A stretch of DNA of 64,000 nucleotides from Sphaerolaimus hirsutus (Eukaryota > Nematoda > Chromadorea > Monhysterida > Sphaerolaimidae), in the NCBI GenBank assembly GCA_964036195.1, contig OZ038454.1, positions 496,001 to 560,000 on the forward strand, in the 5' to 3' direction. This document shows positions 1-64,000 of this stretch, piece by piece. The position numbers and the translations under genes are program-made. How positions within the stretch are numbered: the first letter of the stretch is position 1; each line of letters starts with the position of its first letter. The notes under the pieces were generated by a model, which saw only the letters and a program-made list of their open reading frames with translations, was not told where the DNA came from and did not search any database.

Positions 1-783
1 TGCCAGCACTAAACACCATTAGCTATGATATCATAAGCCTAGTCCATATTACCATTATTGTCACTACTATCACTACCAAATTCATCATTCTGCCTATCCT
101 TCTCAAAAAGTGGTTAATACAGGATGCATTTTTCATGCACACTGCTGTTGAACACAGGTAATGTGTCCACTACAGACTAGTAATGAAACACAAATGAACT
201 TTCATTAACGTAATGATTTGCTGCACTTATTAAAACAACATTCAAATCACTGCAATACAACATGATCTCAGATGATAACCAAAAACATCCATCACAGTTC
301 CCACGTTTCTTGCACATCACCCTGATCTGAATATTAATTTTACCTTAATAGCAATGATGTTGATGAAAGTGTTGTATACTATCAGCGCATTGCCAACACT
401 GGTGGCTTACACTAGCCAAAGTTTCATCCCACAAAAATTTCACCAAACTTTTGCATGGCAGTGTGAGCTGTGTCAAAGTGCTGCAAACATTAAAGATACA
501 AAAAGCTCACGCTGCTATGCAAAAGTTTGGTGAAATTGTTTCTTGTGATGCAGTTTGCTGTGTTGATCGCCTATATTATTAGCATTTGTATACATTTCCC
601 TTGATATACATCTTTTGATAGCTGAATCAGAAAATGGCTTGGTATATGATATATGACTTTTGTGAATTCAAAAGCATGTTTGGCTGCAGCGTCCACTTTT
701 TGTTGGCTTTAGCCATTTTTTATGGGATATACTTCTTTTTGGGGGCCACAGGCTCAAAAATGTACAAGTTATCACAAATCAAG
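1..783. other. Left flank, no gene recognised
   Basis: I see no convincing coding exon here. Short open frames at 634-925 run into the LTR of RT1 and show no family motif. The only structure is a hairpin at about 430-538, whose arms read TTCACCAAACTTTTGCATGG and its inverse near 515-535, with a spacer of about 50 bases. This looks like a small fold-back MITE. The RT1 target duplication TCAAG lies at 779-783. Confidence 0.6.
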
Positions 784-927
784 TGTTATAGAGCAAATGT
801 TCTTTTATCGCTTTTTATTCGGGAATTCTGAAAGCTGCTTTGAGCCTCTAGCTCAAAGCTTAAATAATCAAATTATCAGAAGTGATCATTATGATCCCAG
901 TACATGTAACTATCACAATTCATAACA
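784..927 (-). repeat. RT1 3' LTR
   Basis: The 144-bp copy matches 11505-11648 with no difference seen. Terminal inverted bases are TGTTAT/ATAACA. The polypurine tract AGGCGGAAAG abuts its inner edge on the minus strand. Confidence 0.93.
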
Positions 928-957
928 CTTTCCGCCTAAATAAATCAAAATAAATTT

Positions 958-1667
958 TTATTCAACATCATGCGACGTGTCATGCGGTGGTGTCTGAAGA
1001 TACGGTTTGGTTGTGTTTTCCATTCGATTGTCATTTTGCTCCCCAATGAAGTCCGCCTTTTCAATGGTGCCAAAGTTGTCCTGCAAATTGTCCTCACAAA
1101 CGACCGATTCTGAAATGAAGAAAAGAGTTAGACTAGTAAACAAATAGTAATTGAAATGAAATAAAAGCGAAAGGGAGAAAAAATGTTCTTAAACTAAATT
1201 AAATTAAAACTACTTCTAAATATCATTTAACCAAAATAATTTTCAAATAAAAATTGTATTTTAAATATATCTGAAAATATATTTATATTTATATTTTAGT
1301 TTACATTTTAACTTATTTCCAATTTATTTGTATGATTGTCTATAGTTGTAAATTTTGTAAATTCATAAAATGTTCGAAATTCGTAAAAATAACCGGAAGC
1401 AGCAATTAAAGCCCGTTCTTCAGCAGTCAATTTCAATGCCGACTGTGCCTTTTTGCGTTTCAAAGCTGCTTGCAACCTGATTTGCTTTCGCGCTGCTTTA
1501 AGGGCCTTGCTTGAGACTTTTTTGACCGATTTGACTGGCGTGCATTGTTGTGTTTCCATTGGAGTTGGACTGATTGCATGAAATTGCCCAGTGTTTTCTT
1601 TGAGACCCATTTGTGCCAATTGTGCGGCAGTGAATGATGCTTCGCTTGTGTTTGACACTCCACTCAT
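958..1667 (-). CDS. RT1 accessory gene Y, two exons
   Basis: The model is an ATG at 1667, exon 1667-1394, a GT donor at 1393, an acceptor TTTCAG, and exon 1109-958 ending in TAA. The lengths 274 and 152 sum to 142 codons (141 aa). The first exon is Ala/Lys/Arg-rich (for example KSVKKVSSKALKAARKQ), like a basic nucleic-acid-binding or nuclear-targeting segment; the second is acidic. A poly(A)-type AATAAA follows the stop. I do not recognise the family. An alternative is that these are the last exons of gene X, but the phases do not fit that join. It lies immediately before the 3' LTR. Confidence 0.6.
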
Positions 1668-1931
1668 TTGAGTAGTAGCACCAAATGATGGAAAATTTAA
1701 ATTCGAAAGAATTAATTTTATATCTATATAATTATATCAATTTTATATTCTTGCATTTTTATTTTTTATTTTATATTTTTGCAATTTAATTGGTACTAAA
1801 ATTTTATCATTATCGCATGCAAAGCGAGAATTTTTATATAAAGATATGTAAGTATTGAAATGAATGGTTGAATATTTTAATAATATTATAATATATGTTA
1901 AATTTGTTAAAAATTTAAATTTTTATTCTTT

Positions 1932-3466
1932 TTAGGGTTTGCCATCATGAAATGTACCGTGTTGTTGTAATTTTGACGCCAATTCTTTTTGCACCAATGA
2001 TTGCACCAACTCGGAAATGTTGGCACTTGACAAATTTCCAATAGCGGAGTCAGGTGTGACAGAACTTTGATGCAAAGCCACTCTGAAATTTGTTGCATTA
2101 ATTTTAAAACATATTGTTTTAATTATTTAAACTTAAATTAAATTTAAATAATATTTTAAATTTAGATAAATGAGTAAGTCACTTTTTCGGCGTGAATGGG
2201 ACTGCAAATCGTGCCGATGAACCCAATTCACTTTTCGGTTCCGACTTGTCCATTACAGGTGTCCCAAATTCGGGGCCGAAAATGCCAAAATCGGGATTTC
2301 CCTTTGACGCCTCAAATGCGTTGTGCCACTGGGAAAATTGAAAATAAAGTAAGAGTATGTAATTGTATTGTAAAATTTATAGTTTATTATTAAAATTTAA
2401 TTTACATTTTTGTTTTAAAGTTTCTGAAATTGTTTTGTTTGAATTTACATAAATCATTAGAATGATGAACACCATAACTGACCGAATCGGAACCGATGGT
2501 ATGCAAATGCACTGAATCTTGATTGAAAGATTGTTTGTAGGGGTGAAATTTTCCCCTATTGCCGCGGCCCCTGCCACGATAATTTTTGTTCGACATTCTA
2601 AATTGACCCCTCATATTTCCGCGAATGCCGCCCCTTTCATTGCGAATGTGGTGCAATAATTTTACAGGATGTTCTTCCTGATGTTCCGCAAGCAAAGATG
2701 CCAAGCCCTTGGGTTCAAATTTTTCGGTCGTGGGCAGAAATTTGGCTTTATTTTTTGGAATTTTGAAATATTCGATTTTTTCATTGACAATAGTGACTTG
2801 GGCTTTTAAGCCGGGTTCTTTTCCGGTTTCGGTGAGCGCACTGATGCGTTGCGCGATTCCAACCATGTCGGCATTGGATACCTAATAATATGTAGAATAT
2901 TTAAAGTTAAATTTATGAAAATTATTTTTAAATTAAAAGAAAGATATTTACATTGCCAAGCATTTTTGCAGCCGTGCAACATTTTATTTCGCCAGCCAAT
3001 TTACATTCCTCACAACACCAATGTTCATGTTGTATTGACAGTTCAGAAACATTTAGCCGCCTACCAGTGCGTCCATTTGCCACATGAATTGGCCAGAATT
3101 TTTCTTCAGTGTCCTGCCAATTTCATAAATTTTTATTAAAAAAAATTTTTTAACTGTTTTGGATTTAAATTGATTTAAAACTTTGAAAGTTAAATCTTTG
3201 TAAAATACCTGTTTCAATTTTTCTTGCAAGGCCAAAAACTGTTGTTTCACTACATCACAACCAGCGTGTGCAGATGATAATTTTGAAATTTGATCTTTTG
3301 AATTCAACAATTTGGACGCCAAAGTTTTGTTTTGGTCTTCTCGTTTGACAACTTCATTACAGATTTCTTTGAGAAAAGGTCCACACCTTCTGCATGTATT
3401 TACATGTGTTCTGACAGTATAACAAAATCCATCGAAAATTTGTTGACTCAATTTTTCGTTTTCCAT
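1932..3466 (-). CDS. RT1 accessory gene X, five exons
   Basis: Exons on minus are 3466-3209, 3113-2952, 2881-2483, 2328-2183 and 2082-1932, all with GT-AG borders. They sum to 1116 bases, or 371 aa plus stop. The product starts MENE, has a short Cys pair (TCRRCGPFL) and a coiled-coil-like Lys/Gln/Leu stretch, then a WPIHV segment, a CCEEC cysteine cluster, and an Arg-Gly-rich region (RGRGRGNRG). The RG box suggests RNA binding. RT3 has a matching gene in the same place that starts MENE, with WPINV and a similar xPxGLxxL segment. AATAAA follows the stop. Function unknown. Because introns lie in sense, full-length RNA must escape splicing to be copied. Confidence 0.72.
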
Positions 3467-3818
3467 TTTGCACAAAAATGGTGAATTTTATTTAACAATT
3501 TTGTGGACCTAACATTTATGTGAATGTTGACAATTTTATACATATGATAAGCGGAAAAGGAAAGTTATGCCTTATGATGTTATGATGTTATGATGTTTTA
3601 TCTGGGAAACAAAAAATTTTTTGATGTATCCAAATCTGTATTTTTTCAGAAAAAGAAAGAAATGTGTACGTGCGTTATTGTGTGTACATCTGAATACATA
3701 ATTTTGGCGTGAAATTGTTGAATTCAAAATTCGTCAACTATAATGAGTTGGTTATTCATTATATTGATAATTTAATTGGCACTAAAATGAAATTTTATCA
3801 TTATAACTCATTTTACAG

Positions 3819-5371
3819 CTCTTCGCTTAGCGCAATTGGCTTCCGCGAAATTGTCTATCCGTGTCCCACATGTCAAATGTGATGAATTTTGGGACGACGG
3901 TCAAGTGCGTAAAACACCTCCAGAATGGCTCAAAAATGGCGAAAATGTTGATAAAATGAAGTTGTGCGATGCAGCGCGGTTGATTTTGACGAATTATGAA
4001 ATTTCGGAGGTATGTTGTTGTTGTTTTTATTTCAAATGTTAAGTTAAACGTTATTATTTTGGAAGTTTTTGTAATACTTATGAGTAAAATATTTCCATTT
4101 AAATGCATGAAATTAATTACAGGTTGTTGGCTGTCGCTTGAATGGAAAAATCGATGAAATTTTTGTGAGATTTGTGGATTTTGCGGAAATCGATCACAAA
4201 ACGCGAATTTTGGATAGTTCAAAGTTTTTTCAGCGAAACGTGGAAACTGTGAAGAAGGACATTTCCGGTGGGGAAAAGTGCGGTGTAATGGTTTGTTGGT
4301 TGTGTTTGAATGTTAAATTTTTGTTAGATTAATCGAAAGATTTCTTTTCAAACTGTAAAATAAGTAAATTGAAAAATCGTATTTTCAGACCTATTTTCGA
4401 ATGAACGATTTTTCCAAGCCTATCGAATTGTCTGATGGCGTTTTTGTTCCAACCCGCACTCTGTGGATAGAATGTTGTGCCGATGAAAAGTGCTGCAATT
4501 GGCAAGCTAAGGCTTTAACTGATTTGGATATGATTCGTTTATATCCGGCAAATGAAAATGGAACACAAGTATGTTTATTTACTTGGGTAGATGAAAATGA
4601 AAAACATTTTCTATTTACCAAAATCTGTGCTCACGGAATCTTTGCAGATTACTGTTGTCAATATGGCAAAATCTGTGCCCACGGAATTAATTAGCTCTCT
4701 TTTCGATTTTATCAATTTGGAGAGCCGCAAAATTTCAAAAGTGATTTTTGTTGGATTCGAGAAGTTGGCACTATATTTGGAAAGTGAATGGAAAAACGTG
4801 GATTTTGATGAATTAGTGAGTTGGGTTGAAATGACGTTGATTAATTAGCATTAATTTTTATCAATTAAATCATTAGATCCAAACGTAATATGACTTGGCT
4901 TATTAATTAGCGCTAATTATGTTTTATCAATTAAGTCATTAGATTTAAACTCAATATAATTGTAGTTAGTTAATTAAGATTAACTAATTAGCTTCATGTA
5001 AAGTTTCTTATTAATACAATTATTAAAATTCAAATTTGATGTTACTTGGGTTAGTTAATTAAATTGTTAATTCTTGGAATTACTTCCTTTTCTTGTAGAT
5101 GCCCGAAAACAAATTTCGCGAGCTGCGGAAAATGAAAAAGGAAGGAAGAGTGGATGTGATTGATTTGAAGAGAGAGTTATTTGAAAAAGAGGATTTTTCT
5201 TGTTATCAGTTTTTCAAGGAAAAGGTAAATATTCAACATCACTCTGATTTACATGTTAGCGAGATTGGTACTCATTTGCCCGGCAAAAAAGAGGGCGGAG
5301 TTTACAAGAAAATGGTTTATGGAGACATTAGTGAACCAGTAAAATTGAAGTGGTTTGACAGGAGGTTTTAA
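3819..5371 (+). CDS. RT1 antisense gene Z, at least five exons
   Basis: This lies on the strand opposite gag-pol. The exons are 3819-4009, 4123-4290, 4389-4568, 4648-4815 and 5099-5371, each bounded by AG and GT (GTATGT, GTTTGT, GTATGT, GTGAGT). Every internal junction is phase 0 and the frame stays open for about 325 codons to TAA at 5371. The 5' exon with the start codon is not found; the AG at 3817-3818 implies one upstream. Cysteines cluster in exon 3 (WIECCADEKCCNW). The C-terminus is Lys-rich. I recognise no known domain. RT3 carries a gene in the same position and orientation, with similar 168/178-base exons in the middle. The gene sits between integrase and gene X. Confidence 0.75.
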
Positions 5372-5527
5372 ATACTTGGTATTTTTTGGTTGATTAGGAC
5401 ATTTAGTTGTTAAATGTTATTCTTTTTGCTATTTTTATGCGACTGTCAATTTGCTTGATGTTGACAATGTTCAAAAATCTACGTTATTGGATGCATGCGA
5501 TAAAATGAAACAATTTCATGAGTAATA

Positions 5528-8500
5528 TTAATTTGGTATTTTGAACAATTTCTCTAAGCGCGAAGTGAATGTCTGAATAGGTTGATCATTTTCATTTTGC
5601 AAAGTTGCCAAATTGTTTTTGATCTCTAAAATTTTAAAAGGCCCGTCATATTTTATTCCCATTTTAGTGGCATTATCCAATTTTAACATGACTAAATCAT
5701 TGGGAGATAGATTATCTAAAATTTTCGAATGTCTGTTATTATTGAACCAAGTCACATATTTTTGTTTGGCTGATTCAGTGTTATATTTGGCTATGCGCCA
5801 AATTTTTTGAGGATTTGATTCGCTCAATATTGTCGAAGTGAATTGATTCAGTTGTGGCATTCTGTGGAAAATTAACAGAAATGGGGGAAATTTTGTTATT
5901 GAATTAGAAGACATATTGTATTTCAAAGTTGCAAAATGAACATTTTCTAGCCATGTTTTATGGGAGGTGCATTGGCGTAAAATTTTGCAAATAGTTTGAA
6001 TTGTTCTCTCAGCAATTCCATTAGTTTGGGGATGGTAAGTTTGTCCTGTAATGTGTTTCATGTTATTTTCAGAACAAAATGTTCGAAATTCGTTTGACAT
6101 AAATTCTTTGGCATTATCTGTCAAAATCTGATTTGGTGCTCCATGTTTTGTTATCAAAAATGTCTCTAGAGCTTTAATAATAGTACTAGTTTTTCTATTT
6201 ATTAAGGGAGCTGTTATTGCAAATCGCGTTAAAGCACATACTGCTACCAGCAAATATTTATATTTTCTCACAGACGGCAATTCTGTTAAATCCAAGTGTA
6301 TTGTGAAAAATGGATGATTTGGGGTTGGTGTAATAAGCATTGGCGCTTTGGCGTGTTTATGTGTTTTGAATTCATGGCAATTTGAACAATGATTGCAATA
6401 GTCCATAATATCTTTGCGCATAGATGGCCAAGCGCCATATTGAGTAAGCAGCAATAGCGTTTTTTCCACTCCACCATGTGTGGCATACATTCCATCATGG
6501 GCATGTTGGATAAAAATATGTTGTAACTGTTTTGGTATCCAAATAGCAAATGTATTATTGTGAAAAGGTGTTAGAACATGTACAATGTTATTAATTAAAC
6601 ATGCATTTGTGTATTTTTTACCCGAAATCAAATTTTTTTTGTATATCAATATTTGTGGGTCATTATCCTGTTCTTTTTCCCATGAAAATCGTTGATTTTC
6701 AGTAATTTGTGAATTTGACAAATTTATTTCTAATCCTGGTATAGTGTCTATTAAGTCTGCCATATCTTTCAATAATTGGTCGTCTTGAATGTCATTGACA
6801 TCAATTGGGTTTCTACTCAATTGGTCTGCAATTTTGTTCATGTTTCCTGGTCTATGTTCGATTCGAGTTATTGTATTTTGTAGGTACATTGACCAACGCT
6901 CAAGAATTGAAACATTTGGGGACTTATAAGCTTGTACTATCCCAGAATTGTCTGTTTGAATGACAATTCTTTGTCCATCAATAATCGGTGATAAGCGTTT
7001 GCAAGCATAAGCAACAGCCAATGCTTCTAGCATTGCTGCACTCCAATTTTTGTATTCAGAGTGTACACGTTTACTGATATATGCCAAAGGGTGAAATTTT
7101 CCTTTATTATCTTTTTGCAACAAAACAGCTGCTAGTCCATATTTACAAGCGTCTGTTTGGATGTAAAATTCACGGCCATCATATTGTGGATGTGCCAGAC
7201 ATGGTGGATTGGTTAATGCTTCTTTTAGCTTATTCCATGATTTTATCATGTCTTCTGTCCATGTCAATGGTGTATTTCCTTTTTTAGGGAATTTGCCAGA
7301 AATTGCATTATATAAGGTTGCTGAAATGTCTGCATATTGTGGAATAAAATGACTGAAATATGTTGTTTTTCCCAAAAATCTACGTAGATCTTGCATAGTA
7401 GTAGGTTGTGGCTGTTCCAGAACAGCTTGAACTCTATCAAATGCTGGTTTTATGCCTGATGAGCTAATATCATGCCCCAGATATCTCAATTTATCAACTA
7501 AAAATAAACACTTTTTGGGCCCTAATTTTAGTCCCGCCCATCGAAGTCTGTCAAAAATTCGTTTTAGACATTCCATGTGAATTGGGACATCATCTGTGGT
7601 GACTAGTAAATCATCTAGATAACTGCGTACCCATGGTCGTGCTGCTTCTTGTGGTTTTACTAAACCTCTAAGCATTACATTCATCAATCTTTGAAAAGAT
7701 GCAGGACTTCCTGCAGCCCCCATAGGACACCTTAGGAAACGAAATTGTCCCATACTGCAAACAAATGCAGTAATGTCTTTCGTACTTTCATCCCCTAATG
7801 GCAGATTATAAAAGCCATGTTTTAAATCGAGTGAACTGAATATTTTTCTTCCCGCTAATTCTGTTAGGATATGTCCAATTTGTGGTAAAGGATAAGACTG
7901 AACTTGTGAAATTAAATTTACCAAGCGATAATCTACTGTGAGTCTCCAATCGGTTTCACCTTTTTTTACCACATTTATAGGGCTTGCCCAGGGGGAATCA
8001 CAAGGTTCAATAATACCTCGTGCTAGCATTTGTTCTATGGTCGATTGAATATATGGCCTTTTTTGTGGTGCTTCATAACGCACTGCTTGTTTAATTGGCT
8101 TTTGGGATGGGTCAGTTCTAATAAAATGAGCAACTAAATTAGTACACCCAACATCAAATTCACTGCAACTGAAAATATCATTATAATCAAAAATCATTTT
8201 CATAAAATTTTCAGATTGACTTTTTGTTAATTTTACCATATTATTTTGCGGTAAATTTTCTTTAATATGTTTGAACCTATCAACAGGTTTTGTTGGAAAA
8301 TCTGGTGGTGGTGGTTGTATATCCGGTGGGTATGTATTTTCAGTTGCAACGAAATGTGCATGTTTTGTAAAATTAAAAATGTCTGAATGAGTATGTATAA
8401 CTCCTATTTTATTTGTTTTCTTTATAACAATTGGACTGTTTGTTGTATTCAAAATCAATGTTGATTGACATGATTCCACAATTTTTTCAGAAAATGCTAT

Positions 8501-11332
8501 GTTGATGGTATTCAACCATGGACTATTTTCTTCTAATATTGAGAAGTCACATACAGTCGCTATTGTGTCTGTATGCAAAAATTTACTTGGAATGTCAAAA
8601 CTTACTTTATTTACAGACATTGGGGGTAGAATGTATTTTTTAGTGGGGTATATTGAATTTCCAAGTCGTAAGTTTTTTCTGTAGAGCTTGTTTTTTGCTT
8701 GAGATTTAAATAATGAATTTGGCTTTGTATGTAAAGAATTTTTGACAAAAAGTTTTTTGTGTTTATGTTCCATCTCATTTATACCTTTAAGTTTCAAAAG
8801 TATGAAATTTTTAATGAGAGGGAAAAAATTTAGTGATGGAATGACATCTAAACCAAGAAGAATTTTTTCATTTGCTGTTGATGACAAATTTACCAGAAAA
8901 GAAATTATTTTCTTTCTCGTATTTCCATAGAAATCAGTATAAGCTAATGGAACATCAATTTGTCTAATTTGATTTGTGGGTAATGTTCCACTGGCATGTT
9001 GAATGATGACATTTGCTGGCCTCAGTAAAATGTTCAATTTATTTAATAAATTGGCTTGCTTCAAAATGTGTTTTAATTGTGCAATTCCAATTACTGAACG
9101 CGTTGCACCAGTATCTACAATGCCAAATGTGTTTTGTCCAAAAATAGTTATTGGCGCAATAATTAATTTTTGCATTATATTGGCAGAAAAAGAAATAGTG
9201 TCAGTAGTCGATTTTATAATAGATGACATTTTACCAGTAATTTTGCGAAGATTCACTTTACTAATCATCAAAACCAGGGACAATATCAATGAGATCGGCA
9301 TCATGATTTTCTGTCTCCAATTCGATTTCCTGGTTTTTATCCAAAAGGTCTTCAGAACAATCTGCAAAAAGCGGAAAATTGAAACTACAGTATTTTTGAC
9401 GGAAAAATCCCAATTTTCAATACCGGTATTGTCTGAAGCCATGTCTGATGACACATTTTCATTTGTTGACTCGTTGCCCATTTTTTCCGAAATTTCTGTT
9501 TCCTGGTTGGTGTTCTGTGTGAAAATGTGGGATTGTACTTTTAAATCACATTTGTTGTCAAAATTTGTCAACTTCGGACTAACAATTGAATTTCCAATAG
9601 CTGTTGCCAAATTGTCCATTAATGTTGCCAAATTCAATTGCACTTTGTTTGCAAGTGGTCCTTTCATTTTGTTCTGTTGGTTCAAATTTGTGTTGTGAGT
9701 GGCTGATGGGCCAAACGATTTCACGCCGCTGAAACCTGCGTTTGGGGGTAGTTTATCTGTTGTAGAGTTTTTGAGTGCATTTCGTTTTGTAAAACACTGT
9801 TCAACTTTGTGTCCCAATTTTTTACAATAAGTGCATTGCAATTTAGATTTATCAAATTTTACCCATGTCTTCTTTGAAGGATCAAAAGATGGTTTTGTTT
9901 GCATTGGAGAAAACTTCAACGTTTTAGATGTAAATCCCAATCGAGCGAGTTCAAAGAGGTAATTGTCCAAATATTTTGCAGCCTCCCGTGGTTCTGTGAT
10001 TACACCATTTTCGATATCTTTTTGAAGCTGTACCAAAACATTTTGCTCAAAAAGTTCTCGTTTGACACCTAAAACAAAACGTATCAAGACCATAAAATTT
10101 TGTTCTTGTTGTGGGCGTTTTTTATACTCAATAGGTAATTTTCCCAAAAGTCGCATACAGAATGTCATGCAAGTTTCGCTTTCGAACTGCAACAATTTTT
10201 CCCATGCAACGATTGTAAGTCGCTGGGTATGTGTTTTGAAGGCCGCGTGAAACTCATTCAAAATGAATTTGTAGTCTTTTTTCTGTTCGAAACTGTAGGA
10301 TTTGAAGAGATTTTTTGCTGATTTAATCAATTTTGCTGTGAAAATCATGAACCAAAAGCGTGCCAGCAAAATTTCCGGCACCATAAATAAATGTTGTTCT
10401 ACATTTTCTCTCCAATCTTTAAAATTATCTGGCGCTTCTCCAGAAAACGTTGGTATTGAAGTGACCAAAACTTGTAATGGCATGGCGCCAATGCCTGACA
10501 TTTGCGAAGACGAATTTTGATTATCTATATTTGTAAAATCTACATTTACATCGTTAACGCCGGCGCCACCGCCAGCCGAATTACCGTGGCTCAACGCCAC
10601 ATTGCCGGCGCCACCGCCAGCCGAATTGCCGTGGCTCAACGCCACATTGCCGGCGCCGCCGCCAGCCGAATTGCCGTGGCTCAGCGCCACATTGCCGGCG
10701 CCGCCGCCAGCCGCATTACCGTGGCTCAACGCCACATTGCCGGCGCCACCGCCAGCCCAATTGCCGTGGCTCAGCGCCACATTGCCGGCGCCACTGCCAG
10801 CCGAATTACCGTGGCTCAGCGCCACATTGCCGGCGCCGCCGCCAGCCGCATTACCGTGGCTCAGCGCCACATTGCCGGCGCCGCCGCCAGTTGCAATACC
10901 TGTTGCTGTTTGAATAATGTCTACGCGATCTTTAATTATAGCGATCTCATTATTTAATGACGTAGTGGACAGTTGAATTGATTGAACCAATGTGAGTTGT
11001 AAATCTTCAATTAATTGCACCAATTCATTGTATTTTCTGTCATCCGTAGTAACATTTGCTTGTGGGGGAACAACGTTATTTGGTGGTTCAACACCTTCCA
11101 AAAACGAAACATCACCGATATTGTTCGCTGTCGAATTTAGCGGTGTGTTGTTGTTACCCGTTGGATTGAGTGGCACGGTTGAGCTCATTCTGTTATGAGT
11201 ATTCCGAGCACCATATCCATCTGCTTGATTTCTAAGCACATCTGCTTGCAGAAAGAATTCCGGCGTTGACAAATGAGCTCCTAAATTAGGATTCTCAGAA
11301 CGCGTGTTTCTATGTGGCGGAGTATGACTCAT
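5528..11332 (-). CDS. gag-pol: RT1 Gag-Pol polyprotein (Ty3/gypsy)
   Basis: One open frame of 1934 aa, with no stop or frameshift between gag and pol. From the N-terminus there is a Gly-Ala repeat block (eight copies of a unit containing NVALSHGN, about residues 145-260), a gag core, and one intact CCHC zinc knuckle (CTYCKKLGHKVEQC, about residue 498). Then come aspartic protease with DTGA (about 740), reverse transcriptase with YLDDLL (about 1239), and RNase H with QTDACKYG (about 1390). Integrase follows, with an HHCC zinc domain (1610-1650), catalytic DDE region (HLDLTEL, LTDNAKEF, GIAERT) and a C-terminal GPF module. It is the copying and integrating machinery of RT1. The start is the first ATG after the primer site. 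It appears complete and possibly active. Confidence 0.95.
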   Translation of the reverse strand: MSHTPPHRNTRSENPNLGAHLSTPEFFLQADVLRNQADGYGARNTHNRMSSTVPLNPTGNNNTPLNSTANNIGDVSFLEGVEPPNNVVPPQANVTTDDRKYNELVQLIEDLQLTLVQSIQLSTTSLNNEIAIIKDRVDIIQTATGIATGGGAGNVALSHGNAAGGGAGNVALSHGNSAGSGAGNVALSHGNWAGGGAGNVALSHGNAAGGGAGNVALSHGNSAGGGAGNVALSHGNSAGGGAGNVALSHGNSAGGGAGVNDVNVDFTNIDNQNSSSQMSGIGAMPLQVLVTSIPTFSGEAPDNFKDWRENVEQHLFMVPEILLARFWFMIFTAKLIKSAKNLFKSYSFEQKKDYKFILNEFHAAFKTHTQRLTIVAWEKLLQFESETCMTFCMRLLGKLPIEYKKRPQQEQNFMVLIRFVLGVKRELFEQNVLVQLQKDIENGVITEPREAAKYLDNYLFELARLGFTSKTLKFSPMQTKPSFDPSKKTWVKFDKSKLQCTYCKKLGHKVEQCFTKRNALKNSTTDKLPPNAGFSGVKSFGPSATHNTNLNQQNKMKGPLANKVQLNLATLMDNLATAIGNSIVSPKLTNFDNKCDLKVQSHIFTQNTNQETEISEKMGNESTNENVSSDMASDNTGIENWDFSVKNTVVSIFRFLQIVLKTFWIKTRKSNWRQKIMMPISLILSLVLMISKVNLRKITGKMSSIIKSTTDTISFSANIMQKLIIAPITIFGQNTFGIVDTGATRSVIGIAQLKHILKQANLLNKLNILLRPANVIIQHASGTLPTNQIRQIDVPLAYTDFYGNTRKKIISFLVNLSSTANEKILLGLDVIPSLNFFPLIKNFILLKLKGINEMEHKHKKLFVKNSLHTKPNSLFKSQAKNKLYRKNLRLGNSIYPTKKYILPPMSVNKVSFDIPSKFLHTDTIATVCDFSILEENSPWLNTINIAFSEKIVESCQSTLILNTTNSPIVIKKTNKIGVIHTHSDIFNFTKHAHFVATENTYPPDIQPPPPDFPTKPVDRFKHIKENLPQNNMVKLTKSQSENFMKMIFDYNDIFSCSEFDVGCTNLVAHFIRTDPSQKPIKQAVRYEAPQKRPYIQSTIEQMLARGIIEPCDSPWASPINVVKKGETDWRLTVDYRLVNLISQVQSYPLPQIGHILTELAGRKIFSSLDLKHGFYNLPLGDESTKDITAFVCSMGQFRFLRCPMGAAGSPASFQRLMNVMLRGLVKPQEAARPWVRSYLDDLLVTTDDVPIHMECLKRIFDRLRWAGLKLGPKKCLFLVDKLRYLGHDISSSGIKPAFDRVQAVLEQPQPTTMQDLRRFLGKTTYFSHFIPQYADISATLYNAISGKFPKKGNTPLTWTEDMIKSWNKLKEALTNPPCLAHPQYDGREFYIQTDACKYGLAAVLLQKDNKGKFHPLAYISKRVHSEYKNWSAAMLEALAVAYACKRLSPIIDGQRIVIQTDNSGIVQAYKSPNVSILERWSMYLQNTITRIEHRPGNMNKIADQLSRNPIDVNDIQDDQLLKDMADLIDTIPGLEINLSNSQITENQRFSWEKEQDNDPQILIYKKNLISGKKYTNACLINNIVHVLTPFHNNTFAIWIPKQLQHIFIQHAHDGMYATHGGVEKTLLLLTQYGAWPSMRKDIMDYCNHCSNCHEFKTHKHAKAPMLITPTPNHPFFTIHLDLTELPSVRKYKYLLVAVCALTRFAITAPLINRKTSTIIKALETFLITKHGAPNQILTDNAKEFMSNEFRTFCSENNMKHITGQTYHPQTNGIAERTIQTICKILRQCTSHKTWLENVHFATLKYNMSSNSITKFPPFLLIFHRMPQLNQFTSTILSESNPQKIWRIAKYNTESAKQKYVTWFNNNRHSKILDNLSPNDLVMLKLDNATKMGIKYDGPFKILEIKNNLATLQNENDQPIQTFTSRLEKLFKIPN
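10558..10893 (-). repeat. 45-bp GC-rich tandem repeat inside RT1 gag
   Basis: About 7.5 copies of a 45-base unit beginning GCCGGCGCCACCGCCAGCC on the plus strand. On the minus strand it encodes a 15-residue unit with GGGAGNVALSHGN. Copies differ mainly at synonymous or Ser/Ala/Trp positions. It is far more GC-rich than the surrounding retroelement. The open plus-strand frames across it are shadows of this periodicity. Confidence 0.93.
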
Positions 11333-11488
11333 AGTTACTAGAAAGAAGCAACTATTTTGGACGTGTGTTGTCGTTCAATATGGGGTGAACCAGTCACACC
11401 TGAACTAAACAGACTCCAGTACAGTGATAGTAATCAACTGTACAGCTTTTCAACAAGTCCCCTCCGGCACAAAGCAAAAAGAGAAGCA

Positions 11489-11502
11489 CTGCTCGTCCAC
11501 CA
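11489..11502 (-). promoter_or_regulatory. RT1 tRNA primer-binding site
   Basis: On minus, TGGTGGACGAGCAG starts two bases inside the 5' LTR. The complement would pair with a tRNA 3' end reading ...TCGTCCACCA. RT3 has the same 14 bases and RT2 shares the first 10. I cannot identify which tRNA. Confidence 0.75.
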
Positions 11503-11504
11503 AG

Positions 11505-11648
11505 TGTTATAGAGCAAATGTTCTTTTATCGCTTTTTATTCGGGAATTCTGAAAGCTGCTTTGAGCCTCTAGCTCAAAGCTTAAATAATCAAATTATCAG
11601 AAGTGATCATTATGATCCCAGTACATGTAACTATCACAATTCATAACA
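11505..11648 (-). repeat. RT1 5' LTR
   Basis: 144 bp, matching 784-927. The target duplication TCAAG follows at 11649-11653. Confidence 0.93.
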
Positions 11649-11819
11649 TCAAGCAAGTGCCAAATGTGTCACTGAGCATTATACAATATATATGCAGTCA
11701 AACAGAAACCAAATACTAAGATTCAAATGATTTTCATCTTGAATTTCACAAATTTTTAGTTTGGATTAGTATAACTACTTGATTTTTATTTGAAATTGTT
11801 CATCTGAAAGTACTTGATG

Positions 11820-12640
11820 TTTCACCTGATGTTTAACCTGACATTCAGAACTCAACATTTAGAACCTAAACGTTATCACTTGACATTTCTTACTTGACAT
11901 AAACCACTTGACAATTTTTGCCTGAAAATTGTCACTTGACATATGACTTGATGTTTGACTTGATATTTGACCTGACATTTGACTTGTCATTTAACTTCAC
12001 ATTCACCACTAGATGTCTATCACCTGAAAGTTAACTATGACTTGACATAAACCACTTGACATTTTTCACCTGATAGTTATCACTTGACATTAACCACTTG
12101 ACAATTATCACCTGAAAATTATCACTTGACATTCACCACTAGACATTTATCACAAACATTATCACTTGACATATGACTTTTTATTTCACTTGACAATTCA
12201 CTTGACATTCACCACTAGACATTTATCACAAACATTATCACTTTACATATGACTTGACATTTCACTTGACATTCACAACTAAACATTTATCACAAACATG
12301 ATCACTTGACATATGACTTTTTATTTCACTTGACAATTCACTTAACATTCACCACTAGACATTTATCACAAACATTATCACTTTACATGACTTGACCTTT
12401 GACTTGACATTCCCCTTGTCATTTGACTTGATGTTAACCACTCTACATTTATCACCTGAATATCATCACTTGACATTTATCACCTGAACATCATCAGTTG
12501 ACATTTATGATTTGACATAAACCACATGACAATAATCACCTGAACATTATCACTTGACATACTTGACATTTGACTTGACATTTCACTTGACATTAACCAC
12601 TAGACATTTATGACCTGAAAGTATGACCTGAAACCTCATT
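11820..12640. repeat. Degenerate TTGACAT-rich tandem array
   Basis: Short words such as CACTTGACATTTGACTTGACAT and ACCACTAGACATTTATCAC recur throughout. Several units of roughly 100 bases (for example around 12125-12370) are near copies of each other. The words resemble the subterminal arrays of the Harbinger-like element at 48507-50717. No coding exon is seen. Confidence 0.8.
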
Positions 12641-13035
12641 GACTCCAAGGTCACATGCTCAGTATCACATCAAGCAGTACTTCAGGCACGTGTGCGCATT
12701 TTACGCAAAATAAGCAAAGTTGAATAAATTTTGTAAATCTCAACCAAAATTGTCAAAAATTGGCTCATTTGAAACCTCTAGTCATGGCGCACATAAACAA
12801 ATTTTTTTATTGCCCCATTTGTGTTTACATTTTAACTTTATTGATGTTTGAAATTTCAAACAGCTACGGTCCCTAAAGTGGGCGGAGCCTGTGAAAATTT
12901 TTTCATAAATAATAATAAAAGAAAAAATAATAATTGGCATCATATGCTCTTTCATATGAGCCATTAAGCGTGAAGATTGGTTGTGTTACAGGGAAGTTAT
13001 TGCAGTTTGCAGATTATCGGGAGAACAAGAACAAG

Positions 13036-13105
<70 letters not shown>

Positions 13106-14138
13106 CAACCTAAAAACGAAAATCTGTAATAAATTCCTCTGAACTCAACCGTTTCTTCTGAAAATTTGCATGATTGTACTTCTCGACACGGGCTTTTTAA
13201 TGGTATAATTGGTTTTGTGATAGCTTATTGCGTTCTAAAGTTATTTAGCGTTCGATTTTGCGATTTCCGCATTTTGGTGTGTCTGACCATATTATGGGTG
13301 GGTCGCTTGCGCCCTCCCTCGGCAGCGAGGGATAAGCTGGCGCGCCCACCCGATGATCACAACTTAAAGCAACATTGAGCTTGAGCACCATTTGTATATC
13401 AGTACAAAATGACCGAAATTGTAACCCCCACAGTTCCGCAGTGGGTGGAGCTAGAGGGCTGAAATTTTGGGTGAAAACTCAAAATACCTGATATATTAAC
13501 GAGTTAAAATTTTATAACCGTAGCTTACCCCTAGCGCGAATGGCGAGCACTGCCCGGGGACTTTTCAGCCGGAGCAAGTATGTAGCGCCAGTGTGCGCTA
13601 CAAAGAATTGGATCATTTACTATGTAAACACGTGACATTTGCCAATACATTTTAATCCCTCATGTTACTGTATGCCTTTTATATACCAGCAAACATTATG
13701 AATAGGTGGTAGTAATTTATATAATATGCTTTTAATAATAATAATGAGCACCACAATTGCGACAGTGACATTTGTCATTTTGTCATCATGTGATGTGAAT
13801 TTGTTATGTGAATTTTGCCCCATAGCCAGTCACAATTTTTACTGTTTAGACATTACTATGATTAGATAGTCTAAATACCGTATTTGCTCGAAAAATTGCC
13901 ATCATTATTGGCAAATATTGTGGATAAAATGATCTTTTCAGCTACTTAACTGAGTTGATGGTCCAGAGACTGGATAGGCTAGTAGACACTAGATGCTATC
14001 CAACATCAAATTGATTGATGCTGATGCAATTACGTAGATATTGTAGGTAGGCACATGAATCAATTCTAATGCAAATGTACAATCATGATGTGCTTAATTT
14101 AGTAGGTCCGTGTGTTTTGTACCTCGCTGGCCCTACAC
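12641..14138. other. Intergenic, with an AAC microsatellite
   Basis: A (CAA/AAC)n microsatellite occupies about 13021-13104. A small GC hairpin (GCGCCCTCCCTCGGCAGCGAGG) lies near 13310. I find no convincing exon or RNA gene. Short open frames at 12782-12964, 13166-13378 and 14069-14260 have no recognisable content. Confidence 0.6.
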
Positions 14139-14617
14139 GCTACCATATTTCTCCGTGTAAAGGACCCCCGTGCACAACCCCAGGGGTGTTACACAGCTGC
14201 ATAGCACCCCGGGGGTGTTATGCTAGGTGTCAAAAAGATCACCTGATTGGAATTGCTTAAATACCGTATTTGCTTGATTAATTCCCCCCTTGAATAATTC
14301 CCCCCTTGAATAATTCCCCCCTCGAATAATCCCCCCTGTTAGACGCGTGAGGAAAAAATACTTCCCCCTTGAATAATCCCCCCCACGGATGAACTAAAAA
14401 TACTGCTCATCTTATAAAAGACAATCAATGACGCCAGACCAAGCAAAAAGACGTGATTATTCAAGCAAATATTGTATATTGTTAAAATATTGTGCCGCGT
14501 GCCAGTCATTGTAATTCGGCAGCAGGCATTTTTTCATTGAATTGCTGCACGCTGGGAACCAATAAAGCCTAAATATTGAAGCGTCTGCACAGGTGCACAT
14601 ACGCTGTGCGATACCTG

Positions 14618-14803
14618 CTGCGAATCCCAAACCCTGTAAAGCATAAAGTAAAGTGTCAAATGTCAAGCAACTTGTCAATTGTCATGACAAATGTACAGTA
14701 AATTTGCAATTGTCATGCAAATTTCAGTGATTAAATCTCTTCTCTTTGTTTTGATAGACTTTTTACATGAAATTATAGACTTTACAATGTCTGGGACTGC
14801 CCC
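14618..14803. mobile_element. Harbinger-like MITE (CWG family)
   Basis: The left end resembles AATCCCAAACCCTGTAAAG and the right end reads CTGGGACTGCCCC followed by CTG. Internal words TGTCAAATGTCAAG are subterminal repeats of this family. Confidence 0.65.
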
Positions 14804-14950
14804 CTGGATTGAGTCCCTTGGAATACTTTCCACATAAAAAGTACACTGCGAGCAATCAACGCGGCGCAGGTATCTAGCCATACTTTCCGCTGAATTTGGA
14901 GGTGTTTCTGTGTATAGCATCCCCTGACCTGATACCCAGGTGTTAAGCGG

Positions 14951-15437
14951 GAATTAGAGCTCAGCGTCGATTCGACGTGAAATGATGACGTGAAATGACG
15001 TCGTGAAATTAATTACACGAGTGTGGATCATGCTACGGGTCTACAATTTTCTAATGATAATATATGAATCAATACCTTAATCGTGTCCAATACTGAGTGT
15101 TATCAGCCACAACTAGAGCGAATTGAAAAAATCAATTTTTATCATTTCACCTCATCATCATTTCATGTCACAGTGTCAGGGAACAACTTGACATTTCACG
15201 TCAGACTATTGCAAGCAGACGTGAAATGATGATGACGTGAAATGATAAAAATTGAATTTTTCAATTCGCTCTAGTTGTGGCTGATAACACTCAGTATTGG
15301 ACACGATTAAGGTATTGATTCATATATTATCCTTAGAAAATTGTAGACCCGTAGCATGATCCACACTCGTGTAATTAATTTCACGACAACATTTCACGTC
15401 ATCATTTCACGTCGAATCGACGCTGAGCTCTAATTCC
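14951..15437. repeat. Near-perfect 0.5-kb palindrome (fold-back element)
   Basis: Arms of about 220 bases run from AATTAGAGCTCAGCGTCGAT at 14951 inward to about 15170, and from about 15220 outward to the inverse at 15437. They differ at only a few positions, with a loop of about 50 bases containing CATCATTTCATG. A transcript would fold into one long hairpin. No coding capacity. Confidence 0.88.
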
Positions 15438-15523
15438 GGCCTTATACAAGTTTAAAAAAAAGGTTGCTGGAAAGGCTCTCAAATTTGTATAGCACCCAGG
15501 TGCTTTACACGGAGAAATACGGT

Positions 15524-17146
15524 AGTTGATGAAAACTACAGTTTGTATACCTACAGGAGTATACCGTATTTTCTCAAAATACCCCCCTAAAAATGGCCAC
15601 TAGGTATGTTAATTCATTGAATTAAATTTATCGAAATGCCCCCGCCCCCCCCAAATGATAAATGTAAATGACAAAAGCTGTGGTTTGTGATCCGGGCAAT
15701 GCAGAACACGTTAAAAGCAATGACCAACAATGGGTAAGTTCTCAAAATAAAAACAATTTCTGTATTTTGAGTTTTTCAAAAATGAAAAACTGTGTTTTGA
15801 GGGTTTTATTGTGAAAAAAACTTGAGTTTCTAGTTTTTCTTTCTGTCTTTTTTTTGTAAAAACTTGAGTTTTTTGGTAAAAACTCAATTTTTTGGTAAAA
15901 ACATAAAATACTCATAAAACTCATAAAAACTAAAGTTTTTTTTACAAAAAGTTGCATTTTGCAATATTTACATATTGGTTTCAGACATTTTTGGATTCCA
16001 CATAGCATCAGCATATTCATTCATGTGTTGGAAAACTTACTGTATATACTTAAATAAGTTTTATTTCATCATAAATTTTCAAGGAGGGAGTTATTCAAGG
16101 GTGGGATAGTTATTATTTTCTCAAATGGCCATCAGGGGGGAGTTATTCAAGGGGGGATGTCTTTCAGGGTTTTTTTTTCAAGGATATATCATGATCATGT
16201 TTGGATACTCAATTCATGATTGAAGTTGGATACCTTTGTATGTATATTTACATATTTACATACATGCATAGGTACCTATGCATGCAAAAACTCACAGTCA
16301 CATTGTTTAGTTCAAATCATCTGCCTGAAAAACAAAAAAAAACATTTCCATATTTTCTGTGTTTCTGTGTTTCCGTGTTCTAAAAAACTAATTTGAGTTT
16401 CCGTGTTTTTCAATATTGTTGAGTTTCCGTGTTTCCGCGTTAAACAAAAACACAGAAACTCAATGAGTTTCTGTATTTAATATGTGTGTTTTTTGCCAAC
16501 GTTGGTAAACGCTGCTTTAGGAAAACTGTTGCCCACCCAAGTTGGCTGTATTAGCAGTAAAGCCACTGCTAACCGGTTCCGGTGCTTTTAGGTAGAAATT
16601 TACACATAGCATAAAATGCATGTAATCAGCAATCATTGCACGCATATATATTTATATTACTTTCGTTGAATGTTTAATATAATTTTGGCAAAGGAGATTG
16701 AACATTCCCCTGGGGCCAGATTTAATACTCCCTACAGATTTGTAGGGTAGGGCGTACGCCCGATAGATTTTTTAAAGTTCAGCCGCATCGACGCACATGC
16801 ACCGAGAGCAAGGCGGTTTGTAAAATATACGAAACCATCCCTTAAGGTCGCCGATATTGCAATATGACATATATCGCTTCGATTTTGGCCTGGAAATCAT
16901 GATTTCGTCATTTCTTGGCCGTCTGCCAATTCGTTTTTTATTTTATTTTGTCGGGCGGGTTACTCGCATAAGTCACGCTTTTGCGTAGTCAGGTGGTCAC
17001 TTTTTTAGTGTTCACTGTCTGCAACCGAAACCATGAGGGCAGCGACAAGAAAGAAATGCATGCACGAGCGTACACGTAAATCACTATTTTTGCCTATTTA
17101 CACAGTTATAGTCGAGTGATCTAAATCTACATCAAGCTCAAACGGG
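15524..17146. other. Non-coding, repeat fragments
   Basis: Fragments of the TACCGTA...CCCCC family occur at about 15563-15660 and at 16075-16165 (GGGGGGAGTTATTCAAGG). A stretch rich in GAGTTTCCGTGTTT-type words spans 15740-16480. No exon is supported. Confidence 0.55.
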
Positions 17147-20100
17147 ATGTCTATAAGCAAAACATTCAAACATCCATTGTTCATCAATTTGCTGCTGCTA
17201 TTAACCGTGGGTTTATACGCTTTTCTCGGTGCAAATGTCATGAAGCTGGTGCCACTCCCAGACCCTGAAAAACCCTGTAAAATGTCAAATGTCATGCAAA
17301 ATGTCAAAAGTCATTCAAAATGCCCTGCAAAATGACAACTGAGTTGCCATTTTACAGGGCATTTTCCATGACTTTTGACACTTTGCATGACATTTTACAT
17401 TTTACAAGGCCTTTTACAGTTTCTGGGAGTGCCCCCTGATCGAACAACCGGAGCAGATTGCCGCACATGAACAATTATTGGTGAAATTAGGGAATTGTGT
17501 GACAGAGCTTTTGGAACAGAGAAGATACTACAGAGGTTAGTGATAAATAGACCTACAGCAGAAATCTACTGACTAATAAGAAAAATCAATTCCTATAGTA
17601 GAATCTGTTGTGCAAACATGGTCAGCATAGGTGGCATAAGTGCTTGGGTGCTTGTGAATGTCACAATTGGAATTTTTGATGTCACAAGCAGAAATTTCAC
17701 TGTCACATTGTGACTTTCACAAGCGTCAGAAGGTGAAATTTTGGCTTTGTGACTGTCACAAGCGCAAATTGGGAGCTTGCGCCGCCTATGAGGATCAGCA
17801 AAGGTGATCTGGTGCCGGTTCCGCAAGTGGACAAGTTAGAGTTAAAACATAAGAGTTGAGTAAAATGACAAATGGCAAGTTAAGAGTAAAGTTAAATGAT
17901 AAATGATGAGTTAAGAGACAAGAGTAGATTTAAGAGTAAAGTTGAATGACAAATGATTAGTTAAGAGATAAGAGTAAAGTTAAGAGTCAAGCAAGTGTAT
18001 CCAAATCTAATTTTTTCGTATCCAAATCGTATTTTTTGTATCCAAATATTATGTCGAAAAATAAGATTTGGATACAAAAACATATATTCTGGATACGAAA
18101 AAATAAGATTTGGATACACTTGCTTGACTATTAACTTTACTCTTATCTCTTAACTAATCATTTGTCATTCAACTTTACTCTTAAATTTACTCTTGTCTCT
18201 TAACTCATCATTTATCATTTAACTTTACTCTTAACTTGCCATTTGTCATTTTACTCAACTCTTAACTTTTAACTTTTCCACTTGCGGAACTGGTCCCAGA
18301 GCAACTCAGTATTCCTCAATCAACTCTTTTAGCTTCCAGCCCTATATTTTGCGCATTCTGATCTTTTAAGTTTTTTTATCATGTTCCCTGGAATCAACCC
18401 CTTGAAGGCTGGACAATGACATTTGGCAGTGAATTAGTGGACCAGTGCATCAGGGGCTACTCCCAGATCATCTAAAATGCCTTGTAAAATGTCCATTTCC
18501 ATGCAGTGTCAAAGTGGCAGAAGTCATGTAAACCAAAATGCTCTGGAAAATGTCAAACGTTAAGCAAAGTTAAAAAATCACGTGAAATGACCTGTAAACT
18601 GTCAAATGGCCAGTAAAATATAAGTAAAACTGACAGGCATTTTACATTACTTATGACACTCTGTATGAAAATAGACATTTTACAGGTCATTTTATTGGGC
18701 CTGGGAGTGGCAGCAGGGCACACATTCCAGCACCAGATTGGAAATTGACCAATGCATGGCTGTATGCATTTGCTTCATGCACTACCATTGGTATGTTTTT
18801 TTTTGGTGTTTTTATGGTCTTAAACTCCAATAATCAGATATATTTTACAGGTTATGGCCAGCTCACAGTAATGACAGATGGTGGGAAGCTGTTCTATGTA
18901 TTTTTTGTGCTCTGTGGTATACCATTAACAATGATTGTGCTTGCAAACTTGGGACAATATATAAGAATCACTGTGATATCAGTTCTCAAATTTGTCAGAA
19001 AAACATACAGGTGAGTTGACACATAACACTCAGAAATAATATTATATTTGTTTTCACTTCATTCAGGACTCTATCAAGAACACATCTGGGAAGGCAAAGA
19101 ACACCTGAAAAGCTCAATGTTCTCCCAATGCTAGTCACCAACAACATGCGAGTCACTGTAAAAGTGCCATGATCTTTTTATTCATTTCTTTATTTTATTG
19201 TTTATTTCATTTTCAGAGCCCTACAAATGACAAATGCAGTCAGTCAAGATAAGGTAGCTAGTGACAGTGACAATGAAGAAATGCCATTATCAGTGTTTAT
19301 GATAGCTTTTTCAGCTTATGTTACCATAGGAGCATTTGCTTACCAAGCTGCCTATGGTGGAACCACATTAAATGGGATCTATCACAGTTTCAGTGCACTC
19401 ACCTTGGATTTCAGGAATTTTGTACCAGACAGGTTATTTACCCACCTATTTCAAACTTTTTTCTTCTTAAATTGGGTGATTTCATAGTGTTGATGCCCAT
19501 AGCAGAAATTGGAACCAATTGAACCAGAAAACTATTGGTCACATATAAAAGTATTGCAAGATATAAGTAAACAAATCTGTCACAACTTAATTATAAAAGT
19601 GATGTTTAAGATAAAAAATATAAAAATGCAATAATTTTTTCATTATTCTATACCCGTGTCACACTTTGAGTTATCATTAGCACACAATTGCAGTGAAGAC
19701 ACAAATAACTGTGTAGAGAAAGTACAGTAAAGTACAGCATTATGAAAGTGCCGTGCCCATCCCCCTCAGTGCCCTATTCTACCCAATCATGATTGCCTAC
19801 GTGTCCATTGGAGTGGCTCTATCCACTGTGGCGATAGAGCTTGGCACAGTCAGGTTGAAACAGCTGCACCACTTTGGCAAGGCACTCACTAATGCTGCCA
19901 ATGTAAAAATCTGGTTTGGAGGCACCAGGTGATTTTAGACATGTAAAAAATCAGTGACATGATGGAAAGTGTGAAAGTTTTTAAAATTGTGGGCTGAAAA
20001 CTTCTAGTTTACTATAGGTTATCCAATGGCACCAAGGCATTGGCTGGTACCATTTGCAGGCACAAAAGAGTGCCACACCAAACTTAAATATGTGATGAAT

Positions 20101-23100
20101 TGTACATTTATTGTAACAACAATGAACATATAGTCATTACTTTACATCAGTTGCATGCACCGGTTATCATTAGCTTTTTTGTGATTTAGACAAACTGTGT
20201 GTGCAAGATGCCAAGTCACTGAGGTATGAATACTCAGCTTCATTGAGTAGATGTGTTTTGCTCCCCCAAATATACTTTTCTTCATTCATGACAGACAGCC
20301 CTGTCCCAAAATCAACTGTGCAAAACCATTTCTGCAAATGCAGGCTGAATGTGCTCGAATTGGTTGAGGCAGCTGGGCAGTCCTGGGGCGTGCCAGATGA
20401 AGAAATCAAAAATCTCGATCTGAACAGCATGGTTTCTGAGCTGATTGACTTACAGCAGGGCGTCATCAAGCCTAGCAGGTATACCGTAAATCCTCGAATA
20501 AGTCCCCCGGGGAGTTATTTTTTCCTCAGAATTTTTTGAGGGAGACTTATTCAAGGGGGGAGTTATTCGAGGGGGGGGGGGGGTTATTTTTTCGTCGGAA
20601 TATTGAGTAAAAAGCATGATCAATATATCATCTGAATGGGGTTAATTAGGTTGCATAAACGTGTAATCCAGAATAGAAATCCCTATCAATGATAGTGTGC
20701 ATCAACTGCAAAAATGCATACTTTTAATGAGCATACCTATACTTCAGAGTTGCGAAAGCGTATTTACGCTTACCCGAAATACCCGGGTAAATGGGTATTT
20801 ATACTTACGCTTACGCTTACGCTTTCATAAAATACCCGTACGCTTTTTTACGCTTTCCCGGCCAAAATATCCCGGGTACTAAAAGCGTAAAGAAGCTTTT
20901 CACACGGTTCAGTTTTACACTTTTGAAAAAGCATAAAACCACAATAAGAGTCAACGAAACTGCGTACCAAAAAATGACTGCGTGTGTGCTGCGTTACTAT
21001 GTACTGAAAATAGTGGCAATGTACAAATTGTGTCGCAGTATGAATGTCTTGCTAATACTGTGTCGTCGAGCAAAATCGTGATTTCAGATTAGAAATTTTG
21101 GGCTGAATATGGATTCCGACGACGATGTTGTCATTGTCGACAGCACTAACTCCACGTTAAAGATAAAGATAACTTAAGTGTCGCTGCCGATGAATAGTCA
21201 AACAACTTTGAGGGCAGACTACTAAGTGGACATCCGAAAAATGTCGCTGGAAGTTTGATTCGGAAAGAATTTACTGAGACAAAGTCTCTTAAAAAGTTTT
21301 ACGCTTACGCTTTTATTTACGCTTTCCCAGGTATTTTAAAAATACCTTACACTTTTAGTATCCATACTGACAATTTGGAAAGTGTATTTACGCTTACGCT
21401 TACGCTTTCCAAAAATACCGGTATTTTAACAACTCTGCTATACTTACATACATTTTAATACGTGGACTTTTTCCAACACAAAAGAGGGGGGAGTTATTCG
21501 AGGGGGGAGTTATTTTTTTCTCAGTCAGTTTACAGGGGGGGAGGTTATTCGAGGGGGGAGTTATTTGAGGGGGGAGTTATTCGAGGGGGGCTTATTCGAG
21601 GATTTACAGTAGATTGGTACATTTTGAAAGTGCCATGCCAGCGCCAGGTGGTAAATATTTATGATTTAAAATCAGCAGAAAATAAAAAATACCTAATTGA
21701 TTTTCTATAGAGATTATATGGATTTTCTGAGATCATATTTTATGGAAATTATCGCTTTTTATTGTCAATGGCCACATAATGTTTTATTTACAATGTGTAT
21801 AATTTTTGCCAGGGCAATAAGTACAGTGCGCAAAAAGACAACACTTGCACTGGGACAACATTTGTGCACTGACCCCCCGGACCCGGTGCAGCCGCCAGGT
21901 GCCAACTCCGCCAGTGGACAAGTGGCGGGAAAAGTGTCAAGTGCTAAGTGTAGTTGTTAAGTGGTTGAGTTGAAGGTTGAGTAAAATGATAAATGATAAG
22001 TTATGAGTAAAGTTAAAAGTTAAGAGTTGAGTAAAATCATTTGTCGTTTTACTCAACTCTTAACTTTACTCATAACTTGTCATTGATCACTTTACTCAAC
22101 TCTAAAGTTTTTACTCTTAAGTTTTCCATATGCGGAACTGGCCCCTGCATTACCCCGATTACAAACAGCAGCTTTTATCATTTACATTCTCTTTAAACTC
22201 AATTTGGGGCGGGAGGGCTAATCAATTCATAGTGTCCATTTTGAGCAGGGGTATTTCGAAGAAATACGGTACAAAAATGCGTAGTGTCACTCTGCGTAGT
22301 GAGCATAGCAAGCTTTGAATTGGGATAGGGACCAGTTGACATGTGGTGTCCTTGTCAACTGCTGTGTGTAAGTAGGGCAATTACGACAAAGCTTGTGAAC
22401 TGCCAGTTTTCCACCCGCCCCATCACTTGACTTTATTGTCACTGGTACACTTGCGGAAGTGGCCCCAGTGAGCGACAGATTAGTGAGAATGTTCCCAATG
22501 GAAACGATGGATGTGACAGTGCATTCAGGGAGAAAGGTTCGTTTGTTTCAGTCTTGAATGATTGAGGGGTCTCCAAGATTTGGACTTGTGATTGTGGGAG
22601 TAGTAAACGAAAAATTTAGGGAGCAAAATGCGTTTCTGAAGGAAAGTTTTTCAGGCTGAAAAAAACAGCTTACAATTGGACACATGGGGACTACCGTTCC
22701 AAAAGTTCACAAGCGCCAAATCCAGCAAAAATCGAGTTAAGCGTGGATTTGACCTCCACGTATAGTTTTTCACATTTTAGAAAAAAAATCAGCATTATAG
22801 TCCATTTCGATCCTGAGATACAGTTGTACCGATTTTCAGAAAAATCACAATTTTCATATCGAAAGTTCACATATCCATCTCAGATCCCCTATGAAAAACA
22901 GAAGTTTCACGTCGAAAGTTCACATATCCAAATACAGACCACAGGAGTTTCATTTAATAAGTTCACAAGTCCAAAAAATAGTTTCATTTCCAAAAGTTCA
23001 TACGTGAATTTCCAAAAATATTTTGCTCTATAAATCGAGTACGGGTATAAATATAGATCTGAAAATTTAGGTTTGGGTACTTTTCGAAAAGGGCTTTTCA

Positions 23101-24995
23101 GTGGTGTAATTTGTTTTGCCCTGCTATGTACCGTTAGGAAGTTATCTACATTTCAAGTTCAAATTTTCAAATTTACTCCTTATTTTGGGTGGTTTACAAA
23201 ATATGACATAACTCCCAAAATATTTGCCAGCTGACAAAATTTAGAGACACAAAAATTGTAGACAAATGTCCGAGATATCTGAAAAGTGCAGGGCAAGCTT
23301 TGTCGCCCAAACATGGCGCTGCCGGGCCAGCGCCAAACTTTAAAATGCGATTTTGAAAAATCGAAAAATCTGGATATGTGAACTTTTAGAATGAAAGTCC
23401 CCACATGTAGATTTTATGTAGATATGAAACAATGCAATATGGGTGTACTGACTTGATGGGGTGCACCTAAATATAAATATATCCCAAATGTAGACACAGT
23501 ATGTATTTAATAATAATCACCCAGACTACACGTGTGCACACATTCCAAATTCAACACTCATTTCATGAAACAAATATATAGGTACACTTTGTTGACACTA
23601 CCATTGAAACAGAACACTAAAAGTCGACAAGTCCAAAATATGAAAATTTTGACTGATGCCCGGAAACGTCATCTGGGGCTACTCCCGCACATTTTTCATC
23701 ATTTTCCATAATTTATTCGACCTCACATGCCCATATGGCAAAGTGCCAAATTTGACATTTTTGGGGAAAATGCAAAAAATTTGGGCAAGAGGTTGACAAA
23801 TCCACTTAGTTTTGGGCTAAACGTCGACAAGTCCACCTTCCGCAGACTTTTTTTATGGGAAAAAAACGCAAGAAATGTAATAAGTCTATCATGGACACCG
23901 ATTTCTAAAAGTCGACAAGTCCATAAATTTCCCATAACGCAGGCGCGACTAGGGTTGGCCGATGTTTTTTTTAAACATTTAAAAAAACGTTTTAAAAACA
24001 AACAAACATGACACCTGAAATGTTTTTTTTTTAAACATTGGCCACAATTTTTAGTACTAAGCACTAGGTATTTTGCAAAAATTTTGCGCGCAAGCACACA
24101 ATTTCACACACAAATTGACATTGGTGGTTGTTTTCATTGGTTTTGTGGCTTTTTTATTATCAAAGCATCCATTTCTATGTGCTACCATGGGTGAATAAGC
24201 CGTTGTGAATGTTGCTGTAGTATATAATATTGAGGTAATGTGCTTCCATGTACCTCCACAGTGTGTAACTTCACTCCCAAAGTAACAACCTCGTTTTATA
24301 ACCTTGTTTGATCACTATTCCGTGCCAAACTTCACCTGAAGTCAAGAAACGGTCGACTATAAGGCGATATACAAACCTGTCGACAAAAAATGGATATTTT
24401 TGACACAAATCACCACTTATAATGCTATCCCATGGCTCAACAGCCATTATATGGTCATATATAACTACACAGAGTATTGCCACTATCTGATATACCTATA
24501 TATGTTGACACAAGGTCATATCTAGGAGCATTTAAAAAAACGTTTTTTTAATGAAAAAAACCCATCGAGTTTTCAAAAAAAACCACTTTTCATATATATG
24601 TTGAGAGCAGGGGCTGAAAATTTGATACTCTATTGTTAACATTTGGAACTTAATGTTGAGCATGAGAGAGCCTCATTGGACACGCACCACAAACCTGGAA
24701 TAGGAAATGAAGCTTAAAATGCGATTTACTCAAAATCGCATTTTGTGGACTTGTCGACTTTTAGAATTAGACGCCTCAATTCAATTCTGGCAAAACTTAC
24801 TCGCGAAACCTAATCATTTTTTTGCAGCACTCACAATACAAGGATATCTGTGAGTCGATCCCAATAAAAGACACCATTCAAACTGACTACCTTCAAACCA
24901 AAATGGCCAAAATTGGCAATGCTTATGTGGTAGAAAAAAGTGACATTAGAATGCTTTCATTCAGGGAACAATTGTGTACTTGGTTTCTTCTGTAA
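17147..24995 (+). CDS. Two-pore-domain potassium channel, possibly decaying
   Basis: Exons I can support: 17147-17248 (ATG and first membrane helix, LLLLLTVGLYAFLGA), 17430-17535, about 18408-18453, 18717-18790 and 18851-19010 (first pore TTIGYG split by an intron, then helix 2), 19066 to about 19157, 19217-19432 (helix 3 and second pore), 19770-19928 (helix 4, then HHFG and WFGG), 20295-20478, 21813-21898, 22469-22536 and 24828-24995 (TAA). Together they form a K2P background K+ channel of the plasma membrane. Phases fit in many places (20478 to 24995 joins perfectly). I could not fit the region between 17535 and 18408, the 19157/19217 join, or the join into 20295. The second pore reads TLDFRNF where TIGFGD is expected. 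It is either a divergent gene or an eroding copy. Confidence 0.72.
17249..17435 (+). mobile_element. Harbinger-like MITE acting as K2P intron
   Basis: A 187-bp element with inverted ends GTGCCACTCCCAG and CTGGGAGTGCCCC. CTG is duplicated at 17246-17248 and 17436-17438. Inner words are TGTCAAATGTCATGCAAAAT and its inverse. The donor is the element's first GT (17249). The nearest acceptor in frame is the AG of CTGGGAG (17428-17429), leaving six element bases plus CTG as three extra codons before IEQPEQ. Confidence 0.78.
17624..17790. mobile_element. Small TIR element
   Basis: The inverted ends are CATAGGTGGCATAAG and CTTGCGCCGCCTATG. The interior has imperfect GTCACAA palindromes. It lies in the unresolved part of the K2P gene. 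Confidence 0.5.
17812..18296 (+). mobile_element. Palindromic 485-bp Harbinger-like element in K2P
   Basis: The ends GTGCCGGTTCCGCAAGTGG and CCACTTGCGGAACTGGTCC lie between CTG (17809-17811) and CAG (18297-18299). The arms are a long inverted series of AAGTTAAGAGTAAAGTT words meeting at about 18055. It has the GT...CAG layout of the intron-forming copies, but I could not confirm the reading frame across it. Confidence 0.72.
18454..18713 (-). mobile_element. Harbinger-like MITE inserted in K2P coding sequence
   Basis: The ends are GGGCTACTCCCAG and CTGGGAGTGGCAG, with CAG duplicated at 18451-18453 and 18714-18716. Reading across one CAG joins ...DQCIR to AHIPAPDWKL in frame with the first pore. 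In this copy the sense-side end begins GG, not GT, so it lies in the opposite orientation to the intron-forming copies and has no GT donor at its edge. Confidence 0.72.
20482..21611. mobile_element. TACCGTA/CCCCC-family element in a K2P intron
   Basis: The left end TACCGTAAATCCTCGAATAA and its inverse at 21595-21611 (ending GGATTTACAGTA) bound the copy. The interior is G-rich tracts of GGGGGAGTTATTCGAGG with a nested hAT-like element at 20745-21437. It begins three bases after the GT donor of the exon ending at 20478. Confidence 0.75.
20745..21437. mobile_element. hAT-like element, family CAGAGTTG
   Basis: It starts CAGAGTTGCGAAAGCG and ends TTTTAACAACTCTG. Exact 8-bp duplications CTATACTT lie at 20737-20744 and 21438-21445. 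Inner sequence is ACGCTTACGCTTTC words and no transposase. The 8-bp duplication and CAGNGTTG ends are typical of hAT elements. Confidence 0.82.
21899..22465 (+). mobile_element. Harbinger-like element forming a precise K2P intron
   Basis: The ends are GTGCCAACTCCGCCAGTGGAC and (inverse) GGGCCACTTCCGCAAGTGTAC. CAG is duplicated at 21896-21898 and 22466-22468. The GT donor is the first two bases of the element and the AG acceptor is the end of the second CAG. Removal of 21899-22468 restores PPVSDR in frame. A second copy of the right end lies at about 22130-22144, so the element is itself rearranged or nested. Confidence 0.83.
22687..23402. mobile_element. TIR element, AAGTTCACA ends
   Basis: The ends GGGACTACCGTTCCAAAAGT and the inverse ending GAATGAAAGTCCC are flanked by CACATG on both sides. 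The interior has further AAAGTTCACA words. It has no coding exon and lies in the last K2P intron. Confidence 0.65.
23627..24772. mobile_element. TIR element with a nested hAT-like copy
   Basis: It starts near AAAAGTCGACAAGTCC and ends GGACTTGTCGACTTTTAGAATT. It matches the copy at about 45296-45925 over both ends. A poly-A/T rich hAT-like insertion (AGGGTTGGCC... about 23951-24560) related to 40644-41320 sits inside. Confidence 0.62.
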
Positions 24996-25085
24996 TTGGT
25001 GGGACAATGCATTTTATGGTACAATGGCTTATTCACAGATTTATGATCAATTTCAGTTTGGCCCCACACAGTACACACTGTCAAT

Positions 25086-25522
25086 ACCGTATTTCCTAGA
25101 AATACCCCCCGGGGGTGATTGTTTCATAGTGGTCCCGAGAGGGGGGGGGGTTAAACGAGGGGGGGGGTATTTCGAGGGGGGGGTTATTATTTCGCCAGAA
25201 ATTTTTTCAAATCCTAGTACAAAATCGTCGTTTGTGATGTACACTGGGGTAGAAAAATGCATCAATAACTGACGTGTATAGACTCCTGTAGACTAATAGT
25301 AGTACGTAGATGGTATAATATAAACACTGTTCTAACGTGATTACGACATTGTTTTAACGTGTGTTCTGCACTACGCAGAACACAAACTGCAGTATTTGTC
25401 ACGTACGTTCTCTTTACACTCAATCTGGGAGGGGGGGTATGTCGAGGGGGGGTGATTGTTTCATAGTGGTCTCGAGAGGGGGTGGGGTCAAACGAGGGGG
25501 GGTATTTCGAGGAAATACGGTA
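25086..25522. mobile_element. TACCGTA/CCCCC-family MITE
   Basis: The ends TACCGTATTTCCTAGAAATA and the inverse TATTTCGAGGAAATACGGTA bound a G-rich interior. The centre (AAATCGTCGTTTGTGATGT...) is shared with the copy at 43862-44196. Confidence 0.78.
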
Positions 25523-25810
25523 GTTTAAATACAGCTGGGAACACAAAACTGATCAATCAGCTTTGAGCACATTTGAGGTGACCAGATTTTGGAGCTTGTT
25601 AAACTGATATTGATTGAGATAAGAAGGATTTTTAATTTTCCTAAATTTTCAAATTTCATTTGTAAACTAGTTTGTGCAGCGACATTTAAGTAAAATATCA
25701 CCTCACAGGGCACAGAATAAGCGCCTGTTGAAGTGTAAAGAACTTCAAAATTAATGAAAAAAGGGAAAAGATAATAAAAATGGAATAAGCCATTGAACAA
25801 GCACATTCAG

Positions 25811-25917
25811 TGTCCCACTTCTTTCTGAACAAACCAGATGCGTATGAGACACAAGTTTCTTACCCAGAAACTGAGGATGTCAAAAAAGCATCAGTGAGGA
25901 ATGTTGAAATTCTTTCA
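25811..25917 (+). CDS. Possible isolated exon
   Basis: An open stretch between CATTCAG and a GTTAGT donor reads SHFFLNKPDAYETQVSYPE and onward. It lies downstream of the K2P stop, so it could be an alternative tail exon or part of another gene. No family is recognised. Confidence 0.28.
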
Positions 25918-26838
25918 GTTAGTTTTAATTAATTTAGAACATATCATAATATCGCAATTATTCATTATAAAGTAAATCAATGGGTATGATTTTAGACAAC
26001 TTGATATCAACTTCGGGAGAAAGTGCGGAAATGATGTGGGGTTCAAACGGAATCGATGTTTTAGGATTTGGATTGAGATTGGCTATTATTGATTAAAAAC
26101 AGCAGTCTAAAATCGTACAAGCTGGTTCATGAATCAGTCCACGAGTCAGTGGCCACTCCAGGAACAAACCTCGGACACCGGTAAAAAATTGAAAATTGCA
26201 AAAATGGTCCTAATGTACTTCAATGGATCCACTGAGCTATGAAATACATGCAAACTGCTGTAATCAACCTGAAAGCATGTTTTGATTTCTTAGGTATAAA
26301 GTAGTGACGGGGAACCCCCATAAAAGTTTGTGGATTCTGATAGAGGATATTGTGGGCTTCACAACGGTGTAAAATATAACCATTACATGGATCTGCATTG
26401 TGCTTTCACAGGCGATGCAAACTGCCGTAATTGACCTGAAAGCACGTTCTGATTTCTTAGGTATAAAGTAGCAACAGGGAACCCCCACTAAAGTTTGTTG
26501 ATTCTGATAGAAAACATTGTGGGCTTTGCAATGGCGTAAAATATAGCCTTTATGCACATCTGTGTGTGGCTTGATCACCTTACGTCACCATCCCACATTA
26601 AAATGCTTGATTATGCTATATATAAGAGGAAACTGAAAAAATGAAATACGATTTTTTTATCAGTGCTATATAGGCAACACTTTAAGAAAATAAAATTTTT
26701 TTGGGTGTGTCCAAGTTTTGGCCACTGACTTGAGGACTGACTCATATACACCAGATTAAATGTAAAATATTTACTTACCTACATAGCAAAATTTGACAGA
26801 TAAAAGACCAAGAGATCCCGCAAAAAATAGCTCAAACA
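25918..26838. other. Non-coding stretch with a local duplication
   Basis: Two diverged direct copies of about 190 bases (about 26240-26395 and 26410-26545) share CTGAAAGCA..TTTGATTTCTTAGGTATAAAGTAG and GTGGGCTT. I see no exon. Confidence 0.5.
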
Positions 26839-28311
26839 ATGGCAACATCGGAGCAAGTCAATGTAGAGCAGAGTGAGGCGGTGCCCATCAAACTGGTCTT
26901 CGACGAGGCCCACTCGCAGCACAGTTGGTCCATTTTTTCTTCAAAAATTTTTTTAAATTAGTTTTGGGAAATTTATCGTTGATTGTAAAGTGCAAACACT
27001 AAAAATCGTGCTAACGTCAAAGCGATGGTGCCATTGGTAGTGCACAAGAAATGGCGCGAGCGCCATGGCCACGGCTCCAATGTGCCTGCGCACACTAGTT
27101 TTTACACGGAATTTCAAAAACTCACAAATCAGTTTAGAACGCATTTGAGTTTTCTTCGATGAGGTGGCCGTCACCTACAGTTGACGGAGATTAAAAATGA
27201 CTCGTTGTGGAAAACTCAAAAACGTTCAAAACTGATCTATGAGTTTTCGAAATTTCGTGTGAAAACTAGTGTGCGCAGGGCCATTGTGCCCACACACTAG
27301 TTTCCACCGTGACTTCGAGGGAAAACTGAAATTTTTTCAAATGCAATGATTTTATTGAATCAAAATAAATGATAAAATAATGAAAGTTAAAATTTGACAA
27401 TTTGAAAACTAAAACACATTTAGCATGCAAAAAGAGTAGGCTGGATCAGAGTTGCGAAAGTTCCATACTATTTTAGTATGGAAATCTACCATAAGCTATC
27501 TGAATAATGAACCGAAAATAAAACAGTTTCTCATCATAATATTTGTTTTCACTATAGAATAATTTATTACGAAACATATCACAGGTGATCATGTTGATGA
27601 AATGATGTGAAAAATGAATGGAAATGATGTATAAAGTCATCTAACAGTGAAACCAAGGGTGTTTTCCTACGCTCAGTAGCAAGAGCACACCTAGAAAAAA
27701 TTTTTACCCTTACACTTTTTTACGCTTTCCTAGGTATTTTTAAAATACCTTATGTTTTAGTATCCATACTCAAAATTTGGAAAGTGTATTTACGCTTACG
27801 CTTTCCAAAAATACCGGTATTTTAACTACTCTGGGCTGGATAAGACTGTTTTACATGTTACGAATGTCAAGAATGAAGCTACGTATTGTATTGTGCCTAC
27901 ACACACTAGTTTTCACCGTGACTTCGTGTGAAAACTTAAAAAATTTAAGTGCAAATTAATGAACACGTTTGAATTATTTAATCAAATTTAAATTGGAATT
28001 TAAATTAATGAAAGTTAAACTTTGAAAATTTGAGAACTAAAACACGTACAGCATACAAAAAGAGTGGGCTGGATGTGGCCATGTGGCCATTTCAGTTTTC
28101 ACATCGGTCACGGTGAAAACTAGTGTGTGTAGGGCCATTGCACCACAGTGGGTGCGCACATTCACAAAATGCAGTAAAACACGCAGGTCGAGACCCAAAA
28201 ACACTGCTGAACCTTTACCAGGGCGAATGGAGCAGGTTCTCGCGACTCACACAACACAGGGGCAAACAGACAGCGAGGAGGCAAGGCTCCGATAAAAGCT
28301 TGCTCACCCCG
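26839..28311 (+). CDS. Unknown gene, first two exons
   Basis: Exon 26839-26923 starts ATG (MATSEQVNVEQ...) and ends at a GTTGGT donor in phase 1. Exon 28175-28311 follows AATGCAG, joins in the same phase and ends at GTGAGT. Its product includes GRDPKTLLNLYQGEWSRF and a basic stretch. The higher GC of the two exons than of the intron supports real coding. No stop is reached and no third exon was found. The 1.25-kb intron is packed with MITEs. I do not recognise the family. Confidence 0.5.
27085..27279. mobile_element. CCTACACAC-family MITE copy
   Basis: The inverted ends CCTGCGCACACTAGTTTTTA and its inverse ending CTAGTGTGCGCAGG bound about 195 bases with no coding capacity. Confidence 0.75.
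27447..27833. mobile_element. hAT-like element, family CAGAGTTG
   Basis: It starts CAGAGTTGCGAAAG and ends TTTTAACTACTCTG, with exact 8-bp duplications GGCTGGAT at 27439-27446 and 27834-27841. It is inserted in a truncated CCTACACAC-family MITE (from about 27289). Confidence 0.82.
27896..28133. mobile_element. CCTACACAC-family MITE copy
   Basis: The ends CCTACACACACTAGTTTTCA and the inverse ending CTAGTGTGTGTAGG bound 238 bases. It is the inverted counterpart of 60942-61180, and both also share flanking sequence (GCACAATAC...). Confidence 0.85.
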
Positions 28312-29441
28312 GTGAGTATTAATTTCAATGTTGAAATGAGTATACTTGAGTACCCATGAGCACCTACATTTGAATACTTCCTGCTAGCTGGTGGATAATT
28401 CAATAAGCTAAGCAGATTGTTTTTCAGAACAAATTTGAGCCCTTCACACCAGTTTTTATAAACGTATTTACGTTTACTAGAGTGCTGAATAAATACGTTT
28501 ATAATTCCTCCAAAAATACCTGTACTCACCTTTACGCGTACTTTTTGAAAGTAGTTCACCAAAATTAACTGAGTGAATAAAAAGAGTAACTTAAAATATT
28601 TATCTGGTGGGGAGGACTTTTTCAGAAATAGAAGCGGCCCGAATGAATCAAACGACTGCGAAAATAGCAGCGTAATTTACAGAAGTTAACAATGAGTAAA
28701 AAAATCAACACTCCCTATTTTGTTTTACTGGGTATAATACATATGAATATTTTGGTGATCACTGCCCGTCCGAAATGGTAACCAAGTTAAAATATTTTGG
28801 TGTCCAAAAATATCACAGGACGAAAAACCGACAAAAACACTGGGAAAGGGCGAGAAGTCAACGCCGAAAATGCCCATGCGAAGCCAAGGCAGCTCCCCAG
28901 TTGCTAGTAGAAGGGGCAACAAAGCATCTTGGAAGAAGTGATGTGCAGTGATATATATCTGTGCGCAAGCAGTCTGGGATTATGTCAGGGGTCTCCAATG
29001 GGGAGGGGGTTGGGGGGGGGGGGGTAACCCTCCACCTATCTGGAGCGATTTTCGAGAATTTTTGCTAAAAAGCGCCAAATTTTCATGCCTGTTTTATAGA
29101 TTCTCACCTCAAAATCGGTAGTTCATGTTCCGTTTTCCCTATTTTCATACATTATGTAAGTACTTTTATACCTATTTCTCATCTATTTTTTAAAGCGATT
29201 TTCCAACTCTTCTTCCTTCTACGCCTTAAAAGCCTATAAGTATATTGAACAGACGCTACCACCCCCACCCCCATAAAATCAGCTATATATCCCTCTGGAA
29301 GAGCGATTTGCCTCAAACCCAGAGTTTTAATTCAAGACACCCCTGGAATGATGTTCTAGTTATTTATTTATTATATTTCAATGTGTTTGCATGTGTTTAA
29401 ATGTGTTTAGTTAATGTTATATTATAAAAAGTGTTACATAT
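28312..29441. other. Non-coding, hAT-like remnant
   Basis: A CAGGGGTCTCCAATGG end at about 28988 and its inverse GACACCCCTG at about 29346 suggest a degenerate hAT-like element with a long G tract. No exon is supported. The RT2 target duplication CATAT is at 29437-29441. Confidence 0.5.
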
Positions 29442-29623
29442 TGTTGGTACCGTGAAGTGCACAGTTTATGATGTGTTGTTTTGTTGCTATTTATTGTTGT
29501 GTTACAATGCAACGAGAGGCTGGATAAATGAATACGCATAAAACCAAAACCCTTGCCCATACAATGCACTGCTTGGAATAAGCTCAATCGCATCTGCGGA
29601 CACCTAAGTCACCATCCGCAAAA
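29442..29623 (+). repeat. RT2 5' LTR
   Basis: 182 bp, identical by eye to 36869-37050. The primer-binding site begins one base after its end. Confidence 0.93.
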
Positions 29624-29684
29624 GTGGTGGACGACCTGGGGAATAGTAGTTGCCAAGCTACTGCCCAGTCGGGCAAGATTTTCA

Positions 29685-32600
29685 ATGTCGTATTCCGAAT
29701 TTGTGCCGCGGCGGCACACGAGAGCGCATCCAGTGAACAGAGTTTCACATTTCCATCCCGATTCGGCCCAGGAACGTCAGTTTCAGGAAAGTGCCCTGCG
29801 TCAGGCCTTCAGAGGTACCGTTTCCATGCCTTCGGATAGCCGGGAAGTTTGGCGCCCAGCGGATAGAGTCCTACAGGATGTTCCTTCGCCAGAGGGGATC
29901 AGGAATCTTTCTTCTTCAGACGGAGTCACGAACCATTTTGCTCAGCCCAGATCTCGTTTACCTATTCCTCGTTTCATTTTGCCACCGGTTAGAGTTGACC
30001 AAACAGGTACAGTTTTGTCCGTGCCGACGTCGCCAGATCTCACGGCACCACCGCCACGTTTAACGGCCATACCAGTGGACAGACAAATGGAACATTTTCA
30101 ACGTTTGGAACAACCTTTCTCGAAACAGGTGACGGCTTTCATTCCCGACGTTTCCAATCTATCGCCATGTCCACATACCCCATTTTTGGTCGACGCGTCA
30201 GTTTTTCCGGTGGGAAAATATTTTCATGAAGTAGCATTCGTGGATGGTTTCTCAAATAATCACTATGTCATGGAAAGTCCATTGTTACCTTCGCCCGATG
30301 ATGAATCGACCTGTGCGTTGCCAGAATCGTTGAGGTTTGTAGTGGACAAATTTGATTCGCGCATCACTCGTGTGGAAAGTTTGTTTGAAAATGCAGTTCA
30401 GGAATTTAAAGAGTTGACTAAAAAACATTTGTCAGATTTGAGGATGGAGAAAACATCGTCGATAACACAACCACAGGTAGGGAATGAACCAAATGAATGT
30501 CTCGGAGTGACCCCGGAATTGACATTGGATGGCACTGTTGAGAAATCACCAATTGACTCGAAAATTGTCGATAAGTCCGAGACGAAAAGTGTCGATAAAC
30601 CCGAATCGAAAATTGTCGATAAATCCGAGGTCGATCCATGGCATTTACATGATTTGTCGAAAGCCCCTCAGGCTATGTCCTGGAGCACCGAGTTGGACAT
30701 ATTGCAACATTGGATGATGATTAAATCACATTTGCTGGATAAAATCCCGGTATTTAAGGACAAAAATGATGTTGTCAAATTTACTGAGTGGCAAAGACAC
30801 GTAAAAACGACGGCCAGCTCGATTTCAAATGTGCAGTTATTGGCACATTATTGGCGGGACGTTTTCGCTACAAAATTAGCGGGTGAAGCTTACAAGGTTT
30901 TTGTGACCCTGTTTTCTCCGGAGACATCGCACGATTATTCAGATGTTTTGGCTTCATTGTCGGATGTTTTTAAGGATAGATCCTCGAGCTACACGATGCT
31001 GGAATGGGATAGTGCATTCATGTCCCGCACAGAAACTTTGTCCGAGTTCTACATACGATTATTGTCCAAAATCCCGGCCGACCTGAAAGCGACTGTCAAG
31101 CATAGTCGGGATTATGTGGAGGGTTTGGTCTCAGTGAAATTTTGGTCCCGTTACGACATGTCTCGCTTCGACAAGTTTGTCATGGCAAACTTCAAGAAAC
31201 AGTTCATTCACCAATCAATTCCAATGGCCAAGGCCATCCACATTATAGAGGAATATTTTGCGGAATTCCCGAAACCGATAATAACACAGACTAGCAAAAC
31301 ACCATCCTCCACGCGACCCCCCTTCAGGCAATTTTTACAAAGCAGCAATGACCCGTGGTGTCCACGCCCAGGACATTTCGGACACCGCAAAAGTCAGTGC
31401 CGAGCCGACAAACCACTCAACTCGAATCTTCCCTCGAACCCAATCACGTCCAATCAAAATATGGTGCCCACGTCAAAAGCTGATGGATATGGACATGTGC
31501 GTAGGCTCGGCCCACAACAAACACACGATATCCCAAATACACGTTTGCAGTCGAGCGCGAGAGCCGCTGGTGAAAATTTTCATGATCATGTAACCTCTGA
31601 TGATTTAGGTGATTGTAATGGCATGTTGCCAACCGAAAAAAGTTTCTCATCTGACGAACACGATCCATGCAGTGCTTATGTCACCGAGTTCCATCACAGA
31701 ATTTCGCAGCTATACAGTGACGACCCCGGTGCGTTCGCTTATTGGTCCTCCAACTTCATCCATGCACTCCCTATCTTAACTCAGAATTATGTGAATCCCG
31801 CGTCGACGAATTCTTCGAAAATGTGTTCCAGCGGGGAGCCGAAAATGAAAATGTTTGATAACATGAATGCACCAGTTGACAAGTTTGATCGGGGTGTACC
31901 AGTATTTGACAATTTGCCTACTCGTGATATTGTTTCTGGAAATTTGTTTGACAATGAAAACTGCATGGAATCTGAATATGGAAATGTCGCTGTAGAAAAT
32001 GGAGTGACCGCTTTCAGCTCAGTGGGAGACAATCAATGTTTATGTATCACCATAAAGTCCAGCAACGGATCTTTGGTATACGCAAACGTCAACATCGAGG
32101 GTATACCGTGCCGAGTATTATTAGACAGTGGCTGTACAAGGTCTTTGATGCCACTGGCATTATTCCAAAAAATTGCTTCAAGAACCCGCGTTGACACGGA
32201 AACGTTGATGAAAAAGTCAGATGTTTGTCTTGACACTGTCAATGGACAGACAGCAAATGGTGAATTGAGTGAAATACCACTGTACGTTGATCACGTCAGC
32301 CCAATTGACCATGTACGGCGCAAAGTGATCGCAACGTTTTTGATAAACAACAATACATCCGCTTTGACAGAAATACTACTGGGGACTGATGTCATGCCTT
32401 TTTTAAAGTTGACCTGGCTCATACCTCTAGTTTTAGATCAGAAATGTGATGCAAAAATCCCAGTAGATCACCCCGAAGTGGTTGAACAAGTTCAGGAAAA
32501 TGAAAAAAATTTCAACTCGATTTTTTCCAGTTTGGTGCATTCCACGAAATCAATTTTTGTGCCAGCTCATGGAATGCTTTCGCACTCGATATGCTTACCC

Positions 32601-32798
32601 AAACGACCAATGGACATCAACCCAGTTACCTGGCGAGATTCTGTTCTCGTGTATTCTAACACGGACACACTTTACACCGGATTATCAATGTACAATACCA
32701 CCACCACGATAAAAAACCATCAAAAATTGACTGAGTTTTTTCAACACAAACACATTCCCAGTGAGGTTGCCACGCGGAACACAACTGGCACGTTTTGA
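29685..32798 (+). CDS. gag: RT2 Gag and protease
   Basis: The first ATG after the primer site is 29685, giving 1037 aa; upstream codons of the open frame lie in the LTR. It holds a gag core (about residues 370-530), a degenerate zinc knuckle (CPRPGHFGHRKSQC, second Cys replaced by Pro) at about 558, and a retroviral-type aspartic protease with LLDSGCTRS near 812. The frame closes at 32798, 38 bases into the next frame. Gag packages the RNA; protease cuts the polyprotein. The GYGHVRRLGPQQTH segment has counterparts in the Gags of RT1 and RT3. Confidence 0.88.
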   Translation: MSYSEFVPRRHTRAHPVNRVSHFHPDSAQERQFQESALRQAFRGTVSMPSDSREVWRPADRVLQDVPSPEGIRNLSSSDGVTNHFAQPRSRLPIPRFILPPVRVDQTGTVLSVPTSPDLTAPPPRLTAIPVDRQMEHFQRLEQPFSKQVTAFIPDVSNLSPCPHTPFLVDASVFPVGKYFHEVAFVDGFSNNHYVMESPLLPSPDDESTCALPESLRFVVDKFDSRITRVESLFENAVQEFKELTKKHLSDLRMEKTSSITQPQVGNEPNECLGVTPELTLDGTVEKSPIDSKIVDKSETKSVDKPESKIVDKSEVDPWHLHDLSKAPQAMSWSTELDILQHWMMIKSHLLDKIPVFKDKNDVVKFTEWQRHVKTTASSISNVQLLAHYWRDVFATKLAGEAYKVFVTLFSPETSHDYSDVLASLSDVFKDRSSSYTMLEWDSAFMSRTETLSEFYIRLLSKIPADLKATVKHSRDYVEGLVSVKFWSRYDMSRFDKFVMANFKKQFIHQSIPMAKAIHIIEEYFAEFPKPIITQTSKTPSSTRPPFRQFLQSSNDPWCPRPGHFGHRKSQCRADKPLNSNLPSNPITSNQNMVPTSKADGYGHVRRLGPQQTHDIPNTRLQSSARAAGENFHDHVTSDDLGDCNGMLPTEKSFSSDEHDPCSAYVTEFHHRISQLYSDDPGAFAYWSSNFIHALPILTQNYVNPASTNSSKMCSSGEPKMKMFDNMNAPVDKFDRGVPVFDNLPTRDIVSGNLFDNENCMESEYGNVAVENGVTAFSSVGDNQCLCITIKSSNGSLVYANVNIEGIPCRVLLDSGCTRSLMPLALFQKIASRTRVDTETLMKKSDVCLDTVNGQTANGELSEIPLYVDHVSPIDHVRRKVIATFLINNNTSALTEILLGTDVMPFLKLTWLIPLVLDQKCDAKIPVDHPEVVEQVQENEKNFNSIFSSLVHSTKSIFVPAHGMLSHSICLPKRPMDINPVTWRDSVLVYSNTDTLYTGLSMYNTTTTIKNHQKLTEFFQHKHIPSEVATRNTTGTF

Positions 32799-33591
32799 TG
32801 TCTATGGGCCTACCGCGATTCATAGCCCTGGCAGTAAATTCTCCAGCATTTTTTCCTCAACAGACTATTCCGTTCCTTTTGGAATTATGCCAATGATACC
32901 TTTACAGAGAGAGAGTGATGCGAGTGGTGTGGCTGCGTCGTCTTTAGTATTGCCCACACCACCCACAGACACCACACTGTGTCAACAAGCATTACCTGAC
33001 AAAATACCCGATACGCCTGAACTACGAGCACAGCATGTATGGAATATAATCAAGGATGACATTCAAGTGCCTTTCACACCAGAGCAACAATCCCAATTCT
33101 TTCAATTGATTTCGAATTTTCATGATGTGTTTAGCTGCTCAGATTATGATGTCGGCAATACGCCGTTGTTGTCACATACCATTGAAACAGACCCATCTCA
33201 ACCACCTATAAAACAGGCTGCTCGATATGAGGCACGTCACAAAAGACCTTTCATACACAAAACCATAGCTTCTATGCTCAAAGAAGGCATAATTGAAACC
33301 TCAAACGGTGCGTGGGCGTCACCCATCACGATAGCCCCTAAGGGGACTTCTGATTTCAGGTTTTGCGTCGATTTCAAATTGGTTAATCTCCTCACAAAGA
33401 TTGATTCGTACCCTTTACCGAGGATCGCCGAGATACTTTCAGAGTTTTCTGGGAGAAAATCTTTTCGGCGTTGGACATCCGCCACGGTTACTACAACGTC
33501 CCGTTGGCCGATGAGGGCACCAAGGAGCGAACTTCTTTTGTGTGTAGCTTGGGTCAATTTAGGTATACTCGCCTTCCATTTGGAACTGTGA
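32761..33591 (+). CDS. pol: RT2 Pol, N-terminal part of reverse transcriptase
   Basis: Frame +1 relative to gag. It covers the linker and first half of RT (HTIETDPSQPPIKQAARY, then ASPITIAPKG and DFRFCVDFKLVN). Homology stops at about 33465, after SGRKS, where the next frame takes over. The gag/RT change could be a programmed +1 shift or a one-base lesion at about 32750-32765. The second change, in a T run near 33465, interrupts a conserved RT block and looks like a lesion or sequencing error. Confidence 0.8.
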   Translation: MRLPRGTQLARFDVYGPTAIHSPGSKFSSIFSSTDYSVPFGIMPMIPLQRESDASGVAASSLVLPTPPTDTTLCQQALPDKIPDTPELRAQHVWNIIKDDIQVPFTPEQQSQFFQLISNFHDVFSCSDYDVGNTPLLSHTIETDPSQPPIKQAARYEARHKRPFIHKTIASMLKEGIIETSNGAWASPITIAPKGTSDFRFCVDFKLVNLLTKIDSYPLPRIAEILSEFSGRKSFRRWTSATVTTTSRWPMRAPRSELLLCVAWVNLGILAFHLEL

Positions 33592-35762
33592 ACGCGGGGG
33601 CTACTTTCCAGAGGCTCATGGCCATATTACTGGCGGGTTTGAATGACGACCCTCAAGCCCCTTGGGTACGCGCGTATGTGGACGACATTTTGTGCAGTAG
33701 TTACGATGTAAAACAGCATTTTTCCCATTTGAAACGTCTGTTTGAGCGACTGCGGTGGGCTAATTTGAAAATCCAACCTGGGAAATGTAAATTTTTCGCC
33801 TCTGAGTTGAAATATTTGGGTCACCATATCTCGTCCACTGGCATTTCGCCAGCGCCGGCGCGTTACAGGGCTGTGATCGAGCAACCCAAGGTGCACACTA
33901 AACAAGATTTACGGCGCTTTCTAGGAAAATGTATCTACTATTCACACTTCATCCCAAATTTTAGCCGGATTTCAGCACCGCTGTATAGTGTCTTGAAGGG
34001 GCATGTGTCCAAAAACGGCGACACCCCTTTTGAATGGACCGAGGATATGTTGACAGCCTGGGACACTTTGAAACATTTACTTTCCACAACCCCTGTTTTG
34101 GTGCATCCAGTATTCGACGATCCCCGCGGATTCATTTTAGAAACTGATGCGAGTGGTTTAGGACTTGGCGCTGTTTTGTCACAGTATGGGGACGATGGAA
34201 AATTACACCCAGTCTCGTATATATCCAAAAAACTCGCTCACCCGCACACAACATATTCTGCTGCATCTTTAGAAGCGTTGTGCATTTGCTGGGCCTTGAG
34301 ACGTTTCGCTGATTATTTAGAAGGTCAGAAAGTGACTGTGATCACCGACAACTCTGGGATACAACAAGTTTTATGCTCGCCGCATCATTCTAAGTTGTCC
34401 AGATGGGCCATCTTTGTCCAGGATAAAGTGACAACCTTTATCCATCGACCAGGTATTCAAAATGTTGTCGCTGATGCGTTGTCGCGTAACCCCATAACAG
34501 AACATGAATTCGGCGTGGATGAGTTGAAGAAACCTTCTGAATTGGTAATCGGGGATGAATGCAGAGATGTTTGCGCCCGGGTAGAGCCCGTGTTGTCCAC
34601 TCAAACCGACATAGACTGGAAATCAATCCAACAAAATGACGCAGAGTTATCTCAAATCATTTTGTCCTTGTCAGCTGATAACGATGCTGTGCCTGGCGCA
34701 CATTTGATTGAGGACATTTTGTATTTTCGAGCACCAGTCCATTCACAACATCTGGCAATTTGGCCACCGAAAACATGGCAGCATGCATGCCTGTTGCAAG
34801 CACATTTGGGAGTTTACGCTAGTCATGGCAGTCAGGCACGCACGCTAGATCTGTTATGTCAGTATTTTGCCTGGCCAGGCATGAAACAGGACATACTTGA
34901 ATTCTGCCAGCAATGTTCTGAATGCATAACCCTAAAATCACACCGAGTCAATGCCAGCCCTTTAGGGAATGTGACTACCCCCTCTCAACCATTTGATGTT
35001 TTCCATGTGGACACTATGCATTATGACAAAAATTCTAGCCGAAAAATATTTGTCGCCGTTGATTCACTCTCACGGTACATGATTACCGCCATATTGCGTT
35101 CATTATCAGCTATTTCTGTTTCCAAAGTTATATACAACAATATCTTCATGTTTTGCGGCGCACCGAGAACCATTGTTTCCGACAGGGGGACTGAATTTGT
35201 AAATTCAGATTTTCGGACTTTATGTGAATCATTTGGCGTATCACACAGTACAACAATGTCATATAATCCTAGCGCAAACGGACTCGTAGAGAGGGCTAAT
35301 CGATCCCTGCGGGAGACACTTTTGTTTTGTTCTAGAGAATTCCCTCACCAAAAATGGTGGGATTTGTTACCTCTGGCCACATTGCGTTGCAACATGGCCA
35401 TGAATCGCATCACTGGCTGTTGCCCGTTCTACATTGTTTTCGGGCATTTACCTCATTGGAATCTATTTTTCTCTGCAGCGAGGAAAATAGATCCACAACA
35501 TGCTCGATCCGTGGCAAAAACTCAAAGTGATAAGAATCGAGAGATTTACAAAAAACGTTTCGATGATATCCACCATGTCACCTTCAACTGCGGCGATAGG
35601 GTGATGGTTAAAAGATTATCCATGGAAAAAACACCAAAATTCGATGGACCATATGTGGTCAATTCCGTATCGAATTCCACACTTTTGTTGGTTGATCATG
35701 CGGGTCAATCATTTTCAGTGCCACACAGATTTGTGTGGAAATTGCCTTCAACACGTGTGTAG
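33471..35762 (+). CDS. pol: RT2 Pol: RT C-terminus, RNase H, integrase
   Basis: 763 aa, back in the gag frame. Reverse transcriptase continues from MDIRHGYYN and includes the catalytic YVDDIL (about 33676). RNase H has ETDASGLGLG (about 34141). The integrase zinc domain (H...H...CQQCSEC) is at 34795-34930, followed by the DDE residues (HVDTM, VSDRGTEF, GLVERA) and a GPY module near 35645. Together these copy and insert the element. No further break was noticed to the stop at 35762. Confidence 0.92.
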   Translation: MDIRHGYYNVPLADEGTKERTSFVCSLGQFRYTRLPFGTVNAGATFQRLMAILLAGLNDDPQAPWVRAYVDDILCSSYDVKQHFSHLKRLFERLRWANLKIQPGKCKFFASELKYLGHHISSTGISPAPARYRAVIEQPKVHTKQDLRRFLGKCIYYSHFIPNFSRISAPLYSVLKGHVSKNGDTPFEWTEDMLTAWDTLKHLLSTTPVLVHPVFDDPRGFILETDASGLGLGAVLSQYGDDGKLHPVSYISKKLAHPHTTYSAASLEALCICWALRRFADYLEGQKVTVITDNSGIQQVLCSPHHSKLSRWAIFVQDKVTTFIHRPGIQNVVADALSRNPITEHEFGVDELKKPSELVIGDECRDVCARVEPVLSTQTDIDWKSIQQNDAELSQIILSLSADNDAVPGAHLIEDILYFRAPVHSQHLAIWPPKTWQHACLLQAHLGVYASHGSQARTLDLLCQYFAWPGMKQDILEFCQQCSECITLKSHRVNASPLGNVTTPSQPFDVFHVDTMHYDKNSSRKIFVAVDSLSRYMITAILRSLSAISVSKVIYNNIFMFCGAPRTIVSDRGTEFVNSDFRTLCESFGVSHSTTMSYNPSANGLVERANRSLRETLLFCSREFPHQKWWDLLPLATLRCNMAMNRITGCCPFYIVFGHLPHWNLFFSAARKIDPQHARSVAKTQSDKNREIYKKRFDDIHHVTFNCGDRVMVKRLSMEKTPKFDGPYVVNSVSNSTLLLVDHAGQSFSVPHRFVWKLPSTRV

Positions 35763-35916
35763 GATTTCATCACTTCCAAGCGCTTCACTCACTTACACTT
35801 CCGCTACTAGTACATTTGACTCACACACGCGGCGCGCGCACTCCAACCCTGTAACTATTTTTGGGTACAAACTAAAAGTGTTCCAATTGTTTATAAACAC
35901 TTGACAACTTTGGAAA

Positions 35917-36835
35917 ATGAATCCTCTATCGCGTCACCCAAACAATTTTCCTGGCAACATGTACCCGATTAGGAATGTGCCCCCAGTCGCAACCAATTAT
36001 GGCGCACATACCACGCAACCCGGAAATCCTGCACCCTATTTTTCGGCGCCCGTGGATTATGCGGAGAAATTTTTCAACCTGAAAATTTCCTCGGAACACG
36101 ACAAAGATGTTTGTTGTCATTTTAACGTTCAAACGTTTACTTGTTTTCTGCCCCGTCGGTTTTTCATTTGGTTTGAGAACGTTTTTTTCCCTTTGCGTTG
36201 AAGTTTCACATGGAGATTTTCCACATGAAGCATGTGCTTCTCCTTTCATGCATTCATTTGTCGTTTCATGCGCGTGTCCGATTTTCCATGCACAATCGAG
36301 CCACATGTACCCATACCATGCATGTACTCTGTTTGACATGTCGACCAAATTTGTTTTCATGCTGCAGAAAATTCGCACGTTACGGCAACAACTTGAGGCA
36401 TGCAGCAAGACCATATCGCAACTCAAGAGCGACAAACTGTCGATGAAGGGCAAGTACAACGAGGCCAAGATCGGCCGACAGACCGCCCTCGATCAGATGA
36501 GCATGCTGCGCGACAAATACGACCGCTTGAAGTGCCGCCACAAGACCCTCAAAGCCACCGTCGGCGACATGTCCGGTGATTCTGAAAATCTTTCGATAGC
36601 GCGTGACGAAATTGTAGAGTTGAAAAAATCTATTGCTGAGTTGGGTGATAAGCTGAAATATTGGGAATTGAACGGCACTTTAGAAGGGCCGCAGGTGAAA
36701 AAATCAGCACCTCAAAAGTTTGAACGCTCTATCGAGCAAGTTTTCGCGGAAGCCGGAGGAGTCGAGGGGGACATAGTGAATGATAGCGATCCCGATACGC
36801 AACCTCTGTTAAAAACCCCCGAAATGACTCCTTAA
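35917..36835 (+). CDS. RT2 accessory gene, two exons
   Basis: Exon 35917-36108 starts ATG (MNPLSRHPNNFPG...) and ends at a GTTTGT donor. Exon 36368-36835 follows ATGCTGCAG and ends TAA. Both are phase 0, giving 219 aa. The second exon is strongly coiled-coil (QQLEACSKTISQLKSDKLS and onward), with an acidic, Pro/Thr-rich tail. It occupies the place of gene X in RT1 and RT3. Function unknown. The minus-strand frame 35926-36468 over it is a shadow. Confidence 0.68.
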
Positions 36836-36868
36836 GTGATACCCCCTCTTTTAGTAAAAGGGGGAATT

Positions 36869-37050
36869 TGTTGGTACCGTGAAGTGCACAGTTTATGATG
36901 TGTTGTTTTGTTGCTATTTATTGTTGTGTTACAATGCAACGAGAGGCTGGATAAATGAATACGCATAAAACCAAAACCCTTGCCCATACAATGCACTGCT
37001 TGGAATAAGCTCAATCGCATCTGCGGACACCTAAGTCACCATCCGCAAAA
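36869..37050 (+). repeat. RT2 3' LTR
   Basis: 182 bp, identical by eye to 29442-29623, preceded by the purine tract and followed by CATAT. Confidence 0.93.
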
Positions 37051-37320
37051 CATATTAAAAAAGTATCACTTCAGGTATAATTTTTTGTTTCCATAAATAC
37101 AACCATTAGTAAATTTGAATAAGAACATTCATTTGTGTGCTAAATTCTCGAACGCGGGACCAATTACGCACATCAGCAACGCATATACAGTATTTCATCG
37201 AAATAAATCCGGGGGGTTATTTTTCAGAGTGCTTTTCTCGAGGAAGTAGGGGGGGGGGTAATCAGTAAGGGGTATTTCGAGGGTTTTTTTCGACGAAATG
37301 CGGTATGTTAAACTCCGCGG

Positions 37321-37520
37321 NNNNNNNNNNNNNNNNNNNNNNNNNNNNNNNNNNNNNNNNNNNNNNNNNNNNNNNNNNNNNNNNNNNNNNNNNNNNNNNN
37401 NNNNNNNNNNNNNNNNNNNNNNNNNNNNNNNNNNNNNNNNNNNNNNNNNNNNNNNNNNNNNNNNNNNNNNNNNNNNNNNNNNNNNNNNNNNNNNNNNNNN
37501 NNNNNNNNNNNNNNNNNNNN
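37321..37520. other. Assembly gap (200 N)
   Basis: Exactly 200 N. AACTCCGCGG is present directly on both sides (37311-37320 and 37521-37530), so the gap may hide a tandem repeat or a false duplication. It lies in or beside a TACCGTA/CCCCC-family fragment (37190-37310). Confidence 0.95.
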
Positions 37521-37671
37521 AACTCCGCGGACCTCAATGCTTAAATTTTTGTGAACGGAACACTCAATCATGTTGTCATCCCTACTAATTTAAAAAAAAT
37601 TGTCAAAAAAATGTTTGTCAGAAAATTTGTCAGTTCGCATTCTCATAATTTGTACGCTCACAATGGGCCCG

Positions 37672-37900
37672 CACACACTAGTTGACATCGCAAATTCGCG
37701 TCAACTCAGTGTCAATTGAATAAAACAAGAAGTTTGTAAAAAGCATCACACTTAACAGGAACAATGAAAATGAAGTGTCATGATGTAAAATTAACTATAC
37801 TCTATCAGATAGATAAGTTGAAATCACAGTATCACTTAAATTCAGTTGACATTTAGTTGACACAAATTCAGTTGACATCCAGTGTGTGGGGGGCCATTTC
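37672..37900. mobile_element. Diverged MITE of the CACACACTAGT type
   Basis: The left end CCCGCACACACTAGTTGACAT and the right end GTTGACATCCAGTGTGTGGGG are inverted. The interior is AT-rich and non-coding. Confidence 0.6.
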
Positions 37901-38340
37901 AGGGGGGGAGGGAGGATTTTTTTCCACGACTCACTTAATTGTTGGCGGTGGTAGTTTGAAGGGAGTCACTACGAAAGGCAGTAAATACAATATGATGCGT
38001 AGACAAATTTGAGATTTCACAACTTCTTGTTTGGTCAAGATTTTCCAACGTCGTTCATTGTTAATCAACACTGTAAAGTAAGATTTATTATTAAGAACTT
38101 TGGCAGCAGTGTAAATAAGTTTAGCATAAAGCAATTTGTAAAAAGCGTCGCCCGTTTAAAAAACGATACATTTAAAAGTATGCTCAGTGCTAAAAATCAC
38201 CGACTAGACATAATCAGTAAAAAAACGTAAAAGGTTTTCTGAATTTAAAAAAGTACAAACGTTTATTTTTAAAAACCGCACACGTTTTCACCCTGTAATA
38301 GGAAGTTAAATTAAAGGCGATGAAAAATTTCTACAAAATT
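37901..38340. other. Unassigned sequence
   Basis: Overlapping short open frames on both strands (38009-38230 plus, 37931-38134 minus) show no motif. I see no convincing splice-bounded exon. Confidence 0.5.
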
Positions 38341-38379
38341 AATCAATTTTTTTTAAGAATACGGAACGAATCTGTGCCT

Positions 38380-38745
38380 ATGGACATGTAACCCCGCTCC
38401 ACGTGTAGACCCGATTGACGTGTATCGGGGTCATACATGACCAGCGGGCAGGGCAGAAAACCGGGATTACTTTCACTTTTTGACATTAATTTTACATTTA
38501 TTAACCTTAAAACGTGACAAGATAAAAATAAAAAGTGATTACTTTTCACTTTGACATTTATATTATATTTTTGTCACGTTTTCACTAATCCCTTTTCACT
38601 TCTCACTTAGAACGTTTTTTTTGCGAAAAAAAGTAGGATAATGTCAAAATGTGAAAGTAATCACTTTTTACTGCCCTGCCCGCTGGACATTAACGTCCCC
38701 GATAGATGTCGGCTGGGTAGAAATACACGTCGACCAAGCTACATG
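38380..38745. repeat. Imperfect fold-back element
   Basis: Arms include ACATGTA...CCACGTGTAGACC with GGGGTC and GCGGGCAGGGCAG on one side, and CTGCCCTGCCCGCTGG with ACACGTCGACC on the other. They meet around 38560 in runs of AAAGTGAAAAGTGATT words. No gene. Confidence 0.55.
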
Positions 38746-38871
38746 TCAAGCGGGTTTACATGTTTAGAGGGCTTACATCTACAACACATCTTAATTCAGC
38801 AATGCAGCGTGTGTAGTTTGCAAATATTTTGTGGGCATTTTCTCAGTACACAAAGTGACCCAACACACAAG

Positions 38872-39196
38872 TAGGGTTCAAACGGGATTCACAACGGGAA
38901 CTAAGGGATTCAGCAGTCCTGATCCCGAAACCCCAACCAAATCCTGAAATCTGAAAATCCCAATGCCGATCCCTATCTCGAAAATTTTCATATCCCGATC
39001 CCAGAAACTTCCCCAATTGGGATCCTGATCTGAAAAAGCTAAAGCAAAAGAAAAAAATGAGAAAGACCTTTTGCAGAAAGTGGCATTAAAGTGTTTTTAG
39101 ACGTTTTTGTGAATTTTTTTAGAAAACCCCTCTATACTAGAAAATTGGTCAAAATTGCGACCCCGCTCCCGAAAAGTCAATCCCGTTTGAAACCTA
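38872..39196. mobile_element. hAT-like element, GGGTTCAAACGGGA ends
   Basis: It starts TAGGGTTCAAACGGGATT and ends AATCCCGTTTGAAACCTA. The flanking octamers CACACAAG and CACACTAG differ at one base. The interior is made of GATCCCGA words. A related end occurs near 41935. Confidence 0.7.
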
Positions 39197-39651
39197 CACA
39201 CTAGCTATCAAATGAAATTTGGAAAGCTCATAAACCAGCTATGAATGAATTTGAATTTTCTAGAAAGAGTCATTTTACATCCTCATCACGTGTATATGAT
39301 ACCTCATTCTAAATAAAAGTCACCTCACCTCACATTCAAAACTAATTTATGAGTTTTCCAAGTTTTTTTTTGAAATTATGCTAAAAACTAGTGTAGGGCC
39401 AATGTTAACCTGAAAATTCACATCGAAGGTAATATCGACCCCAAATCTATGAATATGGCACCTAAATGAAAACTATATCGACCCGCCCAAGGTAGACTAT
39501 GAAACGAACCAATCAAAATTAATTCTGCATGTGGACAAGCGACAAGAAAAGTGAAGTAAGTTGTTCTAAGCGAATTGACAATAAACTTATACCTAAGTGA
39601 CAAGTATAACATACTCAAATTCACTTGTCACTGATAAGCTCACTTGTCACT

Positions 39652-39944
39652 AGGGATGGCCAAAAATGTTTTTACGACCGTTTTTTATTTAAACAAACAA
39701 GATTTTTAAAATAAAACGTCTTTTTAAATTCCCAAATATGGTTATGGGCAGGGACGTAGGCATGATTTTTGACCGGGGGGGGGGCGGCGGATTGTTTACG
39801 GAGCCCGGCGAACGCGGGGGGGGCGGCGCCGCCCCCGTAAAATTGAGCCCTGCAGTAAAGGAATGACGTATCGGCGACAACGCCATTCATACGTTTTACT
39901 TTTTTTAAACAACATGGTCGTTGAATAGGTGTTTTTCATCCCTA
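39652..39944. mobile_element. hAT-like element with nested insertion
   Basis: The ends TAGGGATGGCCAAAAA and TTTTTCATCCCTA match the family of 40644-41320. A G-rich insertion resembling the ACGTATCC family lies inside (39750-39850). Confidence 0.6.
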
Positions 39945-39992
39945 CTAACGTTGCGACTTGTCCAAGTGCAAAATGGCCGGTGAGAATTCAAA

Positions 39993-42900
39993 TCAAATCC
40001 TCAGAGTCATGCATTTGGCTGCGCCTCCAGCCTTTATAAACTCGGCCACATCTACGAAATGCACGCGAACGTTTTTAACGTTTTTGTGCAACTTTTCGGC
40101 CAACGTTTTGTTGCCCGCCGGCAGGATTACGTTGCACGTTTCAACGTTGGTGTTCGGATCCACCTGGGGCACCACGACGGCGTTGCACGCGAAACGTTCC
40201 GCCTCGGATGGGGATACCTAGGGTGATACGTTTCGATACGTTTTTTAACGTTTTTTTATTTTGAGTTGGCGCTATGCACGCGGCGAGGACTCCGTGCACA
40301 TGTAAACTCGGTGCCTATGTAGACCAGAGTTAAAAAAAGTACTGAACTTTTTTGAAAGTAAACGTAAACGTTAAGATTTTATTTTTTACTCACAGGCGAG
40401 TACAGAAAACGTTAAGTATTTTTAAAATACTATTACACTGCGTAAAACGTTTGAAAAACGCAGAGAAAACGTAAAAATGAGTATTTCTTTCCGGGGAAAA
40501 CGTAAAAATGGGTATTGTTTTCACACAAAACGTAAAAGTGGGTATTTACTCTCACAAAAATAATGAAAAAATCAGTATCTTTTTCGATGTTTACTCTAGA
40601 ATACATCGGAAATGTGTTTTCTCTCCTGATAAGTATTTCTTAGTAGCTAGGGATGGCACGTGTTTTTTTAAACCGTCGTAGTTAAATAAAAAAACGTTTT
40701 TTTATTAAAAATAGAGGCATCGAAACTGTTTTTTATTTAAAAACAGCAGCGAATTTTTTTTGTGCTAAGCACTAGGTATTTTGCGAGTTTTTTGCGCGCA
40801 AGCGCGCAATTTCACATACACTTTACCATTTGTGGTTGTTTTCATTGGTTTTGAGGCAGTTTTAGTGTGAAAGCTTCCATTTGTTCATGCTATTGTGTAA
40901 TAATAAGCTGTGATATGTTAGTGTAGTATATAATATCCAGCCAATGTGCTCCCACATACTTCTACAGTGTGTAGCACCCCTTTCAATGTATTACCCTTCT
41001 CTTACAACCTTATTTAAGACTATTCCATGCTGAACTTCAATTGAAGTCACGAACGTTCGACAAAAGGCGATATCTGTAACAAGTCGACAAAAAATGGGTA
41101 TTTTTGACAGAAATTACCACTTATAATGCTATCCCAGCACTCCACAGCTATTCTATGGCTATACTTAACATCACAGAGTACTGATGTACCTGTATGTGTA
41201 GACCCATAACCATATCTGGGAGCTTTAAAAAGACCGTTTTATTAAAAAAAAACTTTTTAAAAACACAACGTTTTTTTAATAAAAAACAGGGTCGTTAAAA
41301 ACAGTTTTGTGCCATCCCTATTTCTTAGTAATTTTTTTTTCTCTTTTTGTCACTTTCTGTCCGGAAAAATGACATTTTCTGTCACCTTAAAATACGTTTT
41401 CTAAAATACGTTTAAAATACCTAATTAAAATACTTTCAAAAAGTATGCGAGTATGTGAGTACCGGTATTTTTTTCGGGACGAAATGTAAACGTATTTACG
41501 CAGTAAATGTTGTTGAGAAAAACTATGATGTAGACGCGGTGCCTATGTTAACTCGGTGCGCATGTAAAGTGCTACAGCTATGGGTTTATGTGCGTGCCGG
41601 GTATTTGCCCGTAAGAGTTCGCTTCGTTCAATGCATTTTCCGGAATGAGTTGTCCACTTCAACGCGAATTTCTTATCCCCATATTTAATCTAGATCCTTT
41701 TTCAACCGTTTTAATAAGAAAAACGTACCTGAATCAATTTCAAACGTTTAGAAAGCTCCTCAAAGCCGCTCGCTTCGAACGCGGGCTTGTAAACGATCGC
41801 CGTCTCAGCGTTTATTGGACAAAAACACACGTCCAGATGGTAAAATCTGCGCCGGTGAAAATCATATATTTCGATCGAGTGACATAGATATCGAGATAGA
41901 ATCGAGTGACATATATTGATATCAGGGTTCAAACGGGAACACGGTACCGGTAGATGGTTCGGCAACATTCCGGACTGGGGCGGTACCGGTCCCGGTCCTG
42001 ACACCCCAGTCCCGGTCCCGATAAAAAGTGCCGGTCATGTATAGTTGACCACTTTATCTCATGAATATTGAACTTTTCAGTGTTGTCGACTCGTCACAAA
42101 ACATCCGTGTAAACGGGGCCTAATCAAGTCAATTGGTGCCATGCGGCCGACAGAGTCAAAATCAGTAAATTATATTGAGGTGCAGTCCCACACTCTGTGA
42201 AGTATCAAACGCCATGTAAAATATCATACAAATTTGTCAAATGTCATGCAAAATGTCAAAAGTTCAGTCAAACAAAATTTTTTTAAAATTTTATTTTACT
42301 TGACACTTTACATGACATCGGACACTTGACTTAACAGTTTACAGAGTGTGGGACTGCCCCCGTAACCCAAGACTCACTTAGGATTAACCAATCTCAACAG
42401 CACAGTTTCGAATTTGCCGCCATTTTCCGGCCGCGACAGAACTTTCTTCAATCGATCAAATACTTTCACTGAAGTTCTTTGGCCGTAACTTCCGATCAGT
42501 AGGGGGCGTCCAAATTCCGTCAAGAAATCAGCTTCCGCAGCCCCTATTTTTTGAGGGTGGGATTTGGGATGGAATTAGGTTAGGAACGTAACCCCCCCCC
42601 CCCCCCCGATTTTTAGCGACGAAACAACGCTTTCTGATAAAAACGTTTTATAAAAATAAATTTATAATTTTTTTTATAAATAATAAAAATAAATATTTTT
42701 TTTGTTAAAAACCTGGGGTGTTTTTTGTTGCAAAAGCTCCTTAATTATAATTATGATGCAACATATATAGGTATATTTAGGAATGAAAAAATGTTGTTTT
42801 CAACACGCAAAAAAAACGAAAGAAAAATCAAGAAACACCAAAAATATTATTTTTCATCCACATTACATATCCGGATAATAATTTCCTACCCGACTCCATA

Positions 42901-45900
42901 ACACTTTAAATTACTTGCAGGAGAATCAAACTGAATTATCTTACCATAACACCAATTAGGGTTAGAACAAAGAAATCTATTCAAAAGTTTAAAAAAAAAG
43001 TTTTCACCCTGTCACTTCCTTTTTCAGGTTTTAAAAAAAGTTGACAAAATCAAGTGCAATATGTACCTAATTACAACCAACCTTCAAAGGGGTGTTCATT
43101 CTCCTGCACCACGGTGTAGCCATTGTTGCGGAACCACTCGGCGAAGTGCACAGTTTCACCCCGTCGCTCCGCGTTGTACATTTTCGCCATGTACGCGGTG
43201 TTGTTGCGAACCTGCAAACGAGACCAAAAGTGAGAATATTGAAAAGTGGTAACGTTTAAATTCTAAACCCCCACACAAAGGAACGATGTTGACACCTGGT
43301 GCCAGTCCCAGACCCTGTAAAAAGCTGTGTCAAATGTCTAATGCCATTCAAAGTGTCAAACGTCATGCAAAATGCCCTACAAAATGGCAACCAAGGACGT
43401 ATCCAGGGGGGGCGGATCGGCCCCTGTAAACCAATATCCTCGGAAATAAACACATTTTTGCGAATTTCGTTGTATATGTATGCATTTTTACATACATAAA
43501 AGCGGTTCCTGCCGCTGGCGCCAACGCCAATAGCGCCATGGCGTGGCGCCTTTGTATGGCGCTAGCGCCAAAACGCCTTTCCGTCCCTATATATGGAAAA
43601 ATTTTAGGGGGGGGCGGGGCTGAGCCCCCCCCCCCGTTCGCTGGTCGCCGTAAACAAGCAGCCCCCCCCCCGCTCAAAAATCCTGGATACGTCCCTGATG
43701 GCAACTCGGTTCTGTTTTACTGGTTGGGGGTTCGCGGCGGTTCAATATATAGGTTTTTTCGCAATGTGGAGGGAGAAAATGAGAAAAATGGCTAATCAAG
43801 GGATAGTAGTCAAACAATTTGCCACAGGAAAGGAGGTTTGCTGAGCGGCCCCATGCATAGATACCGTATTACCTCGAAACACCCCCCGGGGGGTGATTGT
43901 TCCATAGTGCTCCCGAGAGGGGGGGGGGGGTTAATATTTCACCAGAACTTTTTTGAAAGCCAAGTACAAAATCGTTGTTTGTGATGTGCGCTGGGGTAGA
44001 AAAATACATCAATAACTGACATGTAAAGACTCCTGTAGACTAATAGTAGTACGTAGATGGTATAAACACTGTTCTAACGTGATTCCGACATTGTTTTAAC
44101 GTGTGTTCTGCACTACGCAGAACACAAACTACAGTATTTGTCATGTACGTTCTCTTTACACTCAATCTGGGGGGGGGTATTTCGAGGAAATACGGTAGAT
44201 AGCTGGAGCGTTGAGGGGGGGGGGAACCCCATGCTGCACCCGCCCTGCCACAACCCAAGAGACCCTTCACAAAAAAAAATGAAATAATTTATAAAAAACG
44301 AACCACGGCCGCATTAGCGCAGAAGACCATATCCGGCAGGTGGGCGGCGCCGGGCGAGGGCTCGCGCACCAGCACCTGGGGCCTAGTTCAATCTACCCGA
44401 CGTGAACTTTTCAGCTAGACCCATTGATAAAGTGTGCCCAGGTTATATTTGTGAACAGGGTCTTCCTTCAGTGCCTTCAGTGTGCTTCGGGATTGGGATG
44501 TAATAGGCTCAAAATGGATACCAACGAAGTTCGACATTAATTCACGATCCTGTTCAGGGTCATTCTGAAGGTTGAGAAGTAATTTAAAAGATTTTAAAGT
44601 GAGAAGTAAAATAAGAAGTGAAAAGTTTACGTTTTTTCAATTTTGTTTATTTTTTAGTGGGTTTTCTTGTCACCTCCCATTTGTGTTATTTTTTACTTCA
44701 CTTCTAAATTAAATTTTTTTACTTCTCACTTCTAAATTAGTTATCAACTCTCAACCAGCGAAATTGGCATAAAAATTCCCATTCCAACGAGCGAAAAAAA
44801 TAGTTCCCGAATCCCGATCAGAAAAATTCCGGAATACATATACCAAAAACCCGATCGGGTCTGAAATCCAGGTCCGACAGGATAAATCGGGTAGCCCGAA
44901 AACAGCATCGGGCAGATTGAACTGGGCACCTGCGCGCCGCAACTCGACAACGTGCTTTTTAGCTCCGACCATTGTCTGTGCGCTCTGCGGGGGGGGGGGG
45001 GGGTGAAAGTTTGGTGAAAGTGTAAAAATGGGAATGTGAAAATTTTTTCGATTGAATGTGGCTAATTTACGATTTTGAATTGCATCCCTCTTTTTAATTC
45101 CATCCTTGCAAAAAAAACACGTTCGAACTACCCTTGCCAATATTGGGTGTGTGGTGGACCAATGCGCTTACACATTTCAGTGACTTGTGTGAAAACTGAA
45201 ATGGCCACATGGCGAAATTCAGCCTACTTGTATTGTATGCTATGTGTTTTAGTTTTTAAATTCAAACTTTCATAAATTACAATTGGGGCGTCCAATTCTA
45301 AAAGTCGACAGTCCAAAATATGAAAATTTCGAGTTAGGCCCGGAAACGTCATCTGGGGCTACTTCTCCACATTTTTCTTCCTTTTCCATAAAGTTTTTGA
45401 CCTCACATGCCCATATGGCAAAGTGCCAAATTTGACATTTTTTGGGAAAAATGCAAAAAGTTTGGGCAAGAAGTCGACAAGTCCACTTAGTTTTGGGCTA
45501 AAAGGCGACAAGTCCATCCTCCGCTTCCTTTTTTATGGGGAAAAAACGCAAGAAATGTGATAAGTCCAGAATGGAAACCGATTTCTAAAAAGCGACAAGT
45601 CCATAATTTTCGCATAAGGCAGCCTCGGCTTCCACGGGAACAAAAATGTTCTCGCGTGCAAGAAGGCGACAAGTCCATTTCCCTCCCAAAAACAGATTTG
45701 TTCTGACCGAATGGAATTTTATGGACATCCCATTTTTCAGATACGTTGAGCGCAGGGGCTGAAAATTTGACACTTTATTGTTAACATATGGAACTTTATG
45801 AAAAGCATGAGAGGGCCAAATTGGACATGCACCACGGGCCTGGAATTGGATCGGAAACTTAAAATGCGATTTACGCAAAATCACATTTTGTGGACTTGTC

Positions 45901-46737
45901 GACTTTTAGAATTAGACGCCTCAATTCAAATTTAAATTAAATCGTTCCACCGTGATGATTAATTTGCATTTGAAAAATTGCAGTTTTCACCCAAGTCACG
46001 GTGAAAGCTTGTGTGTGTGACACATGTACCGATGATTTTGAAGCCGAAAATTTGCAAAAATGACACCTCGATTTTGAATGAAAGTTTGGGCAAAATTTCT
46101 AAAAAATCACTCCCAATCGTTGGCAGATTATTATTTGTCGACGGACAAAGGCCAGATCTGTGCGTCGGGAAAAGCGGGTGACGGGTCCAGACTTGTCTGT
46201 CAACAAAAACTTTTTGGCGGAAAACGGAAACGGATAAAAATTTACACTTGCCGGAAAAAAATTGCACCTGCCGGAAAACGGAAAAATGAAAGCCCGGAAA
46301 ACGGAAAAACTTACTGAAATTATGCCGGAAACTGGAATTTATTGCTGAAATTTATTCAGAAATCAAAAAATTTGCAGAAATCTTGCTATAAATAGAAACT
46401 ATTCACATAATTGAGAACCTGCATGCATCTTTACCAGTAGGCTGAAACAGAAAACAGAGAATTGAGTCACTAAATGGAAAAAAAGTTGGAAAAACAGACA
46501 ATTGAGCCGGAAAAAGGCGGAAAAACGGAAATTTTAGCCGGAAAACGGAAAGTTGACACCCTAGTCAAGACAGACCCAAAACGACCTCCGAGCTATAAAA
46601 CCGAAACCAAGCGAAACCCAACCCAAATACACAAACCTGGGAATATCGACGTCATGCATCGAATTCATCCATGGATTTATAGAATACGCCACCCGGAAAT
46701 AAGTGGGCGTGGTCATAAGTATCCTTCTGGCGGACAT
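39993..46737 (-). CDS. DDAH/arginine-deiminase-like hydrolase, seven exons
   Basis: Exons on minus are 46737-46637, 44984-44930, 44375-44304, 43211-43082, 42543-42378, 41846-41729 and 40217-39993. All borders are GT-AG and all phases agree, giving 867 bases or 288 aa, the normal size. Family landmarks in order: MTTPTYF and INPWM (N-terminus), LPDMVFCANAAVV, ERRGE, FEG, SYGQRTS, FYHLDVCFCP with the probable catalytic His (178), and GGAAKCMT with the nucleophilic Cys (283). These define the five-bladed amidinotransferase-fold hydrolases that cut guanidino groups (dimethylarginine or arginine to citrulline); the exact substrate cannot be told. Likely cytosolic. The introns are full of transposons; intron 2 is itself one. 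The gene appears intact. Confidence 0.92.
40644..41320. mobile_element. hAT-like element, TAGGGATGGC ends
   Basis: Left TAGCTAGGGATGGCAC and right GTGCCATCCCTA ends with exact 8-bp duplications TTTCTTAG (40636-40643 and 41321-41328). The interior is poly-A/T with AAAACG words and shares its centre with 23960-24560. It lies in DDAH-like intron 6. Confidence 0.78.
42180..42360. mobile_element. Harbinger-like MITE (CWG family)
   Basis: The ends GTGCAGTCCCACACTCTG and the inverse GTGTGGGACTGCCCC enclose TGTCAAATGTCATGCAAAATGT words. It sits just inside the donor end of DDAH-like intron 5. Confidence 0.72.
43299..43720. mobile_element. Interrupted Harbinger-like MITE
   Basis: The left end GTGCCAGTCCCAGACCCTG follows CTG (43296-43298), with family words TGTCAAATGTC inside. 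It is split by the hAT-like element at 43392-43697 and its right end is not recognisable. Confidence 0.6.
43392..43697. mobile_element. hAT-like element, ACGTATCCAGG ends
   Basis: The ends CAAGGACGTATCCAGG and CCTGGATACGTCCCTG have exact 8-bp duplications ATGGCAAC (43384-43391 and 43698-43705). The interior has long G/C runs and GGCGCC words. Confidence 0.8.
43862..44196. mobile_element. TACCGTA/CCCCC-family MITE
   Basis: The ends ATACCGTATTACCTCGAAAC and the inverse TATTTCGAGGAAATACGGTA bound a centre matching 25180-25420. It lies in DDAH-like intron 3. Confidence 0.78.
44379..44929 (-). mobile_element. Harbinger-like element forming DDAH-like intron 2
   Basis: On the coding strand the ends are GTGCCCAGTTCAATCTGCCC and (inverse) GGGCCTAGTTCAATCTACCC. 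CAG is duplicated on both sides (plus-strand CTG at 44930-44932 and 44376-44378). The intron is exactly the element plus the second CAG. The donor GT is the element's first two bases and the acceptor AG is the end of the second CAG. Splicing gives ...CGAQ then VLVREP, the expected uninterrupted family sequence. Confidence 0.88.
45143..46020. mobile_element. CCTACACAC-type MITE split by a TIR element
   Basis: The outer MITE ends are GTGTGTGG... at about 45146 and CACGGTGAAAGCTTGTGTGTG at about 46015. Between them at about 45291-45925 is an element with ends GGCGTCCAATTCTAAAAGTCGAC and the inverse, the same family as 23627-24772. Confidence 0.62.
46195..46575. repeat. Degenerate CCGGAAAACGGAAA repeat
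   Basis: The words CCGGAAAACGGAAA and close variants recur from 46215 to 46550, ending GTTGACACCCTAG. It looks like a hAT-type non-autonomous element made of its own subterminal repeats. It lies in DDAH-like intron 1. Confidence 0.55.
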
Positions 46738-47821
46738 TTTGGCACGACTCCAATTTGTTAACTCACAAAATGCATCCACAAAATTAGCTGGTTTCAATGA
46801 AAAAAGAAATGTGAAAATGATTTTCCAATGAAACAAAAACAAAGATAGGTCACTGGCACTGACTGCTCGCTTTACAATGGAATTTACCATATTCTATCTG
46901 AATAAAAACTACAGCAAAATTTAGTTTAAAGTTTTCTCATGACATTGGCGCTGCACTGGTTCACTGCCAGTATTTAAGAAAAAAAATTTGATAAACTCAT
47001 GAAACATATTCGAATGTTTGAGTTTACTGGATTTAGGTGTTAGTCAACTAGTTGACAGAGAGTAAAAATAACACATTCCAGTAAACTCAAATAAGTTCAA
47101 GGTTGATTTCATTTTAGTTTCAAAATCTCAAAAAGTCTCAAAATTTCACCGACTAACAAGTGTGTGCAGCGACATTGCATTCCTCTCGCCGTGGATAAAT
47201 TCAGTGCAAAATCTTTCGCCTGACTTAATTCATCAAAATACGGTAACGCTACTTGTAAAGCGTGCACCCCAAAATACTTTACAATTAGTACAGGAGTTAT
47301 TTTCAACACCACCAATGAACACGCAAGGGCGACACGAAGAAAAGATATACAGGACTTTTGGATGATTTATTTTTATCAAATTCACAACAAGTTCACATTT
47401 AAATAGTTTCTTTTAAATAAATACAAGTTTGGTGAAATAAGCAAAAACATTTTTTAATCCAGTGTAAATGAATGGATAAAGTGCGGTTTTAAAGTATACA
47501 GATTGGCATTGAAAAATCTCTGGGGAATTTATATTTAAAAATATCAGAAAATATAATAATTTTTATTATTATTTTACACAGGAGTTTCTGAAGATATTTT
47601 ATTTTATGTATGTGATTATTGAGATATCTCTGAGATTTTCAAAAACATCAGAAAATCGGTCAAAAGATTATCTTTTACCAAAAAAATATATTTGAGAGAT
47701 TTTCTGAGACAATATCACGGGTCTCCAATGGGTGGGGCGGGGGGGGGCAATGGTTCCGCGCAATTACACCATCTCAATGTTGTACCCAGAAAGAAATGAT
47801 ATCATGTGTCGAGGCAGTCAG
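46738..47821. other. 5' flank of the DDAH-like gene, no second gene seen
   Basis: This would hold the promoter of the minus-strand DDAH-like gene, but no core motif is clear. A diverged MITE with TTAGTCAACTAGTTG-type ends spans about 47035-47165. The remaining open frames have no support. Confidence 0.5.
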
Positions 47822-48044
47822 GGGGCAGTCCCAAGCCCTGTAAAGTGTAAAGTAAAGTGTCAAATGTAAAGTCAAATGCAAAGTAAACTGTCAAGTGTAA
47901 AGTCAAATGCAAAGTAAACTGTCAATTGTCATGTAAAGTCCAGTAATAAAATCTTTTCTTTTTTGTTTTGATTGACACTTGACTTTGCATTTGACTTTAC
48001 ATTTGACACTTTACTTGACACTTTACAGGGCTTGGGACTGCCCC
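47822..48044. mobile_element. Harbinger-like MITE (CWG family)
   Basis: The ends GGGGCAGTCCCAAGCCCTG and CAGGGCTTGGGACTGCCCC lie between CAG (47819-47821) and CTG (48045-48047). The interior is inverted arrays of AAAGTAAAGTGTCAAATG words. Confidence 0.82.
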
Positions 48045-48506
48045 CTGTGGTGTCAAATCACTACAGGGTGACCACTACTGTTAATCATTAAACACTTTGA
48101 TGTAGGTATATTTCGGGGACTTTTCTTGTGCCACACTGCCCATTTTATTCGGTATGTGTCAAGTCATTGTCTGCCATGTACCTGAGTGGAAAGTGCAATC
48201 GATACTTATTGTTGTATTGTGCGGTTCTCACGACCCTACTCAGTATATCTATCTATGTATCTATCTATCTATCTATCCCAAAGCAAAATTTTTGGGTTAC
48301 TACCCCTGAACGTCCCTAAAGTCGTCCGGCTATATAAGATTATTCCAATTTTATGTTTAAGGATTTCGAGTGTTCTTCAACTTTAGTTTTAGAGATTTTT
48401 TGATTTCTTCGTCTTGATTAAGTGTTTTTGATTAAGCGAACCAACAAATAACGAATAGATCCCACAGGATTTACTATCCACCGGGAGCCCGCCAAAATCA
48501 GACCTG

Positions 48507-50717
48507 GGGGCAGTCCCAAGCCCTGTAAAGTGTAAAGTAAAGTGTCAAATGTAAAGTAAAGTGTAAAGTAAAGTGTCAAATGTAAAGTAAAGTGTCAAGT
48601 CAAATGTCAAATGTAAAGTAAAGTGTCAAGTCAAATGTCAAATGTAAAGTAAAGTGTCAAATGTAAAGTAAAGTGTCAAGTCAAATGTCAAATGTAAAGT
48701 CAAGTGTCAAATGTAAAGTAAAGTGTAAAGTAAAGTGTCAAATGTAAAGTAAAGTGTCAATTGTGATGAAAAACATAAAATATTGATGAAAAAAGAAAAT
48801 TATTAAAAGGAAATTCACAAATTCCGAGTGAAATGAATTCATTCCACCATGGATAGGAGAGTATAGTGATTTTTAACCTTTTATCGTATAGGCTGTATCA
48901 TAAATCCGCAATATCAAGTATTGGCATGTTGCCAGATTTTAAATGTGATATTTTTGTATCAAAATCGGGAATCATGCCATATGAAGACTTGGCATCGTGC
49001 CAGAAAGTATAGACATCGCTATAAAATAGGTACATAACCATGTATTCAGACGGAAATAGCAATTTTAAACGTGAAAATTAGCGAAATGGTGTACAATGTA
49101 CAAGTACATATTTCATATTGGACATTTTGAGCAAAAAAACTGAGGAAAAATCAGCCGGATATAGACGTGGGCCAAATCGCTTCGCTAGCTTGTATACTCG
49201 GCAGACATGATACTATACAATGAGTTGCATGATGTCATATCATGCACGCTGTATCCAACCCGTAGAACTCTGTTTTGGTGACTTGTGCTTACGCATATAC
49301 GGAATGAAACTATTCAATTGTGCCCGCACAATTCAAACCCCCGTCAAAGTGTAGTTGAGTTTTTTGGCATGATGCCATCCAAGCGTCGTCTGGATCTGAA
49401 TAAATACAAAGCGGGAACATTTTCTGAATTCAAAATTTTGAACGTAACAAGTTTTCGTCAAAATGAATCGATAGCGTGTAACTTTTCTAAATATGAATTA
49501 GATTAAACGTAGGTAAACATAAAATCAAAAATTTGCTGCACCTATCGGCACAAAAATTGGAGTAAACGAGTGCGTAAAGAACAGCACATTTTTATTTTCC
49601 TTCTTACTATCTTTATATTTTCTTTTTTACTAAATTCCTTTCTCGTTCGCTCTACAAGAACAAAATATAACTTTCCAATTTTGTAGAATGAGATGTCCGT
49701 CGACTATACATCTAATATTGACATATTTACGACCCACTGTGCACCGTTTTTCTACCGTATTTAAGATGTATCGCACATCGCTGTTCAGTAAGATGTTGAA
49801 TTTCATTGACGCTCAGCGAAGCAAAACATAAGTGGACCAAACCTGTGTAATATCATGTCTGCCGACTATACTAAAGGACAAGTCCTGAGACGTGACTTGA
49901 TCCTCAAATCAACAGCTTAAATTAAAAAAACGTCGCGTTTCAAAATACTAAGTGTAATATTAAAATCGACTTGTACTAAGTGTAATGTCCGCCAAGTATA
50001 ATAAAAAGATAATCCAAATATAAGTAAAATCATGCTCAAATCTGATTGCAGAAAAATTAGTGCAAAAAGTGCAAAAACTTATGCCTTCGAGGTTTTGAAC
50101 ACAGAACCTCAGGTAGCATAGCCCCAAACACACACCACCGCGGCATCAAACGACGCTGGGGTGAGCTCATTAACAGTAAACATATCGCGCAATATTTTTT
50201 AAATTAAATCAAACATTGAATTTGTACAAACCTTTGGTGGCTGAAGCTGTGCGCCGATCCTGGACAGAACAAACTCCACTTGTGCAGGGTTAAGGCGAAA
50301 TCGTTGCTTGAAAAATTCTTCATTCTCTGCTCCAAAATTCTGCCGCGGCCGATAAGTTGAAATTCTAGGTTCACCATCGCCATCCGACACGATACTATCC
50401 ATGTCGGAATCCATTTCGCTGATTTCGTGAATTTCTTTTTGATTTTTCTTTTTTCGTGAATATTTACTGTTTGTCATGACAATTGACACTTTACTTGACA
50501 CTTTACTTTACATTTGACATTTGACTTGACACTTTACTTTACATTTGACACTTGACTTTACATTTGACATTTGACTTGACACTTTACTTTACATTTGACA
50601 CTTGACTTTACATTTGACATTTGACTTGACACTTTACTTTACATTTGACACTTTACTTTACACTTTACTTTACATTTGACACTTTACTTTACACTTTACA
50701 GGGCTTGGGATTGGCAC
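48507..50717 (-). mobile_element. 2.2-kb PIF/Harbinger-like transposon with transposase remnant
   Basis: The ends GGGGCAGTCCCAAGCCCTG and CAGGGCTTGGGATTGGCAC are flanked by exact CTG duplications (48504-48506 and 50718-50720). Each end carries about 260 bases of subterminal array (TGTCAAATGTAAAGTAAAG and the inverse). The minus-strand frame 50501-50199 lies just inside. No full transposase is visible in the middle, so this copy is probably non-autonomous, but it is the largest member of the family here. Confidence 0.85.
50199..50501 (-). pseudogene. Harbinger-type transposase N-terminal fragment
   Basis: 100 codons on minus with an acidic SEMDSDMDS stretch and then FFKQRFRLNPAQVEFVLSRI, which resembles the helix-rich start of HARBI1-type nucleases (F..RFR..). 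A GT (GTTTGT..) near 50230 could be a donor. The DDE nuclease core was not found downstream, so it is an exon or remnant. Similarity is by eye only. Confidence 0.5.
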
Positions 50718-50720
50718 CTG

Positions 50721-53085
50721 GAGAACTAAAAAAAACTGATAAGGCATCCGGTCAGGGAACAAAAATAGTGACTCAATTCATCGGCATTCTTTTTACGTTT
50801 TTTTTTATAATGTGCCAAAAATTCTCTTCCTATTTTTGATTTGGATAGTTTGTACTTCGCATTTATTTGGTTTCGATATGCTTTACATACAAATTTGTGA
50901 TATTTTCGCAATATTTCAGACTCTGCTCAGGTCTAGGTCTGAGTGTTTTCGTGACGCGCCTATTCTCTGGAAGGAGGTACGAGTGTCACTTGGACCTAAG
51001 CCAATTAGTAGACGAACACTGACAAATTGTTTGCCACAAAAATATTTCACAATGGCGAAGCAAACTCTAAACAAGCTCACATTTATTATCCAGCAGTTGA
51101 TTCAGCGAGACAATTCGCGTAAATTGGACTTCCGGAAACCGATATTTACATTGCCAAGTTCACCATCGACCTTCAATTTCGCACCTTTGCCGAGCCATCG
51201 ACCATCGTCTGAAAATTTGGCATTTGAATTTGGAATCGTGCCAAAAATAGAGTAGGTCCCAAAACTCAAAATAACGAGAAAAAGCCATTGTAAGGCATCG
51301 TTACTATACAAACGAATAGAAATGACCAAAATATTCATGTCTCTTCTTCATTCATATCTTCATCTCTCCTGTAACCATCGATGTGAATTTTGAAGCCATT
51401 CGAATCGGGCAAAATTTCGCGCAAGCATTCGACATTTTGAAATTCAATTTTTTTATTTTGGCTTGCTGCCAGAGAATATCGGGCATGTTTTTGCAACAGT
51501 TCGCGAGGAGTATTGTAGTCCCCGTATGATCACTTGTCACGGTGCCAAAATTCCGAAATCCGCTAAAAATATGAATAAAATAGGGAAACACTAGCTATAT
51601 AACCATGTATATAAACGGAAATAGCCATTATGAAAGTGGAAATTGGCAAAAGTGGGGCACATTTTAGCGATTTCAGCGATAACTTTGAGCTTTTACGCTG
51701 ATTCATATAATACGCAAGTTGTAACTGGGCCTAGGGCCAAGTCATCATACGTGACCCGATTCGTTCGCGAAAGTCCGAATCCCGACATTATGTGAACTTG
51801 GCACCTGTCCAAACGCCTGTTTGAAATATCCCGTTTGTATACTGCCGTTGACGATGGGGAACTGGCGCTGCAGCCAGTGTGTTGGCGGCCATTAGCGACC
51901 ATATCCGTGGCTTTATAACATTCCGCCGACATTATCAGTTACTCGGACGGTAATCTTGTGTCTTTTACTCTCCTTCGTACAATATGTAATCGTATCCAAA
52001 TACAAAATTAGACTTTATTGGAAAAATGCCAAGTTCACATAATGTTGGCGGTCCAGAAAGTCAGTGACTTCGCGTGAAAGAAGGCGAGGTTAAGAGCTAG
52101 TCGTTCCCGCAATCACCTTATCGTTTCGTTCGTTTTGGATACATCGTTCGTTGTGTATCCTATTAAGATACGCAGCAGTACAAAAGGGGTTGGTTAAAAA
52201 TATCATCAAACATACATAATCAACATGAAAAGTGATCTTTAGTTCACCTTTGGCCAAGCCTTGCATTTTGGCTATCACATTGGCAGCAAATTTGGATAAC
52301 GTTGCACATTGATTGGATACGTAGTGGAATGAAATATTTCCTCAACGTAAGGGCTATTCATAAAACGTTTCACAGACTGTAAATTTTTTAGTACTTGACG
52401 AGGACTAGCGCTTTTTCAGCGTTTATGTTTTGCTGATGGAGCAATGTTGTTCCTGGCGCTGGGTAAAAATAGCGCCAAGCGCCAATGGCGCCACTCCAAG
52501 TGAGCGCCAAGCGCCAAATGCGCCATGGCGCTTTTACATCACTATAATATACTCGGATGACATTACACCGTACATTTATCCGGAGGAAACACTCCATCCT
52601 GACGTGATCACTTTCGTCGCCATCATCATCTCTCGCCATCACGTCCTCTTCATGAAGCCATCACATCGTCATCACGCCTTCCAGCTGGCTGTATAAGTTC
52701 TCGGCTGGCCGTCTGCCAGCCGAAGACATAACTCCTATCTGTTTGTAGAGTATCGTGTCTGCCCAGTATACCAGTGACCATCTGACCATTCCATCACTAA
52801 TGTGACCAGTGAATTTCCATTGATTTTGTCCTTTTTTTGCGAAAAGTGTGAAACTATAGAACACCACAAATCCTGACCAAAGGTCGAGATAAATTTTTTT
52901 TTGTGGAATATTGATTTACCTTATGCTATGGTGAAAAATACTTATACAACTCTCTACATTTTCCACATCTCACCCTAGAGAATTGGGGGGGGGCTGCTCT
53001 TCCCTGTGCAAACATCATTGTGCAGAGTAAAAAAAAGCGTTTTTCGAGTGTGGTGAGCTCACCTTGCGATTATCTTTTAAAACTG
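50721..53085. other. Intergenic, one unexplained open frame and a dispersed repeat
   Basis: The plus frame 50812-51255 (147 codons) has a hydrophobic start and the segment MAKQTLNKLTFIIQQLIQRD; I do not recognise it and give it low weight. The stretch 51715-51960 is the inverse of about 61430-61700 (CACTGGCTGCAGCGCCAGTTCC), a dispersed repeat. GCGCC-rich words at 52450-52530 belong to the mosaic seen at 53331-54176. Confidence 0.45.
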
Positions 53086-53283
53086 AGCCAATCCTAGACC
53101 CTGTTAAATGTCAAGTGTCAAAGAGGTGTGAAAGGAAGAAATGTGAACTGTCATGTAAAGTTAAAGTCATGTAAAATGTCAAAAAAATTCTTTTTGTCTG
53201 GAAATTTTACATTGACATGAATTTTGACAATTTGCATGATATTTATTTGTTTATCGACATTTTGCTGGGTCTGGGAGTGCCCC
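53086..53283. mobile_element. Harbinger-like MITE (CWG family)
   Basis: The ends AGCCAATCCTAGACCCTG and CTGGGTCTGGGAGTGCCCC are flanked by CTG at 53083-53085 and 53284-53286. About 198 bases, with GTCATGTAAA words and no gene. Confidence 0.78.
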
Positions 53284-53330
53284 CTGGTCGAACAAGGGCC
53301 TACCATAAATACATACCTAAATGGCCCTAC

Positions 53331-54176
53331 TAGTGATGGAAAAGCGCCATGGCGCTGGCGCCTGGCGCTAGCGCCAAAGCAAAAAGCGCCATGGCGCTTT
53401 TGGCGCTTGGCGCCATTTTCTGGTGGCGCTATTGGCGCCTGGCGCCGGCATTTTAAATGGCGCCAAAAAAGCGCCAACCATGATAAAAAAATTGTTATAA
53501 TACGGTGAAATCGACACTGCAGTTGATCAATTTTGAGGCAACTGAATAAATATTGATTAATATTAGGGTAGACATTATATAAATAGATGCATACATTGAA
53601 TAAAAGCAGAGGTGTTAAAATCGCGGTAAATCCCCTTTTGTGCTCTGCTCCTAATTCTTTCTTGCAGTCTAAATCAGGGGTTCAGTCTGGCGGTGGTTGG
53701 AGCCAGAGTGGGGGGGGGGGGTTACCCCCTCAACAAATGCTCCAGCTATCTATCTAACCTGAGGCTAAATTTTAGGCTAATATCCCTCGAGCCCCCCACC
53801 ACCCACCCCAAATTAACCAGATATGTATCTCTCCAGAGCGATTATTTGAGAAATTTTGCCCCGATTTAGTGGTTGTTTGAATGGGCAAAAAAGTTCAATA
53901 GACTACTATGACTTCAGCGGTACTCACAGTTATGCACTCATTTTTCTACCATCAAATTGTAGAACGATTTTTTTGGCGCTGGCGCTATTGGCGCTTGGCG
54001 CCATTACCCTCTGGCGCCATTGGCGCTTGGCGCTGAGGTTCAGAAAAGCGCCATGGCGCTTTTGGCGCTTGGCGCCATTTTGCTCTGGCGCCATTGGCGC
54101 TTGGCGCCGGGGTCAGAAAAGCGCCATGGCGCTTTTGGCGCTTGGCGCCAAAAGCCTGGCGCTTTTTCCATCACTA
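53331..54176. mobile_element. hAT-like element made of GGCGCC mosaics
   Basis: The ends TAGTGATGGAAAAGCGCCA and TGGCGCTTTTTCCATCACTA have exact 8-bp duplications GGCCCTAC (53323-53330 and 54177-54184). Both ends are packed with overlapping palindromic words such as GCGCCATGGCGC and TTGGCGCTTGGCGCC. It is non-coding and inserted at the tip of a CCTACACAC-family MITE. Confidence 0.85.
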
Positions 54177-54184
54177 GGCCCTAC

Positions 54185-54342
54185 TGTTGTGATTTATGAC
54201 ATTTGATGATTTCCTTGAAAACAATGATAAATTTGAGTTCTGATACTCCAGTATAAAAGTGATCTTCACAGCAGTATCGAGCAGCGTTTGGGAATAATAA
54301 AGCATTTTATGCACGAACAAATAGAGTGGAACAAAGTTAACA
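54185..54342 (+). repeat. RT3 5' LTR
   Basis: 158 bp, identical by eye to 60784-60941. A TATA-like GTATAAAAG (about 54251) and AATAATAAAGC (about 54295) could mark the promoter and poly(A) site. Confidence 0.93.
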
Positions 54343-54460
54343 AATGGTGGACGAGCAGGCATCACTTTTCCTCATTTATTTGGGGCAAGTGTTGTTGAAC
54401 CTGTACGCAATTGTTAACAAATCCCTCTAACAGTGAACCCAAACAGCTGCATACATCTTC

Positions 54461-56806
54461 ATGATGTCAATTCCTTTGGATTTATCCACTGGATCGTCAA
54501 AATTATCTGTTCACACCGCTACTGAAATGAACGGATCAAACGCAAATTTGAATGTGACCGCTGTAGGTCAGACCGCTGTAGGTCCACAAAATGTACTCAA
54601 TTTGAGCACTCTGAATTCAACAACGACAACGGTGTATACTGCAACTCAAACAGCACCGGCATACGCACTCGCTAATGTGACGTACACAAACACAAGGCCA
54701 CGCATGGGCACACGTTCGACGGAACCTTTGAACTACTTGACAGCACCACAGTTGTTCCAAAACTGTCAAGACACTTTGAAACAAGCACAAAAGGATGCCG
54801 CAAATAGGCGTCGCCAAATCGGGGAATGTGATGTTTCCACGGCAACCGCTGGCACGTTAGCCATAGATGAGCATTTGAATTTGTCGCATAATGAAAGCGG
54901 CATCAACGACATGGTCAACGAACACGACGTTGATTCACTATCACCGAATGAAGTGGAACATGAACAAATAACCAATTCGACACAAGTTTGGATCATGAAT
55001 CAAATTGATCAGTTGTCACGCGAAATGAGGGCAAATTTGTCTCAAACTCGGACGGCGATGAACGCAAACATCGACGATTTAAAAACACAGTTGGTTCAAA
55101 TTCAGGAATCTCTGTACGAACGACAGCACTACATGATGAATGCTTTTATGGGGGATTTATTTCCTGCCATTGACAAAAAAATTCAATCTGCAGTAAATCC
55201 AATTCATGACCAATTAAACGAAATTGTCAACACGATGTCAACCCTGCAGTTGAAGACGACCGATAAAGAAAATGAACCATGTGAAACCAACGAAACAAAT
55301 GAAAATTCAATCAGCGAAACGATGTCAACTCCCTTGGAAGAGTTACACAGCTGGCACGCATCAGCACTACAATTAGTGCTTTCGCAAATTCCCGAATTTG
55401 AAGGAAATGCAGATGAAAGCTTCAAGGAGTGGAAAGCGCAGGCACAATGCCATTTGACAATGTTTCCAGCAAAATTCGCAAATGCCATTTGGAATTTGAT
55501 TTTTAGGGCCAAATTGAAAAAATCAGCAAAACACATTTACAAATCTCTAACAGAACACCAAAAACTGGACTACAAATACGTCCTAACCGAATTTGAAGGG
55601 CTATACAACCCCTTTGACAACAGACTGTCCATGGACGATTGGCAGCGTTGCAGGCAGCGGAACACGGAAACAGCCATGCAATATTGCTCACGATTACTGG
55701 CAAAAATGCCTAGAGAAGTCTACGAAGACATGACCCCTGAAATTTGGCGAGGCTTCGTCGCAAAACAGTTGCTTCGAACACTGGGGAATAACCGGTATGA
55801 AACCATACTTCTGTACAACTTGAGGAAACAATTGACAGAAAAAATCATCACAGAGCCAAGACAACTGGCATTGCAATTGGACACTTATACCAGGGAAATG
55901 AAAGAAACTGGATTAGACCAGTCGAAATTTGAACAGTCGAAAAATTTGCATGGAAACAAATTCGAAAATCCCAAACCAAACACAAAAACGGAAAATTTTT
56001 CGAAATTCAATAAAGATTTTTCCAAAGAAAAATGTGACTTTTCCGGACATTATGGACACACTAAGGATCAGTGCATCCTTCGAAAAAAATTGAAATGGCA
56101 GTCACAAAATGCCACAGGAACCGGCGCAGGCACAAATCGAACTCAATTTAGTCAACCGGCCAGTGCTGGTTATTCTGGCGTAAAAAATGTGGGTCCCACA
56201 CCAACCCACAATTCGGGCCTGCCAAATAAAACCAATTTCACCAAACAGTTTACATTTCCCCCTAAAAAAACTTTCCCCAATTCACAGTTTACACAAACGG
56301 CGGCCCCCACAAACTTCAACGAAAATGTCACTACCGACGAAATCAGCGGGGCGGAAAATGACAAAACAGAACATGACGAAGAAAATGTCACATTGGACTC
56401 GTTTATGAACGAATTGGCCCAACAGGCACAGGGAATCCCTGCAGATTTGCAACATCAGATTGCTACTTGTGTGCAAAACTTTCTGGCAGGTGAGTCATCA
56501 AAATCACTAAAATTAGAAAAATTCGAGAATTCGGAAAATTCCAAAAAGAAATCCCAAAATTCACAGACTATGAAAATCCCGAACCGGCTGGCGAAACCCC
56601 TACAGAAAACTATTCAGCACAACTGGAAAACTGCAACTGGGATGTTGAAATGTGATTTGTCAAAATGTGATTTGTCGAAATGTAATTTGTCGAAATGTGA
56701 TTTGTCTGACAAAAAACCTACTGACCAAACTGAGAATTCCCTAATCGAAAACTTGACAAAAAACGCAAATAAAAAACCAATCGAAAACTCAAATGCGAAA
56801 TTTTAA
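54461..56806 (+). CDS. gag: RT3 Gag
   Basis: 781 aa from the first ATG after the primer site. A Thr/Asn-rich N-terminus is followed by a predicted coiled segment (about residues 170-280) and a gag core (about 300-480, LSQIPEFEGNADESFKEW). The zinc knuckle CDFSGHYGHTKDQC (about 525) has Ser in place of the second Cys. Near the C-terminus CDLSKCDLSKCNLSKCDLS is a four-unit repeat. GYSGVKNVGPTPTH matches a segment in RT1 Gag. TAA ends it directly before an in-frame integrase remnant. It forms the particle shell. Confidence 0.9.
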   Translation: MMSIPLDLSTGSSKLSVHTATEMNGSNANLNVTAVGQTAVGPQNVLNLSTLNSTTTTVYTATQTAPAYALANVTYTNTRPRMGTRSTEPLNYLTAPQLFQNCQDTLKQAQKDAANRRRQIGECDVSTATAGTLAIDEHLNLSHNESGINDMVNEHDVDSLSPNEVEHEQITNSTQVWIMNQIDQLSREMRANLSQTRTAMNANIDDLKTQLVQIQESLYERQHYMMNAFMGDLFPAIDKKIQSAVNPIHDQLNEIVNTMSTLQLKTTDKENEPCETNETNENSISETMSTPLEELHSWHASALQLVLSQIPEFEGNADESFKEWKAQAQCHLTMFPAKFANAIWNLIFRAKLKKSAKHIYKSLTEHQKLDYKYVLTEFEGLYNPFDNRLSMDDWQRCRQRNTETAMQYCSRLLAKMPREVYEDMTPEIWRGFVAKQLLRTLGNNRYETILLYNLRKQLTEKIITEPRQLALQLDTYTREMKETGLDQSKFEQSKNLHGNKFENPKPNTKTENFSKFNKDFSKEKCDFSGHYGHTKDQCILRKKLKWQSQNATGTGAGTNRTQFSQPASAGYSGVKNVGPTPTHNSGLPNKTNFTKQFTFPPKKTFPNSQFTQTAAPTNFNENVTTDEISGAENDKTEHDEENVTLDSFMNELAQQAQGIPADLQHQIATCVQNFLAGESSKSLKLEKFENSENSKKKSQNSQTMKIPNRLAKPLQKTIQHNWKTATGMLKCDLSKCDLSKCNLSKCDLSDKKPTDQTENSLIENLTKNANKKPIENSNAKF

Positions 56807-57806
56807 GAAATCCTGAAATCCTATATTCCAGAACATTTAAGAAAATCCTTTTTAAACCAATTCCACAGCGGATTCTTAGGTTCACATGCAGGAATTGAAA
56901 ATTCAGTTGAACTAATGAGAAATTATGGAACCTGGCCAAATATAAAAGAAAACTCCGCCCAGTTGACATATAGAGTTGGGTGGAATTAGCGTTGGTAAAT
57001 TTCTAAATTGAAATGGAATCGTTGCACATCGGAGGTCCGGCGAAGGTTTTGCGTCCATTTATCATGCCGAATATAGATCCGGTAACTAGTGAATCATTGA
57101 TTGCAATCTCAGTACTTTTTAGATTGTTCTGGCTGGCGATGGGCCCATGGCGATCAATTATGTCTCCCCTCCTTTCAGGAAATGGATTTTATTTGGACCA
57201 CCTGCAAAAATTTTGACGGACAATGCACCAGAATTCACTTCACACCATTTTGAAAAAATTCTAAAAGAATTCAATATTGAACATGTCAGAATACATCCGT
57301 ATAGACCACAGTCAAACGGTATCGCTGAAAGAGTAATTCAAACACTTTTGACCATTATAAGAACTAATCTGGACGGAAATCATGATTGGCCAAAAATTTT
57401 GCCACTAGCCACTTTCAAATATAATATAAGAATTCATTCGGCAACTAAAAAACCACCATTTCTGTTGACTTATTTTCGATTTCCGAGAGAAAATTCATTT
57501 AAAATTTCGCATTTGAGTTCAGAAAATCCAATTAAATTATGGAGAGATATTCATTTCAAAACCGAAAATTTCAAAAAAATTTATTTAAAATGGCACAATA
57601 AAAAACGAAAATCCAACCTACATGAAGGTGATTTAGTTATGGCAAAAAATCTAGATAGAAACAAATTATCTTCTAAATATTCTGGACCATATAAAGTGCT
57701 TGAGATAAAAAATGGATTCGCAAAATTGTCTCCTCAAAACACTGATTTTAGTGCCGAAGGAATCCTAGAACTACCAGAATCCGACCTGTTTATTTTAAAA
57801 AACTAA
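56807..57806 (+). pseudogene. RT3 integrase, interrupted
   Basis: 56807-56943 encodes the integrase zinc-binding start (IPEHLRKSFLNQFHSGFLGS, H and H present). The inverted-repeat arm 56944-57172 interrupts it. From 57173 the catalytic half resumes (ILTDNAPEF, SNGIAERV) and runs to the GPY module (YSGPYKVLEI) and stop at 57806. The first catalytic Asp and the CxxC of the zinc domain are absent, so no working integrase is expected. Protease, RT and RNase H sequences are absent upstream. Confidence 0.85.
56944..57172 (+). repeat. Inverted repeat arm A in RT3
   Basis: 229 bp matching, in inverse, 58680-58908 with no difference seen. It holds the upstream region, exon 1, intron 1 and the start of exon 2 of the antisense gene, now facing the other way inside integrase. 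Confidence 0.92.
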
Positions 57807-57928
57807 AATAACATCCACTTCAAAATAACACCTGATCACTAATCAAAAATAAAATTAACCCACCTACCTAAAAAACGAAAACACTAACCATACTGGTAAT
57901 GAACTTTGATTTTCGAAATAAAATCGCT

Positions 57929-58839
57929 TTATTTCTTTTTCGACGATGAACTGCTGGAGGCCAAATTTGTACTGGGGCCCGGGCCCTCTCCAGAAAACAA
58001 ATCTATAAACAAATTAATAATTAAATTTCAAAATTTTAATTGAACCGTTTAAAAACAAACTATAAAATATCGATGATTTAAAAACATCAATAAATTGTTC
58101 ATTAAACTCACCAAAAAACTGCTTTTCCTTTAGAGTCGACCACCCAAACTTAGAAACCCAACGCAACATGGCGCCAACGATTTCCGGGTGTACAATTACG
58201 CCATCCTATAAGGTGAAATAGATCCCTTTTACCCAACTTTAAAGCAACTTGAAATACGAAATTGATAAATCTACTCGAATTTTTCTAACCTCCACAGGCT
58301 GTTGACGGTGGCAAATCTCAACCAAATCCCTCTGTTCCCTTTCAATGTAACGAAATTTCACTGGACAGCCACTTTCAACTAAATCGCAAAAAATCTCCAT
58401 CAGTTCCAAATACGCAACTTTCGTAAGTTGCAAATCGACAGTGGCGCGCTTTTCAACCATCGAAAATCTGTAAAATGATTTTTAAATTAATATGATTATA
58501 ATTTCAAAACAAAATTTTGATAAATCTAAACATTAAACACTAAAATTAGAAAATTCTAAAAATCAACTGACTTTCCAAACAAATCGACATCCGAAATGTT
58601 AATTGGACCAATCTGACCCGATGTTGACAGACGGCGTTTAGCGGACAAACCTTCCAACAGGGCAATCGCCATGTCAACCGGAGGGGAGACATAATTGATC
58701 GCCATGGGCCCATCGCCAGCCAGAACAATCTAAAAAGTACTGAGATTGCAATCAATGATTCACTAGTTACCGGATCTATATTCGGCATGATAAATGGACG
58801 CAAAACCTTCGCCGGACCTCCGATGTGCAACGATTCCAT
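57929..58839 (-). CDS. RT3 antisense gene Z, five exons
   Basis: Exons on minus are 58839-58771 (ATG, MESLHIGGPAKVL...), 58729-58572, 58467-58290, 58205-58112 and 58002-57929 (TAA). Borders are GT-AG, phases 0, 2, 0 and 1 agree, and the total is 573 bases, or 190 aa. The tail is Ser-rich and ends KKK, like a nuclear signal. The middle (LMEIFCDLVESGCPVKFRYI) resembles in pattern the fourth exon of the RT1 antisense gene. No known domain recognised. Position and strand match RT1 exactly, so this is a fixed part of the element family rather than a chance frame. Confidence 0.78.
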
Positions 58840-58908
58840 TTCAATTTAGAAATTTACCAACGCTAATTCCACCCAACTCTATATGTCAACTGGGCGGAGT
58901 TTTCTTTT
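58680..58908 (-). repeat. Inverted repeat arm B in RT3
   Basis: 229 bp; partner of 56944-57172. This is the original location, as it contains the 5' end of the antisense gene in working orientation. Confidence 0.92.
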
Positions 58909-59071
58909 TTTTAAAATAAAAATGAAACACTCGTAAATTATGACCTTGAAAATCAGGAACGAAACAGAAAACAAAATTATTTCCGTCTTTCGCAAATCAA
59001 CTGAAAACTTCCAAAAATTCTGAATAAAAACATCAATCAACTCATCGAAAAGTAAAACAAACGTTTCAACA

Positions 59072-60744
59072 ATGGAAAATGAAAATCCAGAATGGTTTGT
59101 GGTGGATCGTCTCTGTAGCAAACATCATGGCTACGTCAGACGTTGCAAAAATTGCTGCAATTTTTTGTGCAAATTGAGCAAAGAGCTATTTGCTAGAGAA
59201 GCTACAGATGAGTTAAAAACAAAACAACTGGAAAAGTTGGAAACTGAAATGGCAAAATTAAAGTGCACAAATTATGAACAGAAATTGGACATGCAAAAGT
59301 TGAAAACAAAACAGAAAACAGACAGTGAAATTTATGACATTCCCGGATTACCGGTTAATTGACCGAAATTAAAATTAAATTCGATATAACTTTTATTTTT
59401 ATAAAATAAATTAGAATTAAATTAAATTTTCTCAAATTTCTTGAAGAAAAATTTTCAAAATCCTTCGAAAAGCAAATTAAAATTAATCATTCACTACAAA
59501 ACTTTATTTTGTTTTTTAATTAGTCAATTCATTTGACAGGGCGAAAGATGGCCAATCAATGTTTGCATGTCGCGGAACAATGGATCGAGGTTGCTAGTGA
59601 ATGTCAAATTGATCGAAGAAAATCCGGATTGCCAAGTGGACATCGATGGATTCGATAAACAGGTGACTGAAAACAGTTTTTGAATTGACAATATCACCAA
59701 TTGATTTAATCAATTGGTTTTCAAAAATGACCGAATGAAGAAAAGATATCGAAACAGCGGTTCCGAGCTCAACTTGGTCGAATTAGAGGCAGCCATGCAC
59801 CGTTAGCCATAGTGCAGCCTAAATCAACAGAAAAATGAACTTTTCATTTGATCCCTTGAAACACAAACTTCGCGGGTTTTAATTTTCCAATTCCTGCTAC
59901 TTTTGTGCACTTTCGAAAATTACAAGCTAAATTTCCCCGCAGTTGATTCTGGCATTGCCAAAAAGGAAAATTGGCAACAATTATTATGTGCCGACAAAAC
60001 CAAAGTCTTTCAAAGACTTCAAAAAACCCGATCAACCAATTTTGGCTCCACAAGGATTGAGGAATTTGTTTGCAAAGACCAAACCAACTCTGAAAACAAC
60101 TTTGGGAAACAATTGGAGACACGAGAAACACCTGAAACGCAAACGGAACGAAACATTCATGGAAAAAATGATGACTTCATTTGGCATGGCCATTAAACAA
60201 GAAAATGAATCGACCGATGACGACAACCTGAGCGTAATCAGTTACACTTCTGGGGACCAAAACGATGTGAACATTGCATTGCCATTGTCTGACAAAAAGA
60301 AGGGCACATCAATTTTGTCGAAATTGGCTAAAAATTTGGGTGAATAGTAATTTAATTTTACTGTTTAAATTTTCTTTTTTCATTTTTCTCCTCATCCTTT
60401 TCCTCCCATTTTCCTCCTTTTTTTTATTTCTTTATTTTACTTAAAACAATTAAAAATCAAACAATCAAAAACAATCAAAAATAAAAATATTTCCTTTTCT
60501 CCAAAAAACCAAATATCTTACTTTAATTAGTATTAATTATTCATTACAAATCTCGCTAGATTCCGGCGACGCTTCGTGCTCTTCAAACTACATGGATCAC
60601 GACAGCAAGGATGGCGACAGCGTGATCGTTCGCACGGTCGACTCAGACGACGACATCGACGCAGATGAAATGAGGGAATACAACATGTTGAAGCAAAAAT
60701 TGGGAAATATCGACCCATCCTCTGGGTACAGGGACAACGAATAA
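59072..60744 (+). CDS. RT3 accessory gene X, four exons
   Basis: Exons 59072-59353 (ATG, MENENPEWF...), 59540-59662, 59943-60339 and 60560-60744 (TAA) join in phases 0, 0 and 1, for 987 bases or 328 aa. Features are a Cys cluster (RRCKNCCNFLCKL), a coiled coil (TKQLEKLETEMAKLK), a WPINV segment, a basic region (HLKRKRNE), and a very acidic tail (VDSDDDIDADEM). It matches gene X of RT1 in start, Cys position, WPI motif and place. AATAAA overlaps the stop. An extra small exon at 59741 is possible but not needed. Function unknown. Confidence 0.75.
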
Positions 60745-60783
60745 AAATTCCAAAAAATTTCCAAAATTTAAAAGTTAGGAAGG

Positions 60784-60941
60784 TGTTGTGATTTATGACA
60801 TTTGATGATTTCCTTGAAAACAATGATAAATTTGAGTTCTGATACTCCAGTATAAAAGTGATCTTCACAGCAGTATCGAGCAGCGTTTGGGAATAATAAA
60901 GCATTTTATGCACGAACAAATAGAGTGGAACAAAGTTAACA
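60784..60941 (+). repeat. RT3 3' LTR
   Basis: 158 bp, identical by eye to 54185-54342; followed by CCTAC at 60942-60946. Confidence 0.93.
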
Positions 60942-61180
60942 CCTACACACACTAGTTTTCACCGTGACTGATGTGAAAACTGAAATGGCCACATGGCGAC
61001 ATTCAGCCTACTCTTATTGTATGCTATACGTGTTAAAGTTCTCAAATTTTCAAAGTTTAACTTTCATTAATTTAAATTCAAATTTAAATTTGATTAAACA
61101 ATTCAAACGTGTTCATTAATTTGCACTTGAATTTTTTTAAGTTTTCACACGAAGTCACGGTGAAAACTAGTGTGTGTAGG
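60942..61180. mobile_element. CCTACACAC-family MITE
   Basis: The ends CCTACACACACTAGTTTTCA and the inverse ending CTAGTGTGTGTAGG bound 239 bp. Its left tip was the target of both the hAT-like element (53331-54176) and RT3. Its right tip was the target of the hAT-like element at 61184-62056. Confidence 0.85.
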
Positions 61181-61183
61181 CAC

Positions 61184-62056
61184 AAGAGTTGTTAAAATAC
61201 CGGTATTTTTGGAAAGCGTAAGCGTAAGCATAAATACACTTTCCAAATGTTGAGTATGGATACTCAAAGCGTAAGGTATTTTTAAAATACCTAGGAAAGC
61301 GTAAAAAAAGCGTAAGCGTAAAAAAATTTTAACTACGTTTTTGCCAAGTGAATTCTTTCAAAATCACGCTCCCAGTGAAATTTTTTGACGTCCACTTTGT
61401 AGTCAGCCCTTAGGCTCATTCAATTAATTGGAAATTCATCTGCAGCAACACTAAGCGGATCGCCGACGTTATGTGAACTTGGCATTTTTTCAATAAAGTC
61501 TAAATTTGTATTTGGATACAAGCACATATTGTCCAATGAGAGTAAAAGACACAAGGTTACCATCCGAGTCACTGATAATGTCGGCGGAATGTGATAAAGC
61601 CACCGGATATGGTCGCTGATGGCCGCCAACACACTGGCTGCAGCGCCAGTTCCCCATCGTCAACGGCACTATACAAACGGGATATCCATATGGGCTTTTG
61701 GACAGGTGCCAAGTTCACATAATCTCGGGATTCGGTATTAACCAAACATTCAAATTGCGACACAATTTGTAAATGCGTGTGCCGCTATTTCCAGTGCATT
61801 ACTGCACACACGCAGTCACTTTCTTTTGGTACGCAGTTTCGTTTCGATCATGTGAGTTTCGTGGTTTTACACTTTTTCAAAAGCGAAAACCGGACTGTGT
61901 GAAAAATTTTTTGACGCTTTTGGTACCCAGGTATTTCGGCTGGGAAAGCGTAATAAAGTGTACGGGTATTTTATGAAAGCGTAAGCGTAAGCGTAAGTAT
62001 AAATACCCATTTACCTGGGTATTTCGGGTAAGCGTAAATACGCTTTCGCAACTCTG
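61184..62056. mobile_element. hAT-like element, family CAGAGTTG
   Basis: In inverse orientation to 20745-21437, starting AAGAGTTGTTAAAATACC and ending CGCTTTCGCAACTCTG, with exact 8-bp duplications GTAGGCAC (61176-61183 and 62057-62064). It encloses a copy of the dispersed repeat also at 51715-51960. Confidence 0.82.
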
Positions 62057-62253
62057 GTAGGCACAATACAGTACGTAGCTTCATTCTTGACATTCCTAAC
62101 ATGTAAAACAGTCTTATCAACAGTTTTATCAGTTGGTAAACACCAAAAAACTGCCCGTACAGAGCGCCATGTAAACTCAATGATCAATATTAAATAATTT
62201 TTCCAGGCTTCCTAATTTAAAAAAAAACAAAAACAAAGAAAATAAAAAACAAA

Positions 62254-62406
62254 ATGTCCGAACCTGGAGAAAAAGAGAATAGTCCCTCAAAGGATGTCAC
62301 AATGAATCGATTGATGTCTTTTGGCCGCTATCAAATTTTTTATGCCATTATCGCCTTTGTGCATATTTCACAAGAATGGAGCAATGTTGTAATGATCATG
62401 TCATAG
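62254..62406 (+). CDS. Possible first exon of an SLC22-like transporter
   Basis: An acceptor TTTTTCCAG (about 62205) is followed by a short leader and an ATG at 62254. The frame reads MSEPGEKENSPSKDVTMNRL, then a probable membrane helix FGRYQIFYAIIAFVHI, ending TAG. FGRYQ followed by a helix recalls the start of organic-cation transporters of the major facilitator family. A stretch at about 63118-63210 (EPHFCWPASVHKSN) could be the next exon, an extracellular loop, but the phase is uncertain. Confidence 0.35.
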   Translation: MSEPGEKENSPSKDVTMNRLMSFGRYQIFYAIIAFVHISQEWSNVVMIMS

Positions 62407-62737
62407 ACAGGGGTTCAGCAGAATTTTGACCTCTATGTGGCTAGATAGATTGCTGGAGCCCCCCTCCCCTTGAGTAGTGTTGGAAAAGTGCCAAAAAGGG
62501 TGCCACTGCCAATCATCAAGGCCACAAGTCCATCAAACCTTGAATTAGTGCACCCAGTGCAGTACCAGAGATAATTGGCAGTGTTAATTACACTGCACAT
62601 TTATGGATGCTTATGCTGCCAATTTGATGGGTTCCATGTCGGAAAAAGAGAAGTTGAAAAGTCGAAAAGCTGAAGCGAGATGAGTTTGTCGCGTCGAATC
62701 TAAATACTTTCCTATTCCCGTCTTCCACCCTCACCAC

Positions 62738-62962
62738 CAGGGTTGGGAATTTTTAAATTTTCGGGTTCGGGTATCGGGTCCTAAAAATTTCGGGTCGGGT
62801 ATCGAGCATCGGTTCCAAACAATTTACGGGTATCGGGTTTGGGTTCGGGTATTGAGGTCGGGTATCGGGCTCGGGTTCAGGGTAGCAGAGTTGGGTTCTG
62901 GTACCGGGTCTCCAAAAAGTGTGCGGGTATCGGGTTCAGGTCGGGTCGGGTTCCCAACCCTA
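62738..62962. mobile_element. hAT-like element of CGGGTATCGGGT repeats
   Basis: The ends CAGGGTTGGGAA and TTCCCAACCCTA have exact 8-bp duplications CTCACCAC (62730-62737 and 62963-62970). The whole interior is variants of CGGGTATCGGGTTCGGGT. Confidence 0.82.
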
Positions 62963-63399
62963 CTCACCACGACGATGTAAACCTACTCCAAAATACCGCC
63001 TCATAACCGATACATAAAGTGAGTGCAGGTGCCACAGAAAAAGATGCCAAGTGCCTATTTTCTATTTTATACTACAGCAAAAAAACCACAGAGACATCCA
63101 AGATTAATACTTTTTAGTCAGCTGAACCTCATTTCTGTTGGCCGGCAAGCGTCCACAAATCGAATGTTTCGTCAATGGCACGGACTCATTGGGACCCCCT
63201 TTGGAAATGACTGAGGCGATTGCAATGATGGAACCCGTCCGGAAAATTAGATTTGAATTTTTTTGGCCAATTTGTCAGTGGCTAAATTTTACATTTAGGC
63301 AATAAACCTATTACATTTTAAATGACATATTTAAGGGTGTGTGTCCAATGATTACCTTTCCGCTGTCTCATATTTATACCCATTTATGCAGATTGTCAG

Positions 63400-63535
63400 A
63401 GTTGCGAAAGTGTGTTTACACTTACCCGAAATACACGGGTAAATGGGTATTTATATTTACACTTACACTTACACTTTCATTAAATACCTGTACACTTTTT
63501 TTACACTTTCCTGGGCAAAATACCCGGGTACAGAA
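63400..63535. mobile_element. hAT-like element, family CAGAGTTG, left end
   Basis: It starts CAGAGTTGCGAAAGTG, then a diverged version of the family's left 130 bases (ACACTTACACTTTC). No right end is found in the window, so it is truncated or continues outside. Confidence 0.65.
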
Positions 63536-64000
63536 TTTGTATTTTTTTCTTTTCAGATGGCCCTGTTTTATGCTTTTTAAAAGCATAAAACAGGTTCATG
63601 TACAAATAATAACTGCACAGTGCACATATGCAGTTATGCATTGAATGTAGAAAATATGGCAAATGTGCAAACTAGCACTATCTCTGACCTTTGAACAGTA
63701 CTCATGGTATTCTACAGTTTCATCATACGTTTGTAAAAAGGACAAGATCAATTGAAATTCACCAGCTGGACACAAAGTCGACTGGCTTTTGCATTGATAT
63801 TTGCTGCATGTACATTCTTGCATTTAAACAGTGTGTATCACATTGTTTAATCAGTAAAATATCAACACTGAAAAAGTGCCATTTTTTGACAACTTCATAC
63901 CACTAAATTTGTTACAGTCTGAAATGTTTCATAATTGGCAGTAAAATGTGAAATAATGAATGAAAATGATAGATAAATTGATCTAAAGGTGAAAACAGTG
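63536..64000. other. Right flank, no gene recognised
   Basis: A short hairpin of TGCTTTTTAAAAGCA lies near 63570. Short open frames on both strands show no family motif. Confidence 0.5.

Follow-up and report, generated by a model that had tools for sequence, protein, structure and literature searches.

The second intron of a DDAH-like gene in Sphaerolaimus hirsutus is very probably an inserted transposable element with a CWG target that is removed from the mRNA, and the creation of introns is in all likelihood a property of the element's family and not of this one copy. We propose that a nonautonomous cut-and-paste element inserted into CAG/GTG within one ancestral exon (slashes mark borders throughout). 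At the DNA level, the first two bases of the element would have supplied the donor GT and the duplicated CAG the acceptor, and removal of the element with one CAG would restore the protein exactly.

RESULTS

Intron 2 of the DDAH-like gene coincides with an element with inverted ends

The DDAH-like gene lies on the minus strand of the window (the whole 64-kb stretch of DNA that was analysed), as do all of its features given here. It consists of seven exons with GT/AG borders, and the joined coding sequence of 867 nucleotides (nt) is open to the stop codon. Exon 1 (positions 46637 to 46737), exon 4 (43082 to 43211), exon 5 (42378 to 42543), exon 6 (41729 to 41846), and exon 7 including the stop codon (39993 to 40217) were placed by the gene model and by a search of the genome with the DDAH protein, and exon 2 (44930 to 44984) and exon 3 (44304 to 44375) by both of these and by alignment of homologues. 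The nearest named relatives in the alignment were nematode proteins with 40 to 47% identity, and in none of the 12 aligned homologues did a gap interrupt CGAQ/VLVREP, the residues on either side of intron 2. COX1, on contig C762, had best hits at 89% and 79%, and the named organisms among its best 120 matches included insects at 64 to 67%; together with the DDAH relatives, this indicates that the host is probably an ecdysozoan. Exon 7 by itself matched the Pfam family DDAH_eukar with an E value of 0.0023, which falls under the family cut-off. This exon also encodes about 10 residues, VDPNTNVETC, that are additional relative to all 12 aligned homologues.

Intron 2 (44376 to 44929) is composed of a 551-bp element (44379 to 44929), extending from the G of the donor GT through the base preceding the second CAG, plus one CAG. 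It starts with GTGCCCAGTTCAATCTGCCCGA and finishes with ...TCGGGTAGATTGAACTAGGCCC/CAG. The 5' terminal inverted repeat (44908 to 44929), whose leading two bases form the splice donor GT, and the 3' terminal inverted repeat (44379 to 44400), whose inverse reads GGGCCTAGTTCAATCT..., matched at 19 of 22 positions. At least 19 matches were found for 20 of 2,000,000 random position pairs spaced 400 to 1200 nt apart in this repeat-rich window, indicating that chance does not explain why ends so well matched fall precisely on the splice sites set by homology. Since the splice sites defined by homology and the ends of the inverted repeats coincide to the base, just one CAG is left over, and taking out the element with one CAG restored the protein exactly at the DNA level. 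These findings bear out the sequence-only reading of this region, which had identified intron 2 as a transposable element, assigned the donor GT to the element and the acceptor to the second CAG, and noted an unbroken protein from CGAQ to VLVREP.

The same reading had described the inverted ends as accompanied by a 3-bp CAG duplication. The left CAG (44930 to 44932) is the final codon (Gln) of exon 2, and the right CAG (44376 to 44378) serves as the splice acceptor CAG/; both fit the CWG target-site duplication (TSD) of the family described below. The inverted ends were upheld, as was a TSD for the family, but this copy alone is no proof of duplication, and the direct repeat across its junctions is actually 7 nt long (CAGGTGC). 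A layout in which an exon ends in CAG/ and is followed by GT...CAG/ is the usual consensus at splice sites, and the same 3-bp CAG borders intron 1 of this gene on both sides. We therefore rejected the CAG duplication of the DDAH copy as sufficient evidence of a TSD, proof of which needs other family members.

The splice signals of intron 2 look poor with respect to both the donor beyond its GT (GTGCCC) and the pyrimidine tract of the acceptor. A search with the whole intron as a DNA query revealed that the element contains a further, nested repeat at intron positions 156 to 373 (44557 to 44774; limits approximate), whose relatives elsewhere were 69 to 87% identical over the matched parts, with the best-scoring one at 79%. 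This divergence suggests that the element did not insert recently, although a varied repeat family could mimic such a result. Compared with a family consensus drawn by hand, one end of the DDAH copy differed at 7 of 24 positions and the other at 8 of 24.

A DDAH paralogue lacks the element

A search of the genome with the DDAH protein detected the gene in the window and one distant DDAH-like paralogue on contig C16, and no empty DDAH allele was found in this search. The exon of the paralogue is unbroken at the position of intron 2, reading GGC GTC AAG GTG CTC compared to GGC GCG CAG/element/GTG CTG in the window. The paralogue is also without intron 1, which in the window gene is not an element of the intron 2 family, so intron loss in the paralogue is possible. 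As judged from its DNA, the paralogue presents the site without the element, though loss may have occurred there.

Other features of the window

The window is dense in short elements with inverted ends, with 86 inverted pairs among those listed, many of which overlap (examples are 49192 to 49871, 27896 to 28133, 60942 to 61180, and 47819 to 48047). Two such elements, at 42182 to 42357 and 45273 to 45934, are inside DDAH introns 5 and 1, respectively, and lie off the splice sites, in contrast to the element of intron 2. We also observed frames resembling Ty3-type LTR retrotransposons at 5528 to 11374, which contains reverse transcriptase, RNase H, and integrase domains, at 29532 to 35762, and at 54437 to 57806. 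What is probably a potassium channel gene is represented by frames at 18634 to 19487; the first part matched Ion_trans_2 (3.6e-8), and the second part (19176 to 19487) had no Pfam match.

Dispersed relatives of the element share a CWG target

We searched the assembly of 348 Mb in 762 contigs for related elements. With the whole of intron 2 as a DNA query, in a search that skips very common words, we detected only the intron itself and relatives of its middle (intron positions 156 to 373), which is in line with family members sharing mainly their ends. In contrast, a pattern for the element ends with up to three mismatches occurred at 112 places in the genome versus 16 for a reversed-pattern control, and a pattern including the CAG-GT form matched 308 times versus none for the reversed control. 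These results further support intron 2 as a transposable element with dispersed relatives. No further copies were found when the 64-kb window was searched, and five matches of a 16-base end pattern in viral contigs were taken as chance.

We reduced 80 loci (L021 to L100) to 28 distinct end pairs by dropping loci with no acceptable pair or with repeated flanks; near-duplicates among the 28 are L038 and L066, and L054 and L078. When ends were paired blind to the TSD, five of the eight distinct pairs with at most four mismatches carried an identical CWG on both sides. Identical CAG or CTG flanks were present in DDAH, L027, L031, L040, and L046 and absent in L025, L028, and L035. With a pairing procedure that favours a TSD, identical CWG flanks were found in 22 of the 28 pairs. 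The flanks of these copies indicate that the family duplicates a 3-bp CWG at its target.

The ends of family members are close to GTGC[C/G]AAATTYAATTTGCCCGA, and the inverted ends of about 22 bp lie inside longer complementary ends. About 50 bp at each end are common to members, and interiors are mostly each member's own, with a total length of 89 to 1257 bp. In 19 of the 28 copies, one end was GT and the other GG. The search that found many of the copies required a GT end but made no such demand for GG, and the family itself therefore seems to be polarised.

PIF/Harbinger elements are defined by a TWA duplication and their sister group NuwaI, found mainly in animals, by CWG (Han et al. 2015, PMC4482050). 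The sequence-only reading had invoked PIF/Harbinger elements with a 3-bp duplication; the length was correct, but the duplicated CWG is typical of NuwaI, a group within the PHIS superfamily, and not the TWA of PIF/Harbinger proper. The family thus resembles NuwaI in the 3-bp CWG duplication and an animal host, and no transposase or Myb/SANT protein was tied to it here. DDE_Tnp_4 had 163 matches in the genome, and by eye none of the matches listed adjoins any of the family ends listed; frames in the five elements longer than 700 bp reached at most 147 amino acids. The DDE_Tnp_4 matches themselves form a very uniform group (for example C4:29627453-29628085), dozens of which have nearly equal scores, and contain some four TGA codons within a segment that has no counterpart in the Pfam model and may be an intron of the transposase gene.

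Copies of the element interrupt other conserved genes

At many sites, joining the flanks with one CWG produced frames open over the junction. We scanned chosen spanning frames from 20 of the 28 loci against Pfam (L021, L025, L032, L054, L057, L066, L078, and L099 were left out). Four loci yielded a conserved domain that spans the empty site and exceeds its Pfam cut-off: L040 (Metallophos, 6e-11; by eye a PP1-like phosphatase), L083 (Galactosyl_T, 9.2e-15), L089 (TRAPPC13_M, 1.2e-17), and L098 (SNF, 1.2e-36; an SLC6 gene). L061 matched SLC15A1 (3.8e-22) across its junction. L040, L083, and L089 have the exact DDAH layout, CAG/GT...CAG/ on the coding strand with only the 3 nt of one CAG left over. 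Thus, the search for elements that coincide with introns, which the sequence-only reading had proposed, yielded the same arrangement in other conserved domains, and the element equals the intron end to end in several genes (DDAH, L040, L083, and L089, by inferred gene models). In L061, the element is reversed in an SLC15-like exon (GG...CTG). Matches to zf-C2HCIx2C at L031 (0.0038) and Abhydrolase_1 at L083 (0.039) were under the Pfam cut-off and were taken as chance, and peptides from L087 and L031 gave nothing of weight against PDB sequences.

We also scored the flanks by codon-position composition, with 1557 CWG sites in the window as a control and a training set that contains DDAH and one SLC6 paralogue and therefore favours L021 and L098. 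Ten of the 28 sites had p values of at most 0.05 and six of at most 0.01; L083 and L089, which are coding by homology, were unremarkable in this score. L038 and L066, two of the ten coding-like sites, have GT at both ends and are uninformative. In seven of the eight informative coding-like copies, the GT end was 5' on the better-scoring strand (one-sided binomial, 0.035), or in six of seven without DDAH, with L061 as the exception. By homology, the same polarity was found for five of six copies. Although the numbers are small, the side on which the GT end lies seems to depend on the direction of the gene, as would be needed for splicing.

In some exonic copies, the coding strand reads CTG in place of CAG. 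Homology assigns L098 and L061 to this class, and inspection by eye adds L064 and L100, around which the exon borders look plausible. The codon-position score of L100 prefers the CAG strand (p = 0.087), and we did not count L100. Under the GT-AG rule, copies ending in CTG should be unspliceable. The CTG-oriented copies and the one reversed copy in intact exons imply that GT-AG splicing does not account for all of the insertions that exons tolerate. The best other match of L061 was 88% over 59 bases, and no near-identical copy was present among 40 candidates scored, so L061 is not plainly derived from a fresh burst.

SLC6 paralogues carry a series of borders at one codon

The SLC6 gene at L098 has three close paralogues in the genome, P1, P2, and P3, and all four are split at one codon. 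The borders are CTG/GTGCGC...CGTCC/CTG in L098, CTG/GTGACA...CATCC/CTG in P1, CTG/GTGCCA...CATCC/CTG in P2, and CTG/GTAAGA...TGTCC/CAG in P3. The earlier prediction that every landing of this family at a correctly oriented CAG gives rise to an intron was consequently too narrow, given the CTG copies in these paralogues and the reversed copy at L061. In the 73 codons compared on both sides of the insertion, dS between L098, P1/P2, and P3 was 0.65 to 1.24 and dN was 0.012 to 0.040; P1 and P2 are a close pair (dS 0.13, dN 0.012). We considered whether the CTG copies are dead alleles, which does not fit the SLC6 genes as dN is low with the element present. At C7:18632550-18632649, a more distant SLC6-like sequence matches query positions 95 to 194, with 100 bases for 100, and by its coordinates it runs unbroken through the site at position 146. 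If the insertion was shared by the four paralogues, selection on these genes has remained strong while an exon contained a GT...CTG element, and one copy, P3, became a consensus GT-AG intron.

Comparisons between the SLC6 introns indicated likeness at the ends. Identity was 67 to 96% over the first 24 nt and 83 to 96% over the last 24 nt, and 80 to 92% (5' side) and 79 to 100% (3' side) over the next 24 nt inward. At 48 to 72 nt from the 3' end, identity was 0.75 for L098-P1, 0.71 for L098-P2, 0.61 for P1-P3, and 0.62 for P2-P3, and 0.52 for L098-P3, relative to a random median of 0.46 and a 95% point of 0.56. At 72 to 96 nt from either end, identity was 38 to 59%, equal or close to that of unrelated sequences (median 46%, 95% point 56%), although the comparison was made at fixed distances and indels add to the difference of the interiors. 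In predicted RNA folds of 11 introns, computed without a shuffled control, 10.6 to 21.4 of 25 end-to-end pairs formed. Such pairing follows from the inverted repeats and is no proof of function. Likeness of the ends retained after insertion, however, does not follow from inverted repeats, unless the insertions were independent.

Independent insertion, that is, four separate hits at one preferred target, would make the paralogues silent on age and maturation, and we consider it unlikely. Related transposons can show long target preferences, and the alignable ends and nonalignable interiors of the SLC6 introns could reflect separate arrivals, as ends are alike throughout the family. Against separate hits, the identical codon is split in all four paralogues, and in some pairs (not L098-P3) the likeness extends past the outer 48 nt.

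Probable removal of the element from mRNA

From the intact and conserved DDAH gene, the copies in intact domains, and the selection on the SLC6 genes, we infer that the element is removed from mRNA, most likely by the spliceosome. The terminal stem of the predicted folds may help by joining weak borders, which could explain the tolerated CTG endings. We tentatively extend this to a model, to which we give slightly less than even chances, where complementary ends of about 48 nt on either side, kept by selection, hold the borders together; GT...CTG would then be removed as precisely as GT...CAG, copies in both orientations would be introns at birth, and some, such as P3, would mature to GT-AG introns.

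The weak splice signals and the existence of antisense and reversed exonic copies could instead mean that an element in an exon is not removed and that the gene or haplotype is broken or was hit only recently. We regard this as very unlikely because all seven DDAH exons are open and conserved, the divergence of the ends (7 and 8 of 24 positions) and the nested repeat (best-scoring relative at 79%) suggest that the copy is not new, although a varied repeat family could produce the same picture, the search with the DDAH protein returned no empty allele, and the SLC6 genes have a dN of 0.01 to 0.04 at a dS of 0.65 to 1.24 (0.13 for P1-P2) with the element in place.

Elements of the PIF/Harbinger type are known to excise precisely. 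Precise somatic excision at the DNA level would tolerate any orientation, as the persistence of coding-strand CTG copies and one reversed copy in intact conserved exons might suggest, and precise excision has been published for a related superfamily (PMC4561436). The position of the GT end, which is 5' in seven of eight coding-like and five of six homology-supported copies, points to splicing, as does the GTAAGA...CAG form of P3, and no transposase source is linked to the family; somatic excision is accordingly hardly probable. Least credible is that the element replaced or invaded an older ordinary intron and that its ends met the splice sites by chance or by later trimming. Invasion of introns does occur in this gene, since DDAH introns 1 and 5 contain inverted-repeat elements inside their borders. 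In intron 2, however, both ends fit both exon borders to the base and leave just 3 nt (CAG), an arrangement shared with L040, L083, and L089, and the C16 paralogue is uninterrupted. Our preferred reading thus remains an inserted element removed from mRNA.

DISCUSSION

Tc1 is spliced out of mutant mRNAs in Caenorhabditis elegans and is an example of a DNA transposon in an animal exon. Splicing of Tc1 rescues mutants with varied sites, which differs from the family-wide and exact creation of introns proposed here.

Introners are an already known kind of element; what is new here is the host, the CWG target, the polarity, the presence of members with GT...CTG borders, and the series of paralogues. 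In the survey by Gozashti et al. 2022 (PMC9860276), only two groups of animals and none of land plants contained introners, and the main text of that study has no mention of nematode, PIF, or Harbinger. According to the same study, introners are over-represented in genes, and in some families the element supplies one splice site and the TSD the other. The family analysed here resembles those introners, which are nonautonomous DNA elements, many with TSDs or terminal inverted repeats, that generate introns by insertion into exons, and it differs in its CWG target and in apparent GT...TG introns from the other orientation. As expected of introners, element and intron coincide end to end, and relatives (the C16 paralogue and the SLC6-like match on C7) have an intron-free site. 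A study of intron gain in nematodes (PMC9169325) names introners just as an example from elsewhere. Among the papers listed on nematode introners, NuwaI introns, and Harbinger target sites, no title or abstract opening described a CWG introner family.

The closest likenesses in RNA structure are with protists. Introner elements of the dinoflagellate Amoebophrya (PMC7789003) have inverted ends, a predicted hairpin joining the exon borders, direct repeats of 3 to 5 nt at the borders, and noncanonical borders, as seen here. Those elements have RNA support and varied borders, whereas the present family has an animal host, mostly keeps GT, and targets CWG. In the nonconventional introns of euglenids, inverted ends also join the borders in RNA, and an origin from MITEs has been proposed (PMC6221363, PMC4770533). 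The ends of the present introns are likewise predicted to pair in RNA. Euglenid introns show no conservation at their borders and have been described as absent from eukaryotes other than euglenids and diplonemids (PMC6221363). In contrast, the GT...CAG and GTAAGA...CAG copies look spliceosomal, and GT comes first in seven of the eight informative coding-like copies; exceptions at the borders are L061, which starts with GG, and L098, P1, and P2, where CTG replaces the AG end. GT-TG introns are known in a few human genes (PMC4176328). Overall, we regard this as an introner-like family in an animal, whose removal may be stem-assisted and may have a relaxed need for AG.

Where new introns originate has long been asked, and animals rarely have introner families, with two groups described in PMC9860276. 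Here, a chromosome-scale animal genome carries a paralogue series from GT...CTG to GTAAGA...CAG. A polarised family with a fixed target, combined with an empty site and the paralogue series, could make the birth and maturation of introns traceable stepwise. If the CTG copies are truly removed, the rule of an AG at the 3' end of animal introns would be relaxed in this family, perhaps via an RNA stem, with the nearest parallels in protists.
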